Shown piece by piece: positions 1 to 64,000 of a stretch of 64,000 nucleotides of DNA. The stretch's first letter is position 1; the number at the start of each line of letters is the position of its first letter. The notes under the pieces are model-generated. The model saw only the letters and a list, made by a program, of their open reading frames with translations, made no database searches and was not told the DNA's origin. Origin of the DNA: an uncultured Paracoccaceae bacterium (GTDB lineage: Bacteria > Pseudomonadota > Alphaproteobacteria > Rhodobacterales > Rhodobacteraceae); the NCBI GenBank assembly GCA_947493255.1, contig CANLQK010000001.1, forward strand, positions 124,001 to 188,000, in the 5' to 3' direction. The translations under genes and the position numbers were made by a program.

Positions 1-188
1 GTGTTGATGGCGATGGAGGCATCGGAATTGATGGGCCACTGCATGTCCCAATGTTCACCGTTCACGGTGGCTGAGATTGCTTTTTTGGCGAGGGAGGATG
101 CAATTGATGCGGCGACTTCGGACGGGGTTACGCCTGCGTCGTAGTCACGGGAATTGCCATCGGGAAAGGTAAGGGAGATTTGGGCCAT
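1..188 (-). CDS. thrS: Threonine--tRNA ligase, N-terminal fragment (cut by window edge)
   Basis: Only the first 62 or so codons lie in the window; the gene runs off the left edge. The visible peptide starts [19 protein letters not shown] and continues through a [19 protein letters not shown] stretch. That is the TGS (ThrRS/GTPase/SpoT) domain that opens bacterial threonyl-tRNA synthetases. The enzyme charges tRNA-Thr in the cytoplasm. The ATG at 188 is the first in-frame start and opens the family's usual N-terminus. The gene is divergent from the Tag-like glycosylase gene at 341. Catalytic and editing domains are outside the window, so the call rests on the TGS sequence alone. Confidence 0.85.
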
Positions 189-340
189 GTGTTCGGCTCC
201 TCGTCAGTTTGGCGCCTACAAAGCGCCCGGTTGCGGGTATGTGTGTTGGATTGAAATGGCGGTTTTGTCAGCATCGGTCAAGAGGTGATTTGTGCGCTGC
301 TGTCGCGCGTGGCACAGTCCGCGAAAAAGGAGGTTTCCCG

Positions 341-1000
341 ATGCGCCATTTTGATGAAATTCTTGCCATTTCCGCTGGACGACGTGGCAGCGAGGCGGCG
401 GTCTGGGAGGGCATGGATCTGCCAAAATCGCGTGATGAGATTGCAGCCATTCCCGGTGAGCAGTTTTTGGCGGCCTTTGCGGAAGGCATTTTTCAGACCG
501 GTTTGGCGTGGACCGTCGTGCAAAACAAATGGCCCGGCATCATGGAGGCCTTTGATGGGTTCGACGTGGGGCGTGTCGCGTTTATGTCGCCCGATTGGTT
601 TGACGAGCTGGTGAGCGACACGCGGGTGATCCGCAGCGGCGCGAAAATTCGTGCTAATCAGGAAAACGCTGCGATGATCCAAGAGGCGGGCGATTTTGGC
701 GCGTTCATCGCCGATTGGCCTAAAGATGATTTTGCAGGGCTGATGCTGTGGATGAAGAAAAACGGGTCGCGACTGGGCGGATCCGTTGGCGCCTACGCGC
801 TGCGCCGTTTGGGCGTGGATAGCTTCATCCTGTCCCGCGACGTGGTGGCACGGCTGATCGCGGAAGGCGTAATAGAAAAAGCGCCCACATCGCAAAAGGC
901 GATGGCGCAGGTGCAGGCGGCGTTCAATACATGGGTGGAACAATCAGGGCGGAGCCTAACCGAAGTGAGCCGCGTGTTGGCGTTTAGTATTGATGGGTGA
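341..1000 (+). CDS. DNA-3-methyladenine glycosylase I (Tag-like) family protein
   Basis: A 220-residue protein resembling the Tag (DNA-3-methyladenine glycosylase I) family of helix-hairpin-helix base-excision enzymes, which remove alkylated adenine from DNA. Supporting signs are the central segment RVIRSGAKIRANQENAAMIQ, matching the family's R..KI.A...NA region, and the total length. The Cys/His zinc site of E. coli Tag is not evident, so this is a zinc-less relative and substrate range is uncertain. The frame is open upstream to 209. I chose the ATG at 341 because an AAGGAGG-like ribosome site ends just before it and the family homology begins there. Confidence 0.75.
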   Translation: MRHFDEILAISAGRRGSEAAVWEGMDLPKSRDEIAAIPGEQFLAAFAEGIFQTGLAWTVVQNKWPGIMEAFDGFDVGRVAFMSPDWFDELVSDTRVIRSGAKIRANQENAAMIQEAGDFGAFIADWPKDDFAGLMLWMKKNGSRLGGSVGAYALRRLGVDSFILSRDVVARLIAEGVIEKAPTSQKAMAQVQAAFNTWVEQSGRSLTEVSRVLAFSIDG

Positions 1001-1039
1001 GGCGTGCCGAGGATCTAACCACGTACACATTGCGCGCAA

Positions 1040-1909
1040 TCAAAGAGCTTCTATCACGTCAATTCTCTTTAGAACTTCGGAATATAGGTGATCCACGAAT
1101 GCGCGTACCTTTGGTGATTTACGCGTGTCGGGCTGCAGAAAGACCCATACTTCGCGTTTGCTTACAATTTCACCAGGGGTGACGCGGGAGAGCGATGGAT
1201 CGATCTCTCCGATAAAACACGGCAGGATTGTTGCTCCAATCCCAAGGCGCGCGGCGTCGAGTATGGAATCGACATTGGTACACCTTAGTCTGCAGTTCTC
1301 GTCGGGAATGTGCGGGGATAGCGCGGGCCATGTAGGGCTGCCTGACCCGTCATTCCAGTTAAGCCATGACATGTCTTCGGGGCGATGCTGAAATGCCTTG
1401 AGGTAGTCAGGGGAGGCGTAGGAGGCAAAGGTTGCGACGGCCAATTTTCGCCCGAAAAGCTCTGAGCTTGGGGCGTTGGTCGCAAATATTCCGATGTCAG
1501 TTTCTAAACCTCGATCCATTTTATCCTGTCGGGAAATCTGGAGATTTATCTTTGGAAATTTTTCGAGGAAGTTTGAGCAGGTGGATAGCAAGAGCCGATC
1601 TGAAAGAACGTCGCCTGTGCGAATGGTGATTGCGCCTTCAAAGCCCTGGTCATTGATCCGCAATTCATTGTTTAGACGCGACATTTCCGTTTCGAGGCGG
1701 TGTGCTGCCTTTGCACAAATTTCACCGAAAGGTGTCAGCTGATTTCGCTTTTTCGTGTCATGAAAGAGCGTTCGACCTAGCCGCTTTTCAAACGCCTGTA
1801 GGCGGCGGGAAATCGTGCTTTGATCTACACCAAGCAATTCTGCGCCGGATGTGATTGATCCGCCGCGCACTACCGCGTGCAAAATTCTGAGGTCGTCCCA
1901 GTTTTCCAT
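1040..1909 (-). CDS. LysR-family transcriptional regulator
   Basis: A 289-residue LysR-type regulator. Residues 1-60 form the winged helix-turn-helix (LRILHAVVRGGSITSGAELL, then QSTISRRLQAFEKRLGRTLF). The remainder is the periplasmic-binding-protein-like effector domain. It is divergent from the small DUF1330 gene at 2006 across a 96-bp gap that holds an 8-bp inverted repeat. LysR proteins usually control the divergent neighbour and themselves, so the DUF1330 gene is its likeliest target. The effector cannot be read from the sequence. Confidence 0.88.
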   Translation of the reverse strand: MENWDDLRILHAVVRGGSITSGAELLGVDQSTISRRLQAFEKRLGRTLFHDTKKRNQLTPFGEICAKAAHRLETEMSRLNNELRINDQGFEGAITIRTGDVLSDRLLLSTCSNFLEKFPKINLQISRQDKMDRGLETDIGIFATNAPSSELFGRKLAVATFASYASPDYLKAFQHRPEDMSWLNWNDGSGSPTWPALSPHIPDENCRLRCTNVDSILDAARLGIGATILPCFIGEIDPSLSRVTPGEIVSKREVWVFLQPDTRKSPKVRAFVDHLYSEVLKRIDVIEAL

Positions 1910-1917
1910 CCATGCAA

Positions 1918-1959
1918 ATCCGCATCGTTTTAATGAGTTTATATCTATATCATGCGGAT
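1918..1959. promoter_or_regulatory. Candidate LysR operator between divergent LysR and DUF1330 genes
   Basis: ATCCGCAT at 1918-1925 is repeated in inverted form as ATGCGGAT at 1952-1959, 26 bp apart. Both lie in the 96-bp divergent intergenic region. Position and symmetry suit a LysR-type operator. No binding data are available. Confidence 0.4.
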
Positions 1960-2005
1960 ATGGGGTGTTCTAGGTCATTGACGTGTTCACAAATGGAGAC
2001 GAACA

Positions 2006-2293
2006 ATGACTGCATATTTTACAGCACGGCTGAAAGTGAAAGATCCTGATGCGTTGGCGGCCTATTCAAAGGCTGCGGCGCCAATAATTGCGAAATTTGG
2101 GGGGACGTTGTTGTTTAAAGGAGGGGCAGATGGTGTCCTTTTGGGCGACATGCCTATGATCAACATCGCTGTTTTCGCGTTCCCAGATGAGGAAGCAGTG
2201 CGCGATTTCTTTCAAAGCCCTGAGTATCAGGCGCTGACATCTAAACGAAACGAGGGTGCCGATATGGTTCTTTCGGTTCACAATGCGGCGTAG
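2006..2293 (+). CDS. DUF1330 family protein
   Basis: A 95-residue protein of the DUF1330 family, small dimeric alpha-beta barrel (ferredoxin-like) proteins of unknown function. The family look is clear from the start YFTARLKVKDPDALAAYSKA, the central GG....L.GD segment and the late PDEEAVRDFFQSPEYQAL motif with its Y....R spacing. A GGAGAC ribosome site lies before the ATG. It stands alone, divergent from a LysR gene that probably controls it. No catalytic role is assigned. Confidence 0.85.
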   Translation: MTAYFTARLKVKDPDALAAYSKAAAPIIAKFGGTLLFKGGADGVLLGDMPMINIAVFAFPDEEAVRDFFQSPEYQALTSKRNEGADMVLSVHNAA

Positions 2294-2424
2294 CAATTTG
2301 CGCTGAAACGTGCCCGAAAGACGGGCAAGGTTTCCCGATCAATGAATTTCCGCACCAGAGACGCGCGCGTTTGCAGCGAAGTCTGGTGCGGAGACAAGGT
2401 AATTCCGCCGGTTCGGGCCCGACT

Positions 2425-2850
2425 TTAGGCGGCCGCAAAGACGGAATAGGCCATGATCAGGCAGCACAGCCAGCCAGCCGTAAAGATCAGCGGGCGCAGT
2501 GGCATGAGGGCGACGCCGGTGATCATCCCAACAGCATGGGCGATGCGCAGCCAGAAGAAGGCGATGGCTGTCCAGTAGGTCAGGGCGGTGAAGCCGTCCA
2601 TTCGATCGATGATCAACACCAGCACCGCAAAGGGGAACGCTTGTTCCAGCAGGTTAAGGTGCGCGCGGTGGGCGCGGCCGATCCATGGCGGCATAAGGTG
2701 CGGATTGGCGATGCGCACAAAACCGTCGGGCGCGCCGTCTGGCAGGTCTTCCGGTTTCAGGTTTGCTTGGCCGACGATCTGCGGAATCCACAGAGATGCG
2801 GCGAAGATCATCAGGCAGGTGAGAATGCCGAGTTCGGTTGGGAAATCCAT
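2425..2850 (-). CDS. MAPEG family membrane protein
   Basis: A 141-residue integral membrane protein of the MAPEG type (membrane-associated proteins in eicosanoid and glutathione metabolism). The family signs are four hydrophobic segments and the conserved RAHRAHLNLLEQAFPF stretch after the first loop (about residues 54-69). Bacterial members are mostly uncharacterised; some have glutathione transferase or peroxidase activity. The frame is open upstream, but homology starts at MDFPTELGIL (ATG at 2850), 11 bp after the ArsR-SRPBCC stop, so the two are probably cotranscribed. Confidence 0.8.
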   Translation of the reverse strand: MDFPTELGILTCLMIFAASLWIPQIVGQANLKPEDLPDGAPDGFVRIANPHLMPPWIGRAHRAHLNLLEQAFPFAVLVLIIDRMDGFTALTYWTAIAFFWLRIAHAVGMITGVALMPLRPLIFTAGWLCCLIMAYSVFAAA

Positions 2851-2861
2851 GTGCGTGTTCC

Positions 2862-3605
2862 TTACATTGCCATGTCGAGGCCGGAGCCTGTTTCGAGGTA
2901 GGATTTGAGAGAGGCGGCAAGACGTGCCCAGCCTTCGGCGAACCCTTCTTGGCCCGGTGCCATGTCGTAGTGTTCGATCGTCAACTTGCACTGCTCGCCC
3001 TGTGGTTCGATCAGGTACAACATGTGGCTAGGCGGCTGATCGGGGCCCATGAACAGAGGCACGAAGGTCATGGCGATTTTCGATTTCGGGTCGAGTTCTG
3101 TGGTGACCTGTTTCAGCATCGCGTCGCCGTTTGGCAGCAAGAACGTGGTTTCTTCGCCGACGACAGCGTTGCCCTGCACGGCGTTGCAGGCAAAGTGGTA
3201 GCGGCCCATGTCATCGGCTTGGGTGAGGGCGTCCCAAAGGGCGTCTTGGGTGCAGCGAATAAAGGTTTGCATCATAAAATCAGGTTTCGACATCATCGTA
3301 TCCTTTTCAAGTTTTGCTTTTAGGTCTGTTAAGGCCTTGGCTTGGGGTTGAAGAAAGGGGGCGACCCAACGGTCCATCACTTCCTGTAGGGGTAGGGCGT
3401 TGAGGTAATGGTATTTGAAACGGCCCTGTTTGCGGGTGACCACGAGGTTCGCATCTTCGAGGAGTTTCAGGTGTTTCATGACGCCAAAACGGGTCATGTC
3501 GAGGTCGGCTTCGAGGTCTGACAGCGTTTGCCCGTCTTTGCGGCGCAAGGCGTCCAGAAGTGTTTGTCGCGTCGGGTCGGCGAGGGCTTTGAAGATATGT
3601 TCCAT
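2862..3605 (-). CDS. ArsR-type HTH regulator fused to an SRPBCC (AHSA1-like) domain
   Basis: About 247 residues in two domains. Residues 1-90 are an ArsR/SmtB winged helix (FKALADPTRQTLLDALRRKD, then MTRFGVMKHLKLLEDANLV). Residues from about 105 onward form an SRPBCC/AHSA1-type lipid-binding fold (ALWDALTQADDMGRYHF, SYLETGSGLDMAM). In many genomes these are two adjacent genes; here one frame carries both, with an internal MMSK where a separate second gene would start. No metal-binding Cys motif is visible in the HTH. The start could also be the in-frame ATG at 3635. Short palindromes lie immediately upstream, and the MAPEG gene follows at once. Confidence 0.8.
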   Translation of the reverse strand: MEHIFKALADPTRQTLLDALRRKDGQTLSDLEADLDMTRFGVMKHLKLLEDANLVVTRKQGRFKYHYLNALPLQEVMDRWVAPFLQPQAKALTDLKAKLEKDTMMSKPDFMMQTFIRCTQDALWDALTQADDMGRYHFACNAVQGNAVVGEETTFLLPNGDAMLKQVTTELDPKSKIAMTFVPLFMGPDQPPSHMLYLIEPQGEQCKLTIEHYDMAPGQEGFAEGWARLAASLKSYLETGSGLDMAM

Positions 3606-3623
3606 GAGGAGCATTATATGTGA

Positions 3624-3660
3624 GTAAATAGTCACGTGACAAGATGGTAACGTTATTTAC
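3624..3660. promoter_or_regulatory. Palindromic operator candidate upstream of the ArsR-SRPBCC gene
   Basis: GTAAATA (3624-3630) and its inverse TATTTAC (3654-3660) flank two perfect palindromes, GTCACGTGAC (3631-3640) and TAACGTTA (3648-3655). ArsR proteins bind such inverted repeats and repress their own genes. The cluster sits between this gene and the divergent hydrolase, so it could control both. Confidence 0.45.
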
Positions 3661-3712
3661 CGTCTTGTATAGCTGGGGTAAGGTGCATCTGAATTTAGGC
3701 TAGAGGTTTGAA

Positions 3713-4462
3713 ATGACTGATCGATTTGTAACACCACAGGGGCGTGAAATTGCCTATCATTTGACGGTTGGTCAGGGACCTACAGTGGTTTTTTTGGGCG
3801 GTTTCAAGTCAGATATGGAGGGGTCAAAGGCCACGTATCTGGAAGATTGGGCCAAAAATACGGGGCGTGGTTTCCTGCGATTCGATTATTCAGGGCACGG
3901 CCAAAGCGGTGAAGATTTCGAGGATGGCTGCATCGGCGATTGGTTTGAAGATGCCTGTGCCGCCATCGGTTTGGTCGATGGGCCGCTTATTTTGGTCGGG
4001 TCGTCTATGGGCGGGTGGATTTCATTGCAGGTCGCCCGCGCAATGCCGGAACGGGTCGTTGGATTGGTCGGCATTGCGGCGGCGCCTGATTTTACCGAGG
4101 ACGGATTTTGGGCGGGGTTTGATGCAGACCAGCGCGCCGAGCTAGAGAGCGCAGGCAAAGTTGCCTTACCGTCAGAATATGGCGACCCCTACATCATCAC
4201 CAAACGGCTGATCGAAGAAGGGCGCGATAGGTTGGTTCTGCGCAGCCCATTGAATTTGCCGTTCCCGGTGCGGTTCTTGCAAGGGACGCAGGACACGTCC
4301 GTGAGCACGGAAACAGCGTTGCGATTGTTGGACCACGCGGAAAGCCCAGACATGCGGCTAACATTGGTGGACGGGGCGGACCATTCGTTTTCAAGCGAAG
4401 AGTGCCTGCCGTTGATCGAAGCTGCGATTGTGGATGTGACTGTCGCGGCCACGTCAGGCTAG
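3713..4462 (+). CDS. Alpha/beta hydrolase
   Basis: A 249-residue cytoplasmic alpha/beta-hydrolase-fold enzyme without a signal peptide. The nucleophile elbow is G-S-S-M-G at residues 96-100 (Ser98). Asp194 (GTQD) and His224 (GADHSF) complete a plausible triad. The FDYSGHGQSG segment at about 57-66 is typical of the fold. The sequence resembles the ABHD10-like acyl-thioesterase subgroup, but the substrate cannot be read. It is divergent from the ArsR-SRPBCC gene and may share its operator. A strong terminator follows. Confidence 0.85.
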   Translation: MTDRFVTPQGREIAYHLTVGQGPTVVFLGGFKSDMEGSKATYLEDWAKNTGRGFLRFDYSGHGQSGEDFEDGCIGDWFEDACAAIGLVDGPLILVGSSMGGWISLQVARAMPERVVGLVGIAAAPDFTEDGFWAGFDADQRAELESAGKVALPSEYGDPYIITKRLIEEGRDRLVLRSPLNLPFPVRFLQGTQDTSVSTETALRLLDHAESPDMRLTLVDGADHSFSSEECLPLIEAAIVDVTVAATSG

Positions 4463-4504
4463 GTCGCGGGGTGCTGGGAAACCAGCACCTCAGTCGTGTG
4501 ATTT

Positions 4505-4537
4505 GGACCTGCCCACATGATGGGCAGGTCCTTTTTT
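4505..4537 (+). terminator. Rho-independent terminator after the alpha/beta hydrolase gene
   Basis: A perfect 11-bp stem (4505-4515 with 4521-4531) closes a 5-nt loop and is followed by six T residues. It lies 43 bp past the hydrolase stop. The T-tract is on the plus strand only, so it serves this gene rather than the convergent BCCT gene. Confidence 0.9.
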
Positions 4538-4547
4538 ATTGGTGGGT

Positions 4548-5732
4548 TTATTCTGCCGCCGCGACGGGATTACCGTCTAGGTTGGACATTTTATCGCGTT
4601 TGACGAAGAACATATAGGCCAAGGCCAACAGGTAGATGCCAATGACGATCGTACCGACCCACTGAATTTGCAGCCACTGGCTTTGGAACAGCAGCGTTAG
4701 CACAAAGAGGCCGATGGCATTGGCCAAGACGTATGACACGGTGCCGAAACGTTCGGATGTCAGGTTCAGGTTGTCTGTGTACAGACGGATCAGCGAGTCA
4801 AACGAGTTGACCACAAAGACGATACCAACAACCGTCATCGCCCAGTTTGGCAAGCCTGCCGTGCCGATGCCGTTGAGGTGGTAGAAGTAAAGAACCGAGA
4901 ACCACAGCGCCAAAGGAATGGACGGGAACACCAACAAAGCGGCCAGCAGTTGCCATGTTTTCAAACCACCCACGAAACGGCTGACGAACTGTCCGATCAT
5001 GATGGACCATGCAAACCACCAGAACAGGTAGAATTCATGATAGTCTGTCAGCGGTAAGATGAACTTGTGGATGTTCGCGAAATAGCCGCCGATTTCGGTT
5101 GATGTAGAGGCCAAGTCGCCCACAGACATTCCGGCGTTCAGGAACATGTAAAGGATCAACGCCAAGAACAGGATCGTTGAACTGACCGAGAGAAGCTTGA
5201 CGAATTTCAAGTCGGTCGAGCTGAATGCAGCGACCAGAATGACAAGGAAACAGATCAGGTAGAACACCGGTAGAATGGTTTCGCCGTCACCGACTTCGGA
5301 GATGTAATACGGCATGTAAATCAAGAACAACGCACCGGTGAAGGCACATGTCGTGATGATGACGATGTTATTGAGCAATTTGACGACCGGGATTTTGAAG
5401 AACCCGATACGTGGTTCTATTGCGCAGAAATAGAACGTTGTCAGGAAATAGAAAGCCCAGATCAAAAAGCCCCAGAACCCAAATTCAATGGCCAGTGGAT
5501 TGGTGAATGCATAGGCTGGTTCTGTCGCCGTATCTGCGTAAAGCGGATAGTCGAACGCCAACGGAAACATGATGAGCCCGACGTCCAAGCCGGACGTGAA
5601 CAAGATTGCGATGAAGGTGAACAGTGGCACCGGTGTGACGCCCGTCAGCGGCAAGTTCCACCACTTGATGACGCAAAAGATCACTAACGCGAACGCGAGA
5701 ACGACCCCGAATGAAATGATTGAAGTTAACAT
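4548..5732 (-). CDS. BCCT-like transporter (choline/betaine/carnitine type), short form
   Basis: A 394-residue membrane protein with about 11 hydrophobic segments. The stretch YLFWWFAWSIMIGQFVSRF matches the tryptophan-rich substrate-site signature of BCCT carriers, which import choline, glycine betaine or related quaternary ammonium compounds. Usual BCCT proteins run to roughly 500 or more residues, so this is a shortened or divergent member. I chose the ATG at 5732 because an AGAGGGG ribosome site precedes it. It lies 153 bp downstream of phaZ on the same strand. Substrate is inferred from the family only. Confidence 0.65.
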   Translation of the reverse strand: MLTSIISFGVVLAFALVIFCVIKWWNLPLTGVTPVPLFTFIAILFTSGLDVGLIMFPLAFDYPLYADTATEPAYAFTNPLAIEFGFWGFLIWAFYFLTTFYFCAIEPRIGFFKIPVVKLLNNIVIITTCAFTGALFLIYMPYYISEVGDGETILPVFYLICFLVILVAAFSSTDLKFVKLLSVSSTILFLALILYMFLNAGMSVGDLASTSTEIGGYFANIHKFILPLTDYHEFYLFWWFAWSIMIGQFVSRFVGGLKTWQLLAALLVFPSIPLALWFSVLYFYHLNGIGTAGLPNWAMTVVGIVFVVNSFDSLIRLYTDNLNLTSERFGTVSYVLANAIGLFVLTLLFQSQWLQIQWVGTIVIGIYLLALAYMFFVKRDKMSNLDGNPVAAAE

Positions 5733-5885
5733 TTTTCCCCTCTTTAGTTTCGCAAACTGTACAGACAACGGCCCAATTCCCAAAGGCATTTAGGGAAGCG
5801 GCGTGTTGGGGCCCATTTTTAGGGCGAAGCGTGGGGGTAAGGTATTGTTTTGGCTTGAAAATAGATGCCTTCTAGGCCGCTTTGA

Positions 5886-7166
5886 TCAGCTGGCCTTGGC
5901 GTTTTTATTGGCGGGCTTGGTGGTTTTTATCGGGGCAGAGGTGTTGCTGTCGATAAAGTCTAGCACCAGTGGGCGGATGTTGTTGCGCCAGCTTTTGCCT
6001 GCGAAAATGCCGTAGTGGCCTGCACCTGGTTCCAGGTGCGCGGCTTTCTTGTCGTCGGGCAAACCAGTCAACAGATCAAGCGCCGCGAGGCATTGGCCCG
6101 GCGCGGAGATGTCGTCTTTTTCGCCTTCAACGATTTTGACAGCCACGGTTGTGACCTTGCCAAAGTCCACAGGGCGACCGGCGACGGTGAAATTGTTGGA
6201 CGCGATTTCGCGGTTTTTGAAAATACGTTCAACGGTGGAGAGGTAGAATTCGGCCGTCATATCCATGACGGCGAGGTATTCGTCATAAAAGGCGTTGTGT
6301 TTGTCGTGATCAGAGGCTTCGCCTCGCGCGACGGCCATGATTTGATCTTGGAAGGCTTTGGAATGGGTTTCGCCGTTCATGGAGATGAACGAGGCCAGTT
6401 GCAGCAAGCCCGGGTAAACCATGCGCCCCACGCCATCGTATTTGAACCCGACACGCTGGATCATGGTTTCCTCGAGCTGGCCCATTGTGACGGAGCGGCC
6501 AAAGTCGGTGACTTCGGTAGGGTTTGCGTCTGGGTCAACGGGGCCACCGATAAGGGTGAGGGACCGTGGTTGAGCGGATGGGTCTTCTTCGGCCAAATAG
6601 GCCGTGGCTGCCAAAGTCAGCGGGACCGGTTGGCAGACCGCAATGACGTGAATGTCTTCGCCAAGTTCTTTCATGAAATCAACGAGGTAGAGTGTGTAAT
6701 CTTCGACGTCGAATTTGCCTGCGCTGACGGGGATGTCGCGGGCATTGTGCCAATCGGTGATATAAAGTTCGCAATCGGGCAGCAGGGACAAAACGGTTTT
6801 ACGCAATAAGGTCGCGTAGTGGCCCGACATGGGGGCAACCAATAATACGCGGCGTTTTTTGGCAGGGCGCCCTGTGACATTGAAGTGGATCAGGTCGCCA
6901 AAAGGGCGTTCGATGATTTTCTCGACTTCGACGAGATGGTCACGGCCATCTTCGGCGGGGATGGAGCCGATGCCCCAGTCAGGTTTGGCAACCATGCGAG
7001 CAAAGCTGCGTTCGGTGACTTCGCCCCAAGCGCGCATCATTTCCATGGCAGGGTTCGGCCACATCGCAACGCCGGGATAGGATGCCATTGCGCGGGCAGT
7101 GGCCCCCAACCATTCGTTGGTGTTTCGCATTGTTTCCATCATGTCGTAGGTTGCCATGTAACGCAT
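5886..7166 (-). CDS. phaZ: Intracellular polyhydroxyalkanoate depolymerase
   Basis: A 426-residue cytoplasmic depolymerase that mobilises stored PHA granules. It has an alpha/beta-hydrolase core with the family's Cys-type lipase box: VCQP with Cys178 in place of the usual serine. Early MASYPGVAMWPNPAMEMMRA and PMSGHYATLLRKTV segments and a late EPGAGHYGIFAG histidine region also fit. Several ATGs lie in frame upstream; the one at 7166 has a GAGGCAG ribosome site and opens the conserved sequence. It is divergent from phaC, so degradation and synthesis genes share one regulatory gap. Confidence 0.92.
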   Translation of the reverse strand: MRYMATYDMMETMRNTNEWLGATARAMASYPGVAMWPNPAMEMMRAWGEVTERSFARMVAKPDWGIGSIPAEDGRDHLVEVEKIIERPFGDLIHFNVTGRPAKKRRVLLVAPMSGHYATLLRKTVLSLLPDCELYITDWHNARDIPVSAGKFDVEDYTLYLVDFMKELGEDIHVIAVCQPVPLTLAATAYLAEEDPSAQPRSLTLIGGPVDPDANPTEVTDFGRSVTMGQLEETMIQRVGFKYDGVGRMVYPGLLQLASFISMNGETHSKAFQDQIMAVARGEASDHDKHNAFYDEYLAVMDMTAEFYLSTVERIFKNREIASNNFTVAGRPVDFGKVTTVAVKIVEGEKDDISAPGQCLAALDLLTGLPDDKKAAHLEPGAGHYGIFAGKSWRNNIRPLVLDFIDSNTSAPIKTTKPANKNAKAS

Positions 7167-7281
7167 GTTGCCTGCCTCATTTTTTCGCATTGGACCGACG
7201 GGTCGAAACAATACGTTAGGTTGTAGTGGCATTTTCACCGTCAGTGTATCACTATGTAATACAAAGCCACTTGCGGAAATG

Positions 7282-7293
7282 CTGCAGGTGCAA
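7282..7293. promoter_or_regulatory. PhaR-like site (imperfect) between phaZ and phaC
   Basis: CTGCAGGTGCAA departs from the CTGC-N3-GCAG consensus by one extra spacer base and one mismatch. It sits in a TGC-rich stretch 36 bp before the phaC ATG and is weaker than the two copies upstream of phaP. Confidence 0.35.
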
Positions 7294-7328
7294 AGTAGAC
7301 AGAAAAACTGCGATAGGGCAACCGTGAT

Positions 7329-9131
7329 ATGAAAACAGACGGATCCGACAAGAGTGATACAACGTCTGAACCCGCTGCTTTGCCAAAGCTTGAACAGAAT
7401 ATGGAACGTATCCAAGACCTGTCGCAGCGCCTGATTGGGGTGATGTCGGGGAAACGGTCTGTGCCGACAGATTTGCAGGGTCCGTCACCAGATTTATACG
7501 CCAAGGCCGGAACGGCCTATTGGCAGGAGATGATGCAGAACCCGTCCAAGCTGATTGAACAGCAGGTCGGGTATTGGGGCGCTACGTTGCAGCATTTTGT
7601 CGATGCGCAGCAGGCATTGGCGCAAGGCAAATTGGAAGCGCCCAGCGACCCGACACCGACGGACCGTCGTTTCAAGAACCCGCTATGGCAGACGCACCCC
7701 TATTTCAATTTCCTCAAACAGCAGTACATGCTGAACGCGCAGGCTATGGAAAAGACATTGGAGGGGATCGAGGGATTAGATCCCGCCGACAAACGCCGAC
7801 TGGATTATTTCAGCCACCAGATTGTGGACATGCTGTCGCCGTCCAATTTTTTGGCAACCAACCCCGATGCATTGATGAAGGCCGTTGAGACCGAGGGGGA
7901 AAGCCTTGTTCGCGGACTGGAAAACATGATTGCGGATTTGGAGGCCAATGACGGTGAACTGGTCGTTTCACTGGCCGACAAGGATGCGTTTGCGGTGGGC
8001 GAGAACCTTGCCACAACACCGGGCGAAGTGGTGTTTCGCAACCATATGTTCGAGCTGATCCAATATGCGCCAAGCACCGAAAAGGTCCGTGAGCGCCCAT
8101 TGGTGATTTTCCCGCCTTGGATTAACAAGTTTTATATTCTTGATCTGAAGGCCCAGAATTCGTTGATCAAATGGATCGTTGATCAGGGGTATACATTGTT
8201 TGTGGTGTCTTGGGCGAATGCCGATGCGACCTACCGCGACATTGGCATGACCGACTATGTCGAAGACGGCTATATTACAGCGCTAGAAACGGTGCGCGAG
8301 ATTTGCGGCGTCAAGAAAGTGAATGCTGTAGGCTACTGCATTGCGGGGACGACGTTGTCGATCAGCCTGTCAGTGATGAAACAACGGGGACTGGATTACG
8401 TAAATTCCGCGACCTTGTTCACCACGTTGACCGACTTTTCTGACCGCGGCGAGGTTGGTGTTTTCTTGGAAGAAGATTTCGTTGACGGGATCGAAGAAGA
8501 GGTAACCGAGGCAGGGTTCCTTGACAGTTTCTATATGAGCCGGACGTTTAGTTTTTTGCGGTCCAACGATTTGATCTACCAACCCGCGATCCGCAGCTAC
8601 ATGCTGGGCGAGGCGCCCCCCGCGTTTGATTTATTGTACTGGAACGGGGACGGTACAAACTTGCCCGGGAAAATGGCGATCGAATATCTGCGCGGCTTGT
8701 GTCAGGGCGACCAATTCGCGGGGGAGGGGTTCGAGGTCGCAGGGGCCTTGGCAAAAATTACGGACGTCGACGTGCCGATTTGTGCGATTGCCTGCGAGAC
8801 GGATCATATTGCAGCGTGGAAATCTTCGTTTCGGGGCGTTCAAAAAATGGCGTCGAAGGAGAGGACGTTCATCCTATCTGGATCGGGCCACATTGCCGGC
8901 ATCGTAAACCCGCCTGCGAAAAAGAAATATGGCCATTGGACAAACGACGACCTGAGCCTGTCACCGGATGACTGGCAGCAAGGGGCAACGGAACATGAAG
9001 GATCATGGTGGCCGTTGTGGGACAAATGGCTGGCAAAGAAGTCTGGCAAGATGGTTGATGCGCGCATACCGGGGTCGGAAAAACACCCGGCGATTGCCCC
9101 GGCACCCGGGACATTTGTGTTAAAGCGCTAG
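7329..9131 (+). CDS. phaC: Class I polyhydroxyalkanoate synthase
   Basis: A 600-residue PHA synthase that polymerises (R)-3-hydroxyacyl-CoA into granule polymer. The catalytic triad is readable: Cys337 in a GYCIAG lipase-like box, Asp492 in ETDHIAAW and His521 in SGSGHIAGI. The N-terminal PhaC region (TYWQEM-type AYWQEMMQNP, then DRRFKNPLWQTHPYFNFLKQ) is intact, and the length is normal for class I. No phaE or phaR-subunit gene, as in classes III and IV, is nearby. It is divergent from phaZ and followed by phaP and phaR. Confidence 0.96.
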   Translation: MKTDGSDKSDTTSEPAALPKLEQNMERIQDLSQRLIGVMSGKRSVPTDLQGPSPDLYAKAGTAYWQEMMQNPSKLIEQQVGYWGATLQHFVDAQQALAQGKLEAPSDPTPTDRRFKNPLWQTHPYFNFLKQQYMLNAQAMEKTLEGIEGLDPADKRRLDYFSHQIVDMLSPSNFLATNPDALMKAVETEGESLVRGLENMIADLEANDGELVVSLADKDAFAVGENLATTPGEVVFRNHMFELIQYAPSTEKVRERPLVIFPPWINKFYILDLKAQNSLIKWIVDQGYTLFVVSWANADATYRDIGMTDYVEDGYITALETVREICGVKKVNAVGYCIAGTTLSISLSVMKQRGLDYVNSATLFTTLTDFSDRGEVGVFLEEDFVDGIEEEVTEAGFLDSFYMSRTFSFLRSNDLIYQPAIRSYMLGEAPPAFDLLYWNGDGTNLPGKMAIEYLRGLCQGDQFAGEGFEVAGALAKITDVDVPICAIACETDHIAAWKSSFRGVQKMASKERTFILSGSGHIAGIVNPPAKKKYGHWTNDDLSLSPDDWQQGATEHEGSWWPLWDKWLAKKSGKMVDARIPGSEKHPAIAPAPGTFVLKR

Positions 9132-9236
9132 ACAACCTGTGCGGGATTAGTTTCGCGCAACACACCAATATTTCAAAATCCTCACGGAAAAAATCGCGTC
9201 TTTTTAGGGGTTTGCTTCGGGTTGTCGGCGTTTTTG

Positions 9237-9247
9237 CTGCAGTGCAG
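9237..9247. promoter_or_regulatory. PhaR operator, upstream copy, before phaP
   Basis: CTGCAGTGCAG is a perfect match to CTGC-N3-GCAG, the motif reported for PhaR repressors of Paracoccus and Rhodobacter relatives. It lies 9 bp upstream of the putative -35 of phaP. Confidence 0.75.
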
Positions 9248-9255
9248 AAAAAAAC

Positions 9256-9284
9256 TTGAAATGCTGCAGTGCAGCACGTAAGTT
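9256..9284 (+). promoter_or_regulatory. Candidate sigma-70 promoter of phaP
   Basis: TTGAAA at 9256-9261 and TAAGTT at 9279-9284 are separated by exactly 17 bp. The second PhaR motif fills the spacer, so bound repressor would block RNA polymerase. Confidence 0.55.
9264..9274. promoter_or_regulatory. PhaR operator, downstream copy, in the phaP promoter spacer
   Basis: A second perfect CTGCAGTGCAG, starting 27 bp after the first and lying between the putative -35 and -10 boxes of phaP. Confidence 0.75.
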
Positions 9285-9342
9285 GATTGCAGACGCAGAA
9301 ACGCCGGGATGAGCCGGCACAGAAATTCTAAGGAGCGAGCCA

Positions 9343-9792
9343 ATGGCTGCTAAGACACAAGATTTCACCGCCGTAATGAAAGACATGATGGGCGCATTCC
9401 CAGTAGACACAAAAGCTGTTGAAGACGCGTTCAAAACTCAGACATCCCTGACAGAGAAACTGTCCGCTGTTTCCATCGACGCTGCTCAGAAATCCACAGA
9501 GCTGTCCGCGAAGTGGGCACAGGACACGCTGGCGAAAATGACAGACCTGTCCAAAGCGAAAACAGAACCTGCTGACTACGCCAAGTCTATGACAGACTTT
9601 GCATCCGCATCTGCAGAAGCAGCAGCCGAGCACATGGCTGCCTTCGCTGAAATCGCGAAAAAAGTTCAGACAGACACTCTGGAGCTGATGATGGCTGCTG
9701 GCAAAGACATGGGCGAAGACATGTCCGCAGCAGCGAAAAAAGCAACGACTGAAATGACAGCCGCTGCAAAGAAAGCGACCGCTGCTAAGTAA
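9343..9792 (+). CDS. phaP: Phasin (PHA granule surface protein)
   Basis: A 149-residue helical, Ala/Lys-rich protein of the phasin family. Phasins coat PHA granules and limit their coalescence. The N-terminal stretch DFTAVMKDMMGAFPVDTKAV and later heptad-like TELSAKWAQDTLAKMTDLSK are typical, and the C-terminus ends in an AAKKAT repeat. A good AAGGAG ribosome site lies before the ATG. The codon use (many GCA, ACA and GAA with AAA) looks like that of a highly expressed gene. It stands between phaC and phaR, with two perfect PhaR motifs upstream and a terminator downstream. Confidence 0.92.
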   Translation: MAAKTQDFTAVMKDMMGAFPVDTKAVEDAFKTQTSLTEKLSAVSIDAAQKSTELSAKWAQDTLAKMTDLSKAKTEPADYAKSMTDFASASAEAAAEHMAAFAEIAKKVQTDTLELMMAAGKDMGEDMSAAAKKATTEMTAAAKKATAAK

Positions 9793-9848
9793 GCGCGGGC
9801 TTAACGCCTGGCACCATCTCCTCCCAATCGGTGCCGACGTTTAAATAG

Positions 9849-9885
9849 GGCATACCGTTCCTCCCGACGGTATGCCTTTTTCTTT
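9849..9885 (+). terminator. Rho-independent terminator after phaP
   Basis: A 10-bp stem (9849-9858 with 9867-9876) with an 8-nt pyrimidine-rich loop is followed by TTTTTCTTT. It separates the highly expressed phaP from phaR. Confidence 0.88.
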
Positions 9886-9901
9886 GGGACCTTTCTTTTT
9901 G

Positions 9902-9934
9902 CTGCGATGCGGCCTAGGCTTCTCTGCAGCGCAA
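9902..9934. promoter_or_regulatory. Two imperfect PhaR sites before phaR
   Basis: CTGCGATGCGG (9902-9912) and CTGCAGCGCAA (9924-9934) each match CTGC-N3-GCAG in seven of the eight fixed positions. They begin 22 bp apart, just ahead of the phaR ribosome site. They suggest weaker autoregulation than at phaP. Confidence 0.5.
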
Positions 9935-9956
9935 CAAATGTCTGGGAGGGCGACCA

Positions 9957-10505
9957 TTGGCCAACACATCACAACCTCTGCTGATCAAGCGATATGCGAG
10001 CCGGCGTCTGTATAACACAGAGACCAGTGATTATGTCACTTTGGAAGACATCGCTACGTTTATAAGGGACGGGCGAGAGGTGCAGATTGTGGACCTTAAG
10101 TCAGGCGATGATCTGACGCGGCAGTACCTTTTGCAGATCATCGCAGAGCATGAAAGCCGTGGAGAAAGCGTGTTGCCAGTTGATGTGTTGACGAATTTGG
10201 TTCGCTCTTACACATCGCAAAGCATGTCTGTGGTGCCCCAGTTTTTGGCGCAGTCGTTCGAAATGCTGCAAAGCGGTCAGTCCAAAATGATGGAAAACAT
10301 GGGGTCTATGAACCCGCTGACCCAGATGCCGGGGTTTGAGGCGATGAAGGCCCAGCAAGAGGCGTTCATGAAGGCGATGACAGGTGGGATGATGCCCAGT
10401 AGTACACCGCCGGCTGCCTCTAGTTCTGAAAAAGAAGAAGGCCTTGATGATATTAAGGCTGAGTTGGCGGCGTTGCAGGAAAAGTTGTCCAAACTTGCTA
10501 AGTAA
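9957..10505 (+). CDS. phaR: Polyhydroxyalkanoate synthesis repressor
   Basis: A 182-residue repressor that binds both PHA granules and DNA and releases phasin expression once polymer accumulates. The N-terminal DNA-binding domain is unmistakable (KRYASRRLYNTETSDYVTLE, then IRDGREVQIVDLKSGDDLTR). The middle is the PHB-accumulation regulatory region (LPVDVLTNLVRSYTSQSMS), followed by a Met-rich segment and a short C-terminal coiled coil. The start is TTG at 9957, with a GGGAGGG ribosome site 6 bp before it; the conserved reading begins there and no ATG fits. Confidence 0.94.
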   Translation: MANTSQPLLIKRYASRRLYNTETSDYVTLEDIATFIRDGREVQIVDLKSGDDLTRQYLLQIIAEHESRGESVLPVDVLTNLVRSYTSQSMSVVPQFLAQSFEMLQSGQSKMMENMGSMNPLTQMPGFEAMKAQQEAFMKAMTGGMMPSSTPPAASSSEKEEGLDDIKAELAALQEKLSKLAK

Positions 10506-10609
10506 GAATTTCCACAGTTTGCTTTGAGTAAAACTGAAAATCTAACATGATTGTTTACGTTTGAGGTGTGAACGTAGACATATCTTGGGCGCATCTTAAG
10601 GATGGGAAA

Positions 10610-11572
10610 ATGGCGAACACATCTGGCAGGATCACGCTTTGGAATATCGAGGTGTTTGTAGCTACGGCTGAGGAAATGTCGATCTCTGCAGCTGCGAAAC
10701 GTCTGAAAACATCGGCGGCGACGGTGTCGCAACAGCTGACATCGCTAGAAGGTGCCATTGGAACCGCATTGTTGAACCGGTCTGCGCGGCCTGTGACGAT
10801 GACGAACGCCGGCGAGATGTTTTTTCGCCGCGCCAATGCGATTTTGAACGAAGCAGAACAAGCCCGTGCGGAGCTTGCGATTTCGGACTTGAGCCGGTTG
10901 ATGCGATTGCGTCTGGGGATGATCGAGGATTTCGATGCCGACGTGACGCCGCGGTTGTTGGAAGAAATGGGTACGGAGTTACGGTCGTGCCAGTTTTTGT
11001 TGGAAACGGGGGCGTCGCACAGCCTGTTTAGCCTGCTTGAGGCGCGTAGCCTTGATATGATTGTTGCCAGCGAGATTGGAACTGCAGCAGATTGGATGGA
11101 AGTCCATCCGTTGATGGAAGAACCCATTGTTGCAGCCTTGCCAAAGGGCGCTGCGAAGGAAGGCGATGTTTCGCGACAGCTGCGCCGTTTGCCGTTTGTG
11201 CAATACACGACACGTCACCACATGGGCCGGTTGATTTCTGACCATCTGGCGCGCCAAAACCTATCCCTGTCTGGGCGGTTTGAACTGGATAGCTATCACG
11301 CAATTATGGCGATGGTTGCCGGTGGCGCAGGGTGGACCATTTTGACGCCATTGGGGTGGCGGCGCGCGCACCGGTTCCGCGAACAAGTAGATTTGGTGCC
11401 ATTGCCGTTTGCGCCTTTGACGCGCCGTATTTCACTAACAGCGCGCCGTGGTGTGTTGGGTGAAATGCCAGCGGAAGTCGCCGGAAAACTGCGTGGCATT
11501 CTAAAGGATCTGATCGTTGACCCAGCGTTAGAGCAGGCCCCTTGGCTGGAAGACCAGATGAAGATTTTCTAA
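10610..11572 (+). CDS. LysR-family transcriptional regulator
   Basis: A 320-residue LysR-type regulator. The winged helix is at residues 8-66 (SISAAAKRLKTSAATVSQQL, then NRSARPVTMTNAGEMFFRRA), followed by a full effector domain. A GTG at 10568 is an alternative start, but the ATG at 10610 has AAGGATGGG just before it. The gene is convergent with the DegT aminotransferase gene and overlaps its end by 4 bp, so it closes the amine-type operon region. Whether it controls that operon or something else cannot be told from position. Confidence 0.87.
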   Translation: MANTSGRITLWNIEVFVATAEEMSISAAAKRLKTSAATVSQQLTSLEGAIGTALLNRSARPVTMTNAGEMFFRRANAILNEAEQARAELAISDLSRLMRLRLGMIEDFDADVTPRLLEEMGTELRSCQFLLETGASHSLFSLLEARSLDMIVASEIGTAADWMEVHPLMEEPIVAALPKGAAKEGDVSRQLRRLPFVQYTTRHHMGRLISDHLARQNLSLSGRFELDSYHAIMAMVAGGAGWTILTPLGWRRAHRFREQVDLVPLPFAPLTRRISLTARRGVLGEMPAEVAGKLRGILKDLIVDPALEQAPWLEDQMKIF

Positions 11573-12750
11573 GCGGCCTTTGATGTTGCCAAGGTTTTGG
11601 CGAGGTCCAGCAGCAGGTCTGCAATGATATCGCATTCATCCAGTGAAAGTCGGGCAGGGAGACGCAGGTCGCAGGCGCGCATCAACATGGCGCGGGTCTG
11701 GGGAAGGTCGGGCGTATCGCCCAAGAACTGCCAGTTCCAGAATGCGCGTGCGTTATCGCGGCTTTGACCGAAGATTTGTACCTTGAGGCCACGGTCAGCG
11801 GCCTGTTGGGCAAAGGCCTGCGTTTGCGCGTCTGATACGTTGATCAGATTGAATTGAATGGAATCCGGCGCGCGGCATTCGCCGTTTAAGGGCGCGGGGA
11901 CGTGGAACAGGTCTGATGTGTTGAGGCGGGCCGCGACGTGGTCGTGGTTGCGCCGCCCGTTTGCCACACGGCGGGGAAGTTCGTCTAGTTGTGGACGGAT
12001 CACCGCAGCCGCGAGGTTGGATAGGCGCAAGTTGTACAATGGCAGCTGGTTTTGCCAGCGGTTCATGGCGTCTGCCGGAATGGCATGTTTCATCCATGTA
12101 TGTTCGTACGCACCCGACATGATGATGGCGCGTGCCGCCAGATCTGCATCGTCGGTGACCATAATGCCGCCTTCGCCTGCGTTAATCATTTTGTAGCTTT
12201 GGAAGCTGAAACACCCGATTGCGCCCAACGTGCCAATGTTCTGGCCGTTCCATGTGGTGCCAAGGCTGTGCGCTGCGTCTTCGACGACAGGCACATTGCT
12301 GGCCGCGCACAGGGCAATGATGGCGTCCATGTCTGATGTATGACCGCGCATGTGGCTGATGATGACGGCGTCCGCATCGGGGAGTTTTGCCGCGAAGTCG
12401 GACATGTCGATGCGGTAGTTATCCCCGCATTCGACCAACACTGGCACGCAGTCTGCGTGGACCACCGAAGATGGCACAGCGGCGAAGGTGAATGCGGGGA
12501 TCAAAACGCGTGCCCTTTCAGGGAGAGCCAGCGCTTTGAGAGACAGGAACAGAGCGGCCGAGCAGCTGGACACTGCGAGGGCATATTTTGCCCCCAACAT
12601 CTGCGCGAATTCTTGCTCCAATAAAGAAACCGGGGCCTGATCTGGGGCCGTGTAGCGGAACAGATCGGCGGACGCGAGGAGGCGGGTTACCTCTGACAAA
12701 GCGGAGTCGGGGATCGGTTCAGCGGCATAAAGATCAGGTAAAACAGGCAT
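11569..12750 (-). CDS. DegT/DnrJ/EryC1/StrS family PLP-dependent aminotransferase
   Basis: A 393-residue fold-type I aminotransferase of the DegT/DnrJ/EryC1/StrS group. The PLP lysine is Lys187 in FSFQSYKMINAGEGG, with VVEDAAHSLG before it. Family members usually aminate keto-sugars, but there is no sugar-nucleotide cluster here. The gene instead follows the FAD oxidase gene by 92 bp on the same strand, so it may process the carbonyl product of that oxidase. That role is inference. The ATG at 12750 was chosen over an upstream in-frame TTG at 12765. Confidence 0.82.
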   Translation of the reverse strand: MPVLPDLYAAEPIPDSALSEVTRLLASADLFRYTAPDQAPVSLLEQEFAQMLGAKYALAVSSCSAALFLSLKALALPERARVLIPAFTFAAVPSSVVHADCVPVLVECGDNYRIDMSDFAAKLPDADAVIISHMRGHTSDMDAIIALCAASNVPVVEDAAHSLGTTWNGQNIGTLGAIGCFSFQSYKMINAGEGGIMVTDDADLAARAIIMSGAYEHTWMKHAIPADAMNRWQNQLPLYNLRLSNLAAAVIRPQLDELPRRVANGRRNHDHVAARLNTSDLFHVPAPLNGECRAPDSIQFNLINVSDAQTQAFAQQAADRGLKVQIFGQSRDNARAFWNWQFLGDTPDLPQTRAMLMRACDLRLPARLSLDECDIIADLLLDLAKTLATSKAA

Positions 12751-12842
12751 ATTCAGCTTTTCCAAATTTAGAATTAAGGAAAGCTAACATGTTTTGGATG
12801 ACAAATCTATGACAGGATTTGTAATCGCATCGGGATCGCCCG

Positions 12843-14150
12843 TTACAGGCCGAGCCGGTCGCGAAGGGCGTACCATGTCATGGCCGCGGCAAGCAGCGGT
12901 GCGCGTAACATGGTTCCGCCGGGGAACGCGGGGGTGGGGAGGGATGCAAACACATCGAACCGGTCTGCTTGCCCCCGAACGGCTTCTGCCATGAGTTTCC
13001 CCGCGAATCCAGAATGGGCGACTCCGTGGCCAGAAAAGCCGCCTGCGCTAAGGATGTTTGGCGCGGTACGGGTGATGAGGGGCAAGCGGGTTTGGGTAAT
13101 GCCCAATGTGCCGCCCCAGACATAGTCGATTTTGACGTCGGTTAGTTGCGGGAACATGGTTTCGATCCGATGCCTGAGGGCTGGTTCAATGGTTTTGGGA
13201 AACCCAACCGAATAGTTTTCACGCCCACCAAACAGCAGGCGTTTATCGTCGGACAGGCGGAAGTAATTGACGACGAATTTGTCATCGGCGACGGCAATGT
13301 CTTCTGCCAAGACATCTGCCGCGCGCTCGCCCAAGGGTTCGGTTGCGGCAATAAAGGAATTGAGTGGCATGGTGCGGGCCGCGACGGGACGGGCAAGATT
13401 GGTCAGGTACCCATTGCCCGCAAGGATGACGAAATTGGCCGTGACGCGGCCTTGGCCCGTGGCAACGGTGGCGGGGTCGCCTTTGTCGATGCGGTGGACT
13501 TCGGAGCGTTCGAAAATGCGCACGCCAGCGCGTTCGGCAGCAGCGGCCAGCCCAAGGGCGTAGCGCAACGGGTGGATATGGCCGGCGCCACGGTCGATCA
13601 AACCACCTGCATATTTGGGGGATTTGACGATGTCTTGAAAGGCGTCGCGGGTCAGCGGGTGAATGTCTTTGTAGCCGTAGGTGCGGCGCAAGTATTCAAC
13701 ATCATCGCGCAAGGCGCGGGCTTCTACCGCATCATAGGCACCGTGGGCCACACCGGGTTTGAACTGTGCATCTGGTGCATGGGCAGAGAGGCGAGATTTG
13801 AGGAGGGTTTTTGCCTCTTCTGACATGTCCCAAAGGGCGCGGGCGGGGCCGCTGCCCAATTTTGCCGATAGCCAACGTTGGTCTTTGTTGAACCCGCTGC
13901 CCACCTGACCGCCATTGCGGCCCGATGCGCCCCAGCCTGCGCGGTGCGCGTCTAACACGACCACGTCCATACCCGCTTCGGCCAGTTCGAGCGCTGCCAT
14001 TAACCCAGTGTAGCCAGCCCCAACGACACAGACATCTGTCTTGATTTGCCCGCGAAGGGCTGGGCGTTCGGGGGGAATGTTGGCGGTTGCCGCGTAATAG
14101 CTGTCTGGAAAGGTGGCTGGGCGGTCGTTCCGGTAAAGCGGGTTCGACAT
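12843..14150 (-). CDS. FAD-dependent oxidoreductase, DAO family (PuuB-like)
   Basis: A 435-residue flavoprotein of the DAO/glycine-oxidase family. The Rossmann FAD site is VVGAGYTGLMAALELAE (about residues 42-58), followed by GASGRNGGQ and a C-terminal SAGGFSGHGVAHSGFAGKL flavin-contact region. Closest in kind are gamma-glutamylputrescine oxidases (PuuB/OrdL), which oxidise the free amine end of a gamma-glutamyl diamine to an aldehyde and release H2O2. The neighbours (two glutamine-synthetase-like ligases and an amidotransferase) favour that chemistry. Its start overlaps the stop of the next gene upstream by 1 bp. Confidence 0.85.
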   Translation of the reverse strand: MSNPLYRNDRPATFPDSYYAATANIPPERPALRGQIKTDVCVVGAGYTGLMAALELAEAGMDVVVLDAHRAGWGASGRNGGQVGSGFNKDQRWLSAKLGSGPARALWDMSEEAKTLLKSRLSAHAPDAQFKPGVAHGAYDAVEARALRDDVEYLRRTYGYKDIHPLTRDAFQDIVKSPKYAGGLIDRGAGHIHPLRYALGLAAAAERAGVRIFERSEVHRIDKGDPATVATGQGRVTANFVILAGNGYLTNLARPVAARTMPLNSFIAATEPLGERAADVLAEDIAVADDKFVVNYFRLSDDKRLLFGGRENYSVGFPKTIEPALRHRIETMFPQLTDVKIDYVWGGTLGITQTRLPLITRTAPNILSAGGFSGHGVAHSGFAGKLMAEAVRGQADRFDVFASLPTPAFPGGTMLRAPLLAAAMTWYALRDRLGL

Positions 14151-15268
14151 TAGGGCGCCTCGCGCAGGTCGTAGTAGTTTAGGTCGTACCGTTCAGACGT
14201 TTGTGCCGTAGGACGGGTCGAGCGGTAAAAAGGCCCATCGACCTTAAGAAAATAGCAATCCACACAGGTGGTTTGCAGCCGTGATGTAACGAAGTCTTCG
14301 AATTGTGCGTCTACGTCGAATTCCATCAACGTGGCGGCGGTAATTGCGTCGTAAGCGGCGTCCGACAGGGTGTCGATGCCGCTGATTTCAACAGAAATCG
14401 GCAAGAACCGCGCATCCGGGAAGGCAATCGGTTGCCCGCCGGCTGTTACAAACTGCCCGTTGTCTTTGTCGGCCAGATAGGCGGGATGAAGGCGTTGCAT
14501 GTCGACCACGCGAATGGATGCGCCTTCGGGAAGCTGCGCGTTCACGGCGTCGCGGATATTGGCTTCGAATGTAGCACGGTCGAAACTTTCGGCGGATTGT
14601 ATGACAGCCGTGGGCAGGGAGATGGTGAGTTTGGGTGTGATCGCATTTGCCGGAAAATCATTGCGGGGACGTTGATTTAACAACATGAAGTTCGGGTTTT
14701 CCGAGATAGCCAGAATGGTTTCGAGGTATAGCCCATGGTCATCGAAGGTGTCGTTGACCAGCTGATAGGGCGTGGCGTTGTCTAACAGGCCAGCGTGTTC
14801 AACATCGGGGGTGTCCGCAAAGCTGCCACAGGCGGTGTTGGTGCAAGACACGGACGCAATAAGGCTGTCGCGGCGAAACACCTGCAGAACAGTTTCTTCT
14901 GGGTTGGCCCCTGCCAGTGAAAGGGCAATGCTGCCTGCCAGCTGTCCGGCTGTTGTTTCTGTGTTGACGTAAACCTGGTCCTTGGCGGCACGCAAAGCCG
15001 CCTGATCGCGCACAATGACGCTGCTGCCATCTGGGCCAACGCCGTTGTAGATGACTGTGATGTCGCCCTGATCAAAGTCGATCTCACGCAGATAATACAG
15101 CTTTTCGGCTTCGGGTGTTTCGGGCACTTCCGGGGCAGGCGCTGTTGCCGCAACAGGCGTTTGCGCGATTTGCGGGACATCGCTTTCAGAACCGCGTGCA
15201 AGGTAGAAGGCACCAAACGCAAACGCGGCGCCTATGAAAAAGACAAGAAAACTGGCAATTCTAATCAT
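14150..15268 (-). CDS. Unknown membrane-anchored protein in the amine operon
   Basis: A 372-residue protein I do not recognise. Residues 5-25 form one hydrophobic segment (signal anchor), then a Pro/Ala-rich linker to about residue 55. A soluble domain follows that would face the periplasm. It carries two Cys pairs, C-T-N-T-A-C near 142-147 and C-V-D-C near 337-340, which could form disulfides or bind a metal. It is translationally coupled on both sides, with a 4-bp overlap to the upstream ligase gene and 1 bp to the oxidase gene, so it belongs to the pathway unit. No enzyme motif was found. Confidence 0.7.
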   Translation of the reverse strand: MIRIASFLVFFIGAAFAFGAFYLARGSESDVPQIAQTPVAATAPAPEVPETPEAEKLYYLREIDFDQGDITVIYNGVGPDGSSVIVRDQAALRAAKDQVYVNTETTAGQLAGSIALSLAGANPEETVLQVFRRDSLIASVSCTNTACGSFADTPDVEHAGLLDNATPYQLVNDTFDDHGLYLETILAISENPNFMLLNQRPRNDFPANAITPKLTISLPTAVIQSAESFDRATFEANIRDAVNAQLPEGASIRVVDMQRLHPAYLADKDNGQFVTAGGQPIAFPDARFLPISVEISGIDTLSDAAYDAITAATLMEFDVDAQFEDFVTSRLQTTCVDCYFLKVDGPFYRSTRPTAQTSERYDLNYYDLREAP

Positions 15269-16617
15269 ACATTTAACAACAGATGTTCACGTTCCCATGG
15301 GCTGATGACTTGTAGGAATTCTTCGTATTCTGCCCGTTTTACAATGGTGTAGACCCGCGCGAAGTCGGGGCCTAGCACATCATGCATTGCCTCATTGGCA
15401 TCAAAGAGGTCAAGGGCCGTCCAAAGACCTTGCGGAAGTTCGCCGTCGCCCTCGTAGGCGTCGCCTTCGAACCGTTTGTCGGCCCACAGACCTTGTTTGA
15501 TCCCAAGGTAACCACACGCGAGCGAAGCCGCGATGCACAGGTAGGGGTTACAATCCATGCCGGCCAGCCGGTTTTCGATGCGCCGTGCAATTGGGTCAGA
15601 CAGGGGAACGCGCAAACCTGTTGTGCGGTTGTCGCGCGCCCACGAGAGGTTGATAGGCGCTGCATGGTCTTTGACATAACGCCGGTAGCTGTTCACGTAT
15701 GGGGCCATAACAGCCACGACGGACGGCAGGTGGGTTTGCAGCCCGCCAATAAACTGGAAAAACGCATCCGTTTCGCCACCCTGTGGGCCGGAAAAAATGT
15801 TGTTCCCATCCGCATCCAGAATGGAGTGGTGGATGTGCATCGCGCTGCCGGGTTCACCTTCGATGGGTTTGGCCATGAAGGTGGCGAAACAATTGTGTTT
15901 TAGCGCGGCCTCCTTCAGCAGACGTTTGAAAAAGAACACTTGGTCGGCCAGTTCCACGGGGTCGCCGTGGTTGAGGTTGATTTCAAGCTGACCAGAGCCG
16001 CCTTCTTGGGTGATGCCATCGATTTCGAAACCTTGGATTTCGGCGAACTCATAGATGTCATCGATGACGGGGCCATAGTCATCTACGGCGGTCATGGAAT
16101 AGGCTTGCCGCGCGGCAGCAGGGCGGCCCGAACGTCCGATCATAGGTTCAATCGGTTTGGTTGGGTCTGTGTTGGGCGCGACGAGGAAAAATTCCATTTC
16201 CGGTGCAACGACAGGCGTCCAGCCTTCTTTCTTGTACAGATCTACAACGCGTTTGAGCACATTGCGCGGGCTGAACTGGATGGGGTCGCCTTGTTGGTTG
16301 TAGGCGTCATGGATGACCTGAAGGGTGCCATCCGCAGCCCATGGCGCGGCTGTGGCGGTGGTGTAATCTGGTTTCAGGATCATGTCGGGTTCGGTGAAAC
16401 CCGCATCGCCTGCGGCTTCGCCCCAGCCCCCCGTCAGCGTTTGAAAGAAGATGGATTCAGGCAGGTGGAACTGAGTTTGCTTTTCCCATTTGGCGGCGGG
16501 CACGGCCTTGCCGCGTGCGATTCCGGGCAAATCAGAGATCATGCATTCGACTTCGTCTAGACGGTTCGCATCTAGGTAGTCGCGGGCCGGTTGGGGAATT
16601 TTTTTGGTCCAGCTCAT
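15265..16617 (-). CDS. Glutamine-synthetase-family ligase (PuuA-like), copy 1
   Basis: A 450-residue enzyme of the glutamine synthetase superfamily. The catalytic-domain signatures are readable: PEMEFFL metal-binding Glu region, SGQLEINLNHGDP, GSAMHIHHS and NSYRRYVKDH. Members of this branch ligate glutamate to an amine other than ammonia (gamma-glutamylputrescine synthetase and relatives). The shortened N-terminal beta-grasp and the operon context exclude a housekeeping GlnA. The gene overlaps the amidotransferase gene upstream by 4 bp and the unknown gene downstream by 4 bp. The amine substrate is not readable. Confidence 0.88.
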   Translation of the reverse strand: MSWTKKIPQPARDYLDANRLDEVECMISDLPGIARGKAVPAAKWEKQTQFHLPESIFFQTLTGGWGEAAGDAGFTEPDMILKPDYTTATAAPWAADGTLQVIHDAYNQQGDPIQFSPRNVLKRVVDLYKKEGWTPVVAPEMEFFLVAPNTDPTKPIEPMIGRSGRPAAARQAYSMTAVDDYGPVIDDIYEFAEIQGFEIDGITQEGGSGQLEINLNHGDPVELADQVFFFKRLLKEAALKHNCFATFMAKPIEGEPGSAMHIHHSILDADGNNIFSGPQGGETDAFFQFIGGLQTHLPSVVAVMAPYVNSYRRYVKDHAAPINLSWARDNRTTGLRVPLSDPIARRIENRLAGMDCNPYLCIAASLACGYLGIKQGLWADKRFEGDAYEGDGELPQGLWTALDLFDANEAMHDVLGPDFARVYTIVKRAEYEEFLQVISPWEREHLLLNV

Positions 16618-17291
16618 ATGCGTTGTTCCTTGAAAAAGGTTCCAATTTGTTTGGCCAGCCGCAAATTGTCGTTGTCTTTGCCCAAGTTGGATTTCGCGGT
16701 TTCGATCAATGCAGGTGGCACAGTGCCAGCGCGCGCCTGAATTAGCCCATCGATCATTGGGTCGCCAAATTCAGGATGGGCTTGCAAAGTAAAGACGCGG
16801 TTGTCGTAAACCAGTGCAGCGTTTTCGCAAAAATCGTTGCAGGCAAGGGGTGTTGCGTTTTCAGGGCGCTGAACGACCTGATCTTGGTGCCATGCATTCA
16901 GGGACACCTGTTCGCCCTGCCAGTCGTAGGTTTGGCGGCCAACGGCCCAACCGCCATCGAATTTTTCGACCTTCCCGCCCAAGGCCTGTGCGATGATTTG
17001 GTGGCCAAAACAGATGCCGACAAGGGGGCGCGCGGTCGCGTAGATGTCGCGGATCAAGGTTTCGAGCTGGCCGATCCACGGCAGGTCTTCGTACGCGCCG
17101 TGTTTGGACCCAGTGATCAGCCAACCATCGCAGTCGGTTGGGGAATCCGGGAATGCGTCATCAACGACAGCGTATGTTTCGAAGGAAAAATCTTGACCAT
17201 CGAGCAGGCGCATAAAGAAGGTGTTTACGTCGCCCAATTCGTCACGGACCTCGTCCGGAGCGTGGCCAGTTTGCAGAATTCCGATTTTCAT
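16614..17291 (-). CDS. Class I glutamine amidotransferase domain protein
   Basis: A 225-residue stand-alone GATase1 protein with an intact triad: Cys94 in GICFGHQ, His172 and Glu174 in QAHPEF. In amine pathways such proteins hydrolyse a gamma-glutamyl amide. PuuD does this for gamma-glutamyl-GABA, and AtdA2/TdnT-type proteins accompany gamma-glutamylanilide synthase. The nucleophile motif GICFGHQ is the GuaA-like form rather than the Arg-containing motif typical of PuuD, so the exact role is open. It lies between two glutamine-synthetase-like genes on the same strand. Confidence 0.88.
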   Translation of the reverse strand: MKIGILQTGHAPDEVRDELGDVNTFFMRLLDGQDFSFETYAVVDDAFPDSPTDCDGWLITGSKHGAYEDLPWIGQLETLIRDIYATARPLVGICFGHQIIAQALGGKVEKFDGGWAVGRQTYDWQGEQVSLNAWHQDQVVQRPENATPLACNDFCENAALVYDNRVFTLQAHPEFGDPMIDGLIQARAGTVPPALIETAKSNLGKDNDNLRLAKQIGTFFKEQRI

Positions 17292-17358
17292 GAAGCACCG
17301 ATGTTTGTGGTTTGGTTCACATTAGTCCGGCATGGCGCGCCACACAAGGAGCGAGACG

Positions 17359-18687
17359 TTAGACCGTGTCGAGGTACAGATCGATGCGTTCTTCGGGGCT
17401 GAGATCGGCGAAGGCTTGGTGTTCTTGGCGTTTTGTGGCCACCAGATTGCGAATGAGTTCGGCTGGAAAAATCCGCGCGATTTGCGGGTCGTTTTCAAAG
17501 AGGTCAATCGCGGTGGCCCAATCGCCTGGCAATTGCGGCAGGCGTTGATCGTAGGCGTTTCCGGTGATGGGCGCAGGTGGCATTTGCGCGTCTTCGATAC
17601 CGGTAAGGGCGGCACCCAGAATAGCGGCGAGCATGAGGTAGGGGTTTACGTCACCCCCAGCGACACGGTGTTCGATGCGACGGCCCTTGTGGTGCCCACC
17701 AGGAACGCGGACGGCGGCGGTGCGGTTTTCATAGGCCCAACAGATGGATGTGGGCGCATGGGCGTTGGGGACCAGTCGGTCGTATGAATTGCCGTGTGGG
17801 GCCATGATCAAGGCGCTGGGTTTGAGGGCATTCATGCAGCCCGCAATGGCGTGATGCAGGGTATCTGTGCCCTCTGGCCCGCCATTGTCAAAAATGTTGT
17901 TTCCATCACTGTCCAACACCGAGAAATGCACATGCATGCCGTTGCCGGAATATTCAGGATAGGGTTTTGCCATAAAGGACGCCGCGAACCCGTGCTGTCG
18001 GGCCAAACCGCGCACCAGCAGTTTAAACAGCCATGCATCATCTGCGGCTTTCATAGCGGGGCCGTGGGACAGGTTAATCTCGAACTGGCCAAGGCCCGCT
18101 TCGGAAATCGCGCTTTCGGCGGGGATGTCCATGGCTTCGGCACCGTCATAAAGGGCCGTAAAAAAGGTATCAAAGGCATCAAGGGCGCGCAGGGATAGGA
18201 TTTCGGCACCGGGGCGGCGTTTGCCAGAACGTGGCGAGGGGACAACGCGCAGGTCTTTGCCGCTGTCATCCACCAGATAGAATTCCAGCTCAGTTCCGAC
18301 GATCGGGGTTAGGCCACGGTCCGCATAACGTTTGAGGACGGCAGCAAGAGCATGGCGCGGGTCGCCGGTGAAGGGGCTGCCGTCTTCGCGAAACATCCAC
18401 ATCGGTAACAACGCGGACGGGCTGTCGAGCCACGGCATGGGCATAAACCCACGATCTGTCGGCAGGCAGACGCCATCGGGGTCACCTGCTTCGAACACCA
18501 GCGGGCTGTCGTCGATGTCTTCGCCCCAGATATCGAGGTTGAGGACAGACAATGGAAAGCGCGTTCCGTCGTCTTCGATTTTTTGCGCAAACCGCGACGG
18601 AATGCGTTTGCCGCGCGCGACGCCGTTTAGGTCAGACGCGGCAACACGAATGGTTTTGATGTCGGGGTTTTCATGGAGCCATGACAT
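17359..18687 (-). CDS. Glutamine-synthetase-family ligase (PuuA-like), copy 2
   Basis: A 442-residue glutamine-synthetase-superfamily ligase, distinct from copy 1 but with the same core motifs (GTELEFYLVDD, LGQFEINLSHGP, GNGMHVHFSVLD, NSYDRLVPNAH, then the ENRTAAVRVPGG region). Both copies open with MSW and share the DLNGVARGK / DLPGIARGK type N-terminus, so they are paralogues. Two ligases with one amidotransferase suggest two amine substrates or a heteromer. It lies 6 bp after the permease gene and 67 bp ahead of the amidotransferase gene. Confidence 0.88.
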   Translation of the reverse strand: MSWLHENPDIKTIRVAASDLNGVARGKRIPSRFAQKIEDDGTRFPLSVLNLDIWGEDIDDSPLVFEAGDPDGVCLPTDRGFMPMPWLDSPSALLPMWMFREDGSPFTGDPRHALAAVLKRYADRGLTPIVGTELEFYLVDDSGKDLRVVPSPRSGKRRPGAEILSLRALDAFDTFFTALYDGAEAMDIPAESAISEAGLGQFEINLSHGPAMKAADDAWLFKLLVRGLARQHGFAASFMAKPYPEYSGNGMHVHFSVLDSDGNNIFDNGGPEGTDTLHHAIAGCMNALKPSALIMAPHGNSYDRLVPNAHAPTSICWAYENRTAAVRVPGGHHKGRRIEHRVAGGDVNPYLMLAAILGAALTGIEDAQMPPAPITGNAYDQRLPQLPGDWATAIDLFENDPQIARIFPAELIRNLVATKRQEHQAFADLSPEERIDLYLDTV

Positions 18688-18693
18688 GGAACA

Positions 18694-19506
18694 TCACCGG
18701 ATGATTTGAGGGCGGAAACGGAACTTTGGTTTGGCGTCTTGGGGCAGGTGGCGGTTTAGTCGGGTTCCGATGCGGCCCATGATTGTGATGATCAACAGCG
18801 TTAGCAAGATGAAATAAAACGCCAAAATCGGGTAGGGCACGAAAGGGTTGAACGTTTTGTCAGCAAAGAAGCTGGCATAGTATAGGGCGTCGCCCCGTTG
18901 TTGCCATGCGGGGAAACCGCTGAAAAACACCAAGGTCGTGGAGTGAAACAGGAAGATACCTTCGTTCGTGTAGGCGGGCCATGCCAGACGCAACATGGTG
19001 GGCCAGATCACGCGGCGAAACCGTGGCCAGCCGGATAGGCCGTAGGCGTCGGCGGCTTCGATGTCGCCTTTGGGGATGGATTGAAGCGCGCCGTAAAATA
19101 TCTCGCCTGTGTAGGCGGATGTATTGAGAAACAGCACGATCAATGCACCAAGCCAAGCAGCGGTGAACGGGTCGAAAAAGGCGTATTGGCCTTTGAGTGA
19201 TAGGAAAAAGAAGTAGGCAAAAAAGAACTGGATAAACAGCGGCGAGCCACGGAACAAAAAGATGAACCAAGCGCTGAGTTTATGGATGATGCGATTGTCT
19301 GATGCTTTGCCCACGGCCACGGCTGTTGCCAAAAAGAACCCAGTCACTAGGGCAACGACGCCGAAGTAGACATTCCAGATCATGCCAGATCCGATCAGAG
19401 TGAACTGTTGGCACAGTGTAAACCCTTCGCGGGGCAAAATACGTTCGCCAAACCCGATGGATCGGAAGGCGTAGTCGGATATTGTTTGAATGCAGTCTTC
19501 CATCAC
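18694..19506 (-). CDS. ABC transporter permease, polar amino acid type (HisM-like)
   Basis: A 270-residue inner-membrane permease of the HisM/GlnP type with about five hydrophobic segments. The ATPase-docking EAA loop (SIPKGDIEAADAYGLSGWPR) is in the middle. It pairs with the permease gene at 19503, overlapping it by 4 bp, and with the binding protein and ATPase further upstream. These importers take up polar amino acids, opines or small charged amines. The glutamine-synthetase-like ligase gene follows 6 bp later, so import and gamma-glutamylation are probably transcribed together. Confidence 0.9.
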   Translation of the reverse strand: MMEDCIQTISDYAFRSIGFGERILPREGFTLCQQFTLIGSGMIWNVYFGVVALVTGFFLATAVAVGKASDNRIIHKLSAWFIFLFRGSPLFIQFFFAYFFFLSLKGQYAFFDPFTAAWLGALIVLFLNTSAYTGEIFYGALQSIPKGDIEAADAYGLSGWPRFRRVIWPTMLRLAWPAYTNEGIFLFHSTTLVFFSGFPAWQQRGDALYYASFFADKTFNPFVPYPILAFYFILLTLLIITIMGRIGTRLNRHLPQDAKPKFRFRPQIIR

Positions 19507-20339
19507 GCGGCCGCCTTTCGTTGGGCTTCGCCAGCGGCGGTTGCTTGGCCTTTGGTGAGGCGCCGCATGATGCGGTCGAGCACGATTTCAGAAACGCGGG
19601 TAAAGCCGAGGTAGAACACCAGCAGCACGAGGAAATACCACATGCGCCAGTCCCCGTGCGGGTAATCGGTGAAGCGTGGGGTTTTGGTGCCGCCAAGTTC
19701 ACGTGCCCAATAGACGATGTCTTCGACGCCAAGCAGGAACAGCAGGGGGGTGGCTTTGATAAGGACCATCCAAAGGTTCCCAAGGCCCGGCAGTGCATAA
19801 ACCCACATTTGCGGAACGACGATGCGCCAGAATGTTTGGCGGCGGGTCATGCCGTAGGCTTCGGCGGTTTCAAGCTGTGCCTTCGGAACAGCCCGCATGG
19901 CACCGAAAATGACGTTAGCTGCAAAGGCCCCGAACACGATGGCAAAGGTGAACACCGCGATCATGAAGCCATAAGTTTCATGGACCCATTGTGGCGCAGC
20001 CCCAAGCGGCATTTTTGCCTGTTGGCACACGATAAAGTCGTTGCCTTGGCGGATGGTATCGGGCCAGTCGGGGCATTTGGCGTAGTGCCGCAGCACTTCA
20101 ATGCCTTGGTCTAACGCGATGACAAAAAACAAGAAAAACGCAATATCAGGTACGCCGCGCACGATGGCGATATAGGTTTTGCCCAACCATGACAGAGGCG
20201 CAAAGGGGCTGCGGGCCGCCATGGCGCCACCAAAGCCGAACGACAGTGCCAGTGGCGCGGTGATGGCCAACAACAACAGGACCGTTCCAAAGGACACATA
20301 GAACCCCATGTGCTTGCCGGTTGTCAGATAACAGGCCAT
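19503..20339 (-). CDS. ABC transporter permease, polar amino acid type (HisQ-like)
   Basis: A 278-residue permease, partner of the gene at 18694. The EAA loop reads AVPKAQLETAEAYGMTRRQT. An RGVPDIAFFLFF segment after the second hydrophobic stretch is typical of HisQ-type subunits. A 60-residue periplasmic loop lies between hydrophobic segments 2 and 3. The gap to the binding-protein gene upstream (111 bp) contains a short GC-rich hairpin at 20418-20434, which may lower permease expression relative to the binding protein. Confidence 0.9.
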   Translation of the reverse strand: MACYLTTGKHMGFYVSFGTVLLLLAITAPLALSFGFGGAMAARSPFAPLSWLGKTYIAIVRGVPDIAFFLFFVIALDQGIEVLRHYAKCPDWPDTIRQGNDFIVCQQAKMPLGAAPQWVHETYGFMIAVFTFAIVFGAFAANVIFGAMRAVPKAQLETAEAYGMTRRQTFWRIVVPQMWVYALPGLGNLWMVLIKATPLLFLLGVEDIVYWARELGGTKTPRFTDYPHGDWRMWYFLVLLVFYLGFTRVSEIVLDRIMRRLTKGQATAAGEAQRKAAA

Positions 20340-20450
20340 CCACTGGAAGGTTTCTAGGGTGCTTGGGTCGGTGCAAAAACTGAAGATGACGGGCCTCTGG
20401 TTCGTAAAGATGTGCCCCGCCCCGAAACAGGGCGAGACACGAAGATTAAG

Positions 20451-21176
20451 TTATTCGAAAGTGGAGGCCACTTCCCATTTTTCGATCAATGCGTTCAGGG
20501 ATCCATCTTCTTTCATGGATGTGATGGCCGCATTGAACGCGTCTTTCAGCTCTGTGTCGCTTTCGCGGATGCCCATGCCGACACCGCCACCCAATGTGAC
20601 CTGCTGTTCGAGCATGACCAATTCTTCTTGGCCTTCCAGCGCTGCCGCCAAGAAGGAATCGTCAGCGAAGACGGCATCTGCTTCGCCTGCGCGAACGGCT
20701 GCCAGCGTTTCTTCTGGTGTTGCGAATTCAACAAGTGTCCAACCTTGGTCAGCAATGTAGGCAGCTTGGATGGTGCCTGTTTGTGCTGCAACAACACCAG
20801 CGGCAGGATCAACGTCTGTGGACAAGGCCGCGAAAGATGTTGGGTCGGCTGGCGTGTATTCTTGTGTGAAGTCAATCACTTCGTCGCGCTCATCCGTGAT
20901 GGACATGCCTGCGATGATTGTGTCGTAGTTGCCGGACACGAGGTTCGGGATGATGCTGTCCCATTCGTTGGTGACCCATTCGCAGGTCAACTCGGCGCGT
21001 GCGCACAGCTCGTCGCCGAGTTCACGTTCAAAGCCATCGACTTCGCCAGCGTCGTTAAGGAAGTTCCATGGTGCGTATGCACCTTCGGTGCCCATACGGA
21101 CAACGGAATGGCCATCGGCCAATGCCATACCAGCGGTCAACGCAAGGGCGGCGGATGTCATGATCAGGTTTTTCAT
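20451..21176 (-). CDS. ABC transporter substrate-binding protein, amino acid/amine type
   Basis: A 241-residue periplasmic binding protein. Residues 1-20 are a cleavable signal (MKNLIMTSAALALTAGMALA). The mature part has the HisJ/ArtJ family signatures: MGTEGAYAPWNFLNDAGEVD near the start, FERELGDELC, then DSIIPNLVSGNYDTIIAGMS and ADAVFADD. It would capture a polar amino acid, opine or charged amine. I chose the ATG at 21176 because an AGGAGAG ribosome site precedes it and the signal peptide begins there. Gene order is ATPase, binding protein, permease, permease, then the catabolic genes. Confidence 0.9.
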   Translation of the reverse strand: MKNLIMTSAALALTAGMALADGHSVVRMGTEGAYAPWNFLNDAGEVDGFERELGDELCARAELTCEWVTNEWDSIIPNLVSGNYDTIIAGMSITDERDEVIDFTQEYTPADPTSFAALSTDVDPAAGVVAAQTGTIQAAYIADQGWTLVEFATPEETLAAVRAGEADAVFADDSFLAAALEGQEELVMLEQQVTLGGGVGMGIRESDTELKDAFNAAITSMKEDGSLNALIEKWEVASTFE

Positions 21177-21257
21177 TTTTCTCTCCTGTTGGGAACGACT
21201 CACATGGCCGTTTAACTGCCGCGTAGGATTGACCGCATGGTCAAGAAAGGCAATGGG

Positions 21258-22028
21258 TTAGACTGTTTGCGTGACGGAAAGGAAACCGCGCAGCCGCTCG
21301 GATTTAGGTGCGCCGAAAAGTTCAGCGGGTGGGCCTTGTTCTTCGATCAATCCTTGGTGGAGGAAGACGACATGATCCGAGATGTCGCGGGCCATTTTCA
21401 TATCGTGGGTCACGACCAACATGGTGCGCCCTTCGGCTGCGAGATCTTTGATAACCTTGACCACCTCTTGTTCCAGTTCGGGGTCGAGCGCGGATGTGGG
21501 TTCGTCAAAGAGAAGGGCCTTTGGTTCCATGCATAGGCCACGCGCGATGGCGGCTCGTTGTTGCTGGCCGCCTGACAGTTGTGCCGGGTAGACATCGCAT
21601 TTGTCGCCAATTCCCACCTTATCTAGGTAGCGGCGCGCGCTTTCTTCTACTTCGGCTTTGTCGCGTTTGAGGACCGTAACGGGGGCTTCCATCACGTTTT
21701 CCAGAATGGTCATATGGGACCAGAGGTTGAACTGTTGAAACACCATCGACAGGTTTGTGCGGATGCGGATCATTTGAGCACGGTCGCCGGGTTGGCGGTT
21801 TGCGCCTTTGCCTTTCCAGACCACCGGTTCACCATTGAACAAGATGTCGCCTTGCTGGCTGTCTTCCAACAGATTGGCACAGCGCAGAAGCGTAGATTTA
21901 CCAGATCCCGAAGACCCGATCAGGCTGATCACGTGCCCTTGGGGCGCAGTGATGTCGACACCCTTCAAAACCTCCAGGTCGCCATAGGATTTGTGAAGGT
22001 TGCGGATTTCGATAACAGGATCAGTCAT
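21258..22028 (-). CDS. ABC transporter ATP-binding protein, polar amino acid type
   Basis: A 256-residue ATPase of the HisP/GlnQ type. Walker A is GSSGSGKST, the signature motif LSGGQQQR, Walker B LLFDEPTSALDPE and the switch histidine VVTHDMKMA. It powers the permease pair at 18694 and 19503. It is the first gene of the transporter block, 34 bp downstream of the PhnD-like gene, so transcription may start further up. Length and motifs are complete. Confidence 0.95.
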   Translation of the reverse strand: MTDPVIEIRNLHKSYGDLEVLKGVDITAPQGHVISLIGSSGSGKSTLLRCANLLEDSQQGDILFNGEPVVWKGKGANRQPGDRAQMIRIRTNLSMVFQQFNLWSHMTILENVMEAPVTVLKRDKAEVEESARRYLDKVGIGDKCDVYPAQLSGGQQQRAAIARGLCMEPKALLFDEPTSALDPELEQEVVKVIKDLAAEGRTMLVVTHDMKMARDISDHVVFLHQGLIEEQGPPAELFGAPKSERLRGFLSVTQTV

Positions 22029-22062
22029 GGGGCCTCTATTTGAATGATCATGTAGTTAGGGC

Positions 22063-22821
22063 TTAGTTTTTCGCCAATTGCAACGGTCGCGTTGGCGCTG
22101 GGGCCAGCGGAATGTCATATGCCTGATCAGGAAGCGTTTTCAGGCCGTATAGGCGCATGTCATCGCGGTTTTGGGGCGAAAGGGCGGTAATTGCTGCATC
22201 CAAAGCGGTGCGCAGCTGCGCGGGGTCGTGATGTTTGGTCGTAACGAACGTCATGGACGGGGACAGCCCAGTGCGGCCGATAACCCGCAGGTCTTTCGCG
22301 GCGGGTTCCCATTTGCACAACATGTCCCATGTAACGGCGTCAATCGCGGCCAGATCGGCGCGGTTTTCGACGATGGCACGCATGCTTTCTACATGAGCGC
22401 CCGTTTGCAGGGTGCTGTGAAATTGAAGGCCTTGTTCGGTGATCCGGGCAAGGGGCGCACCCCAACCGGATTGGGACAAGGCATCGTTATATGCAAACCG
22501 GCCAAGGCAGGCGGGGGCGAGGCCGCGGTCAGCGTCTTGGGCGCGTACGACGAACACGGAATGGTAATAGCCTGCCGGGGTGTCCGGCAGCTGGTGGTCG
22601 CCACATGCGATCCTCACCAACCGGTCTTTGAACGCTGAACGGTAGGGGAGGTTGCAAATTTGCCCCAACAGCAAATCAGGGTGCGCCCAAGTGGCATCAT
22701 AGGCGATTGCGCGTTCCAATGTGGCTGGGCCATAGCCCAATGTGTCGCGAAAAGCGGTCCAGAATGCATTATGGGCCGCCCGATTTTCAGGGCGGTCATA
22801 CATGGGCAGGCTGGCGATCAT
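22063..22821 (-). CDS. PhnD/SsuA-type binding-protein-like protein without signal peptide
   Basis: A 252-residue protein resembling the phosphate/phosphonate (PhnD-type) periplasmic binding fold: SLPMYDRPENRAAHNAFWTA, a QICNLPYRSAF segment, and ENRADLAAIDAVTWDML near the middle, where PhnD proteins read G.ADAA..D. There is no signal peptide or lipobox, so it is predicted cytoplasmic and not a normal transporter component. It overlaps the upstream TerB gene by 4 bp and precedes the ABC ATPase gene by 34 bp. A sensor or enzyme role is possible. The function is unknown. Confidence 0.7.
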   Translation of the reverse strand: MIASLPMYDRPENRAAHNAFWTAFRDTLGYGPATLERAIAYDATWAHPDLLLGQICNLPYRSAFKDRLVRIACGDHQLPDTPAGYYHSVFVVRAQDADRGLAPACLGRFAYNDALSQSGWGAPLARITEQGLQFHSTLQTGAHVESMRAIVENRADLAAIDAVTWDMLCKWEPAAKDLRVIGRTGLSPSMTFVTTKHHDPAQLRTALDAAITALSPQNRDDMRLYGLKTLPDQAYDIPLAPAPTRPLQLAKN

Positions 22822-23258
22822 TTGGTGGACATCACTCGTTGGCGGGCTTTGTGGCTGTCTTGGTCGGTGACACCCAATAAGGGGGCGACCATGCGCAGCA
22901 GTGCGTCTTCGGATTGGTCGCGCACACCGTCAGCAAGCACAACAGACCAAAGGGATTCGATCACCCCTTCGCGGTCTTCATAGGCAACGGCATCTTTGAT
23001 GGCGCGGGTGAACCGTACAGTGTCTGGCGCTTCTGCTTCGGCGGTTTCACATTGCGCGCGCAGGGATTGCGCATCGGCAGGTGACAACCCGTAACGGGCT
23101 TGCAAAACCGCATCGATCTGGTCGATCTCGTCCGCTTCATAGGCACCATCTGCCCGTGCAATACGCACCAGCAGGGCGCCAAGGGCCACGCGGGCATCGG
23201 CATCGGAAAGTTGTTCTGGGTCGGGAGCGGTCAGACGCTTAAAGAGATCAGCAAACAT
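22818..23258 (-). CDS. TerB family protein, copy 1
   Basis: A 146-residue all-helical TerB-like protein. TerB domains, named from tellurite resistance operons, are metal-binding or scaffold helical bundles. Here the repeated unit shows ALLVRIARADGAYEADEIDQ early and SLWSVVLADGVRDQSEDALL late, the paired D-G acidic loops of the family. No other ter genes (terC, terD, terZ) are present, so tellurite resistance should not be assumed. It overlaps the PhnD-like gene by 4 bp and follows its paralogue by 62 bp. Confidence 0.85.
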   Translation of the reverse strand: MFADLFKRLTAPDPEQLSDADARVALGALLVRIARADGAYEADEIDQIDAVLQARYGLSPADAQSLRAQCETAEAEAPDTVRFTRAIKDAVAYEDREGVIESLWSVVLADGVRDQSEDALLRMVAPLLGVTDQDSHKARQRVMSTK

Positions 23259-23320
23259 AAAACCGATATAGGCAGGGCAGTGCCAAAGGCCAACCCCAGA
23301 CAGACAAAGGAATGGTGCAG

Positions 23321-23749
23321 TTAAGTGCGCAGGGCCGCTGCGTCTTCGGGGGCCATGCCGAACGTTTGGCTGGCAATCGCCACGACGTTTTGTTCGGTTT
23401 CATGGCGTTGGCCGTCTGCGTCGGCCACCTTCCAAAGCGCAGAAACGAACAAGTCGCGGTCTTCGTCAGACACGGATGCACTCAGAATATCGGCCAGTTC
23501 GCTTGTGTCCGGCATTGCGACTTCTAGTTTTTCGCATTCAGCCCGCATGCGTGCGGCATCTATGGCATTCAAAGAATAAAGATCGGCGAGCAAGTGGTCG
23601 ATCTCTTCGATTTCCTGAAACAGATAGGCCCCATCGGCCTTGGCGACACGCACCAACAATGCGCCAAGCGCATGCCGTGCATCGGCTTCGGGCATTGGTG
23701 TGAGGTCGGATGGCCCCGAACGGAGGCGAGCAATTATACGGTCAAACAT
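23321..23749 (-). CDS. TerB family protein, copy 2
   Basis: A 142-residue paralogue of the TerB protein at 22818, with ALLVRVAKADGAYLFQEIEE and ALWKVADADGQRHETEQNVV at the same positions. The two proteins align along their whole length (MF start, ADAR.ALGALLVR core), which points to tandem duplication. It lies 37 bp downstream of rlmJ on the same strand. Function is unknown beyond the fold. Confidence 0.85.
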   Translation of the reverse strand: MFDRIIARLRSGPSDLTPMPEADARHALGALLVRVAKADGAYLFQEIEEIDHLLADLYSLNAIDAARMRAECEKLEVAMPDTSELADILSASVSDEDRDLFVSALWKVADADGQRHETEQNVVAIASQTFGMAPEDAAALRT

Positions 23750-23786
23750 ATGGCTATCTTAGGCAGCAATCGTTTTTGAGCAAGAC

Positions 23787-24554
23787 TCAAAGTGCGGAGA
23801 ATTTCGACCCCAACTGGTCAAGCATCGTTTGCAGGCCCCACGGTGGGTTCACCACAAATAGGCCAGAGCCGACCATGCGGTGGCCATCGCGTGCAGGGGG
23901 GAACTGGACCTCGTGGCGCAAACCATCGGGGAATTTTTGTGCGAGGGTGCGCAGCATGCCCTTATGACGCGCATCTGTCAGAATTGGATACCACAAAAAC
24001 AAAACGCCAACGGGCCAGCTTTTGGCGATCTTTGCCAGATGTTGGGGAACGGCTGTGTATTCGTCTTTTACCTCATAGGACGGGTCGACGACCAACAACC
24101 CACGGCGGGGCGTTGGCGGGCACACCGAATAGGCCATATCAAACCCGTCACGGTGGTTGATATGGGCAGCGGGGACCGCCTGTTTGAGGGCGTCGTGTTC
24201 TTGCGGATGAAGTTCGGCCACATGCAAAACATCGTCGCCCCGCAGAAGGCGGGATGCGATCCACGGGGACCCTGGGTAGGCGTTGGGCCCATGTTCTGCG
24301 CGGCAGGCTTCCACAGTATCGCCGTAGGGCGTGCCATCGAACCAACGCGCGACAGCCTTGATCCCGACGTCGGATTCGCCGGTTTTTATGGCTTCATCCG
24401 CGGTCAGGTCGTAAAGCCCACGACCGCCGTGGGTTTCCACGTAGGTCAGTGGTTTGTCTTTGCGGGTCATGTAATCCAGCACCCACGCCAGCGCGGCGTG
24501 CTTGTGCACATCTGCCAAATTGCCAGCGTGGAAAAGGTGTTGATAGGACAACAT
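23787..24554 (-). CDS. rlmJ: 23S rRNA (adenine(2030)-N6)-methyltransferase
   Basis: A 255-residue class I SAM-dependent methyltransferase of the RlmJ (YhiR) family, which methylates A2030 of 23S rRNA. The N-terminus MLSYQHLFHAGNLADVHKHA is the family hallmark. YVETHGGRGLYDL follows, and the catalytic motif reads VVDPSYE where most relatives have D-P-P-Y. The ATG at 24554 sits 4 bp after the pyrG stop, so the genes are probably cotranscribed; an upstream in-frame ATG inside pyrG is ignored. Confidence 0.92.
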   Translation of the reverse strand: MLSYQHLFHAGNLADVHKHAALAWVLDYMTRKDKPLTYVETHGGRGLYDLTADEAIKTGESDVGIKAVARWFDGTPYGDTVEACRAEHGPNAYPGSPWIASRLLRGDDVLHVAELHPQEHDALKQAVPAAHINHRDGFDMAYSVCPPTPRRGLLVVDPSYEVKDEYTAVPQHLAKIAKSWPVGVLFLWYPILTDARHKGMLRTLAQKFPDGLRHEVQFPPARDGHRMVGSGLFVVNPPWGLQTMLDQLGSKFSAL

Positions 24555-24558
24555 GGCG

Positions 24559-26202
24559 TTAGACCAACCGCGATGTCTCCACCGCTGCGCGGACGAAATC
24601 GGCAAACAATGGGTGGGGTTCAAAGGGTTTGGATTTCAGTTCTGGGTGGAACTGAACACCGATGAACCATGGGTGGTCTGTCCATTCCACGATTTCTGGC
24701 AGCTTGCCGTCGGGTGACATGCCCGAGAAACACAGACCCGCAGTTTCCAGCTTTTCACGGTACTTGATGTCGACTTCATAACGGTGGCGGTGGCGTTCTT
24801 CGATGGCTGTACCGCCATAAACTTCGGCGACTTTCGTGCCTTCGGTCAGGGTTGCATCATAGGACCCCAGACGCATGGTGCCGCCTTTGTCGTCGTCTGC
24901 TTTGCGGCGCACGGCGGTGTTGCCCTGCACCCATTCCTTAAGGTGGTAAACAACCGGTTCGAAACGTTTTTTACCAGCCTCGTGGTCAAATTCTTCGGAC
25001 CCCGCTTCGGTGATTCCGGCCACGTTGCGGGCGGCTTCGATGACGGCCATTTGCATACCTAGACAGATGCCAAGGTACGGAATTTTACGGGTACGTGCGA
25101 ATTCTGCGGCTTTGATTTTGCCCTCAGTGCCGCGTTCGCCAAACCCGCCGGGCACCAGAATGGCGTGATACCCTTCAAGGTGCGGAGCAGCATCGCCGCT
25201 ATCAAACACTTCGGAATCGACCCAAGACACGTTGACCTTAACGCGGTTGTGCATGCCGCCGTGGATCAAGGCCTCTTTGATGGATTTATAGGCGTCTTCA
25301 AGCTGGGTATATTTACCAACGATGGCGATGTTCACTTCACCGTCTGTGTTGTGAATACGGTCTTTGACGTCTTCCCACACCCGCAGGTCAGGTTTTGGGG
25401 CAGGGGTGATACCGAATGCATCTAGGACCGCTTGATCAAGACCCTGTTCGTGGTAGGCCAGTGGCGCTTCATAGATAGATTTGAGGTCATACGCGGCGAC
25501 GACGGCCTCTTTGCGCACGTTACAGAACAGCGCGATCTTTTCGCGTTCACGTTCTGGGATGGGCTGTTCTGACCGGCAGACCAACACATCGGGCGCGATG
25601 CCGATGGATTGCAGTTCTTTAACGCTGTGCTGGGTCGGTTTGGTTTTCAACTCACCAGATGCGGCCAGATAGGGCAGCAATGTCAGGTGCATAAAGATAC
25701 ATTCGCCGCGGGGTTTGTCGTGGCTGAACTGACGGATGGCTTCGAAAAACGGCAGGCCTTCGATGTCGCCCACTGTACCGCCGATTTCGCAGAGCATGAA
25801 ATCGACCTCGTCGTCGCCCACATGTAAGAAGTCTTTGATTTCGTTGGTAACGTGCGGGACCACCTGAATGGTTTTCCCGAGATAATCGCCACGGCGTTCT
25901 TTTTCCAAAACGTTGGAATAGACGCGCCCAGAAGAGACGGAATCGGTCATGCGGGCAGGGACGCCGGTGAACCGTTCGTAGTGACCAAGGTCGAGGTCGG
26001 TTTCTGCGCCATCATCCGTGACGAAAACTTCGCCGTGCTCAAACGGGGACATCGTGCCCGGATCAACGTTGAGATAGGGGTCTAACTTGCGCAAGCGCAC
26101 CGAAAAACCGCGAGCCTGTAAAAGTGAGCCTAAGGCGGCTGATGCCAAGCCTTTGCCAAGTGAAGACACAACACCGCCAGTGATAAATACGTAACGCGCC
26201 AT
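24559..26202 (-). CDS. pyrG: CTP synthase
   Basis: A 547-residue CTP synthase that makes CTP from UTP using glutamine nitrogen. The synthetase domain opens with [20 protein letters not shown]. The C-terminal glutaminase domain has LGICLGMQ with its nucleophile Cys and [18 protein letters not shown] carrying the His-Glu pair. Length is normal. The gene lies 205 bp downstream of secG and 4 bp upstream of rlmJ. Confidence 0.98.
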
Positions 26203-26407
26203 AGGCTAAGGTAACCCCCGTGATTGGCCCGTTTGGGCCGAAATTATTGTTAGGAATACTGCCCGAAGCAAAGCGCCGGATAGCATGTATCACGGGATTT
26301 AAGTCTAACCGGATTCGCATGTCCGACGCAACCAATCCATCCCGAAAGAGGCGTTAAAAACGCAATATCGTGGTGGTACGGGCCTTTAGCCCGCAACAGG
26401 TAGTGGT

Positions 26408-26773
26408 TTAGTCAGCGTCTGGAACCAGCGGTTCGTCTGCTGGAGTGTCCACAGATGGTGGCAACAGGCTGTCGCCCGCGCTTGGTGCATCTGTGTTTTC
26501 TGCCGCTGGTGGCAACAGGCCGTCACCGTCTACGACGGATGCGTCGTTTGCGGATTGAGCGGACAGGATTGTCAGCGCGATAGACGTACAAATGAACAGC
26601 GCCGCGAGCCCCCAAGTGACCTTACCAAGGGCTGTCGCTGCTGGACGCCCACCTTGGGATCCACCGCCGCCGCCGCCAATTCCAAGGCCGCCGCCTTCAG
26701 ACCGCTGCAAAAGCACAACGCCAATCAACGACAGTGCGAGCAAGAGGTGGACGACAAGAACGACATTTTCCAT
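26408..26773 (-). CDS. secG: Protein-export membrane protein SecG
   Basis: A 121-residue SecG, the small two-helix subunit of the SecYEG translocon. Helix 1 (about residues 3-22) is followed by the family's VLLQRSEGGGLGIGGGGGG loop and helix 2 (about 52-70). The last 45 residues are an acidic Pro/Ala tail containing a repeated SLLPP motif, longer than E. coli SecG but common in alphaproteobacteria. The 205-bp gap before pyrG shows no terminator or RNA gene. Confidence 0.93.
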   Translation of the reverse strand: MENVVLVVHLLLALSLIGVVLLQRSEGGGLGIGGGGGGSQGGRPAATALGKVTWGLAALFICTSIALTILSAQSANDASVVDGDGLLPPAAENTDAPSAGDSLLPPSVDTPADEPLVPDAD

Positions 26774-27065
26774 AGAACGGGCCTTTGACGGTTGGACAGG
26801 GGGTATCTAGAAGCGAAAGGGGGGCATCGCAACCCCTGAAAGTCAGGATTAGTAGCCTTGCTCCAAAGTTAGTCGAGCGGGAATTGAAGGCTATACGCGG
26901 AAGAGTTTGAGGTCTCTTTGTCGAAGCATGTCGCAACGTTAGGGGTGAAGTGAAGAATACTATCGAGGAATTAATAGCTACGGGAGCAAGTTTCAGAGCC
27001 CAAGCGATCTCACCTCCGGCCCTGTAGGAAGTGAAGGTTGGCAGGAAACACGGATGCGGAGCTAA
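26774..27065. other. Non-coding gap between secG and the orphan gene at 27066
   Basis: 292 bp with no convincing gene, repeat or hairpin terminator. It carries the secG upstream region. The base composition drifts AT-rich towards 27065, matching the adjacent orphan gene. Confidence 0.4.
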
Positions 27066-27560
27066 TCAGTAATGCTTTATTACATCCTTACCCAGAAACT
27101 CAGCAGCGAATTCGCTCCAACTTTCGTGGAGTGCGACAATCTGTGTTTCTGGACTGAATTCGCTGTCTAGTTTGTATAGGCCAATTTCTATGTCTTCAGG
27201 GTTGTTTTCGATTGCTGCATTCCCATCTAAAACAACCATCACATCAGACATCGCATTGAATAACGCCAACTTCAGTACGATTTCGACTTCGTCAGTTAGT
27301 CCTGCTTTGTCTATTTGATCGACTGCATTTTTTACATGCGCTGTTACGGATTCCGCGTCGCGAAAATATTGAGGTACTTTACCATTTTCAACTGTTTTAT
27401 CAGCGAAAAACCTTAACATTGTCGCCCGTGAAATCTGGTCAAATCCCTCGCGAAGCTGAGATTTCGCCCAAGACTCGGCATTAGGTGCGCCGAGTTGTTC
27501 AAATTGTGATGTCAGTTTTCGTAATTTCGGAAACAAGAAGCGATCCTTAATACTGGCCAT
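27066..27560 (-). CDS. Unknown 164-residue protein, AT-rich orphan
   Basis: A protein I do not recognise. It appears soluble and mostly helical, rich in acidic residues and Phe, with no signal peptide, membrane segment or known motif. Composition and codon use are visibly more AT-rich than the flanking secG and DUF6524-like genes (many AAA, GAT, TTT and ATT codons). That suggests recent acquisition. A weak GAGGAG ribosome site lies upstream. It stands alone between housekeeping-type genes. A stress or immunity role is possible but nothing in the sequence shows it. Confidence 0.6.
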   Translation of the reverse strand: MASIKDRFLFPKLRKLTSQFEQLGAPNAESWAKSQLREGFDQISRATMLRFFADKTVENGKVPQYFRDAESVTAHVKNAVDQIDKAGLTDEVEIVLKLALFNAMSDVMVVLDGNAAIENNPEDIEIGLYKLDSEFSPETQIVALHESWSEFAAEFLGKDVIKHY

Positions 27561-27641
27561 TTAAAACTCCTCTATCGATCTGCCCCAAAACACACATATT
27601 TTAGGAATTACTTCGCGGCTAAAGTCATCTAAATTGACCCT

Positions 27642-28040
27642 TCACTCATCCACATCATCCATATCTGCCTGACCAGACAGGCGGCGGCGGACGTGGGACC
27701 AGGACAGACCGATTCCCAGAACGATAGACATCGCGATAAGGCCGATCCATGTGTTGGCGGTTTGGTTTTCAAAATTGAGCCACCCCAGATCGTAGGCGAC
27801 CCAGAGCATTGCGCCCACAAGGCCCAACACCAGCGCCATGCCGATTACACCAATAGATCGCATCGTCGCGCGCATGTAAATGATGTAGCCGATGATCAGA
27901 ACCAGCCCGCAAAGCACTGCGATTGAAAGGTTTTCTGCGCCATTTTCCATCACCCACGACGTGTAGTTCCATTGTGTGGGGTTGTAGGTGGCTGCCAATA
28001 GGATGAAGGCAAATAGCCAACGCAATGCAAAACCGCTCAT
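27642..28040 (-). CDS. DUF6524-like small membrane protein
   Basis: A 132-residue protein with four hydrophobic helices separated by short loops (ALRWLFAFILLAATYNPTQW near the start, ENLSIAVLCGLVLIIGYIIY next) and an acidic tail ending in DDVDE. It resembles small proteobacterial membrane proteins annotated as DUF6524, whose role is unknown. I used the ATG at 28040; earlier in-frame ATGs give no extra conserved sequence. It is divergent from purA, with about 150 bp between them. Confidence 0.7.
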   Translation of the reverse strand: MSGFALRWLFAFILLAATYNPTQWNYTSWVMENGAENLSIAVLCGLVLIIGYIIYMRATMRSIGVIGMALVLGLVGAMLWVAYDLGWLNFENQTANTWIGLIAMSIVLGIGLSWSHVRRRLSGQADMDDVDE

Positions 28041-28192
28041 GATCGTCCTCGGGGTCTGTTGTTTTGGGGCAAGATGACGGGCGTTGTGCACTCTGTCCAG
28101 TGGATCGCTAAAATGTCCGCTTTCACACCGGTGCATGATGCCCTAAGAGGGGCACGGGTTTTCAAACCTTACTCTGACCTGAGGGGATCAAA

Positions 28193-29488
28193 ATGGCGAA
28201 TGTGGTTGTTGTCGGTGCGCAATGGGGCGACGAAGGCAAAGGTAAAATCGTGGACTGGCTGTCGGAACGTGCGGATGTGATCGCGCGTTTTCAGGGCGGG
28301 CACAACGCGGGCCACACGTTGGTCATTGATAGTAAGGTCTACAAATTGCACGCACTGCCATCTGGCGTTGTGCGCGGTGGTAAGCTGTCGGTCATCGGCA
28401 ACGGGGTCGTATTAGACCCTTGGCACCTGATGAAAGAGATTGCGACGATTGAAGCGCAGGGCGTTGAGATCAATCCAGACAACCTGATGATTGCAGAGAA
28501 CACGCCGCTGATTTTGCCGATCCACGGGGAACTTGATCGTGTGCGCGAAGAGGCGGCATCTAAGGGTACCAAGATTGGTACAACGGGTCGTGGTATTGGG
28601 CCAGCGTATGAAGATAAGGTAGGTCGCCGTTCCATTCGCGTGGCGGATCTGGCGGATGCTGCGACATTGGAAGCCCGTGTTGACCGTGCACTGCAGCACC
28701 ACAATCCGTTGCGCAAAGGTCTTGGGTTTGACGAGATCGACCGCGATGCGTTGATTGCGCAGTTGCAAGAGATAGCGCCGAAGATTTTGCCATACGCCGC
28801 GCCGGTCTGGAAAGTGCTGGCCGAGAAACGCAAAGCGGGCAAACGGATCTTGTTTGAAGGCGCGCAGGGTGCGTTGCTGGATATTGATTTCGGGACCTAC
28901 CCATTTGTGACGTCGTCCAACGTGATTGCGGGCCAAGCGGCCACTGGTGTTGGTCTTGGGCCAACGGCGATTGATTACGTTCTGGGTATTGTGAAAGCCT
29001 ACACCACCCGTGTGGGTGAGGGACCATTCCCAACAGAGCTGGATGATGAGGATGGTCAACGTCTTGGCGAACGTGGCCATGAGTTTGGCACTACGACAGG
29101 GCGCAAACGTCGCTGTGGTTGGTTTGACGCGGCCCTGTTGCGCCAAACATGTGCGACATCAGGTATTTCCGGTATCTGCCTGACAAAGCTGGATGTTTTG
29201 GACGGTTTCGAAACACTGAAGATTTGTGTTGGCTATGATCTGGACGGTGAACGTTTGGATTACCTGCCGACGGCGGCGGATGCGCAAGCCCGTTGCACGC
29301 CGATCTATGAAGAAATGGAAGGCTGGTCAGAGAGCACCGAAGGTGCGCGGTCTTGGGCGCAGCTTCCGGCGCAGGCGATTAAGTACGTTCGTCGCGTCGA
29401 AGAGCTAATCGAATGCCCTGTCGCGCTGGTGTCGACGTCACCAGAACGCGAAGACACGATTTTGGTCACTGACCCGTTTGCGGACTAA
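28193..29488 (+). CDS. purA: Adenylosuccinate synthetase
   Basis: A 431-residue enzyme that joins IMP and aspartate at the expense of GTP, the first step from IMP to AMP. The P-loop-like [11 protein letters not shown] motif is at residues 7-17, followed by [22 protein letters not shown] and [10 protein letters not shown] are further conserved sites. Length is normal. A GAGGGG ribosome site precedes the ATG. A small DUF2842 gene follows after 9 bp. Confidence 0.98.
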
Positions 29489-29497
29489 GGAAAACAG

Positions 29498-29728
29498 ATG
29501 GCGTTGTCGCTGAAAGCAAGGAAACGTTGGTCGCTGGTGATCCTATTGGTGGGATTGCCGGTGTACATCGTGTCGGCGGTGACAATTTTGAACCTGTTGT
29601 ATCCGGATCCGATGGTTCGTCCGCCTTTGTGGGCCGAATTGGGTATCTACGTTGGTCTTGGCGTATTGTGGGCGTTTCCGTTTAAATTTGTCTTCAAGGG
29701 TGTGGGGCAAGCAGACCCTGACGCCTGA
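29498..29728 (+). CDS. DUF2842 family small membrane protein
   Basis: A 76-residue protein with two transmembrane helices (about residues 11-33 and 45-66) and a conserved PDPMVRPPLWAELGIY loop between them. This is the alphaproteobacterial DUF2842 family of unknown function. It begins 9 bp after purA and shares its transcript. A hairpin terminator follows. Confidence 0.85.
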   Translation: MALSLKARKRWSLVILLVGLPVYIVSAVTILNLLYPDPMVRPPLWAELGIYVGLGVLWAFPFKFVFKGVGQADPDA

Positions 29729-29830
29729 ATTGAGTAGGGAAACGGTGCCGCTGCGCGGCGCTGTTTTTGCTGGAGATCGCGGTTCGGTGAGCCAATCCCG
29801 GTGGACGGCATTTGATGGTTTTACAATGCA

Positions 29831-29863
29831 AAACGGCGCCTGGAGGACCAGACGCCGTTTTTT
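29831..29863. terminator. Terminator between the DUF2842 gene and the coiled-coil gene
   Basis: An 8-bp stem (AAACGGCG at 29831-29838 with CGCCGTTT at 29853-29860) runs into a T-tract on the plus strand. On the minus strand it ends in TTTT, so it may also serve the convergent gene that stops at 29879. Confidence 0.8.
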
Positions 29864-29878
29864 GTTGTTGTGTGCCGT

Positions 29879-32236
29879 TTAGCTGGCAGCGCGTTCTGGG
29901 TTGAACCGGCTGTCATCTGCGACTTGAAAGCGACCATTGCGGACTTCGGTAATGCGTCCGGCGTTTAGAAGGTCTGCGAAGCTGCGCAAACCGTCTTCGC
30001 GGTTGAAGTCGTCGCTCGCCACGGATCGTGCACGACGCAGGATTTGTGGGCGCGAGAATTCATCAGCCCCTTCAACGAAGGCCGTATATGCAGCAGCTGC
30101 TTCGAGCAGGTCTGGTAAATCACGGGCCCCCATTTTGTCTGCGAAGTCTTCGAAGGAGCGGGCGTTTTGATCTGATGTTGTGTTCCGCTGCGCTGTTACA
30201 CGACGCGGCATGACAGGAGCGTCACGCTGTGTGGTCTCTGAAACGTCCACACGTTGTGCCGCAACCAGTTTTAGCGGGGCTGGACGAGGACGTTCCGTGC
30301 GGGTCGTGCTGCGAACGACGGGACGTGGCCGTGGGGTGCCTTCTGGTGTGACCTCGGTAAGGTCGTCGCGGAAGGCGTTTTCAGTATCGTGACCATCGTC
30401 ATCATCTTCCCCGACCTGACGGGCTGCTTCTTTGGCGGCGACAGCTGCCTTTAGGTGCGCGATTGTATCACGACGGCGGCTGCCTTCGGGTTCTTGCATT
30501 TGCGCATCGGTTTCCGACATCAGGCGGTCCAGCGCAGAGTCGTCCACGCCTTCGGCCTGGTCCATGAAGCTATGCGTTTTGGTGTTGTCCGACGGAGTGT
30601 CGAGGGTTTCGATGTCGTTTGGTGCTATGTCAGCAGCTTCGGCACCGGCAACAGTGTTAGACACTGCGTTGAGGATCGATGAGACGTCATCAACAGCGGT
30701 TTCTTCTGTTGCTGCGATTGGTGCGTCTTCCAAGCTATCTTGAAGATCAGCAGCCATTTCCATGTCTTCGACCATATCAATGCCGGAAGACGCGATATCG
30801 GTGTCTTCAAGGTATTCATCAAGGTCGTCTGCGCCATCAAGCAGGCCGAGGTTTGGCCCGTTCACGTCGTCAGATGTATCTTCGAGAATTGCAGCCATCG
30901 CTTCTTTCTCAGCCTCAGCAGCTTCGAAATCGGCGCGTTTCATACGGGTTACACGCGCAATTGGCGTGCCCACTGCTGTGTCCTCGTTGATGTCTGCGTC
31001 AGTCGTTTCTGATTGACGCGCCATAACGCGCGCGATCATGTCAGGGCTGTTGGCCTCAGGTGTGTTACGGTCGATGTTTTCCGAACCCGAATCCATTTCT
31101 TTGATCTCGGCTTCAAGGCCATCAAATTCTGCGACCGGATCTGTGTTGTCAGGAATGTCTGCAACATCGGGTGTGTCCGACTGTGGCAAGAACTGGTCTG
31201 ACAGATCGTCCGAGACTGGAGAGTCATTTGCGCCAACGACTGCGCGAATGCGCTGTAGTTTAGCTGCAACGCTATCAGCGTCCGGGTGCGCAGGAACTTC
31301 GGTCGCTTCCGCGGAAGGGGCGAGGGCAGGTTCGTCCGCCGCGAGCGGTGAAGAAGGCGCTTCGAATTCCGCGTTCTCTTCAACGTCAGCTCCGGTTTCC
31401 ATTTCTGCGACATCTGCAGATGCTTCGGCTTCGGTGGCTTCTTTTTCGGCTTTGGCCTTTTCAGCTTTCGCTTTTGCCTTCGCTTCAGCTTTTTCGGCTT
31501 TCGCTTTTGCTTCAGCCTCTACTTTTTCGGCTGCAGCCTTCGCTTTAGCTTCAGCGTCCTGAGCGTCGGCCTTTGCCTTAGCGGCGGCGTCTTCGGCTGT
31601 AGCTTTTTCAGCGGCTTCTTCCTCAGCTTTCGCTTTCTCGTCTGCTTTCGCTTCTGCTTTCGCCTTCGCTTCGGCTTTTTGAGCGGCCTTTTCAGCGTCG
31701 GCCTTTGCCTTAGCTTCCGCTTTCTCAGCATCAGCTTTGGCTTTCTCGGCTGCGGCCTTCGCTTTTTCCGCGTCGGCTTTGGCTTTTTCTTTAGCCTTTT
31801 GAGCCTCGGCTTTCGCCTTTGCGGCGGCTTTTTCAGCTTTTATCTTTTCGCGCTCTTCGGCCTTTGCAGCTTTTTCAGCCCGCTTGGCTGCACGGCGTTC
31901 AGCTGTGGCGGCTTTTTCAGCGGCGGCTGCTTCCTCGTCTGCCTTCGCTTGAGCGTCATCTTTTGCGGATTGGTCGGACAGGGCTGCAGCGCGCAGCACG
32001 ATGCCATCATCGTCCATGCGCGCATCCACGCGGCGCGAAATTTCACGTTCGGCAATTTTTGCCAAAAGTTCTGCGTCAGGGGTCGGGGGTTCTGCCCCGA
32101 AATACCGATCATCTGCGGCAAGACCGCGGAAATACTCCGCAATTGCCTTCATCGTGTTGAAGGAATCATCGAATCCTTCAAGGGTGCACGAGAAGGTGCC
32201 GTATGAGACGGTAAGAATTTTGCTTGTTCCAACCAT
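29879..32236 (-). CDS. Large Ala/Lys-rich coiled-coil protein, unknown
   Basis: 785 residues, no signal peptide. A short N-terminal domain (1-85, with TVSYGTFSCTLEGFDDSFNT and MKAIAEYFRGLAADDRYFG) is followed by a long AEKAKA-type coiled coil (about 91-270), reminiscent of TolA. Next comes a long acidic, disordered-looking stretch, and finally a compact C-terminal domain (about 693-785, FADKMGARDLPDLLEAAAAY and SFADLLNAGRITEVRNGRFQ). The two end domains look conserved-type and could be partner-binding heads joined by a long spacer. I recognise no enzyme motif. Resemblance to chemotaxis or partition proteins would be compositional only. Confidence 0.75.
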   Translation of the reverse strand: MVGTSKILTVSYGTFSCTLEGFDDSFNTMKAIAEYFRGLAADDRYFGAEPPTPDAELLAKIAEREISRRVDARMDDDGIVLRAAALSDQSAKDDAQAKADEEAAAAEKAATAERRAAKRAEKAAKAEEREKIKAEKAAAKAKAEAQKAKEKAKADAEKAKAAAEKAKADAEKAEAKAKADAEKAAQKAEAKAKAEAKADEKAKAEEEAAEKATAEDAAAKAKADAQDAEAKAKAAAEKVEAEAKAKAEKAEAKAKAKAEKAKAEKEATEAEASADVAEMETGADVEENAEFEAPSSPLAADEPALAPSAEATEVPAHPDADSVAAKLQRIRAVVGANDSPVSDDLSDQFLPQSDTPDVADIPDNTDPVAEFDGLEAEIKEMDSGSENIDRNTPEANSPDMIARVMARQSETTDADINEDTAVGTPIARVTRMKRADFEAAEAEKEAMAAILEDTSDDVNGPNLGLLDGADDLDEYLEDTDIASSGIDMVEDMEMAADLQDSLEDAPIAATEETAVDDVSSILNAVSNTVAGAEAADIAPNDIETLDTPSDNTKTHSFMDQAEGVDDSALDRLMSETDAQMQEPEGSRRRDTIAHLKAAVAAKEAARQVGEDDDDGHDTENAFRDDLTEVTPEGTPRPRPVVRSTTRTERPRPAPLKLVAAQRVDVSETTQRDAPVMPRRVTAQRNTTSDQNARSFEDFADKMGARDLPDLLEAAAAYTAFVEGADEFSRPQILRRARSVASDDFNREDGLRSFADLLNAGRITEVRNGRFQVADDSRFNPERAAS
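31427..31966 (-). repeat. Coding repeat encoding the Ala/Lys/Glu coiled coil
   Basis: About 540 bp of near-repeating GCx-GAx-AAx-GCx triplets within the 785-residue gene, encoding some 180 residues of AEKAKA-type heptads. Units are imperfect at DNA level, so this is protein-driven repetition rather than a satellite. Confidence 0.85.
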
Positions 32237-32374
32237 GTTTTGCTCGCTTTCTACTCAAACCTTTGAGGGTATATTTACCATCAATTGGTTCGCAATTCGG
32301 AACGATAGTGCGTTATCTTGAGTATTATTTCGTGTCCGGAATAAGGCGCGTTTCCAAATTAAGGGTAATCAAAC

Positions 32375-33073
32375 GTGATTAAGACGATTGTTTCAAGTGG
32401 ACTGCCAATTACCTTAATTGGCGGGGCCAAACCTGCACCGGGTGCCCTTTCTATGGCGTTAAAATGGGGCGAAACCGTGGTCTGTGCGGATGGTGGGGCT
32501 GATACCGCACTACGTGAGAGGCTGCAGCCGTCTGCCGTAATTGGAGATATGGATTCGGTTAGCGCACAGGCGCTGTCGGAATATGCAGATGTGGCGCATA
32601 AGATCGCTGAACAAGACAGCACGGACTTTGACAAAGCATTGCGCCATACTGCGACGCCGCTGGTTTTAGGGGTTGGATTTAGCGGAGCACGGATTGACCA
32701 TGAGTTGGGATCAATGGCGGTTTTGGCCCGCTACCCAGATCGAAGGTGCATTCTGATCGGCGAGGACACAATAACCCTGTTATGCCCGCCACAGATCACC
32801 CTTGATTTGCCGACTGAAACAGCCGTGTCATTATTCCCTATGGGAGCGGTTGCGTGTGACAGCACCGGATTGCGCTGGGCCACCAACGGATTGCGGTTTG
32901 CGCCGGATGGGCAGATTGGAACGTTGAACAAGGCATTGGGGCCAGACGTGGGGCCGGTCACGTTAACGCCGGATGCGCCCAAGATGATGCTTATCCTGCC
33001 ACGCACGGCGTTTGAGGTTACTGTTCAGGCGATGTCGCGCTGCGCCGCGCAATGGCCTGTTCGCGCAGGATAA
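32375..33073 (+). CDS. Thiamine diphosphokinase
   Basis: A 232-residue enzyme that phosphorylates thiamine to thiamine diphosphate. The TPK motifs are clear: GGAKPAPGAL at the N-terminus, VCADGGAD, VIGDMDS, the active-site DSTDFDKAL and GFSGARIDHELGSMAVL, then a C-terminal thiamine-binding region. The start is GTG at 32375 with an AAGGG ribosome site. Its last 56 bp overlap the convergent DMT transporter gene. No thiamine riboswitch is visible upstream. Confidence 0.9.
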   Translation: MIKTIVSSGLPITLIGGAKPAPGALSMALKWGETVVCADGGADTALRERLQPSAVIGDMDSVSAQALSEYADVAHKIAEQDSTDFDKALRHTATPLVLGVGFSGARIDHELGSMAVLARYPDRRCILIGEDTITLLCPPQITLDLPTETAVSLFPMGAVACDSTGLRWATNGLRFAPDGQIGTLNKALGPDVGPVTLTPDAPKMMLILPRTAFEVTVQAMSRCAAQWPVRAG

Positions 33074-33923
33074 CATAGAGCCCTGCCGCAATGGTGATTG
33101 CGATGCCAATGGCAGCCATGCCGTTGGGCAGGTCCCGAAAGACAAAATAACCAATAACGGTCCCAATCGGGATTTCGAGATACTGCATTGGAGCAAGAGT
33201 GGCGGACGGGGCGAAGCGGAGGCTCCACGTCATGAGAAGATGCGCCATGGTGCCAAGGGTGCCCAGTAGGGCGAGCAATACCCAGTCGGTGCCATCAACG
33301 GCCGCCACCTCGAAAAAAGGGATATTGGGGAAGGCCAAAAGAGAGATGGCAAGGATAGGGATGGCGATAAGGCCGGACAGGGCCTGCATCCCGATCGGGT
33401 CAACATCTTTGGCGATGGTGCGCGTTACCAACATGAACAAGGCAAAGATAATCGCCACACCAACGGGCAACAGCGCGGGGGCACCCACATTTGCGAAATT
33501 GGGCTGTACCACCAACAAGGTGCCAACGAAGCCCACAGCGCAGGCGGCTAACCTGTGGGGTCCGACTTCTTCCTTCAGGAACACTTTGCCGAGTAGCAAC
33601 ATAATAAAGGGCATCACAAAGGCGATGGCGATGGCATCGGCCAGTGGCAAAAACTGGAGCGACGCGAACATCATACTGACGCCACATATGTGCAAAGCAG
33701 TGCGCAGGGCGGTCATTTTGATGAGGCGCCTGTCGCGCGGCATCGCGTGACCGGCAAACCAGACCAGTGGCAGTAACAAGAGCGCCTGCATGCAGAACCG
33801 CACAAACACCAGAAAGCCGACTGAAATGTTCTCGCCCAGCAGTTTGGCAGTTGCATCGCCAAGGGGGGCGAGCAAACAAAAACCAAGCATAAGCATGATG
33901 CCAAGGAGGGGGCGGTCTACCAT
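33018..33923 (-). CDS. DMT superfamily (EamA) transporter, copy 1
   Basis: A 301-residue transporter with ten hydrophobic segments in two EamA repeats (first near residues 10-140, second near 150-285, the latter with APMQYLEIPIGTVIGYFVF). EamA proteins export metabolites such as amino acids or drugs; the substrate here is unknown. It lies 32 bp downstream of a paralogue and forms an operon with it. Its 3' end overlaps the thiamine diphosphokinase gene in the opposite direction by 56 bp. Confidence 0.88.
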   Translation of the reverse strand: MVDRPLLGIMLMLGFCLLAPLGDATAKLLGENISVGFLVFVRFCMQALLLLPLVWFAGHAMPRDRRLIKMTALRTALHICGVSMMFASLQFLPLADAIAIAFVMPFIMLLLGKVFLKEEVGPHRLAACAVGFVGTLLVVQPNFANVGAPALLPVGVAIIFALFMLVTRTIAKDVDPIGMQALSGLIAIPILAISLLAFPNIPFFEVAAVDGTDWVLLALLGTLGTMAHLLMTWSLRFAPSATLAPMQYLEIPIGTVIGYFVFRDLPNGMAAIGIAITIAAGLYVILREQAIARRSATSPEQ

Positions 33924-33955
33924 TGGGGCACGCTACGGCGGGGATGCCCCGACGT

Positions 33956-34885
33956 CTAGAGAGGTTCGATTGGGGCGGGTATACCCCGTGCCGTCACGCG
34001 TTCGCGGTGCACAACGTAAAGACCCGATACCATAATGATCACGATCCCCCAGAGTGCGAGCCCGTTAGGGATGTCGTCAAACACCAGATACCCGAGGACA
34101 GCGGCAGTGATGATTTCGAGGTAGTGCAGCGGGGCAAGCGTAGCAGCCGGGGCGATGGTGAGGGCATAGGTCATCATCATATGCGCCAGCGTTGCGAAGA
34201 ACCCGACGCCAAACAACAAGGCCCACGTGATGCCGGTTGGCCAAACAGGGTCTAGCGTGTCCCAACCGGTGCCGTTGGACAGGGCCATAAGGGGGACCAA
34301 CATAATGGTCGCCACAAGGCCTGTTTGAAATTGCATCTCGACGGGGTGTAGCCGCCCGCGCAGTGATCGGGTGACCAGAACATAGGCTGCAAAGCTTACC
34401 GCGGTGCCAAGTGGAAGAAGGGCCACATACCCAAATGCTGCGAAACTGGGCTGGATGACGAGCAGGCAACCCGAAAACCCGATCAGGGCTGCAAACAGCC
34501 GGCGCGGCCCAACCAGTTCGCCAAACATCCATTTCCCGAACAAGAGGATGATAAACGGTTCGACAAAAACAATCGCCAATGCATCCGCCAGCGGCATAAA
34601 CCGTAACGCCGCAATGATGAGATAGGTCGACAGGATCAAGAAGATCGCCCGTAGCGCCATCAGCCACCACAGCGTGCGGGGCAACCGCAGGCCAAACCCC
34701 ATAGCCCAACACACGGGCAACATCAGCGCCGTTTGCACAGCAAACCGTGCGGTTGTGATCTGGCCGACAGGGATAACATCGGCGGCTAATTTGGCACAAA
34801 CATCAAGAAGCGGAGCCGTAAGGCAGAAGCCCACGATCAATGCCATGCCTAGTGGGATGCGATCTGTAGTTGAGGTGCTGTTCAT
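33956..34885 (-). CDS. DMT superfamily (EamA) transporter, copy 2
   Basis: A 309-residue ten-helix EamA transporter, clearly related to copy 1 just downstream: both have the LADAxAIxFVxPFIxLLxGK segment in repeat 1 and APxxYLEI in repeat 2. The pair looks like a tandem duplication. Export of a metabolite is inferred from the family; the substrate is not known. It starts at 34885, about 165 bp from the divergent alcohol-dehydrogenase-like gene. Confidence 0.88.
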   Translation of the reverse strand: MNSTSTTDRIPLGMALIVGFCLTAPLLDVCAKLAADVIPVGQITTARFAVQTALMLPVCWAMGFGLRLPRTLWWLMALRAIFLILSTYLIIAALRFMPLADALAIVFVEPFIILLFGKWMFGELVGPRRLFAALIGFSGCLLVIQPSFAAFGYVALLPLGTAVSFAAYVLVTRSLRGRLHPVEMQFQTGLVATIMLVPLMALSNGTGWDTLDPVWPTGITWALLFGVGFFATLAHMMMTYALTIAPAATLAPLHYLEIITAAVLGYLVFDDIPNGLALWGIVIIMVSGLYVVHRERVTARGIPAPIEPL

Positions 34886-35051
34886 TTTTTCAAACTGGCG
34901 GCTTTTTCATCCGGACGCACCCCTGAATGCGACATATTGTGGAGGGCAGGGAACATGACGGTAACTTGACCGAGATTTACTGGTTTTGCTCTACGCGGAT
35001 GCGCGCAGTGTGCTAGATAGGATGTAGATTGGATAGAAGGCCATTGGTCCC

Positions 35052-35981
35052 GTGAAAGCACTCGTCTTAGATGCACCGCACGCGTTGCGGTTTGATAACC
35101 TGCCTGACCCTGTTGTGACAGGGGCACAGGTTTTGGTGCGTGTGCTTGCCGCCGGTATCAGTGAGAAAGATCTGCAGAGTTATGTGCACCCAAAGGCCGA
35201 CGCTATGGGCCCGATGGTTTTGGGGCATGAAATTGCGGGTGTCGTTGTCGGTGGTGAAAATGTTGGGGCTCGCGTGGTTGTGAACCCGTTGGTGACATGT
35301 GGAGAGTGTTCTGCTTGTTCGTCTGGACGAACCAACCTCTGCCACGAAAGGCATTTGGTGTCTTCGCCTGCCGGAGCGGGGGGGTTGGCCGAATACGTCT
35401 TAGTGCCCAGCAGTAATATCATTCCGTTGCCAGACGACATTCCTTTTACGGCGGCTTGCTTGGTCGACCCGCTGGCGCGGGGGTGGCACGTTGCACGAAT
35501 GTCGCGTCGTGCTTTCCCAAGGGGGCGCGCCGCATTGGTTATTGGCAAAGGGGCCGTCGCGGTGGGCGCGCAGTTGGCCTTGCATGCTCAAGGGATCGAC
35601 CATGTCATGATGGTTGAGGATACGTTCCAAACGACGCAGGAATTCGACATCATCATTGATGTTATGAGCACCGAGGCGTCGCGTGCGCTTGCATCAGAGA
35701 AAGTGGCCGCTGGTGGCGTGATTGGACTTGTCGGGCAAACAGCAGGGGCCGAAGGGTTGAACCTAAGCAGATTGTCGGAACAAGAGGTGACGTTGATGTG
35801 CACCACGGCCTATTCGGCGCTTGATTTCCACGATACGGCGGCGGCTGCATTTGATGGACGTTTAGGGCCGTTAGATTGGGCGTTGATACGGCCGATGACA
35901 GAAGGGCCAGCGATTTTTGCAGACCTCGCCGCAGGCCGTATTACGGCACCCCGTGTGGTGCTGGCATCGGACGCAGTTTAG
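35052..35981 (+). CDS. Zinc-type alcohol dehydrogenase family protein lacking the catalytic Cys
   Basis: A 309-residue MDR-family oxidoreductase starting at GTG. The structural zinc site is intact (Cys83, Cys86, Cys89, Cys97 in CGECSACSSGRTNLC), as is the GHE pair (His59-Glu60). The usual first catalytic ligand, Cys in a G-I-C-G-T-D context, is replaced by Ser37 in GISEKDL. The Rossmann region is short (VIGKGAVAVGAQLALHAQG). Members act on sorbitol, threonine or other alcohols, but the lost Cys suggests altered metal use or a different reaction. Monocistronic. Confidence 0.8.
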   Translation: MKALVLDAPHALRFDNLPDPVVTGAQVLVRVLAAGISEKDLQSYVHPKADAMGPMVLGHEIAGVVVGGENVGARVVVNPLVTCGECSACSSGRTNLCHERHLVSSPAGAGGLAEYVLVPSSNIIPLPDDIPFTAACLVDPLARGWHVARMSRRAFPRGRAALVIGKGAVAVGAQLALHAQGIDHVMMVEDTFQTTQEFDIIIDVMSTEASRALASEKVAAGGVIGLVGQTAGAEGLNLSRLSEQEVTLMCTTAYSALDFHDTAAAAFDGRLGPLDWALIRPMTEGPAIFADLAAGRITAPRVVLASDAV

Positions 35982-37351
35982 CAATTCGGAACGTTTACGG
36001 CCAACCCACCCAACGCGGTTTCCTTATACTTTTCAGACATGTCCGCGCCGGTTTGGCGCATAGTTTCAATGGCAACATCGAGCGGAACCAAATGTGTGCC
36101 ATCCCCGCGAAGGGCAAGAGACGCGGCTGACACCGCCTTGATGGCGCCTAAACCATTGCGTTCGATACACGGCACCTGCACCAACCCACGGACGGGATCG
36201 CAGGTCATACCAAGATGGTGTTCCAGCGCGATTTCTGCCGCGTTTTCGATTTGGGCTGGGGTTCCACCCAATACGGCACAAAGCCCGGCGGCGGCCATGG
36301 CAGCTGCGCTGCCGACTTCGGCCTGACACCCAGCTTCGGCACCGCTGATCGAGGCGTTGAATTTCACCAAACCGCCAATCGCAGCCGCGGTTAACAAGAA
36401 GTCGGGGATCTGGGAGGGTCGCGCGCTGGGCACATGGTCGAGGTAATAGCGGATTGTCGCAGGCACAACGCCGGCTGCCCCGTTTGTGGGGGCGGTGACG
36501 ACTTGCCCACCGGCGGCGTTTTCTTCGTTAACGGCCATGGCGTAGGCGGACATCCAATCATTGATTGTATGTGGGGCTGTCATATTGACGCCTGCTTCGG
36601 CTTTAAGGGCATCGTGAATGGCACGTGCACGGCGTTTGACCGACAGCCCTCCGGGTAAGATTCCGTCGGTTGTCAGGCCGCGATCGATACAAGAATTCAT
36701 GACTTGCCAAACACGGTCGAGCCCTGTTTCAAGAGACGAAGCCGAAACGCGGCTGAGTTCATTTTTGCGCTTCATTCCTGCAATCGTAAGGCTCGATTTC
36801 TTCGCCATTTCAACCATTTCTGTCGCGGTCTTAAATGGGTATGGAACCGGTGGCCCGTCTTCTGTGTCGACGCCTGCTGCGAGTTCATCTGCGGTCAAAA
36901 CAAATCCGCCGCCGATGGAATAATAGGTGACCTGCGTGACCACATCACCCTGTGCGTCAGTGCCCATCAAGATCATTCCATTGGCGTGACCGTCTAACGC
37001 CGGGCCGAAATCGAAGGTCAGGTCATTGGCTGGGGCAAAATTGAGCGAGCCAAGGCCGGTTGGGGTAACGGTGCCTTCGGTTTTGATGCGGGCGAGTTCT
37101 GTATCGGCCTTGTCTGGGTCATAATCGTCCGCACGAAACCCAGCCAACCCAAGGATTGTCGCGCGGTCAGTTGCATGGCCGACACCTGTAAAGGCCAATG
37201 ATCCGTGAAGAGAGGCGCGTAAGCCGTTGACCTTAAAAGGTTGTGCGCGAAGGTGATCCAAAAAGCGCCCCGCCGCGACCATGGGACCGATGGTGTGCGA
37301 TGACGATGGGCCGATACCAACCTTGAACATGTCGAAGACGCTTAAGAACAT
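35978..37351 (-). CDS. sdaA: L-serine ammonia-lyase (iron-sulfur type, single chain)
   Basis: A 457-residue single-chain L-serine dehydratase converting serine to pyruvate and ammonia. The N-terminal beta domain opens with [17 protein letters not shown]. The C-terminal alpha domain carries the Fe-S cysteines in [15 protein letters not shown], and in the MTCDPVRG and VPCIERN motifs. Length fits the E. coli SdaA form. It is convergent with the alcohol-dehydrogenase-like gene and overlaps its stop by 4 bp. Confidence 0.95.
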
Positions 37352-37568
37352 GGGGATTCCTTGTTGAATTGCTTCAATTGATAGTCGGCTAGGGGCAGTA
37401 TGGCACGGTCAAAAACGACCAGATGGTATGGTTTTACGCGGGCGAAGACGATGCCGTTTCTGTTTGGTGTCAAAAAATTAATGTGGGATTTGAAACACTG
37501 CCCCCTCGCGCGATGGTCTGCATTTGCGTATAACAGTCCAAACGCTAATTTTGTGCCGGAGCATCGTG

Positions 37569-38357
37569 ATGCCAACTGACCTTTCACCTATCGACAAAGC
37601 CAAGTTTGTGGCCGCCAAACAGGCAATCGGATATGTTGAAGACGGCATGAAAGTCGGGCTCGGCAGCGGGTCCACAGCGGCATGGATGATCCGGTGCTTG
37701 GGCGAACGCGTGGCCGAAGAAGGACTGAAAATAAAAGGCATTCCGACTTCAACCCGCACGGCCGCCTTGGCGCGCGAGGTCGGAATTGACGTGATCTCGC
37801 TGGATGAAGCCCGTTGGCTGGATGTGGCGATTGATGGCGCGGATGAATACGACGGCAATTTGAACCTGATCAAAGGCGGCGGTGGGTCGTTGTTGCAGGA
37901 AAAAATCGTAGCCACGGCGAGTGATCAGATGATCGTGATCGCGGATGCGTCAAAATCTGTTGAAACACTTGGGAATTTTCCGCTGCCAATCGAGGTGGTT
38001 CCGTTTGGATGGCAGACGACCAAGACCCTTGTGGAAGAGACATTGATTGGCATGGATGTGCTTGGCCGCAAGGTATCGTTGCGGATGAATGGGGATGCGC
38101 CGTTTTATACGGACGAGGGTAACCACATTCTCGATTTGCACCTGAATAGGATTGGTGCGGCGCGGCAGTTGTCCTTGGTTATCAATCAGATACCGGGCGT
38201 TGTTGAGAATGGACTTTTCATTGATATCTGCGACGTCGTGGTGATTGGTTATGGCGATGGGCGCGTTGAAGTGCGCGATATTAATCAAGGATCGATTGAA
38301 GAATCGAAGGTAGATTTTGTCGAAACCGACAACTTGTTTGCGGATCTGAATGATTAG
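37569..38357 (+). CDS. rpiA: Ribose-5-phosphate isomerase A
   Basis: A 262-residue RpiA, interconverting ribose 5-phosphate and ribulose 5-phosphate in the pentose phosphate pathway. VGLGSGSTAAWMI, AIDGADEYDGNLNLIKGGGG and the EKIVATAS lysine region are the active-site loops. The frame is open from 37524, but the ATG at 37569 has a CGGAG site before it and starts the conserved sequence. The C-terminus carries an extra 30 or so acidic residues beyond the core. It is divergent from sdaA. Confidence 0.96.
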   Translation: MPTDLSPIDKAKFVAAKQAIGYVEDGMKVGLGSGSTAAWMIRCLGERVAEEGLKIKGIPTSTRTAALAREVGIDVISLDEARWLDVAIDGADEYDGNLNLIKGGGGSLLQEKIVATASDQMIVIADASKSVETLGNFPLPIEVVPFGWQTTKTLVEETLIGMDVLGRKVSLRMNGDAPFYTDEGNHILDLHLNRIGAARQLSLVINQIPGVVENGLFIDICDVVVIGYGDGRVEVRDINQGSIEESKVDFVETDNLFADLND

Positions 38358-38518
38358 AATGGTTGCCAAAAGTAGCCCGCATAAATAACGCAATGCACAC
38401 GCCCAACCTATGTGCCCTTTGGGTGGTGTTCGTCGGTGCGCTATGATTTACCCTTTTCCAAACTTCGGCCCGCGCAGGATGTGCGATGGTCGAGCCACGT
38501 TTTGCGAAAGGCCTGATG

Positions 38519-39877
38519 ATGTCTGAATTTGACTACGATTTGTTTGTTATTGGCGGCGGATCTGGTGGCGTGCGTGCCGCTCGCGTTGCCGCTGCAACGG
38601 GTGCCAAGGTAGGTTTAGCCGAAGAATTCCGGATGGGCGGAACCTGCGTTATTCGCGGCTGCGTCCCAAAGAAATTGATGGTGTTTTCGTCCGAATACAG
38701 CCACGCATTTGCGGACGCGCGGGCCTATGGCTGGGACGTTCCGGATGGATCATTCGATTGGCCGAAATTACGTGCGCCGCTGCATGCAGAATTGGAACGG
38801 CTTGAAGGGATTTACCGCCGGTTGTTGGGCAATTCTGATGTGACCATTCATGATGCCCGAGCTACTGTTTCTGGCGCGCATGAGGTTTCGTTGTCTGATG
38901 GCGCGACCGTAAGTGCGAAACACATTTTAGTTGCTGTCGGTGGGCGGCCATCGGTGCCTGAATTTGAGGGGTCCGATTTGGCGATCACCAGCAACGATAT
39001 TTTCCTGCTGGATGAAATGCCCGAAAGTATATTGGTTGTTGGTGGCGGATATATTGCCAGCGAATTCGCCTGTATTCTGAATGGGTTGGGCGTGAAGACG
39101 ACGCAGTTTTATCGCGGCGAACAGATTTTGCGGGGCTTTGATAACGAAGCCCGCACGCTGGTGTCTGAACAGATGATCGAAAAGGGTATCGATTTGCGTC
39201 TCGGGTCCAACGTTGCGTCGATGAAAAAGGTCGATGGTGGCGTTGAAGTGACCGGCGTGGATGGCAAGGTCGAAGTATTTGGTGCCGTTATGTATGCCAC
39301 TGGCCGCCGTCCCAACACAGATGGTTTGGGACTGGAAGCAGTTGGCGTTGAACTGGGCCGCGGTGGCGAGGTTGTGGTGGACGATTACAGCCAGACCAAA
39401 GTGCCAAGCATTTACGCAGTGGGCGACGTGACCGACCGTGTGCAGCTGACACCAGTCGCCATTCGCGAGGGCATGGCGTTTGTAGAAACCGTGTTCAAAG
39501 GTAACCCAACAAAGGTTGACCATGAGCTGATCCCGTCTGCGATTTTCACGCAGCCTGAAATGGGAACAGTTGGTCTGTCCGAAGAAGCCGCGCGCGAGCA
39601 AGAGGCGATCGAGGTGTATGCCACGACGTTTAAACCAATGCAGTCGTCATTTGCTGGGCGTCCTGATAAGGTGCTGATGAAACTGGTTGTCAGCCAAGCG
39701 ACACGCGTTGTGTTGGGGTGCCATATTGTTGGGCCGCATGCGGGAGAGATGATCCAGCTTGCGGGGATCGCCGTGAAGATGGGCGCAACGAAAGAACAAT
39801 TCGATCAGACATGTGCGGTGCACCCGACGATGTCTGAAGAGCTGGTTACCATGCGCGATCCGGTACGGACGTCTTGA
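38519..39877 (+). CDS. gor: Glutathione reductase (NADPH)
   Basis: A 452-residue class I pyridine nucleotide-disulfide oxidoreductase that regenerates glutathione. The redox dithiol is Cys43-Cys48 in GGTCVIRGCVPKK. The FAD motif is GGGSGGVRAARVAAATGAK, the NADPH motif GGGYIASEFACILNGLG, and the C-terminal active-site His is in CAVHPTMSEE. A GAAAGG site precedes ATG 38519, with another ATG 3 bp before it. It is located after rpiA with a 161-bp gap. Confidence 0.95.
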   Translation: MSEFDYDLFVIGGGSGGVRAARVAAATGAKVGLAEEFRMGGTCVIRGCVPKKLMVFSSEYSHAFADARAYGWDVPDGSFDWPKLRAPLHAELERLEGIYRRLLGNSDVTIHDARATVSGAHEVSLSDGATVSAKHILVAVGGRPSVPEFEGSDLAITSNDIFLLDEMPESILVVGGGYIASEFACILNGLGVKTTQFYRGEQILRGFDNEARTLVSEQMIEKGIDLRLGSNVASMKKVDGGVEVTGVDGKVEVFGAVMYATGRRPNTDGLGLEAVGVELGRGGEVVVDDYSQTKVPSIYAVGDVTDRVQLTPVAIREGMAFVETVFKGNPTKVDHELIPSAIFTQPEMGTVGLSEEAAREQEAIEVYATTFKPMQSSFAGRPDKVLMKLVVSQATRVVLGCHIVGPHAGEMIQLAGIAVKMGATKEQFDQTCAVHPTMSEELVTMRDPVRTS

Positions 39878-39950
39878 TTTTACGCCGTTTAGGCACACTT
39901 ATAAACCGAGGCCCGAGGGAGGGCCGCAGCAACAAGGGAAAACAGGCTTA

Positions 39951-41192
39951 ATGGCTGGAAATAATGGCGGCCCCTGGGGGGGCGGAGGCAACAATGGGGA
40001 CGATGACGACGATCGGTTCCGCCCAAGCGGTGGACGCGATGACGGACGTCGCCCAAGCAACGAACCTCAAATCCCCGAATTTGACGAGATCGTAAACAAG
40101 ACCAAAGACCAATTGCGTGTCCTTATGGGCGGCGGCAATGGCAACGGTCGTTCAGGTGGAACCGGTGGCGGGCCAAGCGGCCCAGCAGTGTCACGTGGGA
40201 TGATCGGTATTGCTGTTTTGGGCGCTGTCGCGCTTTGGGCCATGTCGAGCTTTTACACGGTGCGTCCGGAAGAACAGTCTGTTGAGCTGTTCTTGGGAGA
40301 ATGTAACGAGCCGTGTACCGGTGGCCCTGGTTTGAACTTTGCGCCTTGGCCGCTTGTGACCTACGAAGTGATCCAAATCACGCAGGAACAAACGATCAAT
40401 ATCGGTGAAGATGCTGTTCCACAGGAATTGTCTGAAAGCCCCGCAGTTCTGCGTCAGCTGGATGGCGATACTGGTTTGATGCTGACTGGCGACGAAAACA
40501 TCGTCGACATTGATTTCCAAGTTGTTTGGAACATCAACCGTGCGGATCAGTATTTGTTCAACTTGGCTGAACCCGAAGAAACGATTGCAGCCGTGGCTGA
40601 ATCGGTGATGCGTGAAATTATTGCGCAATCTGAATTGGCGAACTTGAACCAAGATCGTGATTCCATTGAGCAGCGCATGCAAGAGCTGACACAAAGCACA
40701 TTGGACAGCTACGACAGTGGCGTGAACATCGTGCGGATCAACCTTGGTGCCGCAGATCCGCCCGCAACGATGGTTGAAGTGACCAATATTGATGGTGTCG
40801 TCGCACGCACATCACCTTTGGCGGCATATCGTGACGTTCAGGATGCTGAACAGGAACGTATTCAATTGCAAAACCAAGCGGATGCCTATGCAAACCGTGT
40901 AACGGCGCAAGCCCGTGGTAACGCAGCGCAGATTTTGGAAGTCTCTGAAGGGTACCGTGCCCGTGTGGTGAACGAAGCCCAAGGTGAAGCCGCACGTTTC
41001 GTTTCGGTTCTGGAAGAATATTCCAAGGCGCCAGACGTGACACGTCAACGTCTGTACTTGGAAATGGCTGAAGACGTTTTCGACAGTGCAAACATCATTT
41101 TGCTGGACGAACAGGCCGGCGGCGAGGGCGGTGTTGTCCCGTATCTTCCGCTTGACCAGTTGCGTTCACAAACATCGGGAGGGTCGAACTAA
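39951..41192 (+). CDS. hflK: FtsH protease modulator HflK
   Basis: A 413-residue SPFH-family membrane protein. The Gly/Asp-rich start (MAGNNGGPWGGGG) is followed by one transmembrane helix (about 83-103), the SPFH domain (YTVRPEEQSVELFLGECNEP onward) and a long C-terminal helix with an ANRVTAQARGNAAQ segment. HflK with HflC forms the large cage complex around FtsH in the membrane. The ATG at 39951 is the right start because the family N-terminus is Gly-rich. It overlaps hflC by 1 bp. Confidence 0.95.
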   Translation: MAGNNGGPWGGGGNNGDDDDDRFRPSGGRDDGRRPSNEPQIPEFDEIVNKTKDQLRVLMGGGNGNGRSGGTGGGPSGPAVSRGMIGIAVLGAVALWAMSSFYTVRPEEQSVELFLGECNEPCTGGPGLNFAPWPLVTYEVIQITQEQTINIGEDAVPQELSESPAVLRQLDGDTGLMLTGDENIVDIDFQVVWNINRADQYLFNLAEPEETIAAVAESVMREIIAQSELANLNQDRDSIEQRMQELTQSTLDSYDSGVNIVRINLGAADPPATMVEVTNIDGVVARTSPLAAYRDVQDAEQERIQLQNQADAYANRVTAQARGNAAQILEVSEGYRARVVNEAQGEAARFVSVLEEYSKAPDVTRQRLYLEMAEDVFDSANIILLDEQAGGEGGVVPYLPLDQLRSQTSGGSN

Positions 41193-42079
41193 TGAATAAG
41201 ACCACTTTAATTATACCCGTTGTGGTGATCTTGATCGCAGCCGTATTGAGCTCGATCTTTATCGTGGACGAACGTGAAAAGGCGCTGGTTCTGCGTTTTG
41301 GTCGTGTTGTTCAAACTGTTGAAGACCCAGGTTTGGCATTCCGAGTGCCGCTGATGGATCAGGTTGTGACCTATGATGACCGGATCATTTCCATCGATAT
41401 GGAAGCACAGGAAATCATCCCGAACGATGACCGTCGTTTGAAGGTTGATGCGTTTGCGCGTTACCGGATCACCAATGTGGAACTGTTCCGCCAGGCCACA
41501 GGTGCAGGCGGTGATCAGGCGATTGCCGTTGCTGATAACCGTTTGGAAACCATCCTGAACGCAGAAACACGTGCGGTTTTGGGGTCGGTTTCGTCTGGCG
41601 ATATCCTGTCGACAGATCGTGATGCTTTGATGCTGCGTATCCGCAATGGTGCGGCTGCTGAGGCGCGGTCATTGGGTTTGGAAGTCATTGACGTTCGTTT
41701 GAAGCGAACCGATCTGCCGTCTCAAAACCTTGAACGCACCTTCCTGCGGATGGTGTCAGAACGCCAACGTGAGGCGGAGGATGAACGTGCCCGTGGTCGT
41801 GAGGCTGCCCAGCGTATCACTGCGCTTGCCGATCGTACTGTTGTCGAGCTGGAATCCGAGGCCAACCGTGAAGCCCAGATCGTTCAGGGTGAGGCAGATG
41901 CGCAGCGAAACGCAATCTTTGCCGAGGCCTATGGTCAGGATCAGGAGTTCTTCCAGTTCTACCGTTCGCTTGAGGCATATCGCACAGGTCTGTCATCGGG
42001 TAACGCGCGGTTGGTCATGCAGCCCCCAGAAGGGTTCTTTGATTACTTGCGCTCCCCAGACGGCGCGACTGGCGAATAA
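41192..42079 (+). CDS. hflC: FtsH protease modulator HflC
   Basis: A 295-residue SPFH protein and partner of HflK. One N-terminal transmembrane helix (about 5-25) is followed by VDEREKALVLRFGRVVQTVE and ILNAETRAVLGSVSSGDILS. The stop codon of hflK and the ATG of hflC share one base, and hflC in turn shares one base with the DUF2065 gene. The operon is therefore hflK-hflC-DUF2065, with the protease gene degP further on. Confidence 0.95.
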   Translation: MNKTTLIIPVVVILIAAVLSSIFIVDEREKALVLRFGRVVQTVEDPGLAFRVPLMDQVVTYDDRIISIDMEAQEIIPNDDRRLKVDAFARYRITNVELFRQATGAGGDQAIAVADNRLETILNAETRAVLGSVSSGDILSTDRDALMLRIRNGAAAEARSLGLEVIDVRLKRTDLPSQNLERTFLRMVSERQREAEDERARGREAAQRITALADRTVVELESEANREAQIVQGEADAQRNAIFAEAYGQDQEFFQFYRSLEAYRTGLSSGNARLVMQPPEGFFDYLRSPDGATGE

Positions 42080-42279
42080 TGGGCATTACGCTTTTGGCCT
42101 TCGGGCTTGTACTAATCGTAGAGGGGCTGGTGTACGCACTGGCCCCTTCGCTTGTTGAAGACCTGCTAGCTGCGTTGCGCGAAATGTCACTTGAGGCGCG
42201 GCGCTTGGCTGGGCTAGCGGCCTTAGCCTGCGGCGTCGCCTTGGTTTGGTTGGCTGCAGCGTTGGGCGTGTTAGGGTAG
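42079..42279 (+). CDS. DUF2065 (YjeT-like) small membrane protein
   Basis: A 66-residue two-helix membrane protein of the DUF2065/YjeT family, regularly encoded right after hflC. The helices are at about 2-20 and 43-63, joined by a LAALREMSLEARRLAGLAAL segment. Its function is unknown. It overlaps hflC by 1 bp and is followed after 26 bp by a VOC-family gene. Confidence 0.85.
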   Translation: MGITLLAFGLVLIVEGLVYALAPSLVEDLLAALREMSLEARRLAGLAALACGVALVWLAAALGVLG

Positions 42280-42305
42280 CGATTACTCCAGAGCAGGGTT
42301 TTTAG

Positions 42306-42737
42306 ATGCCAAATGCCTTAGTCCCCGAATTTGCCGTCAGTGATTTTGAAATCAGCCGTGCATTTTATTGCGACCTGCTGGGATTTACGTGTTCTTACAT
42401 GCGGCCCGAGGATGGGTTCGCCTATTTGGTACTGGGTCAAGCAGAGCTCATGATTGACCAGATCGGGGAGGGGCGCACGTTTGATGACGGACATTTACCA
42501 ACCCAGTACCCCTTTGGCCGAGGGTTGAATGTTCAAATAGAAGTACGGGCTATTGCCCCATTGGTGGCAAGGCTACGGGCCGCAGGCCATGCGTTATACC
42601 TCGAACCCGAGGATAAGTGGTATCGTAAGGGCACGACCGATGTCGGCAACCGCCAGTTCGTTGTCGCAGATCCAGACGGGTATCTTTTGCGGTTTTATGA
42701 AACCCTTGGCACCCGGAAACATCGCCCGGAAGGCTAA
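42306..42737 (+). CDS. VOC family protein (glyoxalase/bleomycin-resistance type)
   Basis: A 143-residue vicinal-oxygen-chelate protein with the two betaalphabetabetabeta modules of the fold: ALVPEFAVSDFEISRAFYCD at the start and NRQFVVADPDGYLLRFYE near the end. Bleomycin-resistance-like members usually bind a ligand as a dimer without catalysis. The substrate cannot be told. It sits 26 bp downstream of the DUF2065 gene and may be cotranscribed. Confidence 0.82.
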   Translation: MPNALVPEFAVSDFEISRAFYCDLLGFTCSYMRPEDGFAYLVLGQAELMIDQIGEGRTFDDGHLPTQYPFGRGLNVQIEVRAIAPLVARLRAAGHALYLEPEDKWYRKGTTDVGNRQFVVADPDGYLLRFYETLGTRKHRPEG

Positions 42738-43004
42738 TCCGAGGGGGCGAACCCATTAATGGCCTTGTCTAGCGCTTGCGTCTGCCTCCCCTCGGCGGTG
42801 CTATGTCCTCAGGCTGAGCGACAAATTAAATTGCTGGCTTGGGCGGTAAAGCGCCAATTTGTTGATCACAGGGTGGTTACGGTTTGGTGTTTGACGTTGC
42901 ACTGGCGGATTGCGCCTCTACATTCATAGCTAAGGGTCGCAACCGACCTCCCAATGAGGGGCGAAATTCGCCTCACCGGAAAAGATATGTGAAGGAGATG
43001 CAAC
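42738..43004. other. Non-coding gap before degP
   Basis: 267 bp without a convincing gene or terminator. It holds the degP upstream region, ending in a good GAAGGAG ribosome site. I could not fix a heat-shock or sigma-E promoter by eye. Confidence 0.4.
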
Positions 43005-44495
43005 GTGAACAAACCTTTGGTGAAACAGCCCCAGGTCGTCGCGGCGGCGCCCGCGCAAATGCAAGACCGTCAAAAATGGATTGCAGCGCTGATGGTCGGT
43101 ATGGCCTTGGCCGTAGCTGCAGTTGTCCCCGCTAAGGCGCAAGAACGCCCCGCAACATTTGCAGATTTGGCCGAACTGGTTAGCCCATCGGTGGTGAACA
43201 TTACAACAAGCACGGTGATCGCGAACCGCACAGGGCCACAAGGCGTGGTTCCAGAAGGGTCCCCGTTTGAAGATTTCTTTGATGACTTTGGCGAAGACGA
43301 ACAGCGTCGTTCCTCGGCACTGGGGTCCGGCTTTGTGATTTCTGCTGACGGTTTCATCGTGACCAACAACCACGTGATTGAAGGTGCAGACGAGATCGAA
43401 ATCGAATTCTTCCCCGGTGAAGGACAGCCGTCAGAACTGTTGCCTGCCGAATTGGTAGGCACAGATCCGAACACGGACATTGCGTTGCTGAAAGTTGAAT
43501 ACGACGAACCGTTGCAGTTTGTGGAATTTGGTGACAGCGACGGTGTTGGCGCGCGCGTTGGTGACTGGGTGATGGCGATGGGGAACCCGCTGGGGCAGGG
43601 GTTCTCTGTTTCGGCTGGTATCGTATCGGCGCGCAATCGGTCGCTGCAGGGTACCTATGATGACTACATTCAGACAGATGCAGCCATCAACCGAGGGAAC
43701 TCTGGTGGGCCGCTGTTCAATATGGACGGCGACGTTATTGGTGTGAACACCGCAATTTTGTCCCCTAACGGTGGGTCAATCGGTATTGGTTTTGCGATGT
43801 CTTCGGCTGTTGTGACCAATGTGGTCGATCAGCTGGAAGAGTTCGGCGAGACACGCCGCGGCTGGTTGGGTGTTCGCATTCAGGATGTAACCGTGGATAT
43901 GGTGGATGCTATTGAAGGCTTGGCCGAAGCCCGAGGTGCAATGGTAACAGATGTGCCCCCAGGCCCAGCAGAAGACGCAGGATTGGAAAGCGGCGACATC
44001 ATCTTGTCATTTGATGGGATCGAAATCGAAAACACACGCGAGTTGGTCCAAATTGTAGGTAACAGCCCCGTCGGTAAAGAGGTGGCAGTGGCCGCCCTTC
44101 GCAACGGCGACATGGTCGATTTGACTGTGGTATTGGGGCGTCGTGAGACTGCCGAAGCAGCGGCATTCCCAGCTGAAGACGGCGAAGCCGCAACACCCGA
44201 AACGACCAATATGTTGGGTCTGACCTTGTCCGAGATCACGCCTGAGCTGGCCGAGGCCATGGGGATTACTGCGGACGCTGGTTTGGTCATCGTTGAGGTC
44301 GAAGCAGACAGCGAAGCTGAAGAAAAAGGGTTGCTGTCTGGCGATCTGATTACCGAAGCTGGCCAACAGAAAATCGCGAATATTGCGGATTTCGAAGCCC
44401 GCGTTGAAGAAGCTCAAGAGGCAGGGCGCAAGTCACTCTTGCTGCTTGTTCGCCGTGATGGTGCACCGCGGTTTGTTGCGCTTGGCCTTGAGTGA
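43005..44495 (+). CDS. degP: Do-family periplasmic serine endoprotease
   Basis: A 496-residue trypsin-fold protease and chaperone of the periplasm. The catalytic triad is His123 (NNHVIEG), Asp158 (DPNTDIALLKV) and Ser233 (GNSGGPL). Two PDZ domains follow, roughly 280-370 and 400-490. A 22-residue cytosolic extension precedes a signal sequence with predicted cleavage after AKA near residue 45. The start is GTG at 43005 with a strong GAAGGAG site. It lies in the same neighbourhood as hflKC, both in envelope proteolysis. A terminator follows. Confidence 0.95.
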   Translation: MNKPLVKQPQVVAAAPAQMQDRQKWIAALMVGMALAVAAVVPAKAQERPATFADLAELVSPSVVNITTSTVIANRTGPQGVVPEGSPFEDFFDDFGEDEQRRSSALGSGFVISADGFIVTNNHVIEGADEIEIEFFPGEGQPSELLPAELVGTDPNTDIALLKVEYDEPLQFVEFGDSDGVGARVGDWVMAMGNPLGQGFSVSAGIVSARNRSLQGTYDDYIQTDAAINRGNSGGPLFNMDGDVIGVNTAILSPNGGSIGIGFAMSSAVVTNVVDQLEEFGETRRGWLGVRIQDVTVDMVDAIEGLAEARGAMVTDVPPGPAEDAGLESGDIILSFDGIEIENTRELVQIVGNSPVGKEVAVAALRNGDMVDLTVVLGRRETAEAAAFPAEDGEAATPETTNMLGLTLSEITPELAEAMGITADAGLVIVEVEADSEAEEKGLLSGDLITEAGQQKIANIADFEARVEEAQEAGRKSLLLLVRRDGAPRFVALGLE

Positions 44496-44520
44496 TTTCT
44501 GAATGATGAAACAATGTGAA

Positions 44521-44550
44521 AGGGCGCCCAATGGGGCGCCCTTTTTCTTT
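44521..44550 (+). terminator. Rho-independent terminator after degP
   Basis: A perfect 9-bp GC-rich stem (44521-44529 with 44534-44542) with a 4-nt AATG loop is followed by TTTTTCTTT. It ends degP transcription ahead of the oxygenase gene. Confidence 0.9.
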
Positions 44551-44617
44551 GCCTCTAGTTGTTTTCTTAGATGCAATTCTGTGCTCAGATCGCGCAAACG
44601 ATGAAGGTTGGATTCCG

Positions 44618-45397
44618 ATGCACATTGAAACGATTGTCGATTTAGAAACGTATCCGATGACGGACAAAAGTTTTTTGGACCGTTGTGCAGCCACATTGGA
44701 TGATACTGGTGTGCTTGTATTGCCGAATTTCATTCAGGCCACCGCGCTTGAAGCCATGCGCCAAGAGGCGACGGTTGGTGAAGAAAATGCCTACTTTTGC
44801 GCCCAAGATCATTCAATCTACCTGACGCCAGACGACCTAAACTACGCAGCCGATCATCCGGCCAACAGAAAGGTCGTGTCATCGAAAGGGTGCATTTGTG
44901 ATGATGTGATTGGTCAAGAATCCCCGCTTCGATGTCTATACGATGACACAGATTTTCGTGGGTTTGTGGCGGTAGTGACAGGGCAGAGAGAAATGCACCC
45001 CTACGCGGACCCGCTGTCGTCAATCAACATCCACTACGCGCGGCGCGGCCAAGAGCTGGGTTGGCATTTTGACAATTCATCCTTTGCGATCACGTTGCTT
45101 ATTCAAAAACCAGCTGCTGGAAGCCGTTTTGAATTTATCAAAGACCTGCGTGACGCAGATGCGGGCGAGATGAATTACGCGGGTGTCGGTGATTTATTGG
45201 ATGGGCGGGTACAGCCTGAGGTCTTGCAGATGGACGCCGGCACCTTGGTCTTGTTCCGCGGGCGCAATTCTATTCACCGTGTTTCACCCAATGAAAGCGA
45301 CGTGACGCGCATGTTGGCGGTTCTTGCTTATAACGACCAACCCAGTGTCGAATTATCAGAAAGTGCGCGCATGACGTTTTATGGGCGTCTTGCCTAA
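44618..45397 (+). CDS. Fe(II)/2-oxoglutarate oxygenase, HalD/BesD-like
   Basis: A 259-residue cupin-fold oxygenase resembling the group that includes the amino-acid halogenases BesD and HalD. The metal triad reads His150-Phe151-Asp152 (WHFDNSSF) with His220 (IHRVSP). Arg231 is a likely 2-oxoglutarate ligand. Halogenases of this group replace the Asp by Gly or Ala to leave room for chloride. Here Asp is present, so hydroxylation is expected instead of chlorination. A longer open frame exists upstream but the ATG at 44618 fits. Substrate is unknown, possibly a free amino acid. Confidence 0.75.
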   Translation: MHIETIVDLETYPMTDKSFLDRCAATLDDTGVLVLPNFIQATALEAMRQEATVGEENAYFCAQDHSIYLTPDDLNYAADHPANRKVVSSKGCICDDVIGQESPLRCLYDDTDFRGFVAVVTGQREMHPYADPLSSINIHYARRGQELGWHFDNSSFAITLLIQKPAAGSRFEFIKDLRDADAGEMNYAGVGDLLDGRVQPEVLQMDAGTLVLFRGRNSIHRVSPNESDVTRMLAVLAYNDQPSVELSESARMTFYGRLA

Positions 45398-45948
45398 AGC
45401 GTATCGCGTGGAACGGCGACAAGACCGAGGTTGCGGGCCGTTTTCAAAGTCAAAGTAGATGTATGCACGTCGTCTTCGGCGATTTGAAAGCGTTCAATCG
45501 CAGCGGAGGTTTTTGTATCCAGTTGCCCGCTAATTGGGCCGTCGTAATACCCCCGTGCAATAAGCGCACGCTGAACTGAGGCGATAAAAGGAGGGGTTAA
45601 GATGCTATTGCAGGGCGTTTCAAATTCAACCTCGCGTCGTTCGCGTAAGATTTCTTGCCGTGTATCCGTGCGAAATGTTGCGGGTGAGACGACTGCGCCA
45701 TCAGATCCCAAGACTTCTGGAACGATAACCTGCTCGGTGACTGTTTCGATAAGCGCTGGTGTTATGGTCCGAGCATAGCAAGTGCCGGTGCTGGCATCGA
45801 CCGTGGCAGGATGGGCAAGCGGGCCAATTGGATCGACAACAGGATCGCTGCCAGGCGCTGTGGGTGCGCGGGTCACGTCGGGTTCCATGCACGCCGAAAG
45901 GCCACAAAAAAAAGCTGTCACGCCAAAGGCGCGGTATGTTTTGATCAT
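45394..45948 (-). CDS. Lipoprotein with peptidoglycan-binding-like domain
   Basis: A 184-residue exported lipoprotein. The signal ends in lipobox L-S-A-C with Cys20 as the lipidation site. A Pro-rich linker and a Cys-containing middle region follow. The C-terminal 65 residues look like a peptidoglycan-binding type 1 domain (SVQRALIARGYYDGPISGQL, then IERFQIAED). It probably tethers to the envelope. It is convergent with the oxygenase gene, overlapping it by 4 bp. No enzyme domain is present. Confidence 0.8.
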   Translation of the reverse strand: MIKTYRAFGVTAFFCGLSACMEPDVTRAPTAPGSDPVVDPIGPLAHPATVDASTGTCYARTITPALIETVTEQVIVPEVLGSDGAVVSPATFRTDTRQEILRERREVEFETPCNSILTPPFIASVQRALIARGYYDGPISGQLDTKTSAAIERFQIAEDDVHTSTLTLKTARNLGLVAVPRDTL

Positions 45949-46073
45949 CTGCTCAATCCTCGGGCTCTGTCGGCCCGTTTTTTGTTTTTTACGAGATTTA
46001 TGGCGTGGGGCAAAGCCAGCAGTGGACGGGTTGGCAAAAGATCGCGTTGGCGTGACGTTTTCGTGCCACTTGA

Positions 46074-46487
<414 letters not shown>

Positions 46488-46488
46488 G

Positions 46489-47232
46489 GTGGCGCCGCGT
46501 CTGCCGCTTGGGGCGTTGCACCGGTGCGTGCGCGGCGCGACGGCAACGCTGTGCATGGGGTTGGCGACCCAAGTTGCAGCCGAGACGATTGTTGGCGCCC
46601 AATTCGAGGGCCCAACGACGCGGTACACCCATGGTGTACTGGGCGATGCGGTTGAGTTCACGACGCTCGTGATCGAGACTGAAGATTGGGCACACAAGCA
46701 GCGGTATACTATCGAATTGCCTGATGACCATGTTTTCGAGGATGTCCAACCACGCTTGTGGGATATCACAGGAAATGGGCGGCCAGAGGTTGTGGTTATT
46801 GAGACTGATATGGGGCTTGGCGGGTCTTTGGCGGTGTATGACCAAAGCGGCAAGATCGCAGAGACCCCCCACATTGGTCGGCGCAATCGATGGCTGGCGC
46901 CTGTGGGTGCTGGGGATTTGGATGGGGACGGACGCATTGAAGTTGCGTTTGTTGACCGGCCCCATTTAGCGAAAGTGTTGCGCGTTTTTGAATGGACAGG
47001 GTCTGATTTGGTTTTGGACGCTGAGCTGGGCGGTTTGACCAATCACCGCATTGGCGAGGATTTTATTGGTGGTGGGTTACGTGATTGTGGTTCGGGGCCA
47101 GAATTGGTCACTGCAGATGCCGATTGGTCTGATGTTATGGTGACCACGATGGCGGATGGAGGTCTGGAGGCACGATCTGTTGGGCCCTTTAGCGCATCAG
47201 CCTTGATGCGCGCGTTAGACTGTCAGTTATAA
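46489..47232 (+). CDS. Exported FG-GAP/VCBS-like repeat protein
   Basis: A 247-residue protein with an N-terminal signal (about residues 1-30, ending ATQVAA) and beta-propeller-type repeats. ITGNGRPEVVVIETDMG and GDLDGDGRIEVAFVD are FG-GAP/VCBS calcium-loop motifs, and GDLDGDG is the canonical Ca site. The start is GTG at 46489, one base after the ferredoxin stop; an upstream in-frame ATG inside the ferredoxin gene gives no signal peptide. Predicted periplasmic. Function is unknown; cotranscription with a ferredoxin is odd. Confidence 0.78.
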   Translation: MAPRLPLGALHRCVRGATATLCMGLATQVAAETIVGAQFEGPTTRYTHGVLGDAVEFTTLVIETEDWAHKQRYTIELPDDHVFEDVQPRLWDITGNGRPEVVVIETDMGLGGSLAVYDQSGKIAETPHIGRRNRWLAPVGAGDLDGDGRIEVAFVDRPHLAKVLRVFEWTGSDLVLDAELGGLTNHRIGEDFIGGGLRDCGSGPELVTADADWSDVMVTTMADGGLEARSVGPFSASALMRALDCQL

Positions 47233-47258
47233 GGGCTATGTCGCCCGAATTAGAGCTT

Positions 47259-48029
47259 TCAGAGGACCGCCGCGAGGGTGACAAGGACTGCAATTTCTGT
47301 TGTTTGTTGTGTTGCCCCCAGAATGTCACCGGTTTGGCCGCCAATTTTTGACTTGGAGATGATCGCGCAGATTACGGCGATGATGACAGTGACAAGGATT
47401 AGCAATAGCCCTGCAGATTGGAACAACGCGAGGCTTGCAAGCGCGGCGAGTGCGACCGCGACAAGGGCTGTTGTTTGTGTTGGGCGGCCAACGGAGTGGC
47501 TGAGGCCAGAGGCGCGTGCATTTGGCAACGTGCTCATCAAAGGGACCATGCTGGCGCGGCTGAGAGCGGCGGCCACGATAAGGGCGGGCCAGATCGAGGC
47601 ATCCAAAATCAGCGATAGGGCTTGCCAGCGTAGGCCTAACCCAAGGATCAAAGCGATCACACCGTAGGCCCCGATGCGGCTGTCTTTCATGATTTCTAAA
47701 CGGCGCGATTTATCCCAGCCCCCCCACAGCCCATCTGCCGTGTCCGCAAGGCCATCTTCGTGCAATGCGCCGGTCAGGATGATCAGGGTCGCGAGCGTGA
47801 GACCCGCACTCAACGTTGGGGGCAACCCAAAGAGCAAGCATAGATGTGCAACTGCGCCCGCCATGATAGCCAAAGCGAGTCCGGCGATTGGGTAGGCCCA
47901 GGCGGCTTGTGCCCCACGTGCCGTTGCACGGTCTATGTCGACGCTGATGGGCAAACGTGAGAGCAAACCGAGCGCAGCAGGGACGTCGGACAGGGCGAAT
48001 AGGGATTTAGCGTCGTCATCGCGCGTCAT
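47259..48029 (-). CDS. cobS: Adenosylcobinamide-GDP ribazoletransferase
   Basis: A 256-residue inner-membrane enzyme (CobS/CobV) that joins adenosylcobinamide-GDP to alpha-ribazole in the last steps of B12 synthesis. LLSRLPISVDI at the start, then GALHEDGLADTADGLWGGWDKSRRLEI carrying the acidic active-site cluster, are family signatures, with about six hydrophobic segments. It is divergent from cobT, 74 bp away, too close for a cobalamin riboswitch. Confidence 0.93.
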   Translation of the reverse strand: MTRDDDAKSLFALSDVPAALGLLSRLPISVDIDRATARGAQAAWAYPIAGLALAIMAGAVAHLCLLFGLPPTLSAGLTLATLIILTGALHEDGLADTADGLWGGWDKSRRLEIMKDSRIGAYGVIALILGLGLRWQALSLILDASIWPALIVAAALSRASMVPLMSTLPNARASGLSHSVGRPTQTTALVAVALAALASLALFQSAGLLLILVTVIIAVICAIISKSKIGGQTGDILGATQQTTEIAVLVTLAAVL

Positions 48030-48103
48030 CAGGGCGTTTCCGTCTTTTCAATTCATCCCAATTGGGTAGACAGTGCGTCAACAGATTGCAATGAGGCCGA
48101 CAC

Positions 48104-49114
48104 ATGACAGCACCTTTCGCTACACTTGACCAATTCCGCGCAGTGTTGAGCGATGCGCCGGGGCCAGACATGGAAACTCTAGCGGCGGCGAACGACCGCA
48201 ATGGTCAGTTGACCAAGCCGCCCGGTGCGCTTGGGCGTCTAGAAGATTTGGCAATTTGGTATGCAGGCTGGCGTGGTGATGCGCAGCCGCAAGTAAAGGC
48301 GCCTCAGGTTTTGGTGTTTGCGGGCAACCATGGTGTTTGTGCGCAAGGTGTTTCTGCTTTTCCACCTGAAGTGACCGTCCAGATGGTTGCAAATTTTGAA
48401 CACGGCGGCGCGGCGATCAACCAGCTGAGTCGCGAATTCGGCGCGACGATGACAGTGCACGCCTTGGATCTCGAAACGCCAACGCAAGATTTCACGCAAG
48501 CGCCAGCAATGAGCGAAGACGAGGTGGTTGCGGCATTGACCACAGGGTGGTGCGCCGTGGACCCCAAAAGTGACTTGGTCGTCACTGGCGAGATGGGCAT
48601 TGGCAACACAACATCGGCGGCGGCTGTGGCTGCAGCCGTTTTGGGAGGTACGGCGCAGGATTGGGCTGGCCGCGGAACTGGTGTGGACGATGACGGGTTG
48701 GCCCGAAAGGTCGATGCGGTAACACGTGGATTGGCGTTACATGACGTGTCAGACCCATTGGAAGCGCTCCGATGTTTAGGTGGACGCGAATTGGCTGCGA
48801 TGGCTGGTGCGATTGCGGCTGCCCGCCATCACCGCATTCCAGTTATTTTAGATGGGTTCATTTGTTCGGCAGCGGCCGCGTGTTTGGAAAAGGCAGCGGC
48901 TGGCGCATTGGACCACACTGTTGCGGGGCATTTGAGCGCTGAGGGAGCCCATGAAAGGCTATTGAATGCCTTGGAAAAACGCCCGCTGTTGTCATTGGGA
49001 CTTCGTTTGGGAGAAGGGTCCGGCGCGGCCTTGGCGATTGGTGTTCTGAAGGGCGCGATCGCATGTCATTCGGGCATGGCGACCTTTGCCGAAGCAGGTG
49101 TTGCGGACGGCTAA
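48104..49114 (+). CDS. cobT: Nicotinate-nucleotide--dimethylbenzimidazole phosphoribosyltransferase
   Basis: A 336-residue CobT/CobU that makes alpha-ribazole phosphate for the lower ligand of cobalamin. Readable motifs are [44 protein letters not shown] and the C-terminal [12 protein letters not shown] with the catalytic Glu. Length is normal. It forms a divergent pair with cobS, so both lower-ligand steps are present; the rest of B12 synthesis is not in the window. A terminator follows. Confidence 0.95.
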
Positions 49115-49145
49115 GCGCTTCGTCTGATCAGAAAAAGCTTGAACG

Positions 49146-49176
49146 GCCGCACCATTCATTGGTGCGGCTTTTTTTT
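49146..49176 (+). terminator. Rho-independent terminator after cobT
   Basis: A perfect 9-bp stem (GCCGCACCA at 49146-49154 with 49160-49168), a 5-nt loop and eight T residues follow cobT. Confidence 0.9.
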
Positions 49177-49179
49177 GGG

Positions 49180-51078
49180 CTATTTCTGTGAGGTGCGGCC
49201 ACCAAGTGGCGTGGCAGCCCCTGATGCCCGTTCGGCCTCGTCCAGTTTTTCTGTCAGCGCAGATTCAAGGTCGCGGTTAGCGGCTTTGGCACGATCGATA
49301 TAGGCTTGGTTTTTTGAAATCGGAACGTTCGGGTCCCAGACCTCTGCAAGGTCACGTAAGGTGTGGCGGTCGTAGTGGTAAAAGGCCATTTCGGCTTCGG
49401 AGGCTTCGAATTCGCTGAGCCCAAGGTTTTCGAGGACGTAGCGGCCTGCGCGCAAAGAACTGTCAAACATTTCGCGCACGATGTCATTGGCGCCAGCCGC
49501 ATAAAGTTCGTAAACGTGCACGCGGTCGCGGGCGCGCGCAACGATGTGTAGGTCAGGCCGTTGAGCACGAGCGTACTTGACCAGCGTAACGGCCTCTTTT
49601 TTACCGTCAAGGGCCACGACCAACACCTTGGCGTCGGCAAGTCCGGCGGCATGTAAAATGTCTGGGCGTGTTGGGTCGCCAAAATAGCCCTTAAAGCCAA
49701 ACGTGCGCATCAGTTGCACGGTTTCTAGATTGCTGTCCAAAACGATTGTGGAGAAGCCAGAGCTTTGGACAAGGCGGTTCACCACCTGCCCAAAACGACC
49801 AATACCTGCAACGATAACAGTGCCCTGTTCGTCGATATCATCTGCCGGCTGGTCGGCGCTCACGTCCATCCTGTGGGACAGTTTTTCGTAAAGGATAAAC
49901 AGAAGGGGAGTCACCAGCATCGACAGGGCGACAACCAAAAGGAGGTCTGCGGCCAACGCATCAGGCAACACGCTTTGTTGGGTTGAAAAGGCGATCAGGA
50001 CAAACCCGAATTCACCGGCTTGCGCCAAGGCCAAAGTGAACAGCCATCGTGCACGACCAGCTATGCCAAACACTACAGCGAGGGCGTAAAGGACTGCCCC
50101 CTTGATAAAGATAACGGCTGCAGTCAGCCCCAAAATGCGCGCGGGTTCCCCCATAAGGATGTCAAAATCAATGCCTGCGCCAACGGTGATGAAAAACAAT
50201 CCCAACAAAAGGCCTTTGAACGGTTCAAGGTCGCTTTCCAATTCGTGGCGGAATTCAGAGTTCGCCAAAACCACCCCAGCAAGAAACGTACCAAGGGCAG
50301 CTGAAAGACCGACAAGACCCATCAAAGCAGCGATGGACACAACGATAAGAAGGGCGAAAGCCGTGTACATTTCGCGCAAGCGGGCTTGGTGGATGTAGCG
50401 AAATACGGGGCGCGTTAGGTAAATACCTACAAGTATCACAGCGGCGACGGCCGCTATTGTCACAAGGGTGACGCCCCACCCAGGTAGCCCTTCAACAAGG
50501 GATAGCGCGTGATGTCCATCATCGGCAGCGGTGGCAATGGCGACCGAGCCGTCAGGTTGAACTGTTGCTGGTGCACGCACTGCCAGCAACGGTAGCAGGG
50601 CTAACATCGGGATAACCGCAATGTCCTGTGTCAGAAGCACAGAGAAAATGTTGCGTCCACCCGTGGTCTGCATCAGACCTTTTTCAGACAGTGTTTGCAG
50701 AACAATCGCGGTGGACGACAAGGCAAAGATCAACCCAATCGCAAGAGCCGTCGGCCAAGGTTGCCCCAGAGCCAGAAACAGCCCCATCAGCAAAACTGTG
50801 GTGCCCCCAATTTGGAGACCTCCCAACCCGATCAATTTGTGGCGCATGCCCCATAGCGCCGCGGGTTCTAGCTCTAATCCGATAAGAAACAGCATCATAA
50901 CGACGCCGAATTCAGCCACATGTTGGAGTTCGGCTGCCTCTGCACCAATGATCGGGCCTATCGCGACGCCCGCCAATAAATACCCGAGAACAGACCCAAG
51001 TCCCAACCGCGCTGCCAACGGCACTGCGATTACCGCCGCACCCAACAAAAGCGTCGCAAACAGCAAGGTTTGTTCCAT
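49180..51078 (-). CDS. Cation:proton antiporter with TrkA-N domain (KefB-like, CPA2)
   Basis: A 632-residue CPA2 antiporter. About 12 transmembrane helices occupy residues 1-390. A cytosolic TrkA-N/RCK domain (GTVIVAGIGRFGQVVNRLVQ, about 415-530) binds a nucleotide and gates transport. The conserved acid region is LDV-like ELEPAALWGMRHKLIGLG. KefB/KefC proteins export potassium in exchange for protons under glutathione-linked control, which fits the gor gene in the same window, though no KefG or KefF partner gene is adjacent. The C-terminus is long and polar. Confidence 0.9.
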   Translation of the reverse strand: MEQTLLFATLLLGAAVIAVPLAARLGLGSVLGYLLAGVAIGPIIGAEAAELQHVAEFGVVMMLFLIGLELEPAALWGMRHKLIGLGGLQIGGTTVLLMGLFLALGQPWPTALAIGLIFALSSTAIVLQTLSEKGLMQTTGGRNIFSVLLTQDIAVIPMLALLPLLAVRAPATVQPDGSVAIATAADDGHHALSLVEGLPGWGVTLVTIAAVAAVILVGIYLTRPVFRYIHQARLREMYTAFALLIVVSIAALMGLVGLSAALGTFLAGVVLANSEFRHELESDLEPFKGLLLGLFFITVGAGIDFDILMGEPARILGLTAAVIFIKGAVLYALAVVFGIAGRARWLFTLALAQAGEFGFVLIAFSTQQSVLPDALAADLLLVVALSMLVTPLLFILYEKLSHRMDVSADQPADDIDEQGTVIVAGIGRFGQVVNRLVQSSGFSTIVLDSNLETVQLMRTFGFKGYFGDPTRPDILHAAGLADAKVLVVALDGKKEAVTLVKYARAQRPDLHIVARARDRVHVYELYAAGANDIVREMFDSSLRAGRYVLENLGLSEFEASEAEMAFYHYDRHTLRDLAEVWDPNVPISKNQAYIDRAKAANRDLESALTEKLDEAERASGAATPLGGRTSQK

Positions 51079-51126
51079 GTAAAGTCTTTCAAGTAGTGCC
51101 GCTAAAAACAGCGACCGGAAAAGGCG

Positions 51127-54100
51127 TTAGCCCGGGACTTCTAGGGTTATGGCCCGACCACTTTTGGTATAGCTGAGGGCGTCCGCGCTAATGGCAGTAA
51201 CACGACCACCATCCAATCGATCACCTACGGTCAGACGCAAAAAGCGGCCGTTGCCAAGACGTACCAGCGCACGTCTGTCGCCCGATCCGCCATAAATGCC
51301 AATCAGGTTCACATTGCGAAGGTTGATCGCGTTTTCAAGTGTTGCGTTCTGCGCTACGGACCCACCGGTTGGGCCGCTTGGTGCAACGGTGCGGGGGGCC
51401 ACGGCGGCAACTTGTGTTGCTGCGCGTTCTTGTGCGGCTTGGGCGCGGGCAACGATACGTTCCATGTTACGCGGGCGCGTGTCTGGGCGTTCGGAAAGTG
51501 CGACAGCCTGCGCGGTTGGGTTAACGATTGGGTTTGGGCGGTTCTCGGCGGCTTGAACGGCGGCAGCGATTTCCGGTGCGATCTGAAGCCCCTCTGGTGC
51601 CGTAGGTACTGCGGGCCGCTCGGAGGTCACCTCGACTGGGGCAGGTTCCTCAACCGGTGCTGGCGCAAGCCCCGCAGGGCGAGTTTGTGGGCGGAAGGCC
51701 GCGGCTTGGGCTGATGTTAGTGCCCCCAAAACCGGCGTGTTAGCAAGTGCGGCGGCGGCCAGTGTCACGCTTTCTGGGCGTACCAGTGGGCGGGCTGTTG
51801 TCGTGTTCGGTGTCTGTGCCGTCGTAGTGCCAAGGGCCGTGGCGATATCTGCGCTCAGCGCATCTAGATCGACATCGGGGTTAGCGGCAGCAGCGGTCGG
51901 TGCTGTGGTGCCCGGACGAATGGGGGGCAAGATCGGGGGGGCGCCTGCGATCACGTTCAACCCATCGTTCGTACCGTCGGAAATCGTTGCGATTTCGGTC
52001 GTCGGCGTTTCAACCGACGGGGTTACAGCAGTGCTGGCGGGCGCTGTTGTTCCTGGGCGAATAGGGGGCAGCACCGGTGGCGTGCCTGCCAAAACGACCA
52101 ATCGGTCTGTTGCAATCAGGGGAGCATCCCCTGTGGCAAGATCAGTCAGCGTCTGAGCGGGTGCGACTGTTCCGGTGCGTACTGGGGGCGTGATGGACGG
52201 ACTGCCAGAAATGACGATGACGCCAGCAGGGGCGTCAGTTATTGGGGTGGCCTGCTCGGGGATCACGGCGGCGAGTTGGTCTTGAGGTGTGACTTCAGGG
52301 GCCACTGTTCCGGGTCGTGTCGGCGGGTTTAGGGGCGGCGCGCCCGCGATAATCAAAACACCGTCTGGTGTGGGTGCGCCTTCTGGGCTGGCGACGACGA
52401 GCCCGTCTGTCCCGAAGTTGAACGTGGCGGATGGAGGCGGTGGGTCAACCGGCGTGGCGATTACGGCGTCTCCGGCGACGCTGCTGGCGTCCGCCAACGG
52501 GCTGGCGGGTACGCGTGTGACAGGGGCGACCGCAGACGCCAATTCAAGGCCGTCCAAAGAGGTAGTGCGTGGAGTTTGCGGAATGCGCGGTGCACGTTGC
52601 CAAACACCGGTCGCGGCATAGATGCGGTCGGCTTCTTCTGGCGTTAGGATCTGTGCGCCAGTTGGGGCCGTAGGGGCAGATAACGCATCTGGCACAACTG
52701 CGACTTCAATCGGTTCAGCAACCTCGGCCGGTTCTGTTTCGGTGGCCGCAACTTGAGTTTCTTCCCCGCGATCAAATCCGAGCCAGCGGGCGATCGTGTC
52801 GTCGGCGAGGGCCGCAAATGCCGCAATCGCAAGAAGGAATAGCAACAACACTGCTGTCAGGATTAGGCCAAGGAACCTTGGCTTCCCGCCAACCACGGCC
52901 TTTGGTTTGGGTTTCTTGCGTGCCCCAAAGACTGTGAACTTTGACTTTTCATCTGGATTATCTTGCGGTTGGACGGGTTCTTCCGCCGCTTTGGCTTTTG
53001 CTTCGCTGCGGGCCATGCGGCGGCTGGCAAACATGCCGCCAACAGCGCTGGTGACTGCGGTTGCTGCGCCTAGTGCTGCTGCACCAGCGCTCTTCTCGCC
53101 GCTGTCAGGCGTGCTGGTTTCGGGCGCGACGTCTGGTTCGGCGGTCAGCGACGCTGCTGAGGCGGCTGCCTCAGGCGGCAACGCAGTGGCTGCTTCGCCC
53201 GTGATGGCAGGTGCTACGTCTGGTTCTGTGGCATCCTCTGCAGTTGGCGCCGTGACGGGGGCCGGTGCTGTGCCGGTATCATCGCGGCTGGGTGCAACGA
53301 CGGGCGGCATTGGGTCGGTGCCTTGGCCTGTCGGGACGGCAAGAGCAGGTGGCGCGCGGCGACCAAAGACCGGCTCGTCTGGTTCTTCGGCGACAGGCGC
53401 GGGTCGTCCTTCGTCACGATCAGCCCGCAAAGAGGCAAACACCGGCGGTGCGGCATCTTCTTCAGCGGCTTGCTCGACCTCTAAATCAACTGGGCTTTCG
53501 GCTTCTTGTGAAACCGTCTCATCCGCGTCGACATCCTCATGCGCGCTGTCGTCTTGCGCGGTCTCGGTTTCTTTTGGCTCAGCAGCCTGAGGCTCCGGAT
53601 CCGAAACTGCACCGGTATTCAGATCGGAGAAGTCTTCTTCAAGATATTCTTCCTGTGCCACTTGTGGAACCGAAAATGGTGTGAATTCAACGTCTTCCGT
53701 TGGGATGTCTTCAACGGCATCATCGTCGATTTCCGGCAGGGCGTTGGTAATCGCGTCCGACGGTGTTTCTTCGACTGCCGCGACAGTGTCAGCTGCATCT
53801 TGAGAGGTCGTTTCAGACAGAGCATTCTCGCTGGTTTCAACGTCTGCGCCTGCAGAGGCCGGTTCGGCAAGTGTAACGGCTGCTTGGCCAATCACCACAA
53901 CCGCGTCTGCATCGCGTTCGGCGGTGTGGCCATCAGCTGCGCCGAAAAAAGCTTCGCCAACATATGTAAATGGTTCAGGTACCGCGGCGAAGCTGATTGG
54001 GTTGAACCCATGTTCGCTGGCAAATGCGCTTGCTTCGTCTAGCGTTTCACGCGCAACGGCGGCGACATATGTCCGGCCGCCACCTTTGGCATAGTCGTAG

Positions 54101-54393
54101 ACCAGTTCAGACACCGGATAAGGCGTCGCGCCTTCGAGTGCGGCAACGACATCATGTTCTTCAGTGCGGGTGGTGTCTAATGCCAAATAACGAATTTGAT
54201 CGTTTGGGATCAATAGTTTGGTCGCCACTGGCATAGGGTCAAGATCCGCCGCAGCATTGCGAAGACGCCTTAACTCACCGGCAAGGTCAGGGGTGTCCAA
54301 TGCAACCTGTCCAACCAAATGCCAACCGCCTTCAACACGGTGCATGAGGCGCAAGCCATCAAACGATAAAGAGAGAGCAAAATTCGGTTTCAT
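51127..54393 (-). CDS. Large modular protein with GspL/PilM-like N-end and PilP/GspC-like C-end
   Basis: 1088 residues. Residues 1-150 resemble the actin-like GspL/PilM cytoplasmic domain (LALDTTRTEEHDVVAALEGA, then PYPVSELVYDYAKGG). A long acidic disordered region (about 160-480) leads to one transmembrane helix (about 508-530). The rest would be periplasmic: four Pro-rich repeats (about 675-830) and a C-terminal 60-residue module (NLIGIYGGSGDRRALVRLGN, then RVTAISADALSYTKSGRAI) like the PilP/GspC inner-membrane platform domain. No other secretion or pilus gene is nearby. It may be an orphan platform protein. The function is unknown. Confidence 0.75.
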   Translation of the reverse strand: MKPNFALSLSFDGLRLMHRVEGGWHLVGQVALDTPDLAGELRRLRNAAADLDPMPVATKLLIPNDQIRYLALDTTRTEEHDVVAALEGATPYPVSELVYDYAKGGGRTYVAAVARETLDEASAFASEHGFNPISFAAVPEPFTYVGEAFFGAADGHTAERDADAVVVIGQAAVTLAEPASAGADVETSENALSETTSQDAADTVAAVEETPSDAITNALPEIDDDAVEDIPTEDVEFTPFSVPQVAQEEYLEEDFSDLNTGAVSDPEPQAAEPKETETAQDDSAHEDVDADETVSQEAESPVDLEVEQAAEEDAAPPVFASLRADRDEGRPAPVAEEPDEPVFGRRAPPALAVPTGQGTDPMPPVVAPSRDDTGTAPAPVTAPTAEDATEPDVAPAITGEAATALPPEAAASAASLTAEPDVAPETSTPDSGEKSAGAAALGAATAVTSAVGGMFASRRMARSEAKAKAAEEPVQPQDNPDEKSKFTVFGARKKPKPKAVVGGKPRFLGLILTAVLLLFLLAIAAFAALADDTIARWLGFDRGEETQVAATETEPAEVAEPIEVAVVPDALSAPTAPTGAQILTPEEADRIYAATGVWQRAPRIPQTPRTTSLDGLELASAVAPVTRVPASPLADASSVAGDAVIATPVDPPPPSATFNFGTDGLVVASPEGAPTPDGVLIIAGAPPLNPPTRPGTVAPEVTPQDQLAAVIPEQATPITDAPAGVIVISGSPSITPPVRTGTVAPAQTLTDLATGDAPLIATDRLVVLAGTPPVLPPIRPGTTAPASTAVTPSVETPTTEIATISDGTNDGLNVIAGAPPILPPIRPGTTAPTAAAANPDVDLDALSADIATALGTTTAQTPNTTTARPLVRPESVTLAAAALANTPVLGALTSAQAAAFRPQTRPAGLAPAPVEEPAPVEVTSERPAVPTAPEGLQIAPEIAAAVQAAENRPNPIVNPTAQAVALSERPDTRPRNMERIVARAQAAQERAATQVAAVAPRTVAPSGPTGGSVAQNATLENAINLRNVNLIGIYGGSGDRRALVRLGNGRFLRLTVGDRLDGGRVTAISADALSYTKSGRAITLEVPG
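51900..52370 (-). repeat. Four proline-rich repeats inside the 1088-residue gene
   Basis: About 120-140-bp units encoding a core of the form (V/I)IAGxPPxxPPxRPGTxAP. The four cores lie near 51920-51960, 52060-52100, 52180-52220 and 52315-52360. The two lowest-coordinate units are the closest in sequence (PPILPPIRPGTTAP and PPVLPPIRPGTTAP). Confidence 0.85.
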
Positions 54394-54551
54394 CCGCGTG
54401 ACTTAACATCCTGTGACTGGCCTGCAAACAGCCCTTTTTCTTAACGCGTAACGCTACAGCAACCTTTCGCCAACGCCAAGCAGCAGAATTATCCAAGGTT
54501 TTAGGCTCGGCGCACGTCAGATAGGGTGTATGGAACATAAAGGAGACCCCA

Positions 54552-55271
54552 ATGCGCGCGTTAATAGCCCTAAGTTTACTGACGGTAACCCTAATTTTGG
54601 CTGGTGCATCTGCACGCGCCCAGGACGCCCCCAGAACAATAACTGTGACCGGAACTGGTGAGGTAAGCCTTGCGCCGGATATGGCAACAATCGTCATCGG
54701 CATCCAATCCGAGGGCGAAGATGCCGCCACCGCGCTGGACGAGGCAAGCGCCGCGACGCTGGCGATTCTATCCAGATTGGACGCCGAGGGAATCGATGCT
54801 GCAGATGTGCGAAGTGGGGCAGTTCGGTTGCAGCCACGCTATTCCAATAGCGTGTTGAGTTCGGGCCAACAGATCATTGGGTACCGCGCGGTGAATACCG
54901 TTCAGGTCGAAGTGTTGGACCTAGATCAGCTCGGTCGGCTGTTGTCGACCTTGGTTGGCGATGGGGCGAACCGGTTGGACCGTGTGTCCTTTGGCCTTCA
55001 AGATCCGACAGCTGCAATGGACGAAGCACGCAGCTTGGCGGTTGCAGAAGCCATACGCCGCGCCGCCCTTTATGCACAAGCTGCTGATGTAGCTGTTGGT
55101 GATGTCTTGAGTATTTCAGAGCAGGGCGGTGGAAGTTACCGCGCGCTTCATGCGGAACCTGTTGTCATTGCAGAGATGGCGCAATCGGCACCGTCTTTGG
55201 ATGTGCCGGTTGCCCCCGGTGAAATCGACCTAAACGCATCAATCAACATGGTGTTTGCTATCGCGGAATAG
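54552..55271 (+). CDS. SIMPL-domain (DUF541) periplasmic protein
   Basis: A 239-residue exported protein with a signal peptide (about 1-24, ending ASARA). The SIMPL/DUF541 domain is readable from ITVTGTGEVSLAPDMATIVI through DPTAAMDEARSLAVAEAIRR. Relatives such as E. coli YggE lower oxidative damage and are often periplasmic or membrane-associated. An AGGAGAC ribosome site precedes the ATG. Divergent from the 1088-residue gene. A bidirectional terminator separates it from the convergent sulfhydrylase gene. Confidence 0.9.
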   Translation: MRALIALSLLTVTLILAGASARAQDAPRTITVTGTGEVSLAPDMATIVIGIQSEGEDAATALDEASAATLAILSRLDAEGIDAADVRSGAVRLQPRYSNSVLSSGQQIIGYRAVNTVQVEVLDLDQLGRLLSTLVGDGANRLDRVSFGLQDPTAAMDEARSLAVAEAIRRAALYAQAADVAVGDVLSISEQGGGSYRALHAEPVVIAEMAQSAPSLDVPVAPGEIDLNASINMVFAIAE

Positions 55272-55298
55272 AAAAAGGGCCCCGAATTGGGGCCCTTT
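55272..55298. terminator. Bidirectional terminator between the SIMPL gene and metY
   Basis: A perfect 10-bp stem (55274-55283 with 55289-55298) has a 5-nt loop. On the minus strand the stem ends in five T residues, so it serves the sulfhydrylase gene best. The plus-strand T-tract is only TTT. Confidence 0.85.
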
Positions 55299-55319
55299 GA
55301 TTTACATTAGAAGCATCTT

Positions 55320-56612
55320 CTAAGATGTTGCTTTTGAAAGCGCTTGGTCCAAATCCGCGATCAAATCATCAGCATCTTCCAAACCAATGGAGACCCGTAC
55401 AACACCCGGTCCGGCCCCTGCGGCTTCTTGCTGTTCTGCGGTCAGCTGACGGTGTGTTGTCGAAGCGGAGTGAATGATCAAAGATCGTGTGTCACCAAGG
55501 TTGGCGACGTGGCTGAAAATCTCCAGCGCATCGACCAATTTGATACAGGCGTCGTAACCACCTTTCACCGCAAAGGTGAACAATGCGGATGCGCCGCGTG
55601 GGCAAACGTCTTTGACACGGTCGAAGTAAGGGGAGCTTTCTAGTCCAGCGTAGGTCACGTAATCAACGCGGTCATCAGCTTCGAGCCACTTAGAGATTTT
55701 CGTCGCGTTTTCAACGTGGCGATCCATACGCAGTGACAGCGTTTCAATACCCATTAATGTATAGTGTGCCGCCTGTGGGTTCATCGTCATGCCTAGGTCG
55801 CGCAAACCAATGGCAATGCCGTGGAACGTGTAGGCCAGCGGGCCAAACGTTTCTGCAAACTTGAGCCCGTGGTAGGCAGGTTCAGGTTGGCTTAGGGATG
55901 GGAATTTGTCGGAGGCGGCCCAGTCAAATTTGCCGGAATCGACAACGCAACCACCGGTTACAGAGCCGTTGCCTGTCAGGTATTTCGTGGTCGAATGAAC
56001 AACCAGTGTTGCACCATGTTCGATCGGGCGGCACAGGTAAGGTGTGGCGGTTGTGTTGTCGATGATCAATGGAACGCCAGCAGCGTCTGCAATATCTGCA
56101 ATCGCACGCACGTCCATGATGTAACCGCCTGGGTTTGCAATCGCTTCGCCAAAAATAGCGCGTGTGTTGTCATCGATGGCAGCTTTCACCGCGGCCGTGT
56201 CATCCATGTCTACAAATTTGGCTTCCCATCCGAAACGTTTGATCGTTTGGCTGAATTGCGTGATCGTTCCGCCATATAAACGGTTAGAGACAACAACGTT
56301 CATGCCGGGGCTCATGATCGGGAACAACGCCATAAGCTGAGCTGCGTGGCCGGATGAACAACAAACAGCGCCGGCACCCCCTTCAAGGGTCGCAATACGT
56401 TCCTGCAAAACCGCGACTGTTGGGTTGGTTAGGCGGGAATAGATATATCCAACTTCCTGCAGGTTAAACAACGCAGCCGCGTGATCTGCGTCACGAAACA
56501 CATAGGCCGTGGTTTGATAGATCGGTGTATTGCGGGCGCCCGTGGCTGGGTCCGGACGTGCACCTGCGTGAATTTGCAGGGTGTCGAAACCGTATGATGG
56601 TGTGTCAGTCAT
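55320..56612 (-). CDS. metY: O-acetylhomoserine sulfhydrylase (aminocarboxypropyltransferase)
   Basis: A 430-residue PLP enzyme of the Cys/Met metabolism family, making homocysteine from O-acetylhomoserine and sulfide. The start FDTLQIHAGARPDPATGARN is diagnostic for this branch. The PLP lysine is Lys210 in VHSTTKYLTGNGSVTGG, and YSRLTNPTVAVLQERIATLE binds cofactor phosphate. Length is typical for MetY. I searched the 5' region for a SAM-II riboswitch and could not build one. An AAGGAGAG ribosome site is present. Confidence 0.94.
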   Translation of the reverse strand: MTDTPSYGFDTLQIHAGARPDPATGARNTPIYQTTAYVFRDADHAAALFNLQEVGYIYSRLTNPTVAVLQERIATLEGGAGAVCCSSGHAAQLMALFPIMSPGMNVVVSNRLYGGTITQFSQTIKRFGWEAKFVDMDDTAAVKAAIDDNTRAIFGEAIANPGGYIMDVRAIADIADAAGVPLIIDNTTATPYLCRPIEHGATLVVHSTTKYLTGNGSVTGGCVVDSGKFDWAASDKFPSLSQPEPAYHGLKFAETFGPLAYTFHGIAIGLRDLGMTMNPQAAHYTLMGIETLSLRMDRHVENATKISKWLEADDRVDYVTYAGLESSPYFDRVKDVCPRGASALFTFAVKGGYDACIKLVDALEIFSHVANLGDTRSLIIHSASTTHRQLTAEQQEAAGAGPGVVRVSIGLEDADDLIADLDQALSKATS

Positions 56613-56787
56613 TAAAATGTCCTCTCCTTGTTACCGCGACCTTAATCTCACAGGCCCGTAATCTCAATGTGAAGACTGCGTGGCTGAGTTTTGCCCTCCG
56701 CCAGCCGAATGCGTTGATCGCCAGATCGTTTGTCGACGAGAACCAGTCATTGTGTTTGGCACTGAACGTTCGTCATGGACGCCGTTT

Positions 56788-57807
56788 CTAGCGCATCCAA
56801 AACCCTTCACGTTTGATCGTGTTGCGGATTTGGCGTTCACGCGGAGGCATATTGTCTTGATCAAACAAATCCCGAACTTTCAGGCCGCGTTCTTGGTAAA
56901 TCATCCGCTTGAACGGATCATATTGCTTCAACAGCTTTTTAACCTTGTTCGGGGCCGAGACGTTTACCAATGCTTCTACGACAGCATCGTTTTCACGCGC
57001 ATAAAGTAGCGGCAACATTCGATAATGGCATGTCAAATCGCCATCCAACCCAGACAAGTCTTCACCGGGGCGTCCGCCACCGAAACTGTGGATCACCAAG
57101 GGGAGGGTAACTTGGTCCAACCATGGGTCCAACGATTGTAAGACCAGCTCTTCGGGGCGATCGTCACGGACTTGAACAGCCCAATCACGCCAACGGTTTC
57201 CGAATGCAGGTGCGTCATGGCCGGTGATCCAACCGGCGTTGAAATACAAATACCGTTCCCAGTATTCATCAGGTTGCGATGAATCGATCGTGCTCTCAAA
57301 TTCTAACCCGAACTTGTCATAAAGCGATTTCCACGTTGCGGAGTAACCGGGCCAATACAGTTCTTCTTCTGGCCAAGTCCCCGTGCGTCGCATCGAGGCC
57401 GCAGGGCGGGTGAAATCTGTGCTCAACGTCCCGATATCGCCGACGATCAAGGTGTCAGTATCTAAGAATAAAAAATTCCGTCCTTCAGGCATAGCGCAAA
57501 GGGCTTCGATCTTGTTCCCGTAGGGATAGTCTTCGCCAAAAGCAGTGTTTTCGAATGGCAGAATTTTTGCGCCCAATTCTTCCAGTGCTGTGCGTAGGTC
57601 AGGGCGCATCGACGGATCTTTGCCCCAGCGGTCGTTGTGCTGCGGTTCCGCGATATAGAGCGTACCCGAGAAACTAGGGGCATTGTCGCGTAACGAGGCG
57701 GCCAACAAAATGGCTTCGAACTGCAAGCGCCCACCTTGTCCAACAACGACAATATCGAAGTCCGAGGACAATTTGGATTTAGCACTTGATTTGGTCTTTT
57801 TTGCCAT
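56788..57807 (-). CDS. Glycosyltransferase-like protein (GT-A fold, DxD motif)
   Basis: A 339-residue protein with a nucleotide-sugar glycosyltransferase look. FLDTDTLIVGDIGTL near residue 120 is a GT-A DxD metal site, preceded by the strand-helix IVVVGQGGRLQFEAILLAAS near residue 20. No transmembrane segment or signal is present. The first 15 residues are Lys/Ser-rich. An in-frame reading extends upstream, but the ATG at 57807 fits the domain start. There is no polysaccharide cluster around it, so the acceptor is unknown. Confidence 0.6.
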   Translation of the reverse strand: MAKKTKSSAKSKLSSDFDIVVVGQGGRLQFEAILLAASLRDNAPSFSGTLYIAEPQHNDRWGKDPSMRPDLRTALEELGAKILPFENTAFGEDYPYGNKIEALCAMPEGRNFLFLDTDTLIVGDIGTLSTDFTRPAASMRRTGTWPEEELYWPGYSATWKSLYDKFGLEFESTIDSSQPDEYWERYLYFNAGWITGHDAPAFGNRWRDWAVQVRDDRPEELVLQSLDPWLDQVTLPLVIHSFGGGRPGEDLSGLDGDLTCHYRMLPLLYARENDAVVEALVNVSAPNKVKKLLKQYDPFKRMIYQERGLKVRDLFDQDNMPPRERQIRNTIKREGFWMR

Positions 57808-57907
57808 CTGACTTGCCTGCTTGCCTTTTGTGGCCACTATAGGGGGCGAGCAGGGGGCATGGAAAGACCCAGATTTGGGACGGCCCACACACCAAGAGGA
57901 GAGAATT

Positions 57908-58438
57908 ATGTTTGATTTATTTTTACCATTGATTTTAGGAGCCGCCGTCGGCATCGAACCGGAAACGTCCCCTATCGAAGTGACCGATGTTATCGTCGAA
58001 GAGACGTTGCCTGTATTGGACGCGGGGTCTGGTGACGATTTGTCGGCCGCACGTGAGCCAGAACCACAGTTGCCCATGGGAAAATATACCACAGCGCTAG
58101 AAGTTCGGCCGATCCTGGGAATGACCAAAAGCAACTGGGTTGGTATTCGTGAGTACGAGGGGCAGGACCTTGTGTATTTTTCCCATCTTTTGGCGTGGCG
58201 CTGTGGCCTTTGGGATATTCGCTACGGGATTAACGGAGCACCAGCAGAAACGGTTGTCGGGATGGAGCCCTGTAACGAAGAATTCGCGCAGCCGAATGTC
58301 ATGGTCGATATCGAGAATTTCCCTCCGTATGTCGTGTACCCGCTTCAATCCGTTGAAAGTATTTATATTGAGATCGTCTTTGATGATGGCACCACAGATT
58401 TCGCTCAATTTGATAGAAATGAGGTTCGCATTCCCTAG
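57908..58438 (+). CDS. Unknown small exported protein
   Basis: A 176-residue protein with a short hydrophobic N-terminus (FDLFLPLILGAAVGI), possibly a signal or anchor, then an acidic linker. A folded domain has two Cys (WRCGLWDIRYGIN and GMEPCNEEF) that could form a disulfide in the periplasm. I do not recognise the family. A very strong AGAGGAGAG ribosome site precedes the ATG. It is divergent from the glycosyltransferase-like gene and 164 bp from the TAXI gene. Confidence 0.65.
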   Translation: MFDLFLPLILGAAVGIEPETSPIEVTDVIVEETLPVLDAGSGDDLSAAREPEPQLPMGKYTTALEVRPILGMTKSNWVGIREYEGQDLVYFSHLLAWRCGLWDIRYGINGAPAETVVGMEPCNEEFAQPNVMVDIENFPPYVVYPLQSVESIYIEIVFDDGTTDFAQFDRNEVRIP

Positions 58439-58602
58439 GCCGTAGTCCCTTCGTTAGTCTGAATTTCTGGTTTGAAGTCAGTTTAAGGTGCTGAGGATAT
58501 GTGAAAAAAATGTACTTTTACGCCCTCTGAATAAAAATATCGATTTTTCTTGCATTAGCGGCTAGAATTGGTTCACATTTGCGTGACCCGAGGGAGGATA
58601 CT

Positions 58603-59535
58603 ATGAAACTTACATTTAAAAATTTTGCTGCTGCCGCAGTTCTGGCTGTCGTAGCAGCACCTGCTGTATCAGAAGAACTACGGATCGGAACTGCGTCACT
58701 GGGTGGCGCGTTTTATCCAATGGGACAAAGCATTTCGAACGTCGTAAACGAATATGCTGGCAGCGATATTTCGATGGTTCCAGTCGTGACGGGCGGGTCA
58801 GTTCAGAACCCGAATTTGATCGCTTCTGGTGAAGTCGAGATTGCGATAACCAACAATAACCTTGCTGTTTTGGCGACCAAAGGCGTTGGCCCGTACACGG
58901 CGACCGGCCCAATTGACATTGGTGCCGTTGCTGCGCTGCATCCGTCAGTTTTGCATATGATGGTTTTAGCGGACAGTGACATTCAAACGATCGAAGATCT
59001 TGCTGGGAAACGCGTTGCCGTTGGTCCGGCGGGTGGGGGCACCTTGGGGTTCGTAAACTTCTTGTTGCCACTGCACGGAATGTCCGTGGACGACATCACA
59101 CCAAGCTTCGTGTCCTATGCAGACGGGTTTAGCCAGCTGACAGACGGCACTGTTGACGCGACTTTGGCATTGTCGGGTTACCCCGCAGGTGCGGTCATGC
59201 AGGCCGTCGCGGGTGCCGAGCTCCGCTTTATCTCGTTCTCAGATGGAATGTTGGACAAGGCCTTGGCCGAAAACTCTAATTTCGTCGAGGTCGAAGTTCC
59301 AGCAGACGTTTATGACACAGCCGAGGCTGGGACAGTGATTGGCGTAAACAACATGCTGGTCGCACCAAATAGCCTCGACGCAGCAACGGTACAGGCTGTA
59401 ACCGCGGCTCTCTTTGACAACCTCGAAGAACTGCAGGCCGAAAATGCCAATGCGCGCCAGATTGATCCGGCAGCGTCGTTGAACCTAGCGATCCCGCTTC
59501 ATGCCGGTGCGCAGGCCTATTTCGACGCCCAATAA
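58603..59535 (+). CDS. TAXI-type TRAP transporter substrate-binding protein
   Basis: A 310-residue periplasmic binding protein of the TAXI family (TRAP-associated extracytoplasmic immunogenic). A signal peptide covers residues 1-23 (ending APAVS). The mature protein starts with ELRIGTASLGGAFYPMGQSI, the family signature, and continues with VTGGSVQNPNLIASGEVEIA and GKRVAVGPAGGGTLGF. It delivers an organic acid or glutamate-like ligand to the fused permease gene 65 bp downstream. A GAGGGAGG ribosome site precedes the ATG. Confidence 0.94.
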   Translation: MKLTFKNFAAAAVLAVVAAPAVSEELRIGTASLGGAFYPMGQSISNVVNEYAGSDISMVPVVTGGSVQNPNLIASGEVEIAITNNNLAVLATKGVGPYTATGPIDIGAVAALHPSVLHMMVLADSDIQTIEDLAGKRVAVGPAGGGTLGFVNFLLPLHGMSVDDITPSFVSYADGFSQLTDGTVDATLALSGYPAGAVMQAVAGAELRFISFSDGMLDKALAENSNFVEVEVPADVYDTAEAGTVIGVNNMLVAPNSLDAATVQAVTAALFDNLEELQAENANARQIDPAASLNLAIPLHAGAQAYFDAQ

Positions 59536-59600
59536 TCTCAATCGAAAATAGTGCAGGGGGCCGACGTGGCCCCTTGCGACAAAACTTACCCTAAAATCAG

Positions 59601-61499
59601 GTGATCTCCGTGACCAGTCTTTCGCGTTTGCTGTCGCTTCAAAACGCAATTTTCATCGCTGGGTTGGCGTTAGGCGCCTATCACTTGATGGTTGTTTCAG
59701 GTGTGATCGCTATTTCGACAATGCCTATGCGTGTTACCCATGTGATGTTGGCGCTGTCTTTGTTGTTCGTGATCAAGCCTGCCAGTGAACGTCTTTCAGG
59801 GACACGCATAAACGCGCTGATCTCGATCGCATTGGTGATTGCGACTGTGGGTGCGAGCGCATGGATGTTGAGCCGGTGGAAAACCATTGCATTTAGTGGT
59901 GGCATTACCAATGACACAGATTTCATCGCTGGCGTTGTCTTGCTGGTCGTGGTTTTCGAAGCTGCCCGTCGTGGTATTGGCCTGATCTTGGCAAGCATTA
60001 CCTTTGTCTTTTTTCTATACCCTTTTGTCGCCCCCTTTATGCCGGGGGTGTTGGAAGGACGCGGGTCGAACCTAACACGCGTTGTTACGGTTTTGACGAC
60101 AGACACCCAAGGTATCTATGGCATCCCTGTCGGTGTGGCAGCGACGTATATCATTGTTTTCACGATTTTCGGGGCGTTGCTGTCTAACTTTGGCGCAGGC
60201 GAATTTTTCTTCGAACTTTCTGTGCGTTGCACCCGTGGATTACGGGCTGCATCTGCAAAGTCCGCTGTATTGTTTTCAACTCTTATCGGCATGGTCAGCG
60301 GGTCTGCCGCGGGCAATGTCGCAGTGACCGGTACAGTCACCATCCCGATCATGAAACGGGAAGGATATGCACCCCATCAGGCAGCTTCAATCGAGGCGGT
60401 TGCATCAACGGGCGGGCAAATTATGCCCCCAGTGATGGGAGCTGCTGCTTTCATTATGGCCGAGATCGTCGGTGTTCCTTACACAGCCGTGATGGCCGCC
60501 GCGATCTTGCCAGCGCTGCTTTTCTTTGGATCAGCATTTATGGTGGTCCATCTTCAGGCCGTGAAATCGGGGATCGAGCCAGGCACTGGCGAAGGCCCAA
60601 CAGAAGAACCGCTTATGTCTGTCTTGATCAAAGGCGGTCCGTTCATCGCGGCATTCGGGATCCTGATTGCAATGATGTTGATGGGGTATTCGCCGTTCAT
60701 GGCTTCGCTTTGGGCCATGGTTGTCTTGCTGGTTGGCGACATCATCTGGAAACGCAAACTGGACCGTACATTCATCGAAAAACTGGTGACTTCGGTGTCT
60801 GAGGGGGCCCGTTCGGTCGTTACCATCTCAGCGGCCTGCGCGGCGGCTGGAATTATCGCTGGAATTTTGGGCGTTACCGGACTGGGATCGAAGATCGCAA
60901 CTTTGATCGACGTCGCGTCGGGCGGTTACCTTTTCTTGGCGCTGTTCTTTACCATGATCACATCAATCATCCTTGGTATGGGTCTTCCAACCACCGCTGC
61001 TTATCTCATCTTGGCCACTGTAGTTGCGCCCGCGCTTGTTAAATTAGGTGTGCCTGTTCTGACGGCGCATTTCTTTGTGTTTTACTATGGATGTATTTCG
61101 ACCATCACCCCGCCTGTGGCGCTAGCGTCTTATGTGGCGGGGGGCATAGCAGGCGCAGATGTGAATAAAGTTGGTTGGACGGCTGCCAGCTACGCCGCGA
61201 CGTCATTCGTATTGCCATTCGCCTTTGTCTACGGCCCCGGTCTTTTGATGGGGGGAGATGTGTTAACTAATACCGTGGCAGTATTGACGGGTGTATTTGG
61301 AACCTTTGCAATTGCGGTGGCGATCATCGGCGCATTGGGTGGCCCGCTTAGCCCGACGTTGCGTGCAATTGCTGCTGCCGCAGGGTTAGCGTTGTTGTTC
61401 CAAGGGTGGCTTAGCGCCGCGATTGGCCTTGTTTTATTTGCCGTGGTTTTTTGGATGGACCGCGCGAAAACCTCCTCAACCGTTAAGGATGCATCATGA
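59601..61499 (+). CDS. TRAP transporter permease, fused DctQM (4TM/12TM)
   Basis: A 632-residue permease in which the small (DctQ-like) and large (DctM-like) subunits are one chain, as is usual with TAXI binding proteins. About 16-18 hydrophobic segments are visible. The large subunit shows GMVSGSAAGNVAVTGTVTIP, PPVMGAAAFIMAEI and LGMGLPTTAAYLI motifs. Uptake is sodium- or proton-driven. GTG at 59601 is the start, with another in-frame GTG 9 bp on. It overlaps the first cupin gene by 4 bp. Confidence 0.94.
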   Translation: MISVTSLSRLLSLQNAIFIAGLALGAYHLMVVSGVIAISTMPMRVTHVMLALSLLFVIKPASERLSGTRINALISIALVIATVGASAWMLSRWKTIAFSGGITNDTDFIAGVVLLVVVFEAARRGIGLILASITFVFFLYPFVAPFMPGVLEGRGSNLTRVVTVLTTDTQGIYGIPVGVAATYIIVFTIFGALLSNFGAGEFFFELSVRCTRGLRAASAKSAVLFSTLIGMVSGSAAGNVAVTGTVTIPIMKREGYAPHQAASIEAVASTGGQIMPPVMGAAAFIMAEIVGVPYTAVMAAAILPALLFFGSAFMVVHLQAVKSGIEPGTGEGPTEEPLMSVLIKGGPFIAAFGILIAMMLMGYSPFMASLWAMVVLLVGDIIWKRKLDRTFIEKLVTSVSEGARSVVTISAACAAAGIIAGILGVTGLGSKIATLIDVASGGYLFLALFFTMITSIILGMGLPTTAAYLILATVVAPALVKLGVPVLTAHFFVFYYGCISTITPPVALASYVAGGIAGADVNKVGWTAASYAATSFVLPFAFVYGPGLLMGGDVLTNTVAVLTGVFGTFAIAVAIIGALGGPLSPTLRAIAAAAGLALLFQGWLSAAIGLVLFAVVFWMDRAKTSSTVKDAS

Positions 61500-62077
61500 A
61501 ACACAAAGAATACCGCCGCGTGGTCACCGGCCACGATGAAAATGGTGTCGCCATCATCGAGAGCGATGAAATGGCGAGCCAAATGTTGGAACGCCCCAAC
61601 CGCCCTGGCGTGCGTTTGACCAATTTCTGGCTAACCGATCAAACACCTGCTGAATATGATGGCCCAACCGAAACATGCACCGGTGATTTCATCCTCCATC
61701 CGCCTCAAAACGGTACCGTGTTTCGGTGCGTTGAATTCCTGCCCGAAGACCCTGAAGTGATGGCGAAGCTGTCATCCGAAGATGGCGCTGCAGCATTTGC
61801 AGAAATGGGGGCAGGGGCCAACATCGTTCAAGGCGGGCGCCACCCATGGATGCACCGAACGGATTCCGTTGACTATGGCATCGTTATGAACGGTGAAATC
61901 TGGATGGTGATGGACGAAGAAAAGGATGACGTGCTGCTGAAAGCCGGCGATGTCGTCGTACAACGCGGAACCAACCACGCTTGGGCCAACCGTGGTACGG
62001 AACCTTGCACAATCATGTTCGTCCTTGTGGATGGCGTAACGGCACAGGGCAAAGGCAAAGGCTTGCCGCCCCGCTGA
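61496..62077 (+). CDS. Cupin-domain protein, copy 1 (TRAP-coupled)
   Basis: A 193-residue cupin. The two metal-site motifs are MHRTDSVDYGIVMNGEIWMV (His, acidic residue, then G) and a later QRGTNHAWANRG with a His. The N-terminal 95 residues are an extra domain with no recognised motif. The ATG overlaps the stop of the TRAP permease (ATGA), so the enzyme probably acts on the imported compound. The reaction is not readable. Confidence 0.78.
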   Translation: MKHKEYRRVVTGHDENGVAIIESDEMASQMLERPNRPGVRLTNFWLTDQTPAEYDGPTETCTGDFILHPPQNGTVFRCVEFLPEDPEVMAKLSSEDGAAAFAEMGAGANIVQGGRHPWMHRTDSVDYGIVMNGEIWMVMDEEKDDVLLKAGDVVVQRGTNHAWANRGTEPCTIMFVLVDGVTAQGKGKGLPPR

Positions 62078-62176
62078 ACATGGCCTCACCCCAGAAGAGG
62101 CGATGCAAATGCTCGGTCTGGCCTTGCGCTGGGCTGGGCATTTGTCATTCTGGGGGCAAGCCCAAAAGGAACCCCA

Positions 62177-62665
62177 ATGACCAAAGATCGCTACATCATC
62201 CGCGCCGCAGAAATCGAAGCATTAGATGGGGAACAAAAGGCCCACTTTCTGAATGAAGATGCATCATGTGTAAACAAATCGCTCGGGGATCTGGTGGGAA
62301 TAACGGGATTTGGGTTTCATGTGATGGAGGTCGCGCCAAACCAAGACAGCACCGAGCCTCATTTTCACTATCGCGAAGATGAATGCATTTACATCCTGTC
62401 CGGAACAGGGCGCGCAACGGTTGGTGATGACGTGTTCGATGTGCAAACAGGTGACTTTTTGGGCTATCGTAAAGGCGGCCTGAAGCACGGGTTGCGCAAT
62501 ATTGGGACAGAGGTCCTTCGGTGCCTTGTCGTAGGTGAACGCGGCGATACCGATGTGGTTGATTATCCAAATAAGAACAAACGCATGTTTCGAACAAATG
62601 GCTTGCCATGGAATGTGGCAGATATGGCAGACATTAAGCCACGCACTTTGCGAACTCCGAAGTAA
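62177..62665 (+). CDS. Cupin-domain protein, copy 2
   Basis: A 162-residue cupin with the textbook motif 1, PHFHYREDECIYILSGTGRA (two His and a Glu), and a motif 2 ending in LKHGLRNIG. It is not closely similar to the copy upstream. It starts 99 bp after it and 69 bp before the end of tRNA-Tyr, which lies on the other strand. A small-molecule dioxygenase, isomerase or sensor role is possible. Confidence 0.8.
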   Translation: MTKDRYIIRAAEIEALDGEQKAHFLNEDASCVNKSLGDLVGITGFGFHVMEVAPNQDSTEPHFHYREDECIYILSGTGRATVGDDVFDVQTGDFLGYRKGGLKHGLRNIGTEVLRCLVVGERGDTDVVDYPNKNKRMFRTNGLPWNVADMADIKPRTLRTPK

Positions 62666-62734
62666 AGTTCTATCGGCACAGGCTTTAATGGCCTTGTGTC
62701 GGCAAAAAACGTTTCAATTTCATGAAAGTTTAAA

Positions 62735-62818
62735 TGGTGGGCGACCCTGGAATCGAACCAGGCGTGAGTCGCCTCGAGGGAGTTACAGTCCCCTGCCACA
62801 CCTTGCGGCCTGACGCCC
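62735..62818 (-). tRNA. tRNA-Tyr (anticodon GTA), with unusual D-arm and acceptor stem
   Basis: An 84-nt class II tRNA including an encoded CCA. The anticodon loop is CTGTAAC on a GGGGA/TCCCT stem (one wobble pair). The T-arm is CCTGG-TTCGATT-CCAGG and a short variable hairpin GAG-GCGA-CTC is present. The acceptor GGGCGTC/GTCGCCC has a T-T mismatch at pair 6:67. Position 8 is A, not the near-universal T. The D-arm folds as a 5-bp GCCGC/GTGGC stem with loop AAGGT, longer than the usual 3-4 bp. The identity is clear from the GTA anticodon and long variable arm. Confidence 0.85.
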
Positions 62819-62893
62819 AACCTGCGGCGTGAATAGCCACGGTGGGGGGGGGCGTCAACTCAATTTCGACCAAAGACTTGCGGTTTTTTCATT

Positions 62894-62911
62894 CCCCCCT
62901 CATGAGGGGGG
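62894..62911. repeat. 18-bp GC-rich perfect palindrome before rlmB
   Basis: CCCCCCTCATGAGGGGGG lies between the tRNA-Tyr 5' end and the rlmB ribosome site. No T-tract follows it on either strand, so it is not a normal terminator. It may be an operator or a hairpin in the rlmB leader. Confidence 0.5.
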
Positions 62912-62931
62912 CAACGCAGAAGGAAAACAGC

Positions 62932-63705
62932 ATGAAAAAGCCTAAGTGGGTCGTCGAAAAGGAACAAGCTAAGCGGGCAGCAGCCGCGCAAACGGTTTGG
63001 TTATTTGGTCTTCATGCTGTGCGGGATGCGCTTTTGAATCCCAATCGCGAAAAACTTCGTTTGGTTGTGACACGAAATGCTTTGGACCGTCTTGGCGATG
63101 CTGTCGCGCATGGCCCTGAACCTGAAATGAGCGACCCACGTAAATTTGCTGCACCCATTGACCCTCAATCGGTGCATCAAGGCGCAGCCTTAGAAGTGAA
63201 ACCGCTGGATTGGGGTAAAATTCCGGACCGCTGTATGGGCGACGGTAAGAACCCACCACGCGTACTGCTGTTAGATCGCGTTACTGACCCACATAACGTA
63301 GGTGCGATTTTGCGATCCGCCGAAGTGTTTGGTGCACAGGCCGTGGTGGCCATGTCGCGCCACGCGGCGCCTGAAACGGGTGCATTGGCCAAAACAGCAA
63401 GTGGCGCAATGGAACGCCAGCCTTACGTACGCGTGCGCAATTTGGCAGATGCGATCATTGAACTCCAAGGGATGGGGTATTTGGTGTTGGGTCTTGATGG
63501 CGAAGCAACCGACACCATCGAGGCGGCAGTCGAAGGCAAACGTGACCGTGCCATCGCGCTGGTGCTTGGGGCCGAGGGGCCGGGACTGCGTGATAAAACC
63601 AAAGACACCTGCGACGCATTGGTGAAAATCGACTACGCAGGCGAATTTGGGTCACTTAACGTCTCAAATGCGGCTGCAGTCGCACTATATGCAGTAAAAC
63701 CCTAA
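62932..63705 (+). CDS. rlmB: 23S rRNA 2'-O-ribose methyltransferase (RlmB/TrmH family)
   Basis: A 257-residue SPOUT-class RNA methyltransferase. The N-terminal substrate domain starts QTVWLFGLHAVRDALLNPNR. The C-terminal knot has LLLDRVTDPHNVGAILRSAE, LVLGAEGPGLRD and LVKIDYAGEFGSLNVSNAAA, the three TrmH motifs. RlmB methylates G2251 of 23S rRNA. The frame is open upstream but ATG 62932 has an AAGGAAA site. It is divergent from tRNA-Tyr and 16 bp upstream of the last gene. TrmH cannot be fully excluded. Confidence 0.9.
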   Translation: MKKPKWVVEKEQAKRAAAAQTVWLFGLHAVRDALLNPNREKLRLVVTRNALDRLGDAVAHGPEPEMSDPRKFAAPIDPQSVHQGAALEVKPLDWGKIPDRCMGDGKNPPRVLLLDRVTDPHNVGAILRSAEVFGAQAVVAMSRHAAPETGALAKTASGAMERQPYVRVRNLADAIIELQGMGYLVLGLDGEATDTIEAAVEGKRDRAIALVLGAEGPGLRDKTKDTCDALVKIDYAGEFGSLNVSNAAAVALYAVKP

Positions 63706-63721
63706 CGCTGCGGAGACGGAT

Positions 63722-64000
63722 ATGCCGGTCCAAAAAATTGCGACGTGTTGTTACTGTGGTACCCGTGCCGCGTTGATTTTGCGCGGGAATGATCGCCATG
63801 AACTAAGCTGTTCTAACTGTGGCGCCCCGTTGCATGACCTCAAAATGTTACGAAAAGACACTCAAACGACTTCGCCGGACCCCGTCGTTCGTAACATCCC
63901 ACGTTCGCGGCCCAAGCCCCGTCCGACCCATCCAAAGCAACCGCATCCCAAGGCCGTGAGAAAGAGAAAATATAAGAAACGCAAAGGTTTATTGCGCGAT
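63722..64000 (+). CDS. Zinc-ribbon protein, basic C-terminus (cut by window edge)
   Basis: The first 93 codons are visible and no stop is reached by 64000. Residues 9-12 (CCYC) and 30-33 (CSNC) form a four-Cys zinc ribbon. The next 60 residues are Pro, Lys and Arg-rich (PRSRPKPRPTHPKQPHPKA, then RKRKYKKRKG), a typical nucleic-acid-binding tail. It lies 16 bp after rlmB and is probably cotranscribed with it, suggesting a role near RNA or ribosomes. I do not recognise a named family. The full length is unknown. Confidence 0.7.
   Translation, partial: MPVQKIATCCYCGTRAALILRGNDRHELSCSNCGAPLHDLKMLRKDTQTTSPDPVVRNIPRSRPKPRPTHPKQPHPKAVRKRKYKKRKGLLRD

What the first reader, a model, noticed from the sequence alone, without database searches (positions are those of the whole stretch)
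12843..22028. Amine-type operon: transporter, two ligases, amidotransferase, oxidase and an unknown protein
A single minus-strand unit joins an amino-acid-type ABC importer to two glutamine-synthetase-family ligases, a stand-alone GATase1, a DAO-family oxidase and a DegT aminotransferase. This matches gamma-glutamylation routes (Puu, aniline Atd/Tdn type) but not any one exactly. The transporter is HisJ-like rather than a polyamine PotF type. The amidotransferase has a GuaA-like motif rather than the PuuD one. No aldehyde dehydrogenase is present. The true substrate may be new.
Basis: partly seen in the sequence, partly recalled or inferred. Interest (0 to 1): 0.65.

Follow-up and report, generated by a model that had tools for sequence, protein, structure and literature searches.

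The report
Glutamate-tagging operon with lysine-type importer
A nine-gene unit that looks built to import a lysine-like compound, tag an amine with glutamate, oxidise it and cut the tag off again; its core is shared by many marine Rhodobacteraceae, but what it degrades has not been tested.

Summary
Nine minus-strand genes (22028 down to 12843) form one tight unit: ATPase, binding protein, two permeases, GS-like ligase 2, amidotransferase, GS-like ligase 1, an orphan protein and a PuuB-type oxidase. The genome belongs with Octadecabacter/Pseudooctadecabacter. Minus the orphan, the unit recurs in the same order in many Rhodobacteraceae genera, often between pyrG and phaC. Both ligases keep nine of nine metal/glutamate/ATP residues checked but lose four of four ammonium-site residues, as PuuA and IpuC do. 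The oxidase is 42% identical to E. coli PuuB. The amidotransferase shows no BLAST match to PuuD; its best solved relative is gamma-glutamyl peptidase 1. The binding protein is 72% identical to 3I6V of Ruegeria (Silicibacter) pomeroyi, titled 'in complex with ly...' (lysine). A PotF-type locus with an aminotransferase and a second PuuB-like oxidase lies elsewhere in the genome. In one Aliiroseovarius plasmid a ligase-1 relative and a PuuB-like oxidase lie near gabT, a glutaryl-CoA-dehydrogenase-like gene and an aldehyde dehydrogenase. My reading: gamma-glutamylation catabolism of lysine or a lysine-derived C5 amine. An ordinary polyamine pathway is the main rival. The orphan is confined to this genus and a few relatives and fills a variable slot. 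New variant of a known kind; substrate untested.

The parts
21258..22028 (-). ABC importer ATPase, HisP-like (256 aa)
   Evidence: NCBIfam HisP model 329 bits, below its 466 cut-off; PF00005; a hit in 74 of 80 named loci
20451..21203 (-). Substrate-binding protein, LAO/His/opine type (GTG start at 21203; ATG possible at 21176)
   Evidence: PF00497 119 bits; best PDB chain 3i6v, 320 bits against 122 for the next; structure match Z 28.1, rmsd 2.1, 215 aligned, 71%; pocket positions invariant in 18 of 18 aligned SBPs, window included
19503..20339 (-). ABC permease, HisQ/ArtQ-like (278 aa)
   Evidence: 76 of 80 loci
18694..19506 (-). ABC permease, HisM-like (270 aa)
   Evidence: 77 of 80 loci
17359..18687 (-). 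GS2: glutamine-synthetase-like gamma-glutamyl-amide ligase (442 aa), on the PuuA side of the tree
   Evidence: PF00120 315 bits; 35% to E. coli PuuA; ammonium-site residues lost; tree; between permease and GATase in 58 of 74 loci
16614..17291 (-). Class-I glutamine amidotransferase, gamma-glutamyl-peptidase type (C94, H172, E174): presumed gamma-glutamyl hydrolase
   Evidence: PF00117 47 bits; PF07722 (Peptidase_C26) 21.0 bits, just over its 20.5 cut-off with no stretch passing on its own; best PDB match 9k7i gamma-glutamyl peptidase 1; best BLAST E to E. coli PuuD 0.23; residues
15265..16617 (-). GS1: glutamine-synthetase-like gamma-glutamyl-amide ligase (450 aa), in a clade with ligases next to PuuB-like oxidases
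   Evidence: PF00120 340 bits; 35% to PuuA; 48% over 374 aa to an N-terminally truncated, unannotated Pseudomonas mendocina ligase frame between a Tn3 transposase and an aminotransferase plus polyamine SBP; residues
14150..15268 (-). Orphan protein (372 aa), N-terminal hydrophobic helix then a mixed alpha/beta region; in a variable slot; probably not part of the pathway
   Evidence: 0 Pfam and 0 NCBIfam hits; 6 of 292 order genomes; 12 of 80 loci; model pLDDT 80.6, pTM 0.60, best Foldseek E 0.012, best VIA Z 5.9
12843..14150 (-). DAO-family FAD oxidase of PuuB type (435 aa)
   Evidence: PF01266 234 bits; 42% over 421 aa to E. coli PuuB, E 7e-109; tree; 72 of 80 loci
11569..12765 (-). DegT-family aminotransferase (TTG start, or ATG at 12750), optional neighbour, 77 bp after DAO
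   Evidence: PF01041 205 bits; a hit in 31 of 80 loci; role unknown

Best explanation
A catabolic gamma-glutamylation operon fed by a lysine-type ABC importer. Step 1 (supported by fold, homology and pocket residues; transport not assayed): the LAO-type importer brings in a cationic alpha-amino acid, most likely L-lysine. Step 2 (ligase chemistry inferred from retained and lost active-site residues): GS1 and/or GS2 join glutamate through its gamma-carboxyl to an amine of lysine or of a lysine-derived C5 diamine. Step 3 (inferred from PuuB kinship): the DAO oxidises the remaining primary amine to an aldehyde that the glutamyl tag keeps from cyclising. Step 4 (inferred): an aldehyde dehydrogenase coded elsewhere makes the acid. 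Step 5 (inferred from fold): the gamma-glutamyl-peptidase-like GATase removes the tag, giving 5-aminovalerate (from cadaverine) or 2-aminoadipate (from lysine), which runs to glutaryl-CoA. The orphan protein and DegT are not needed.
For: SBP: 72% to 3i6v, which is 84-89% to the SBPs of the same operon in L138 and L140 (Ruegeria) and L137 (strain KLH11); 3i6v's title as printed reads 'from Silicibacter pomeroyi in complex with ly', cut there. Positions aligned to LAO D11, Y14, F52, S72, R77, Q122 and D161 are E, Y, W, S, R, Q and D in 18 of 18 SBPs (mapping, roles of LAO residues recalled). GS1 and GS2 keep the nine metal/glutamate/ATP residues checked and lose D50, S53, Y179 and E327, as do PuuA and IpuC (roles recalled). 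PuuB kinship. A polyamine-type importer is elsewhere in this genome: PotF relative 49% to E. coli's, with ATPase and two permease genes (by eye), a class-III aminotransferase and a second PuuB-like oxidase. C5 link: in one Aliiroseovarius plasmid a GS1 relative (54%) and a PuuB-like oxidase lie near gabT, an acyl-CoA dehydrogenase (PDB: best 4w9u 'Acyl-CoA dehydrogenase' 693 bits, then glutaryl-CoA dehydrogenases at 644) and an ALDH; this genome has that dehydrogenase at 78% identity. In Pseudosulfitobacter a GS2 relative (51%) and a PuuB-like oxidase lie beside an SBP annotated lysine/arginine/ornithine, two permeases and ggt. Phaeobacter inhibens on lysine labels cadaverine, 5-aminopentanoate, glutarate, pipecolate and 2-aminoadipate (PMC5653290, section 14).
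Against: No enzyme or transporter here has been assayed. The lysine in 3i6v could be an additive, and SBPs of this family can be broad. No OKR-type decarboxylase and only one Orn/Arg/DAP-type decarboxylase, which reads as LysA, is in this genome, so the cadaverine branch needs a decarboxylase not recognised here. In P. inhibens 2-aminoadipate already has another source: pipecolate builds up when a plasmid with a candidate pipecolate oxidase is lost (PMC5653290, section 14). Close relatives of GS1 also sit near polyamine genes (P. mendocina; a potA cluster about 7 kb downstream in Azospirillum). The Aliiroseovarius link is one lineage (eight plasmid records, of which I looked at one), its oxidase is closer to the pot-locus paralogue (65%) than to the operon DAO (49%), its dehydrogenase is below the NCBIfam glutaryl-CoA cut-off shown (231 of 470 bits), and gabT also fits GABA. 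GS2 and the transporter stand alone at that locus in Paracoccus. One relative (L060) has the enzymes without the transporter. The ALDH is missing from the unit.
Confidence: 0.45

Rival explanations
1. An ordinary polyamine (putrescine/spermidine/cadaverine) gamma-glutamylation operon of Puu/Pau type. Polyamines enter through the separate PotF-type importer; this unit supplies the only GS-like amine ligases of the cell, and its LAO-type importer is an incidental or broad-range neighbour.
For: GS1 and GS2 are the only PF00120 proteins besides GlnA found in the genome (3 matches), so a PuuB-like oxidase at the pot locus would depend on them if it acts on glutamylated amines. DAO 42% to PuuB. GS1 relatives include a Pseudomonas ligase frame beside an aminotransferase and a polyamine SBP. 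In 4 of 80 loci a class-III aminotransferase stands near the operon (one of the four family-tested). Ligase-GATase-ligase with transporter recalls spuI-spuA-spuB of Pseudomonas aeruginosa (order recalled; divergent spuABCDEFGH-spuI operons named in PMC10606097, passages).
Against: The importer genes are found with the ligases in 73 to 77 of 80 loci and keep a full alpha-amino-acid pocket in 18 of 18 SBPs; polyamines lack the carboxylate for it. In R. pomeroyi a potFGHI mutant grows 62-69% less on cadaverine, putrescine and spermidine (Delta OD, PMC10130141, passages with Table 1), so the polyamine importer is another one.
Confidence: 0.32
2. Catabolism of an opine or another N-substituted basic amino acid: the importer takes up an opine-like compound and the oxidase and ligases process it.
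For: Octopine- and nopaline-binding proteins rank among the best structural and sequence relatives of the SBP.
Against: 3i6v is far closer (320 against 112 bits for the octopine protein); the DAO belongs with PuuB and nothing else in the unit looks like an opine oxidase subunit (by family lists).
Confidence: 0.1
3. Detoxification or nitrogen-assimilation unit in which amines are glutamylated and the nitrogen recovered without feeding carbon catabolism (GlnA2/3/4-like role).
For: Ligases of this superfamily serve survival under polyamine stress and nitrogen supply in Streptomyces (PMC8998196 and PMC5403932, start of abstracts in the search listing).
Against: An oxidase and a hydrolase are found with the ligases in 72 and 77 of 80 loci, which points to breakdown.
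Confidence: 0.08

Closest known systems
Puu pathway of Escherichia coli (puuPADRCBE)
   Same: Ligase, PuuB-type oxidase (42% identity over 421 aa) and a class-I amidotransferase fold for tag removal
   Different: Two ligases (each about 35% to PuuA); GATase has no BLAST match to PuuD (best E 0.23); PAAT-type ABC importer in place of PuuP; no PuuC, PuuE or PuuR in the unit
Pau/Spu system of Pseudomonas (spuI-spuA-spuB, pauA1-7, pauB1-4)
   Same: Several ligases, an amidotransferase, oxidase and an ABC importer (from passages, and recall); GS1 is 48% over 374 aa to a truncated P. mendocina ligase frame beside an aminotransferase and a polyamine SBP
   Different: Importer is LAO-type and not SpuD/PotF-type; the class-III aminotransferase is at a separate pot locus in this genome; SpuA and the P. 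aeruginosa ligases themselves were not fetched, so GATase kinship to SpuA is untested
Lysine/arginine/ornithine (LAO) ABC importers, 3I6V of Ruegeria pomeroyi
   Same: Same fold, conserved amino-acid pocket; Ruegeria and KLH11 operon SBPs are 84-89% to 3i6v
   Different: Here the importer heads a gamma-glutamylation operon; the SBP falls below the NCBIfam LAO subfamily cut-off (173.5 of 256.35 bits)
IpuC isopropylamine cluster (Paenarthrobacter plasmid pTC2)
   Same: GS-like ligase without the ammonium site, and a glutamine amidotransferase gene two genes on
   Different: 32-33% identity to the ligases; P450, ferredoxin and SDR in place of a DAO; no ABC importer in the stretch read

Membership tests
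Glutamine synthetase (GlnA) | Ammonium-site residues D50, S53, Y179, E327 and NCBIfam GlnA cut-off | tested here: not met
   GS1 has P, I, A, A and GS2 P, V, I, H at these columns, while own GlnA keeps D, S, Y, E; TIGR00653 251 and 205 bits against a cut-off of 429
GS-like gamma-glutamyl-amide ligases (PuuA/PauA/IpuC superfamily) | Metal, glutamate and ATP residues kept, ammonium site lost | tested here: met
   Nine of nine checked residues kept in both ligases, four of four ammonium-site residues lost (residue roles recalled)
PuuA (gamma-glutamylputrescine synthetase equivalog) | NCBIfam NF045547 cut-off of 650 bits | tested here: not met
   182 (GS1) and 189 (GS2) bits
GMAS / type III glutamate-ammonia ligase | NCBIfam TIGR03105 cut-off of 469.6 bits (that this model covers GMAS is recalled) | tested here: not met
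   232 (GS1) and 208 (GS2) bits
Aniline ligases AtdA1/TdnQ | Close kinship to AtdA1/TdnQ | not tested
   No reference sequence was fetched
PuuB-type gamma-glutamyl-polyamine oxidases | Full-length homology to characterised PuuB | tested here: met
   42% over 421 aa, E 7e-109
PuuB-type gamma-glutamyl-polyamine oxidases | Oxidation of gamma-glutamylputrescine | not testable with these tools
   Needs an assay
PuuD (gamma-glutamyl-GABA hydrolase) | BLAST-detectable homology to E. coli PuuD | tested here: not met
   Best E 0.23
PuuD (gamma-glutamyl-GABA hydrolase) | Peptidase_C26 (PF07722) domain, the Pfam family that I recall for PuuD | tested here: inconclusive
   21.0 bits, just over the 20.5 cut-off, residues 78-108 only and no stretch passing on its own; PF00117 scores 47 bits
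Gamma-glutamyl-peptidase-like class-I GATases | PF00117 domain with Cys-His-Glu | tested here: met
   PF00117 47 bits against a cut-off of 22.8; C94, H172, E174; best PDB match gamma-glutamyl peptidase 1
LAO-type substrate-binding proteins | Family-3 SBP domain with carboxylate-binding Arg and ammonium-binding Asp | tested here: met
   PF00497 119 bits; R106 and D181 invariant in 18 of 18
LAO-type substrate-binding proteins | NCBIfam TIGR01096 subfamily cut-off | tested here: not met
   173.5 of 256.35 bits
Puu cluster | Aldehyde dehydrogenase (PuuC) in the cluster | tested here: not met
   None among the ORFs; seven ALDH-type matches elsewhere in the genome at E <= 1e-20, best 40% to PuuC, one of the seven with an internal stop

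The most novel reading that the evidence does not exclude
Lysine itself, not a diamine, is glutamylated: Rhodobacteraceae would extend the glutamyl-protecting-group trick of the Puu pathway to an alpha-amino acid. N-alpha-gamma-glutamyl-lysine would be oxidised at its epsilon amine by the PuuB-type DAO, made into gamma-glutamyl-2-aminoadipate by an aldehyde dehydrogenase coded elsewhere and freed by the GATase, a decarboxylase-free lysine route that avoids the cyclic piperideine. It would explain a lysine-type importer in a gamma-glutamylation operon in a genome where the two decarboxylase families searched gave only LysA but which has a glutaryl-CoA-dehydrogenase-like gene.
Probability: 0.15. 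Interest if true: 0.72.

Novelty: new variant of a known kind. Interest (0 to 1): 0.45.

Why it matters
The unit is a recurrent part of the chromosome in many Rhodobacteraceae, major consumers of dissolved organic nitrogen in the sea (recalled), yet my ten paper searches (open-licence papers only, long listings cut) listed no work on gamma-glutamylation in this family. If it serves lysine or C5 amines it fills a gap between measured lysine intermediates in Phaeobacter and genes, and gives a role to an importer whose R. pomeroyi binding protein was solved as 3I6V; the one paper that one search found for that code discusses another organism.

Tried and rejected
Rejected: (1) DegT and LysR as pathway members: optional (hits in 31 and 25 of 80 loci), and LysR is convergent with DegT. 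(2) The orphan protein as a key component: in operon context I found it only in Octadecabacter, Pseudooctadecabacter, Thalassorhabdomicrobium and one unnamed further genus (G182); other loci have other genes, or none, between GS1 and DAO. Of 71 loci with DAO downstream of GS1 the gap, by extrapolated alignment ends, is -4 to 12 nt in 37, 47-169 in 10 and 391 or more in 24. (3) Saccharopine route: three PF03435 matches of 24 to 33 bits, two of them over the cut-off; I read two of the three and by eye they look like a large dehydrogenase-like protein of another kind and an NmrA-type protein. The route is not excluded. (4) Identity of the R. pomeroyi 'opine/polyamine' transporter SPO2699-2702 (PMC9870897, passages) with this operon: SPO2697 is listed as a CoA-binding protein (PMC8319176, one passage), so the gene order does not fit; not settled.

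Led nowhere: Rfam at gathering thresholds (0 matches); promoter and terminator scans; Foldseek and VIA for the orphan (best Foldseek E 0.012, best VIA Z 5.9), which neither show nor exclude a known fold; GATase neighbourhoods in Rhizobium and Neorhizobium; glutaryl-CoA dehydrogenase neighbourhood in this genome; GapMind paper PMC9007349 (passages). PMC8786288 (one passage) ascribes 3I6V to Anabaena variabilis, against the PDB title; I follow the title and the 84-89% identity to Ruegeria-group SBPs. The GS tree has long branches (IpuC, PuuA) and the DAO tree is rooted at its midpoint with weak support there, so neither proves orthology. The 20 neighbourhoods were chosen by me round GS2 or orphan hits, and the 80 are the best by GS1 (80 of 297 relatives found), so counts for those genes are biased upward; three genomes occur in both sets (contig lengths agree: L041/L069, L042/L063, L043/L062).


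Full report
What is there. The stretch 12843-22028 holds nine minus-strand genes, read 22028 to 12843: HisP-like ATPase, family-3 substrate-binding protein, two permeases, GS-like ligase 2 (GS2), class-I GATase, GS-like ligase 1 (GS1), a 372-aa orphan and a DAO-family oxidase. Junctions are tight: four of the eight overlap and the longest gap is 111 nt. DegT follows 77 nt after DAO and meets a convergent LysR gene. The genome has 24 contigs and is 99.78% complete; three 'same genus' handles have contig lengths equal to those of Octadecabacter algicola, O. dasysiphoniae and Pseudooctadecabacter jejudonensis records.

How widespread. A GS2-like protein is in 276 of 292 genomes of the order at E <= 1e-80; the best matches listed are 67% or more identical (list cut); weaker ones may be paralogues. 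Of 20 neighbourhoods that I picked, 19 hold GS1 and GATase in order; 17 of those 19 hold DAO, 18 the importer and 18 GS2, and 12 show both pyrG and PHA-gene hits within the 20 kb. In the 80 named loci nearest by GS1 the counts of hits are GATase 77, permeases 77 and 76, ATPase 74, SBP 73, DAO 72, GS2 60, DegT 31, orphan 12. These are any tblastn hit at E <= 1e-5, a few of them weak (ATPase 35% in L132, DegT 28% in L070, LysR 25% in L116), and 12 of the 80 loci are shorter than 21 kb. GS2 lies between permease and GATase in 58 of the 74 loci where it can be judged. In Paracoccus ferrooxidans the pyrG locus holds only the importer and GS2. So the unit is a core with removable parts.

The ligases. 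GS1 and GS2 are 34% identical to each other and about 35% to E. coli PuuA. Against E. coli GlnA numbering both keep E129, E131, E212, E220, H269, E357, R321, R339 and R359 and lose D50, S53, Y179 and E327; PuuA, IpuC and two Sinorhizobium relatives show the same pattern, own GlnA keeps all thirteen (residue roles are recalled). Neither reaches the GlnA, PuuA or type III NCBIfam cut-offs. In the tree GS1 groups with ligases of S. meliloti and Aliiroseovarius (support 97/96), with those of Azospirillum, Shewanella and P. mendocina unresolved beside them; GS2 groups with ligases of S. meliloti, Thioclava, Loktanella and Pseudosulfitobacter (100/100) on the PuuA side (99/95). Of the 11 non-operon relatives that I put in the tree (E. 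coli, IpuC and GlnA apart), 8 sit beside a PuuB-like oxidase gene; Shewanella, P. mendocina and a transaminase-linked Pseudosulfitobacter ligase do not. I chose these relatives from the plasmid listings, so 8 of 11 is no survey.

Oxidase and hydrolase. DAO is 42% identical to PuuB over 421 residues. The GATase has no useful BLAST match to PuuD (E 0.23) and only a marginal PF07722 score (21.0 against 20.5); its best solved relative is gamma-glutamyl peptidase 1 (70 bits), an enzyme type that cuts gamma-glutamyl bonds (recalled). It keeps C94, H172 and E174.

The importer. The SBP's best solved relative by sequence is 3i6v (320 bits, next 122). A predicted model (pLDDT 81.2) matches it at Z 28.1, rmsd 2.1, 215 aligned, 71% identity; the next best chains score 22.9. 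The printed title is cut after 'in complex with ly'; I read lysine, also from recall. The 3i6v stretch is 84-89% identical to the operon SBPs of L137, L138 and L140 and 72% to the window's, so 3i6v is very likely the R. pomeroyi orthologue, though the R. pomeroyi chromosome itself was not at hand. Positions aligned to the LAO pocket are invariant in 18 of 18 SBPs, including the arginine and aspartate that hold an alpha-amino acid (alignment, roles recalled). A PotF relative lies elsewhere in the genome, 49% to E. coli PotF (424 bits, below the 636 of the PotF equivalog model), with ATPase and two permease genes (by eye), a class-III aminotransferase (PRK07480, 753 bits, over its cut-off; 'SpuC-type' is my label) and a second PuuB-like oxidase 50% identical to the operon DAO. 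In R. pomeroyi a potFGHI mutant grows 62-69% less on cadaverine, putrescine and spermidine (PMC10130141, passages).

The C5 clue. In the one Aliiroseovarius crassostreae plasmid that I read (of eight with the ligase) a GS1 relative (54%) and a PuuB-like oxidase are followed by a second DAO, an opposite-strand cupin gene, gabT, an acyl-CoA dehydrogenase and an ALDH. The dehydrogenase's best PDB match is named only acyl-CoA dehydrogenase (693 bits), the next ones glutaryl-CoA dehydrogenase (644 bits); no NCBIfam model reached its cut-off. This genome has it at 78%. Phaeobacter inhibens fed labelled lysine shows labelled cadaverine, 5-aminopentanoate, glutarate, pipecolate and 2-aminoadipate (PMC5653290, abstract, passages and section 14). 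The same section shows pipecolate building up when a plasmid with a candidate pipecolate oxidase is lost, so 2-aminoadipate there has a source other than glutamyl-lysine. Against the cadaverine branch: this genome has no OKR-type decarboxylase and one PF02784 protein, which by eye is LysA; of 11 same-genus genomes at least 99% complete, 7 have one PF02784 match and 4 more than one. Other decarboxylase types were not searched for.

Verdict on mechanism. Gamma-glutamylation, oxidation and deglutamylation is well supported by family logic. Lysine or a C5 derivative as substrate is a fair guess (about 0.45), ahead of plain polyamines (about 0.32), because the importer travels with the ligases and is a lysine-type importer. 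Which of the two ligases acts on what is unknown; loss of GS2 in some genera and its survival alone with the importer in Paracoccus suggest that they do different jobs.

The orphan protein. It has no Pfam or NCBIfam match and is in 6 of 292 order genomes, own genome included. One of these, G052, is a weak match (25%, E 7e-8) with no operon gene in the 20 kb round it. Its slot between GS1 and DAO is variable: 37 of 71 loci have DAO within 12 nt of GS1, and in 24 of those the two genes overlap by 4 nt (extrapolated ends), while other loci have another membrane-anchored protein (7 loci; the L076 copy has no Pfam or NCBIfam match) or, by eye, methyltransferase-like genes there. I count it as a passenger.

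Literature. The ten searches listed no paper on gamma-glutamylation in Rhodobacteraceae; one search listed 15 of 103 papers and 12 of 20. They cover open-licence PubMed Central only, and the work on Phaeobacter amino-acid catabolism that PMC5653290 cites was not read.

Noticed in passing
window 22063-22821 (-): A PhnD-like (PF12974) protein that starts without an evident signal peptide (by eye), overlapping a TerB-like gene by 4 nt and ending 34 nt before the operon ATPase; a hit to it is in 45 of 80 relatives' loci.
   Followed up: no
L177 (own genome C4:365000-382000), 3626-10717: Separate polyamine-type locus: PotF relative with ATPase and two permeases, class-III aminotransferase and a second PuuB-like oxidase, with no ligase in the stretch.
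   Followed up: partly
L153, 7977-15662: Pseudosulfitobacter plasmid cluster with GS2-like ligase, PuuB-like oxidase, SBP annotated lysine/arginine/ornithine, two permeases, GntR and gamma-glutamyltransferase: a second pairing of an LAO-type importer with glutamylation genes.
   Followed up: partly
L061 4445, L062 4183, L063 4654, L085 4745 and others: A second SBP about 30% identical to the operon SBP lies between ATPase and SBP in several relatives and is absent from the window.
   Followed up: no
L060 (G210:C1:2429000-2448900): Operon with GS2, GATase, GS1, DAO and DegT but without the ABC importer in that 20-kb stretch.
   Followed up: no
L176 (Pseudorhodobacter turbinis 1.58-Mb plasmid): GS1, GS2, GATase and DAO relatives lie together on a large plasmid, so the unit can sit on a secondary replicon.
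   Followed up: no
L076 11320-12222 and six other loci: A different membrane-anchored protein, in L076 without Pfam or NCBIfam match, fills the slot between GS1 and DAO that the orphan fills in the window.
   Followed up: partly
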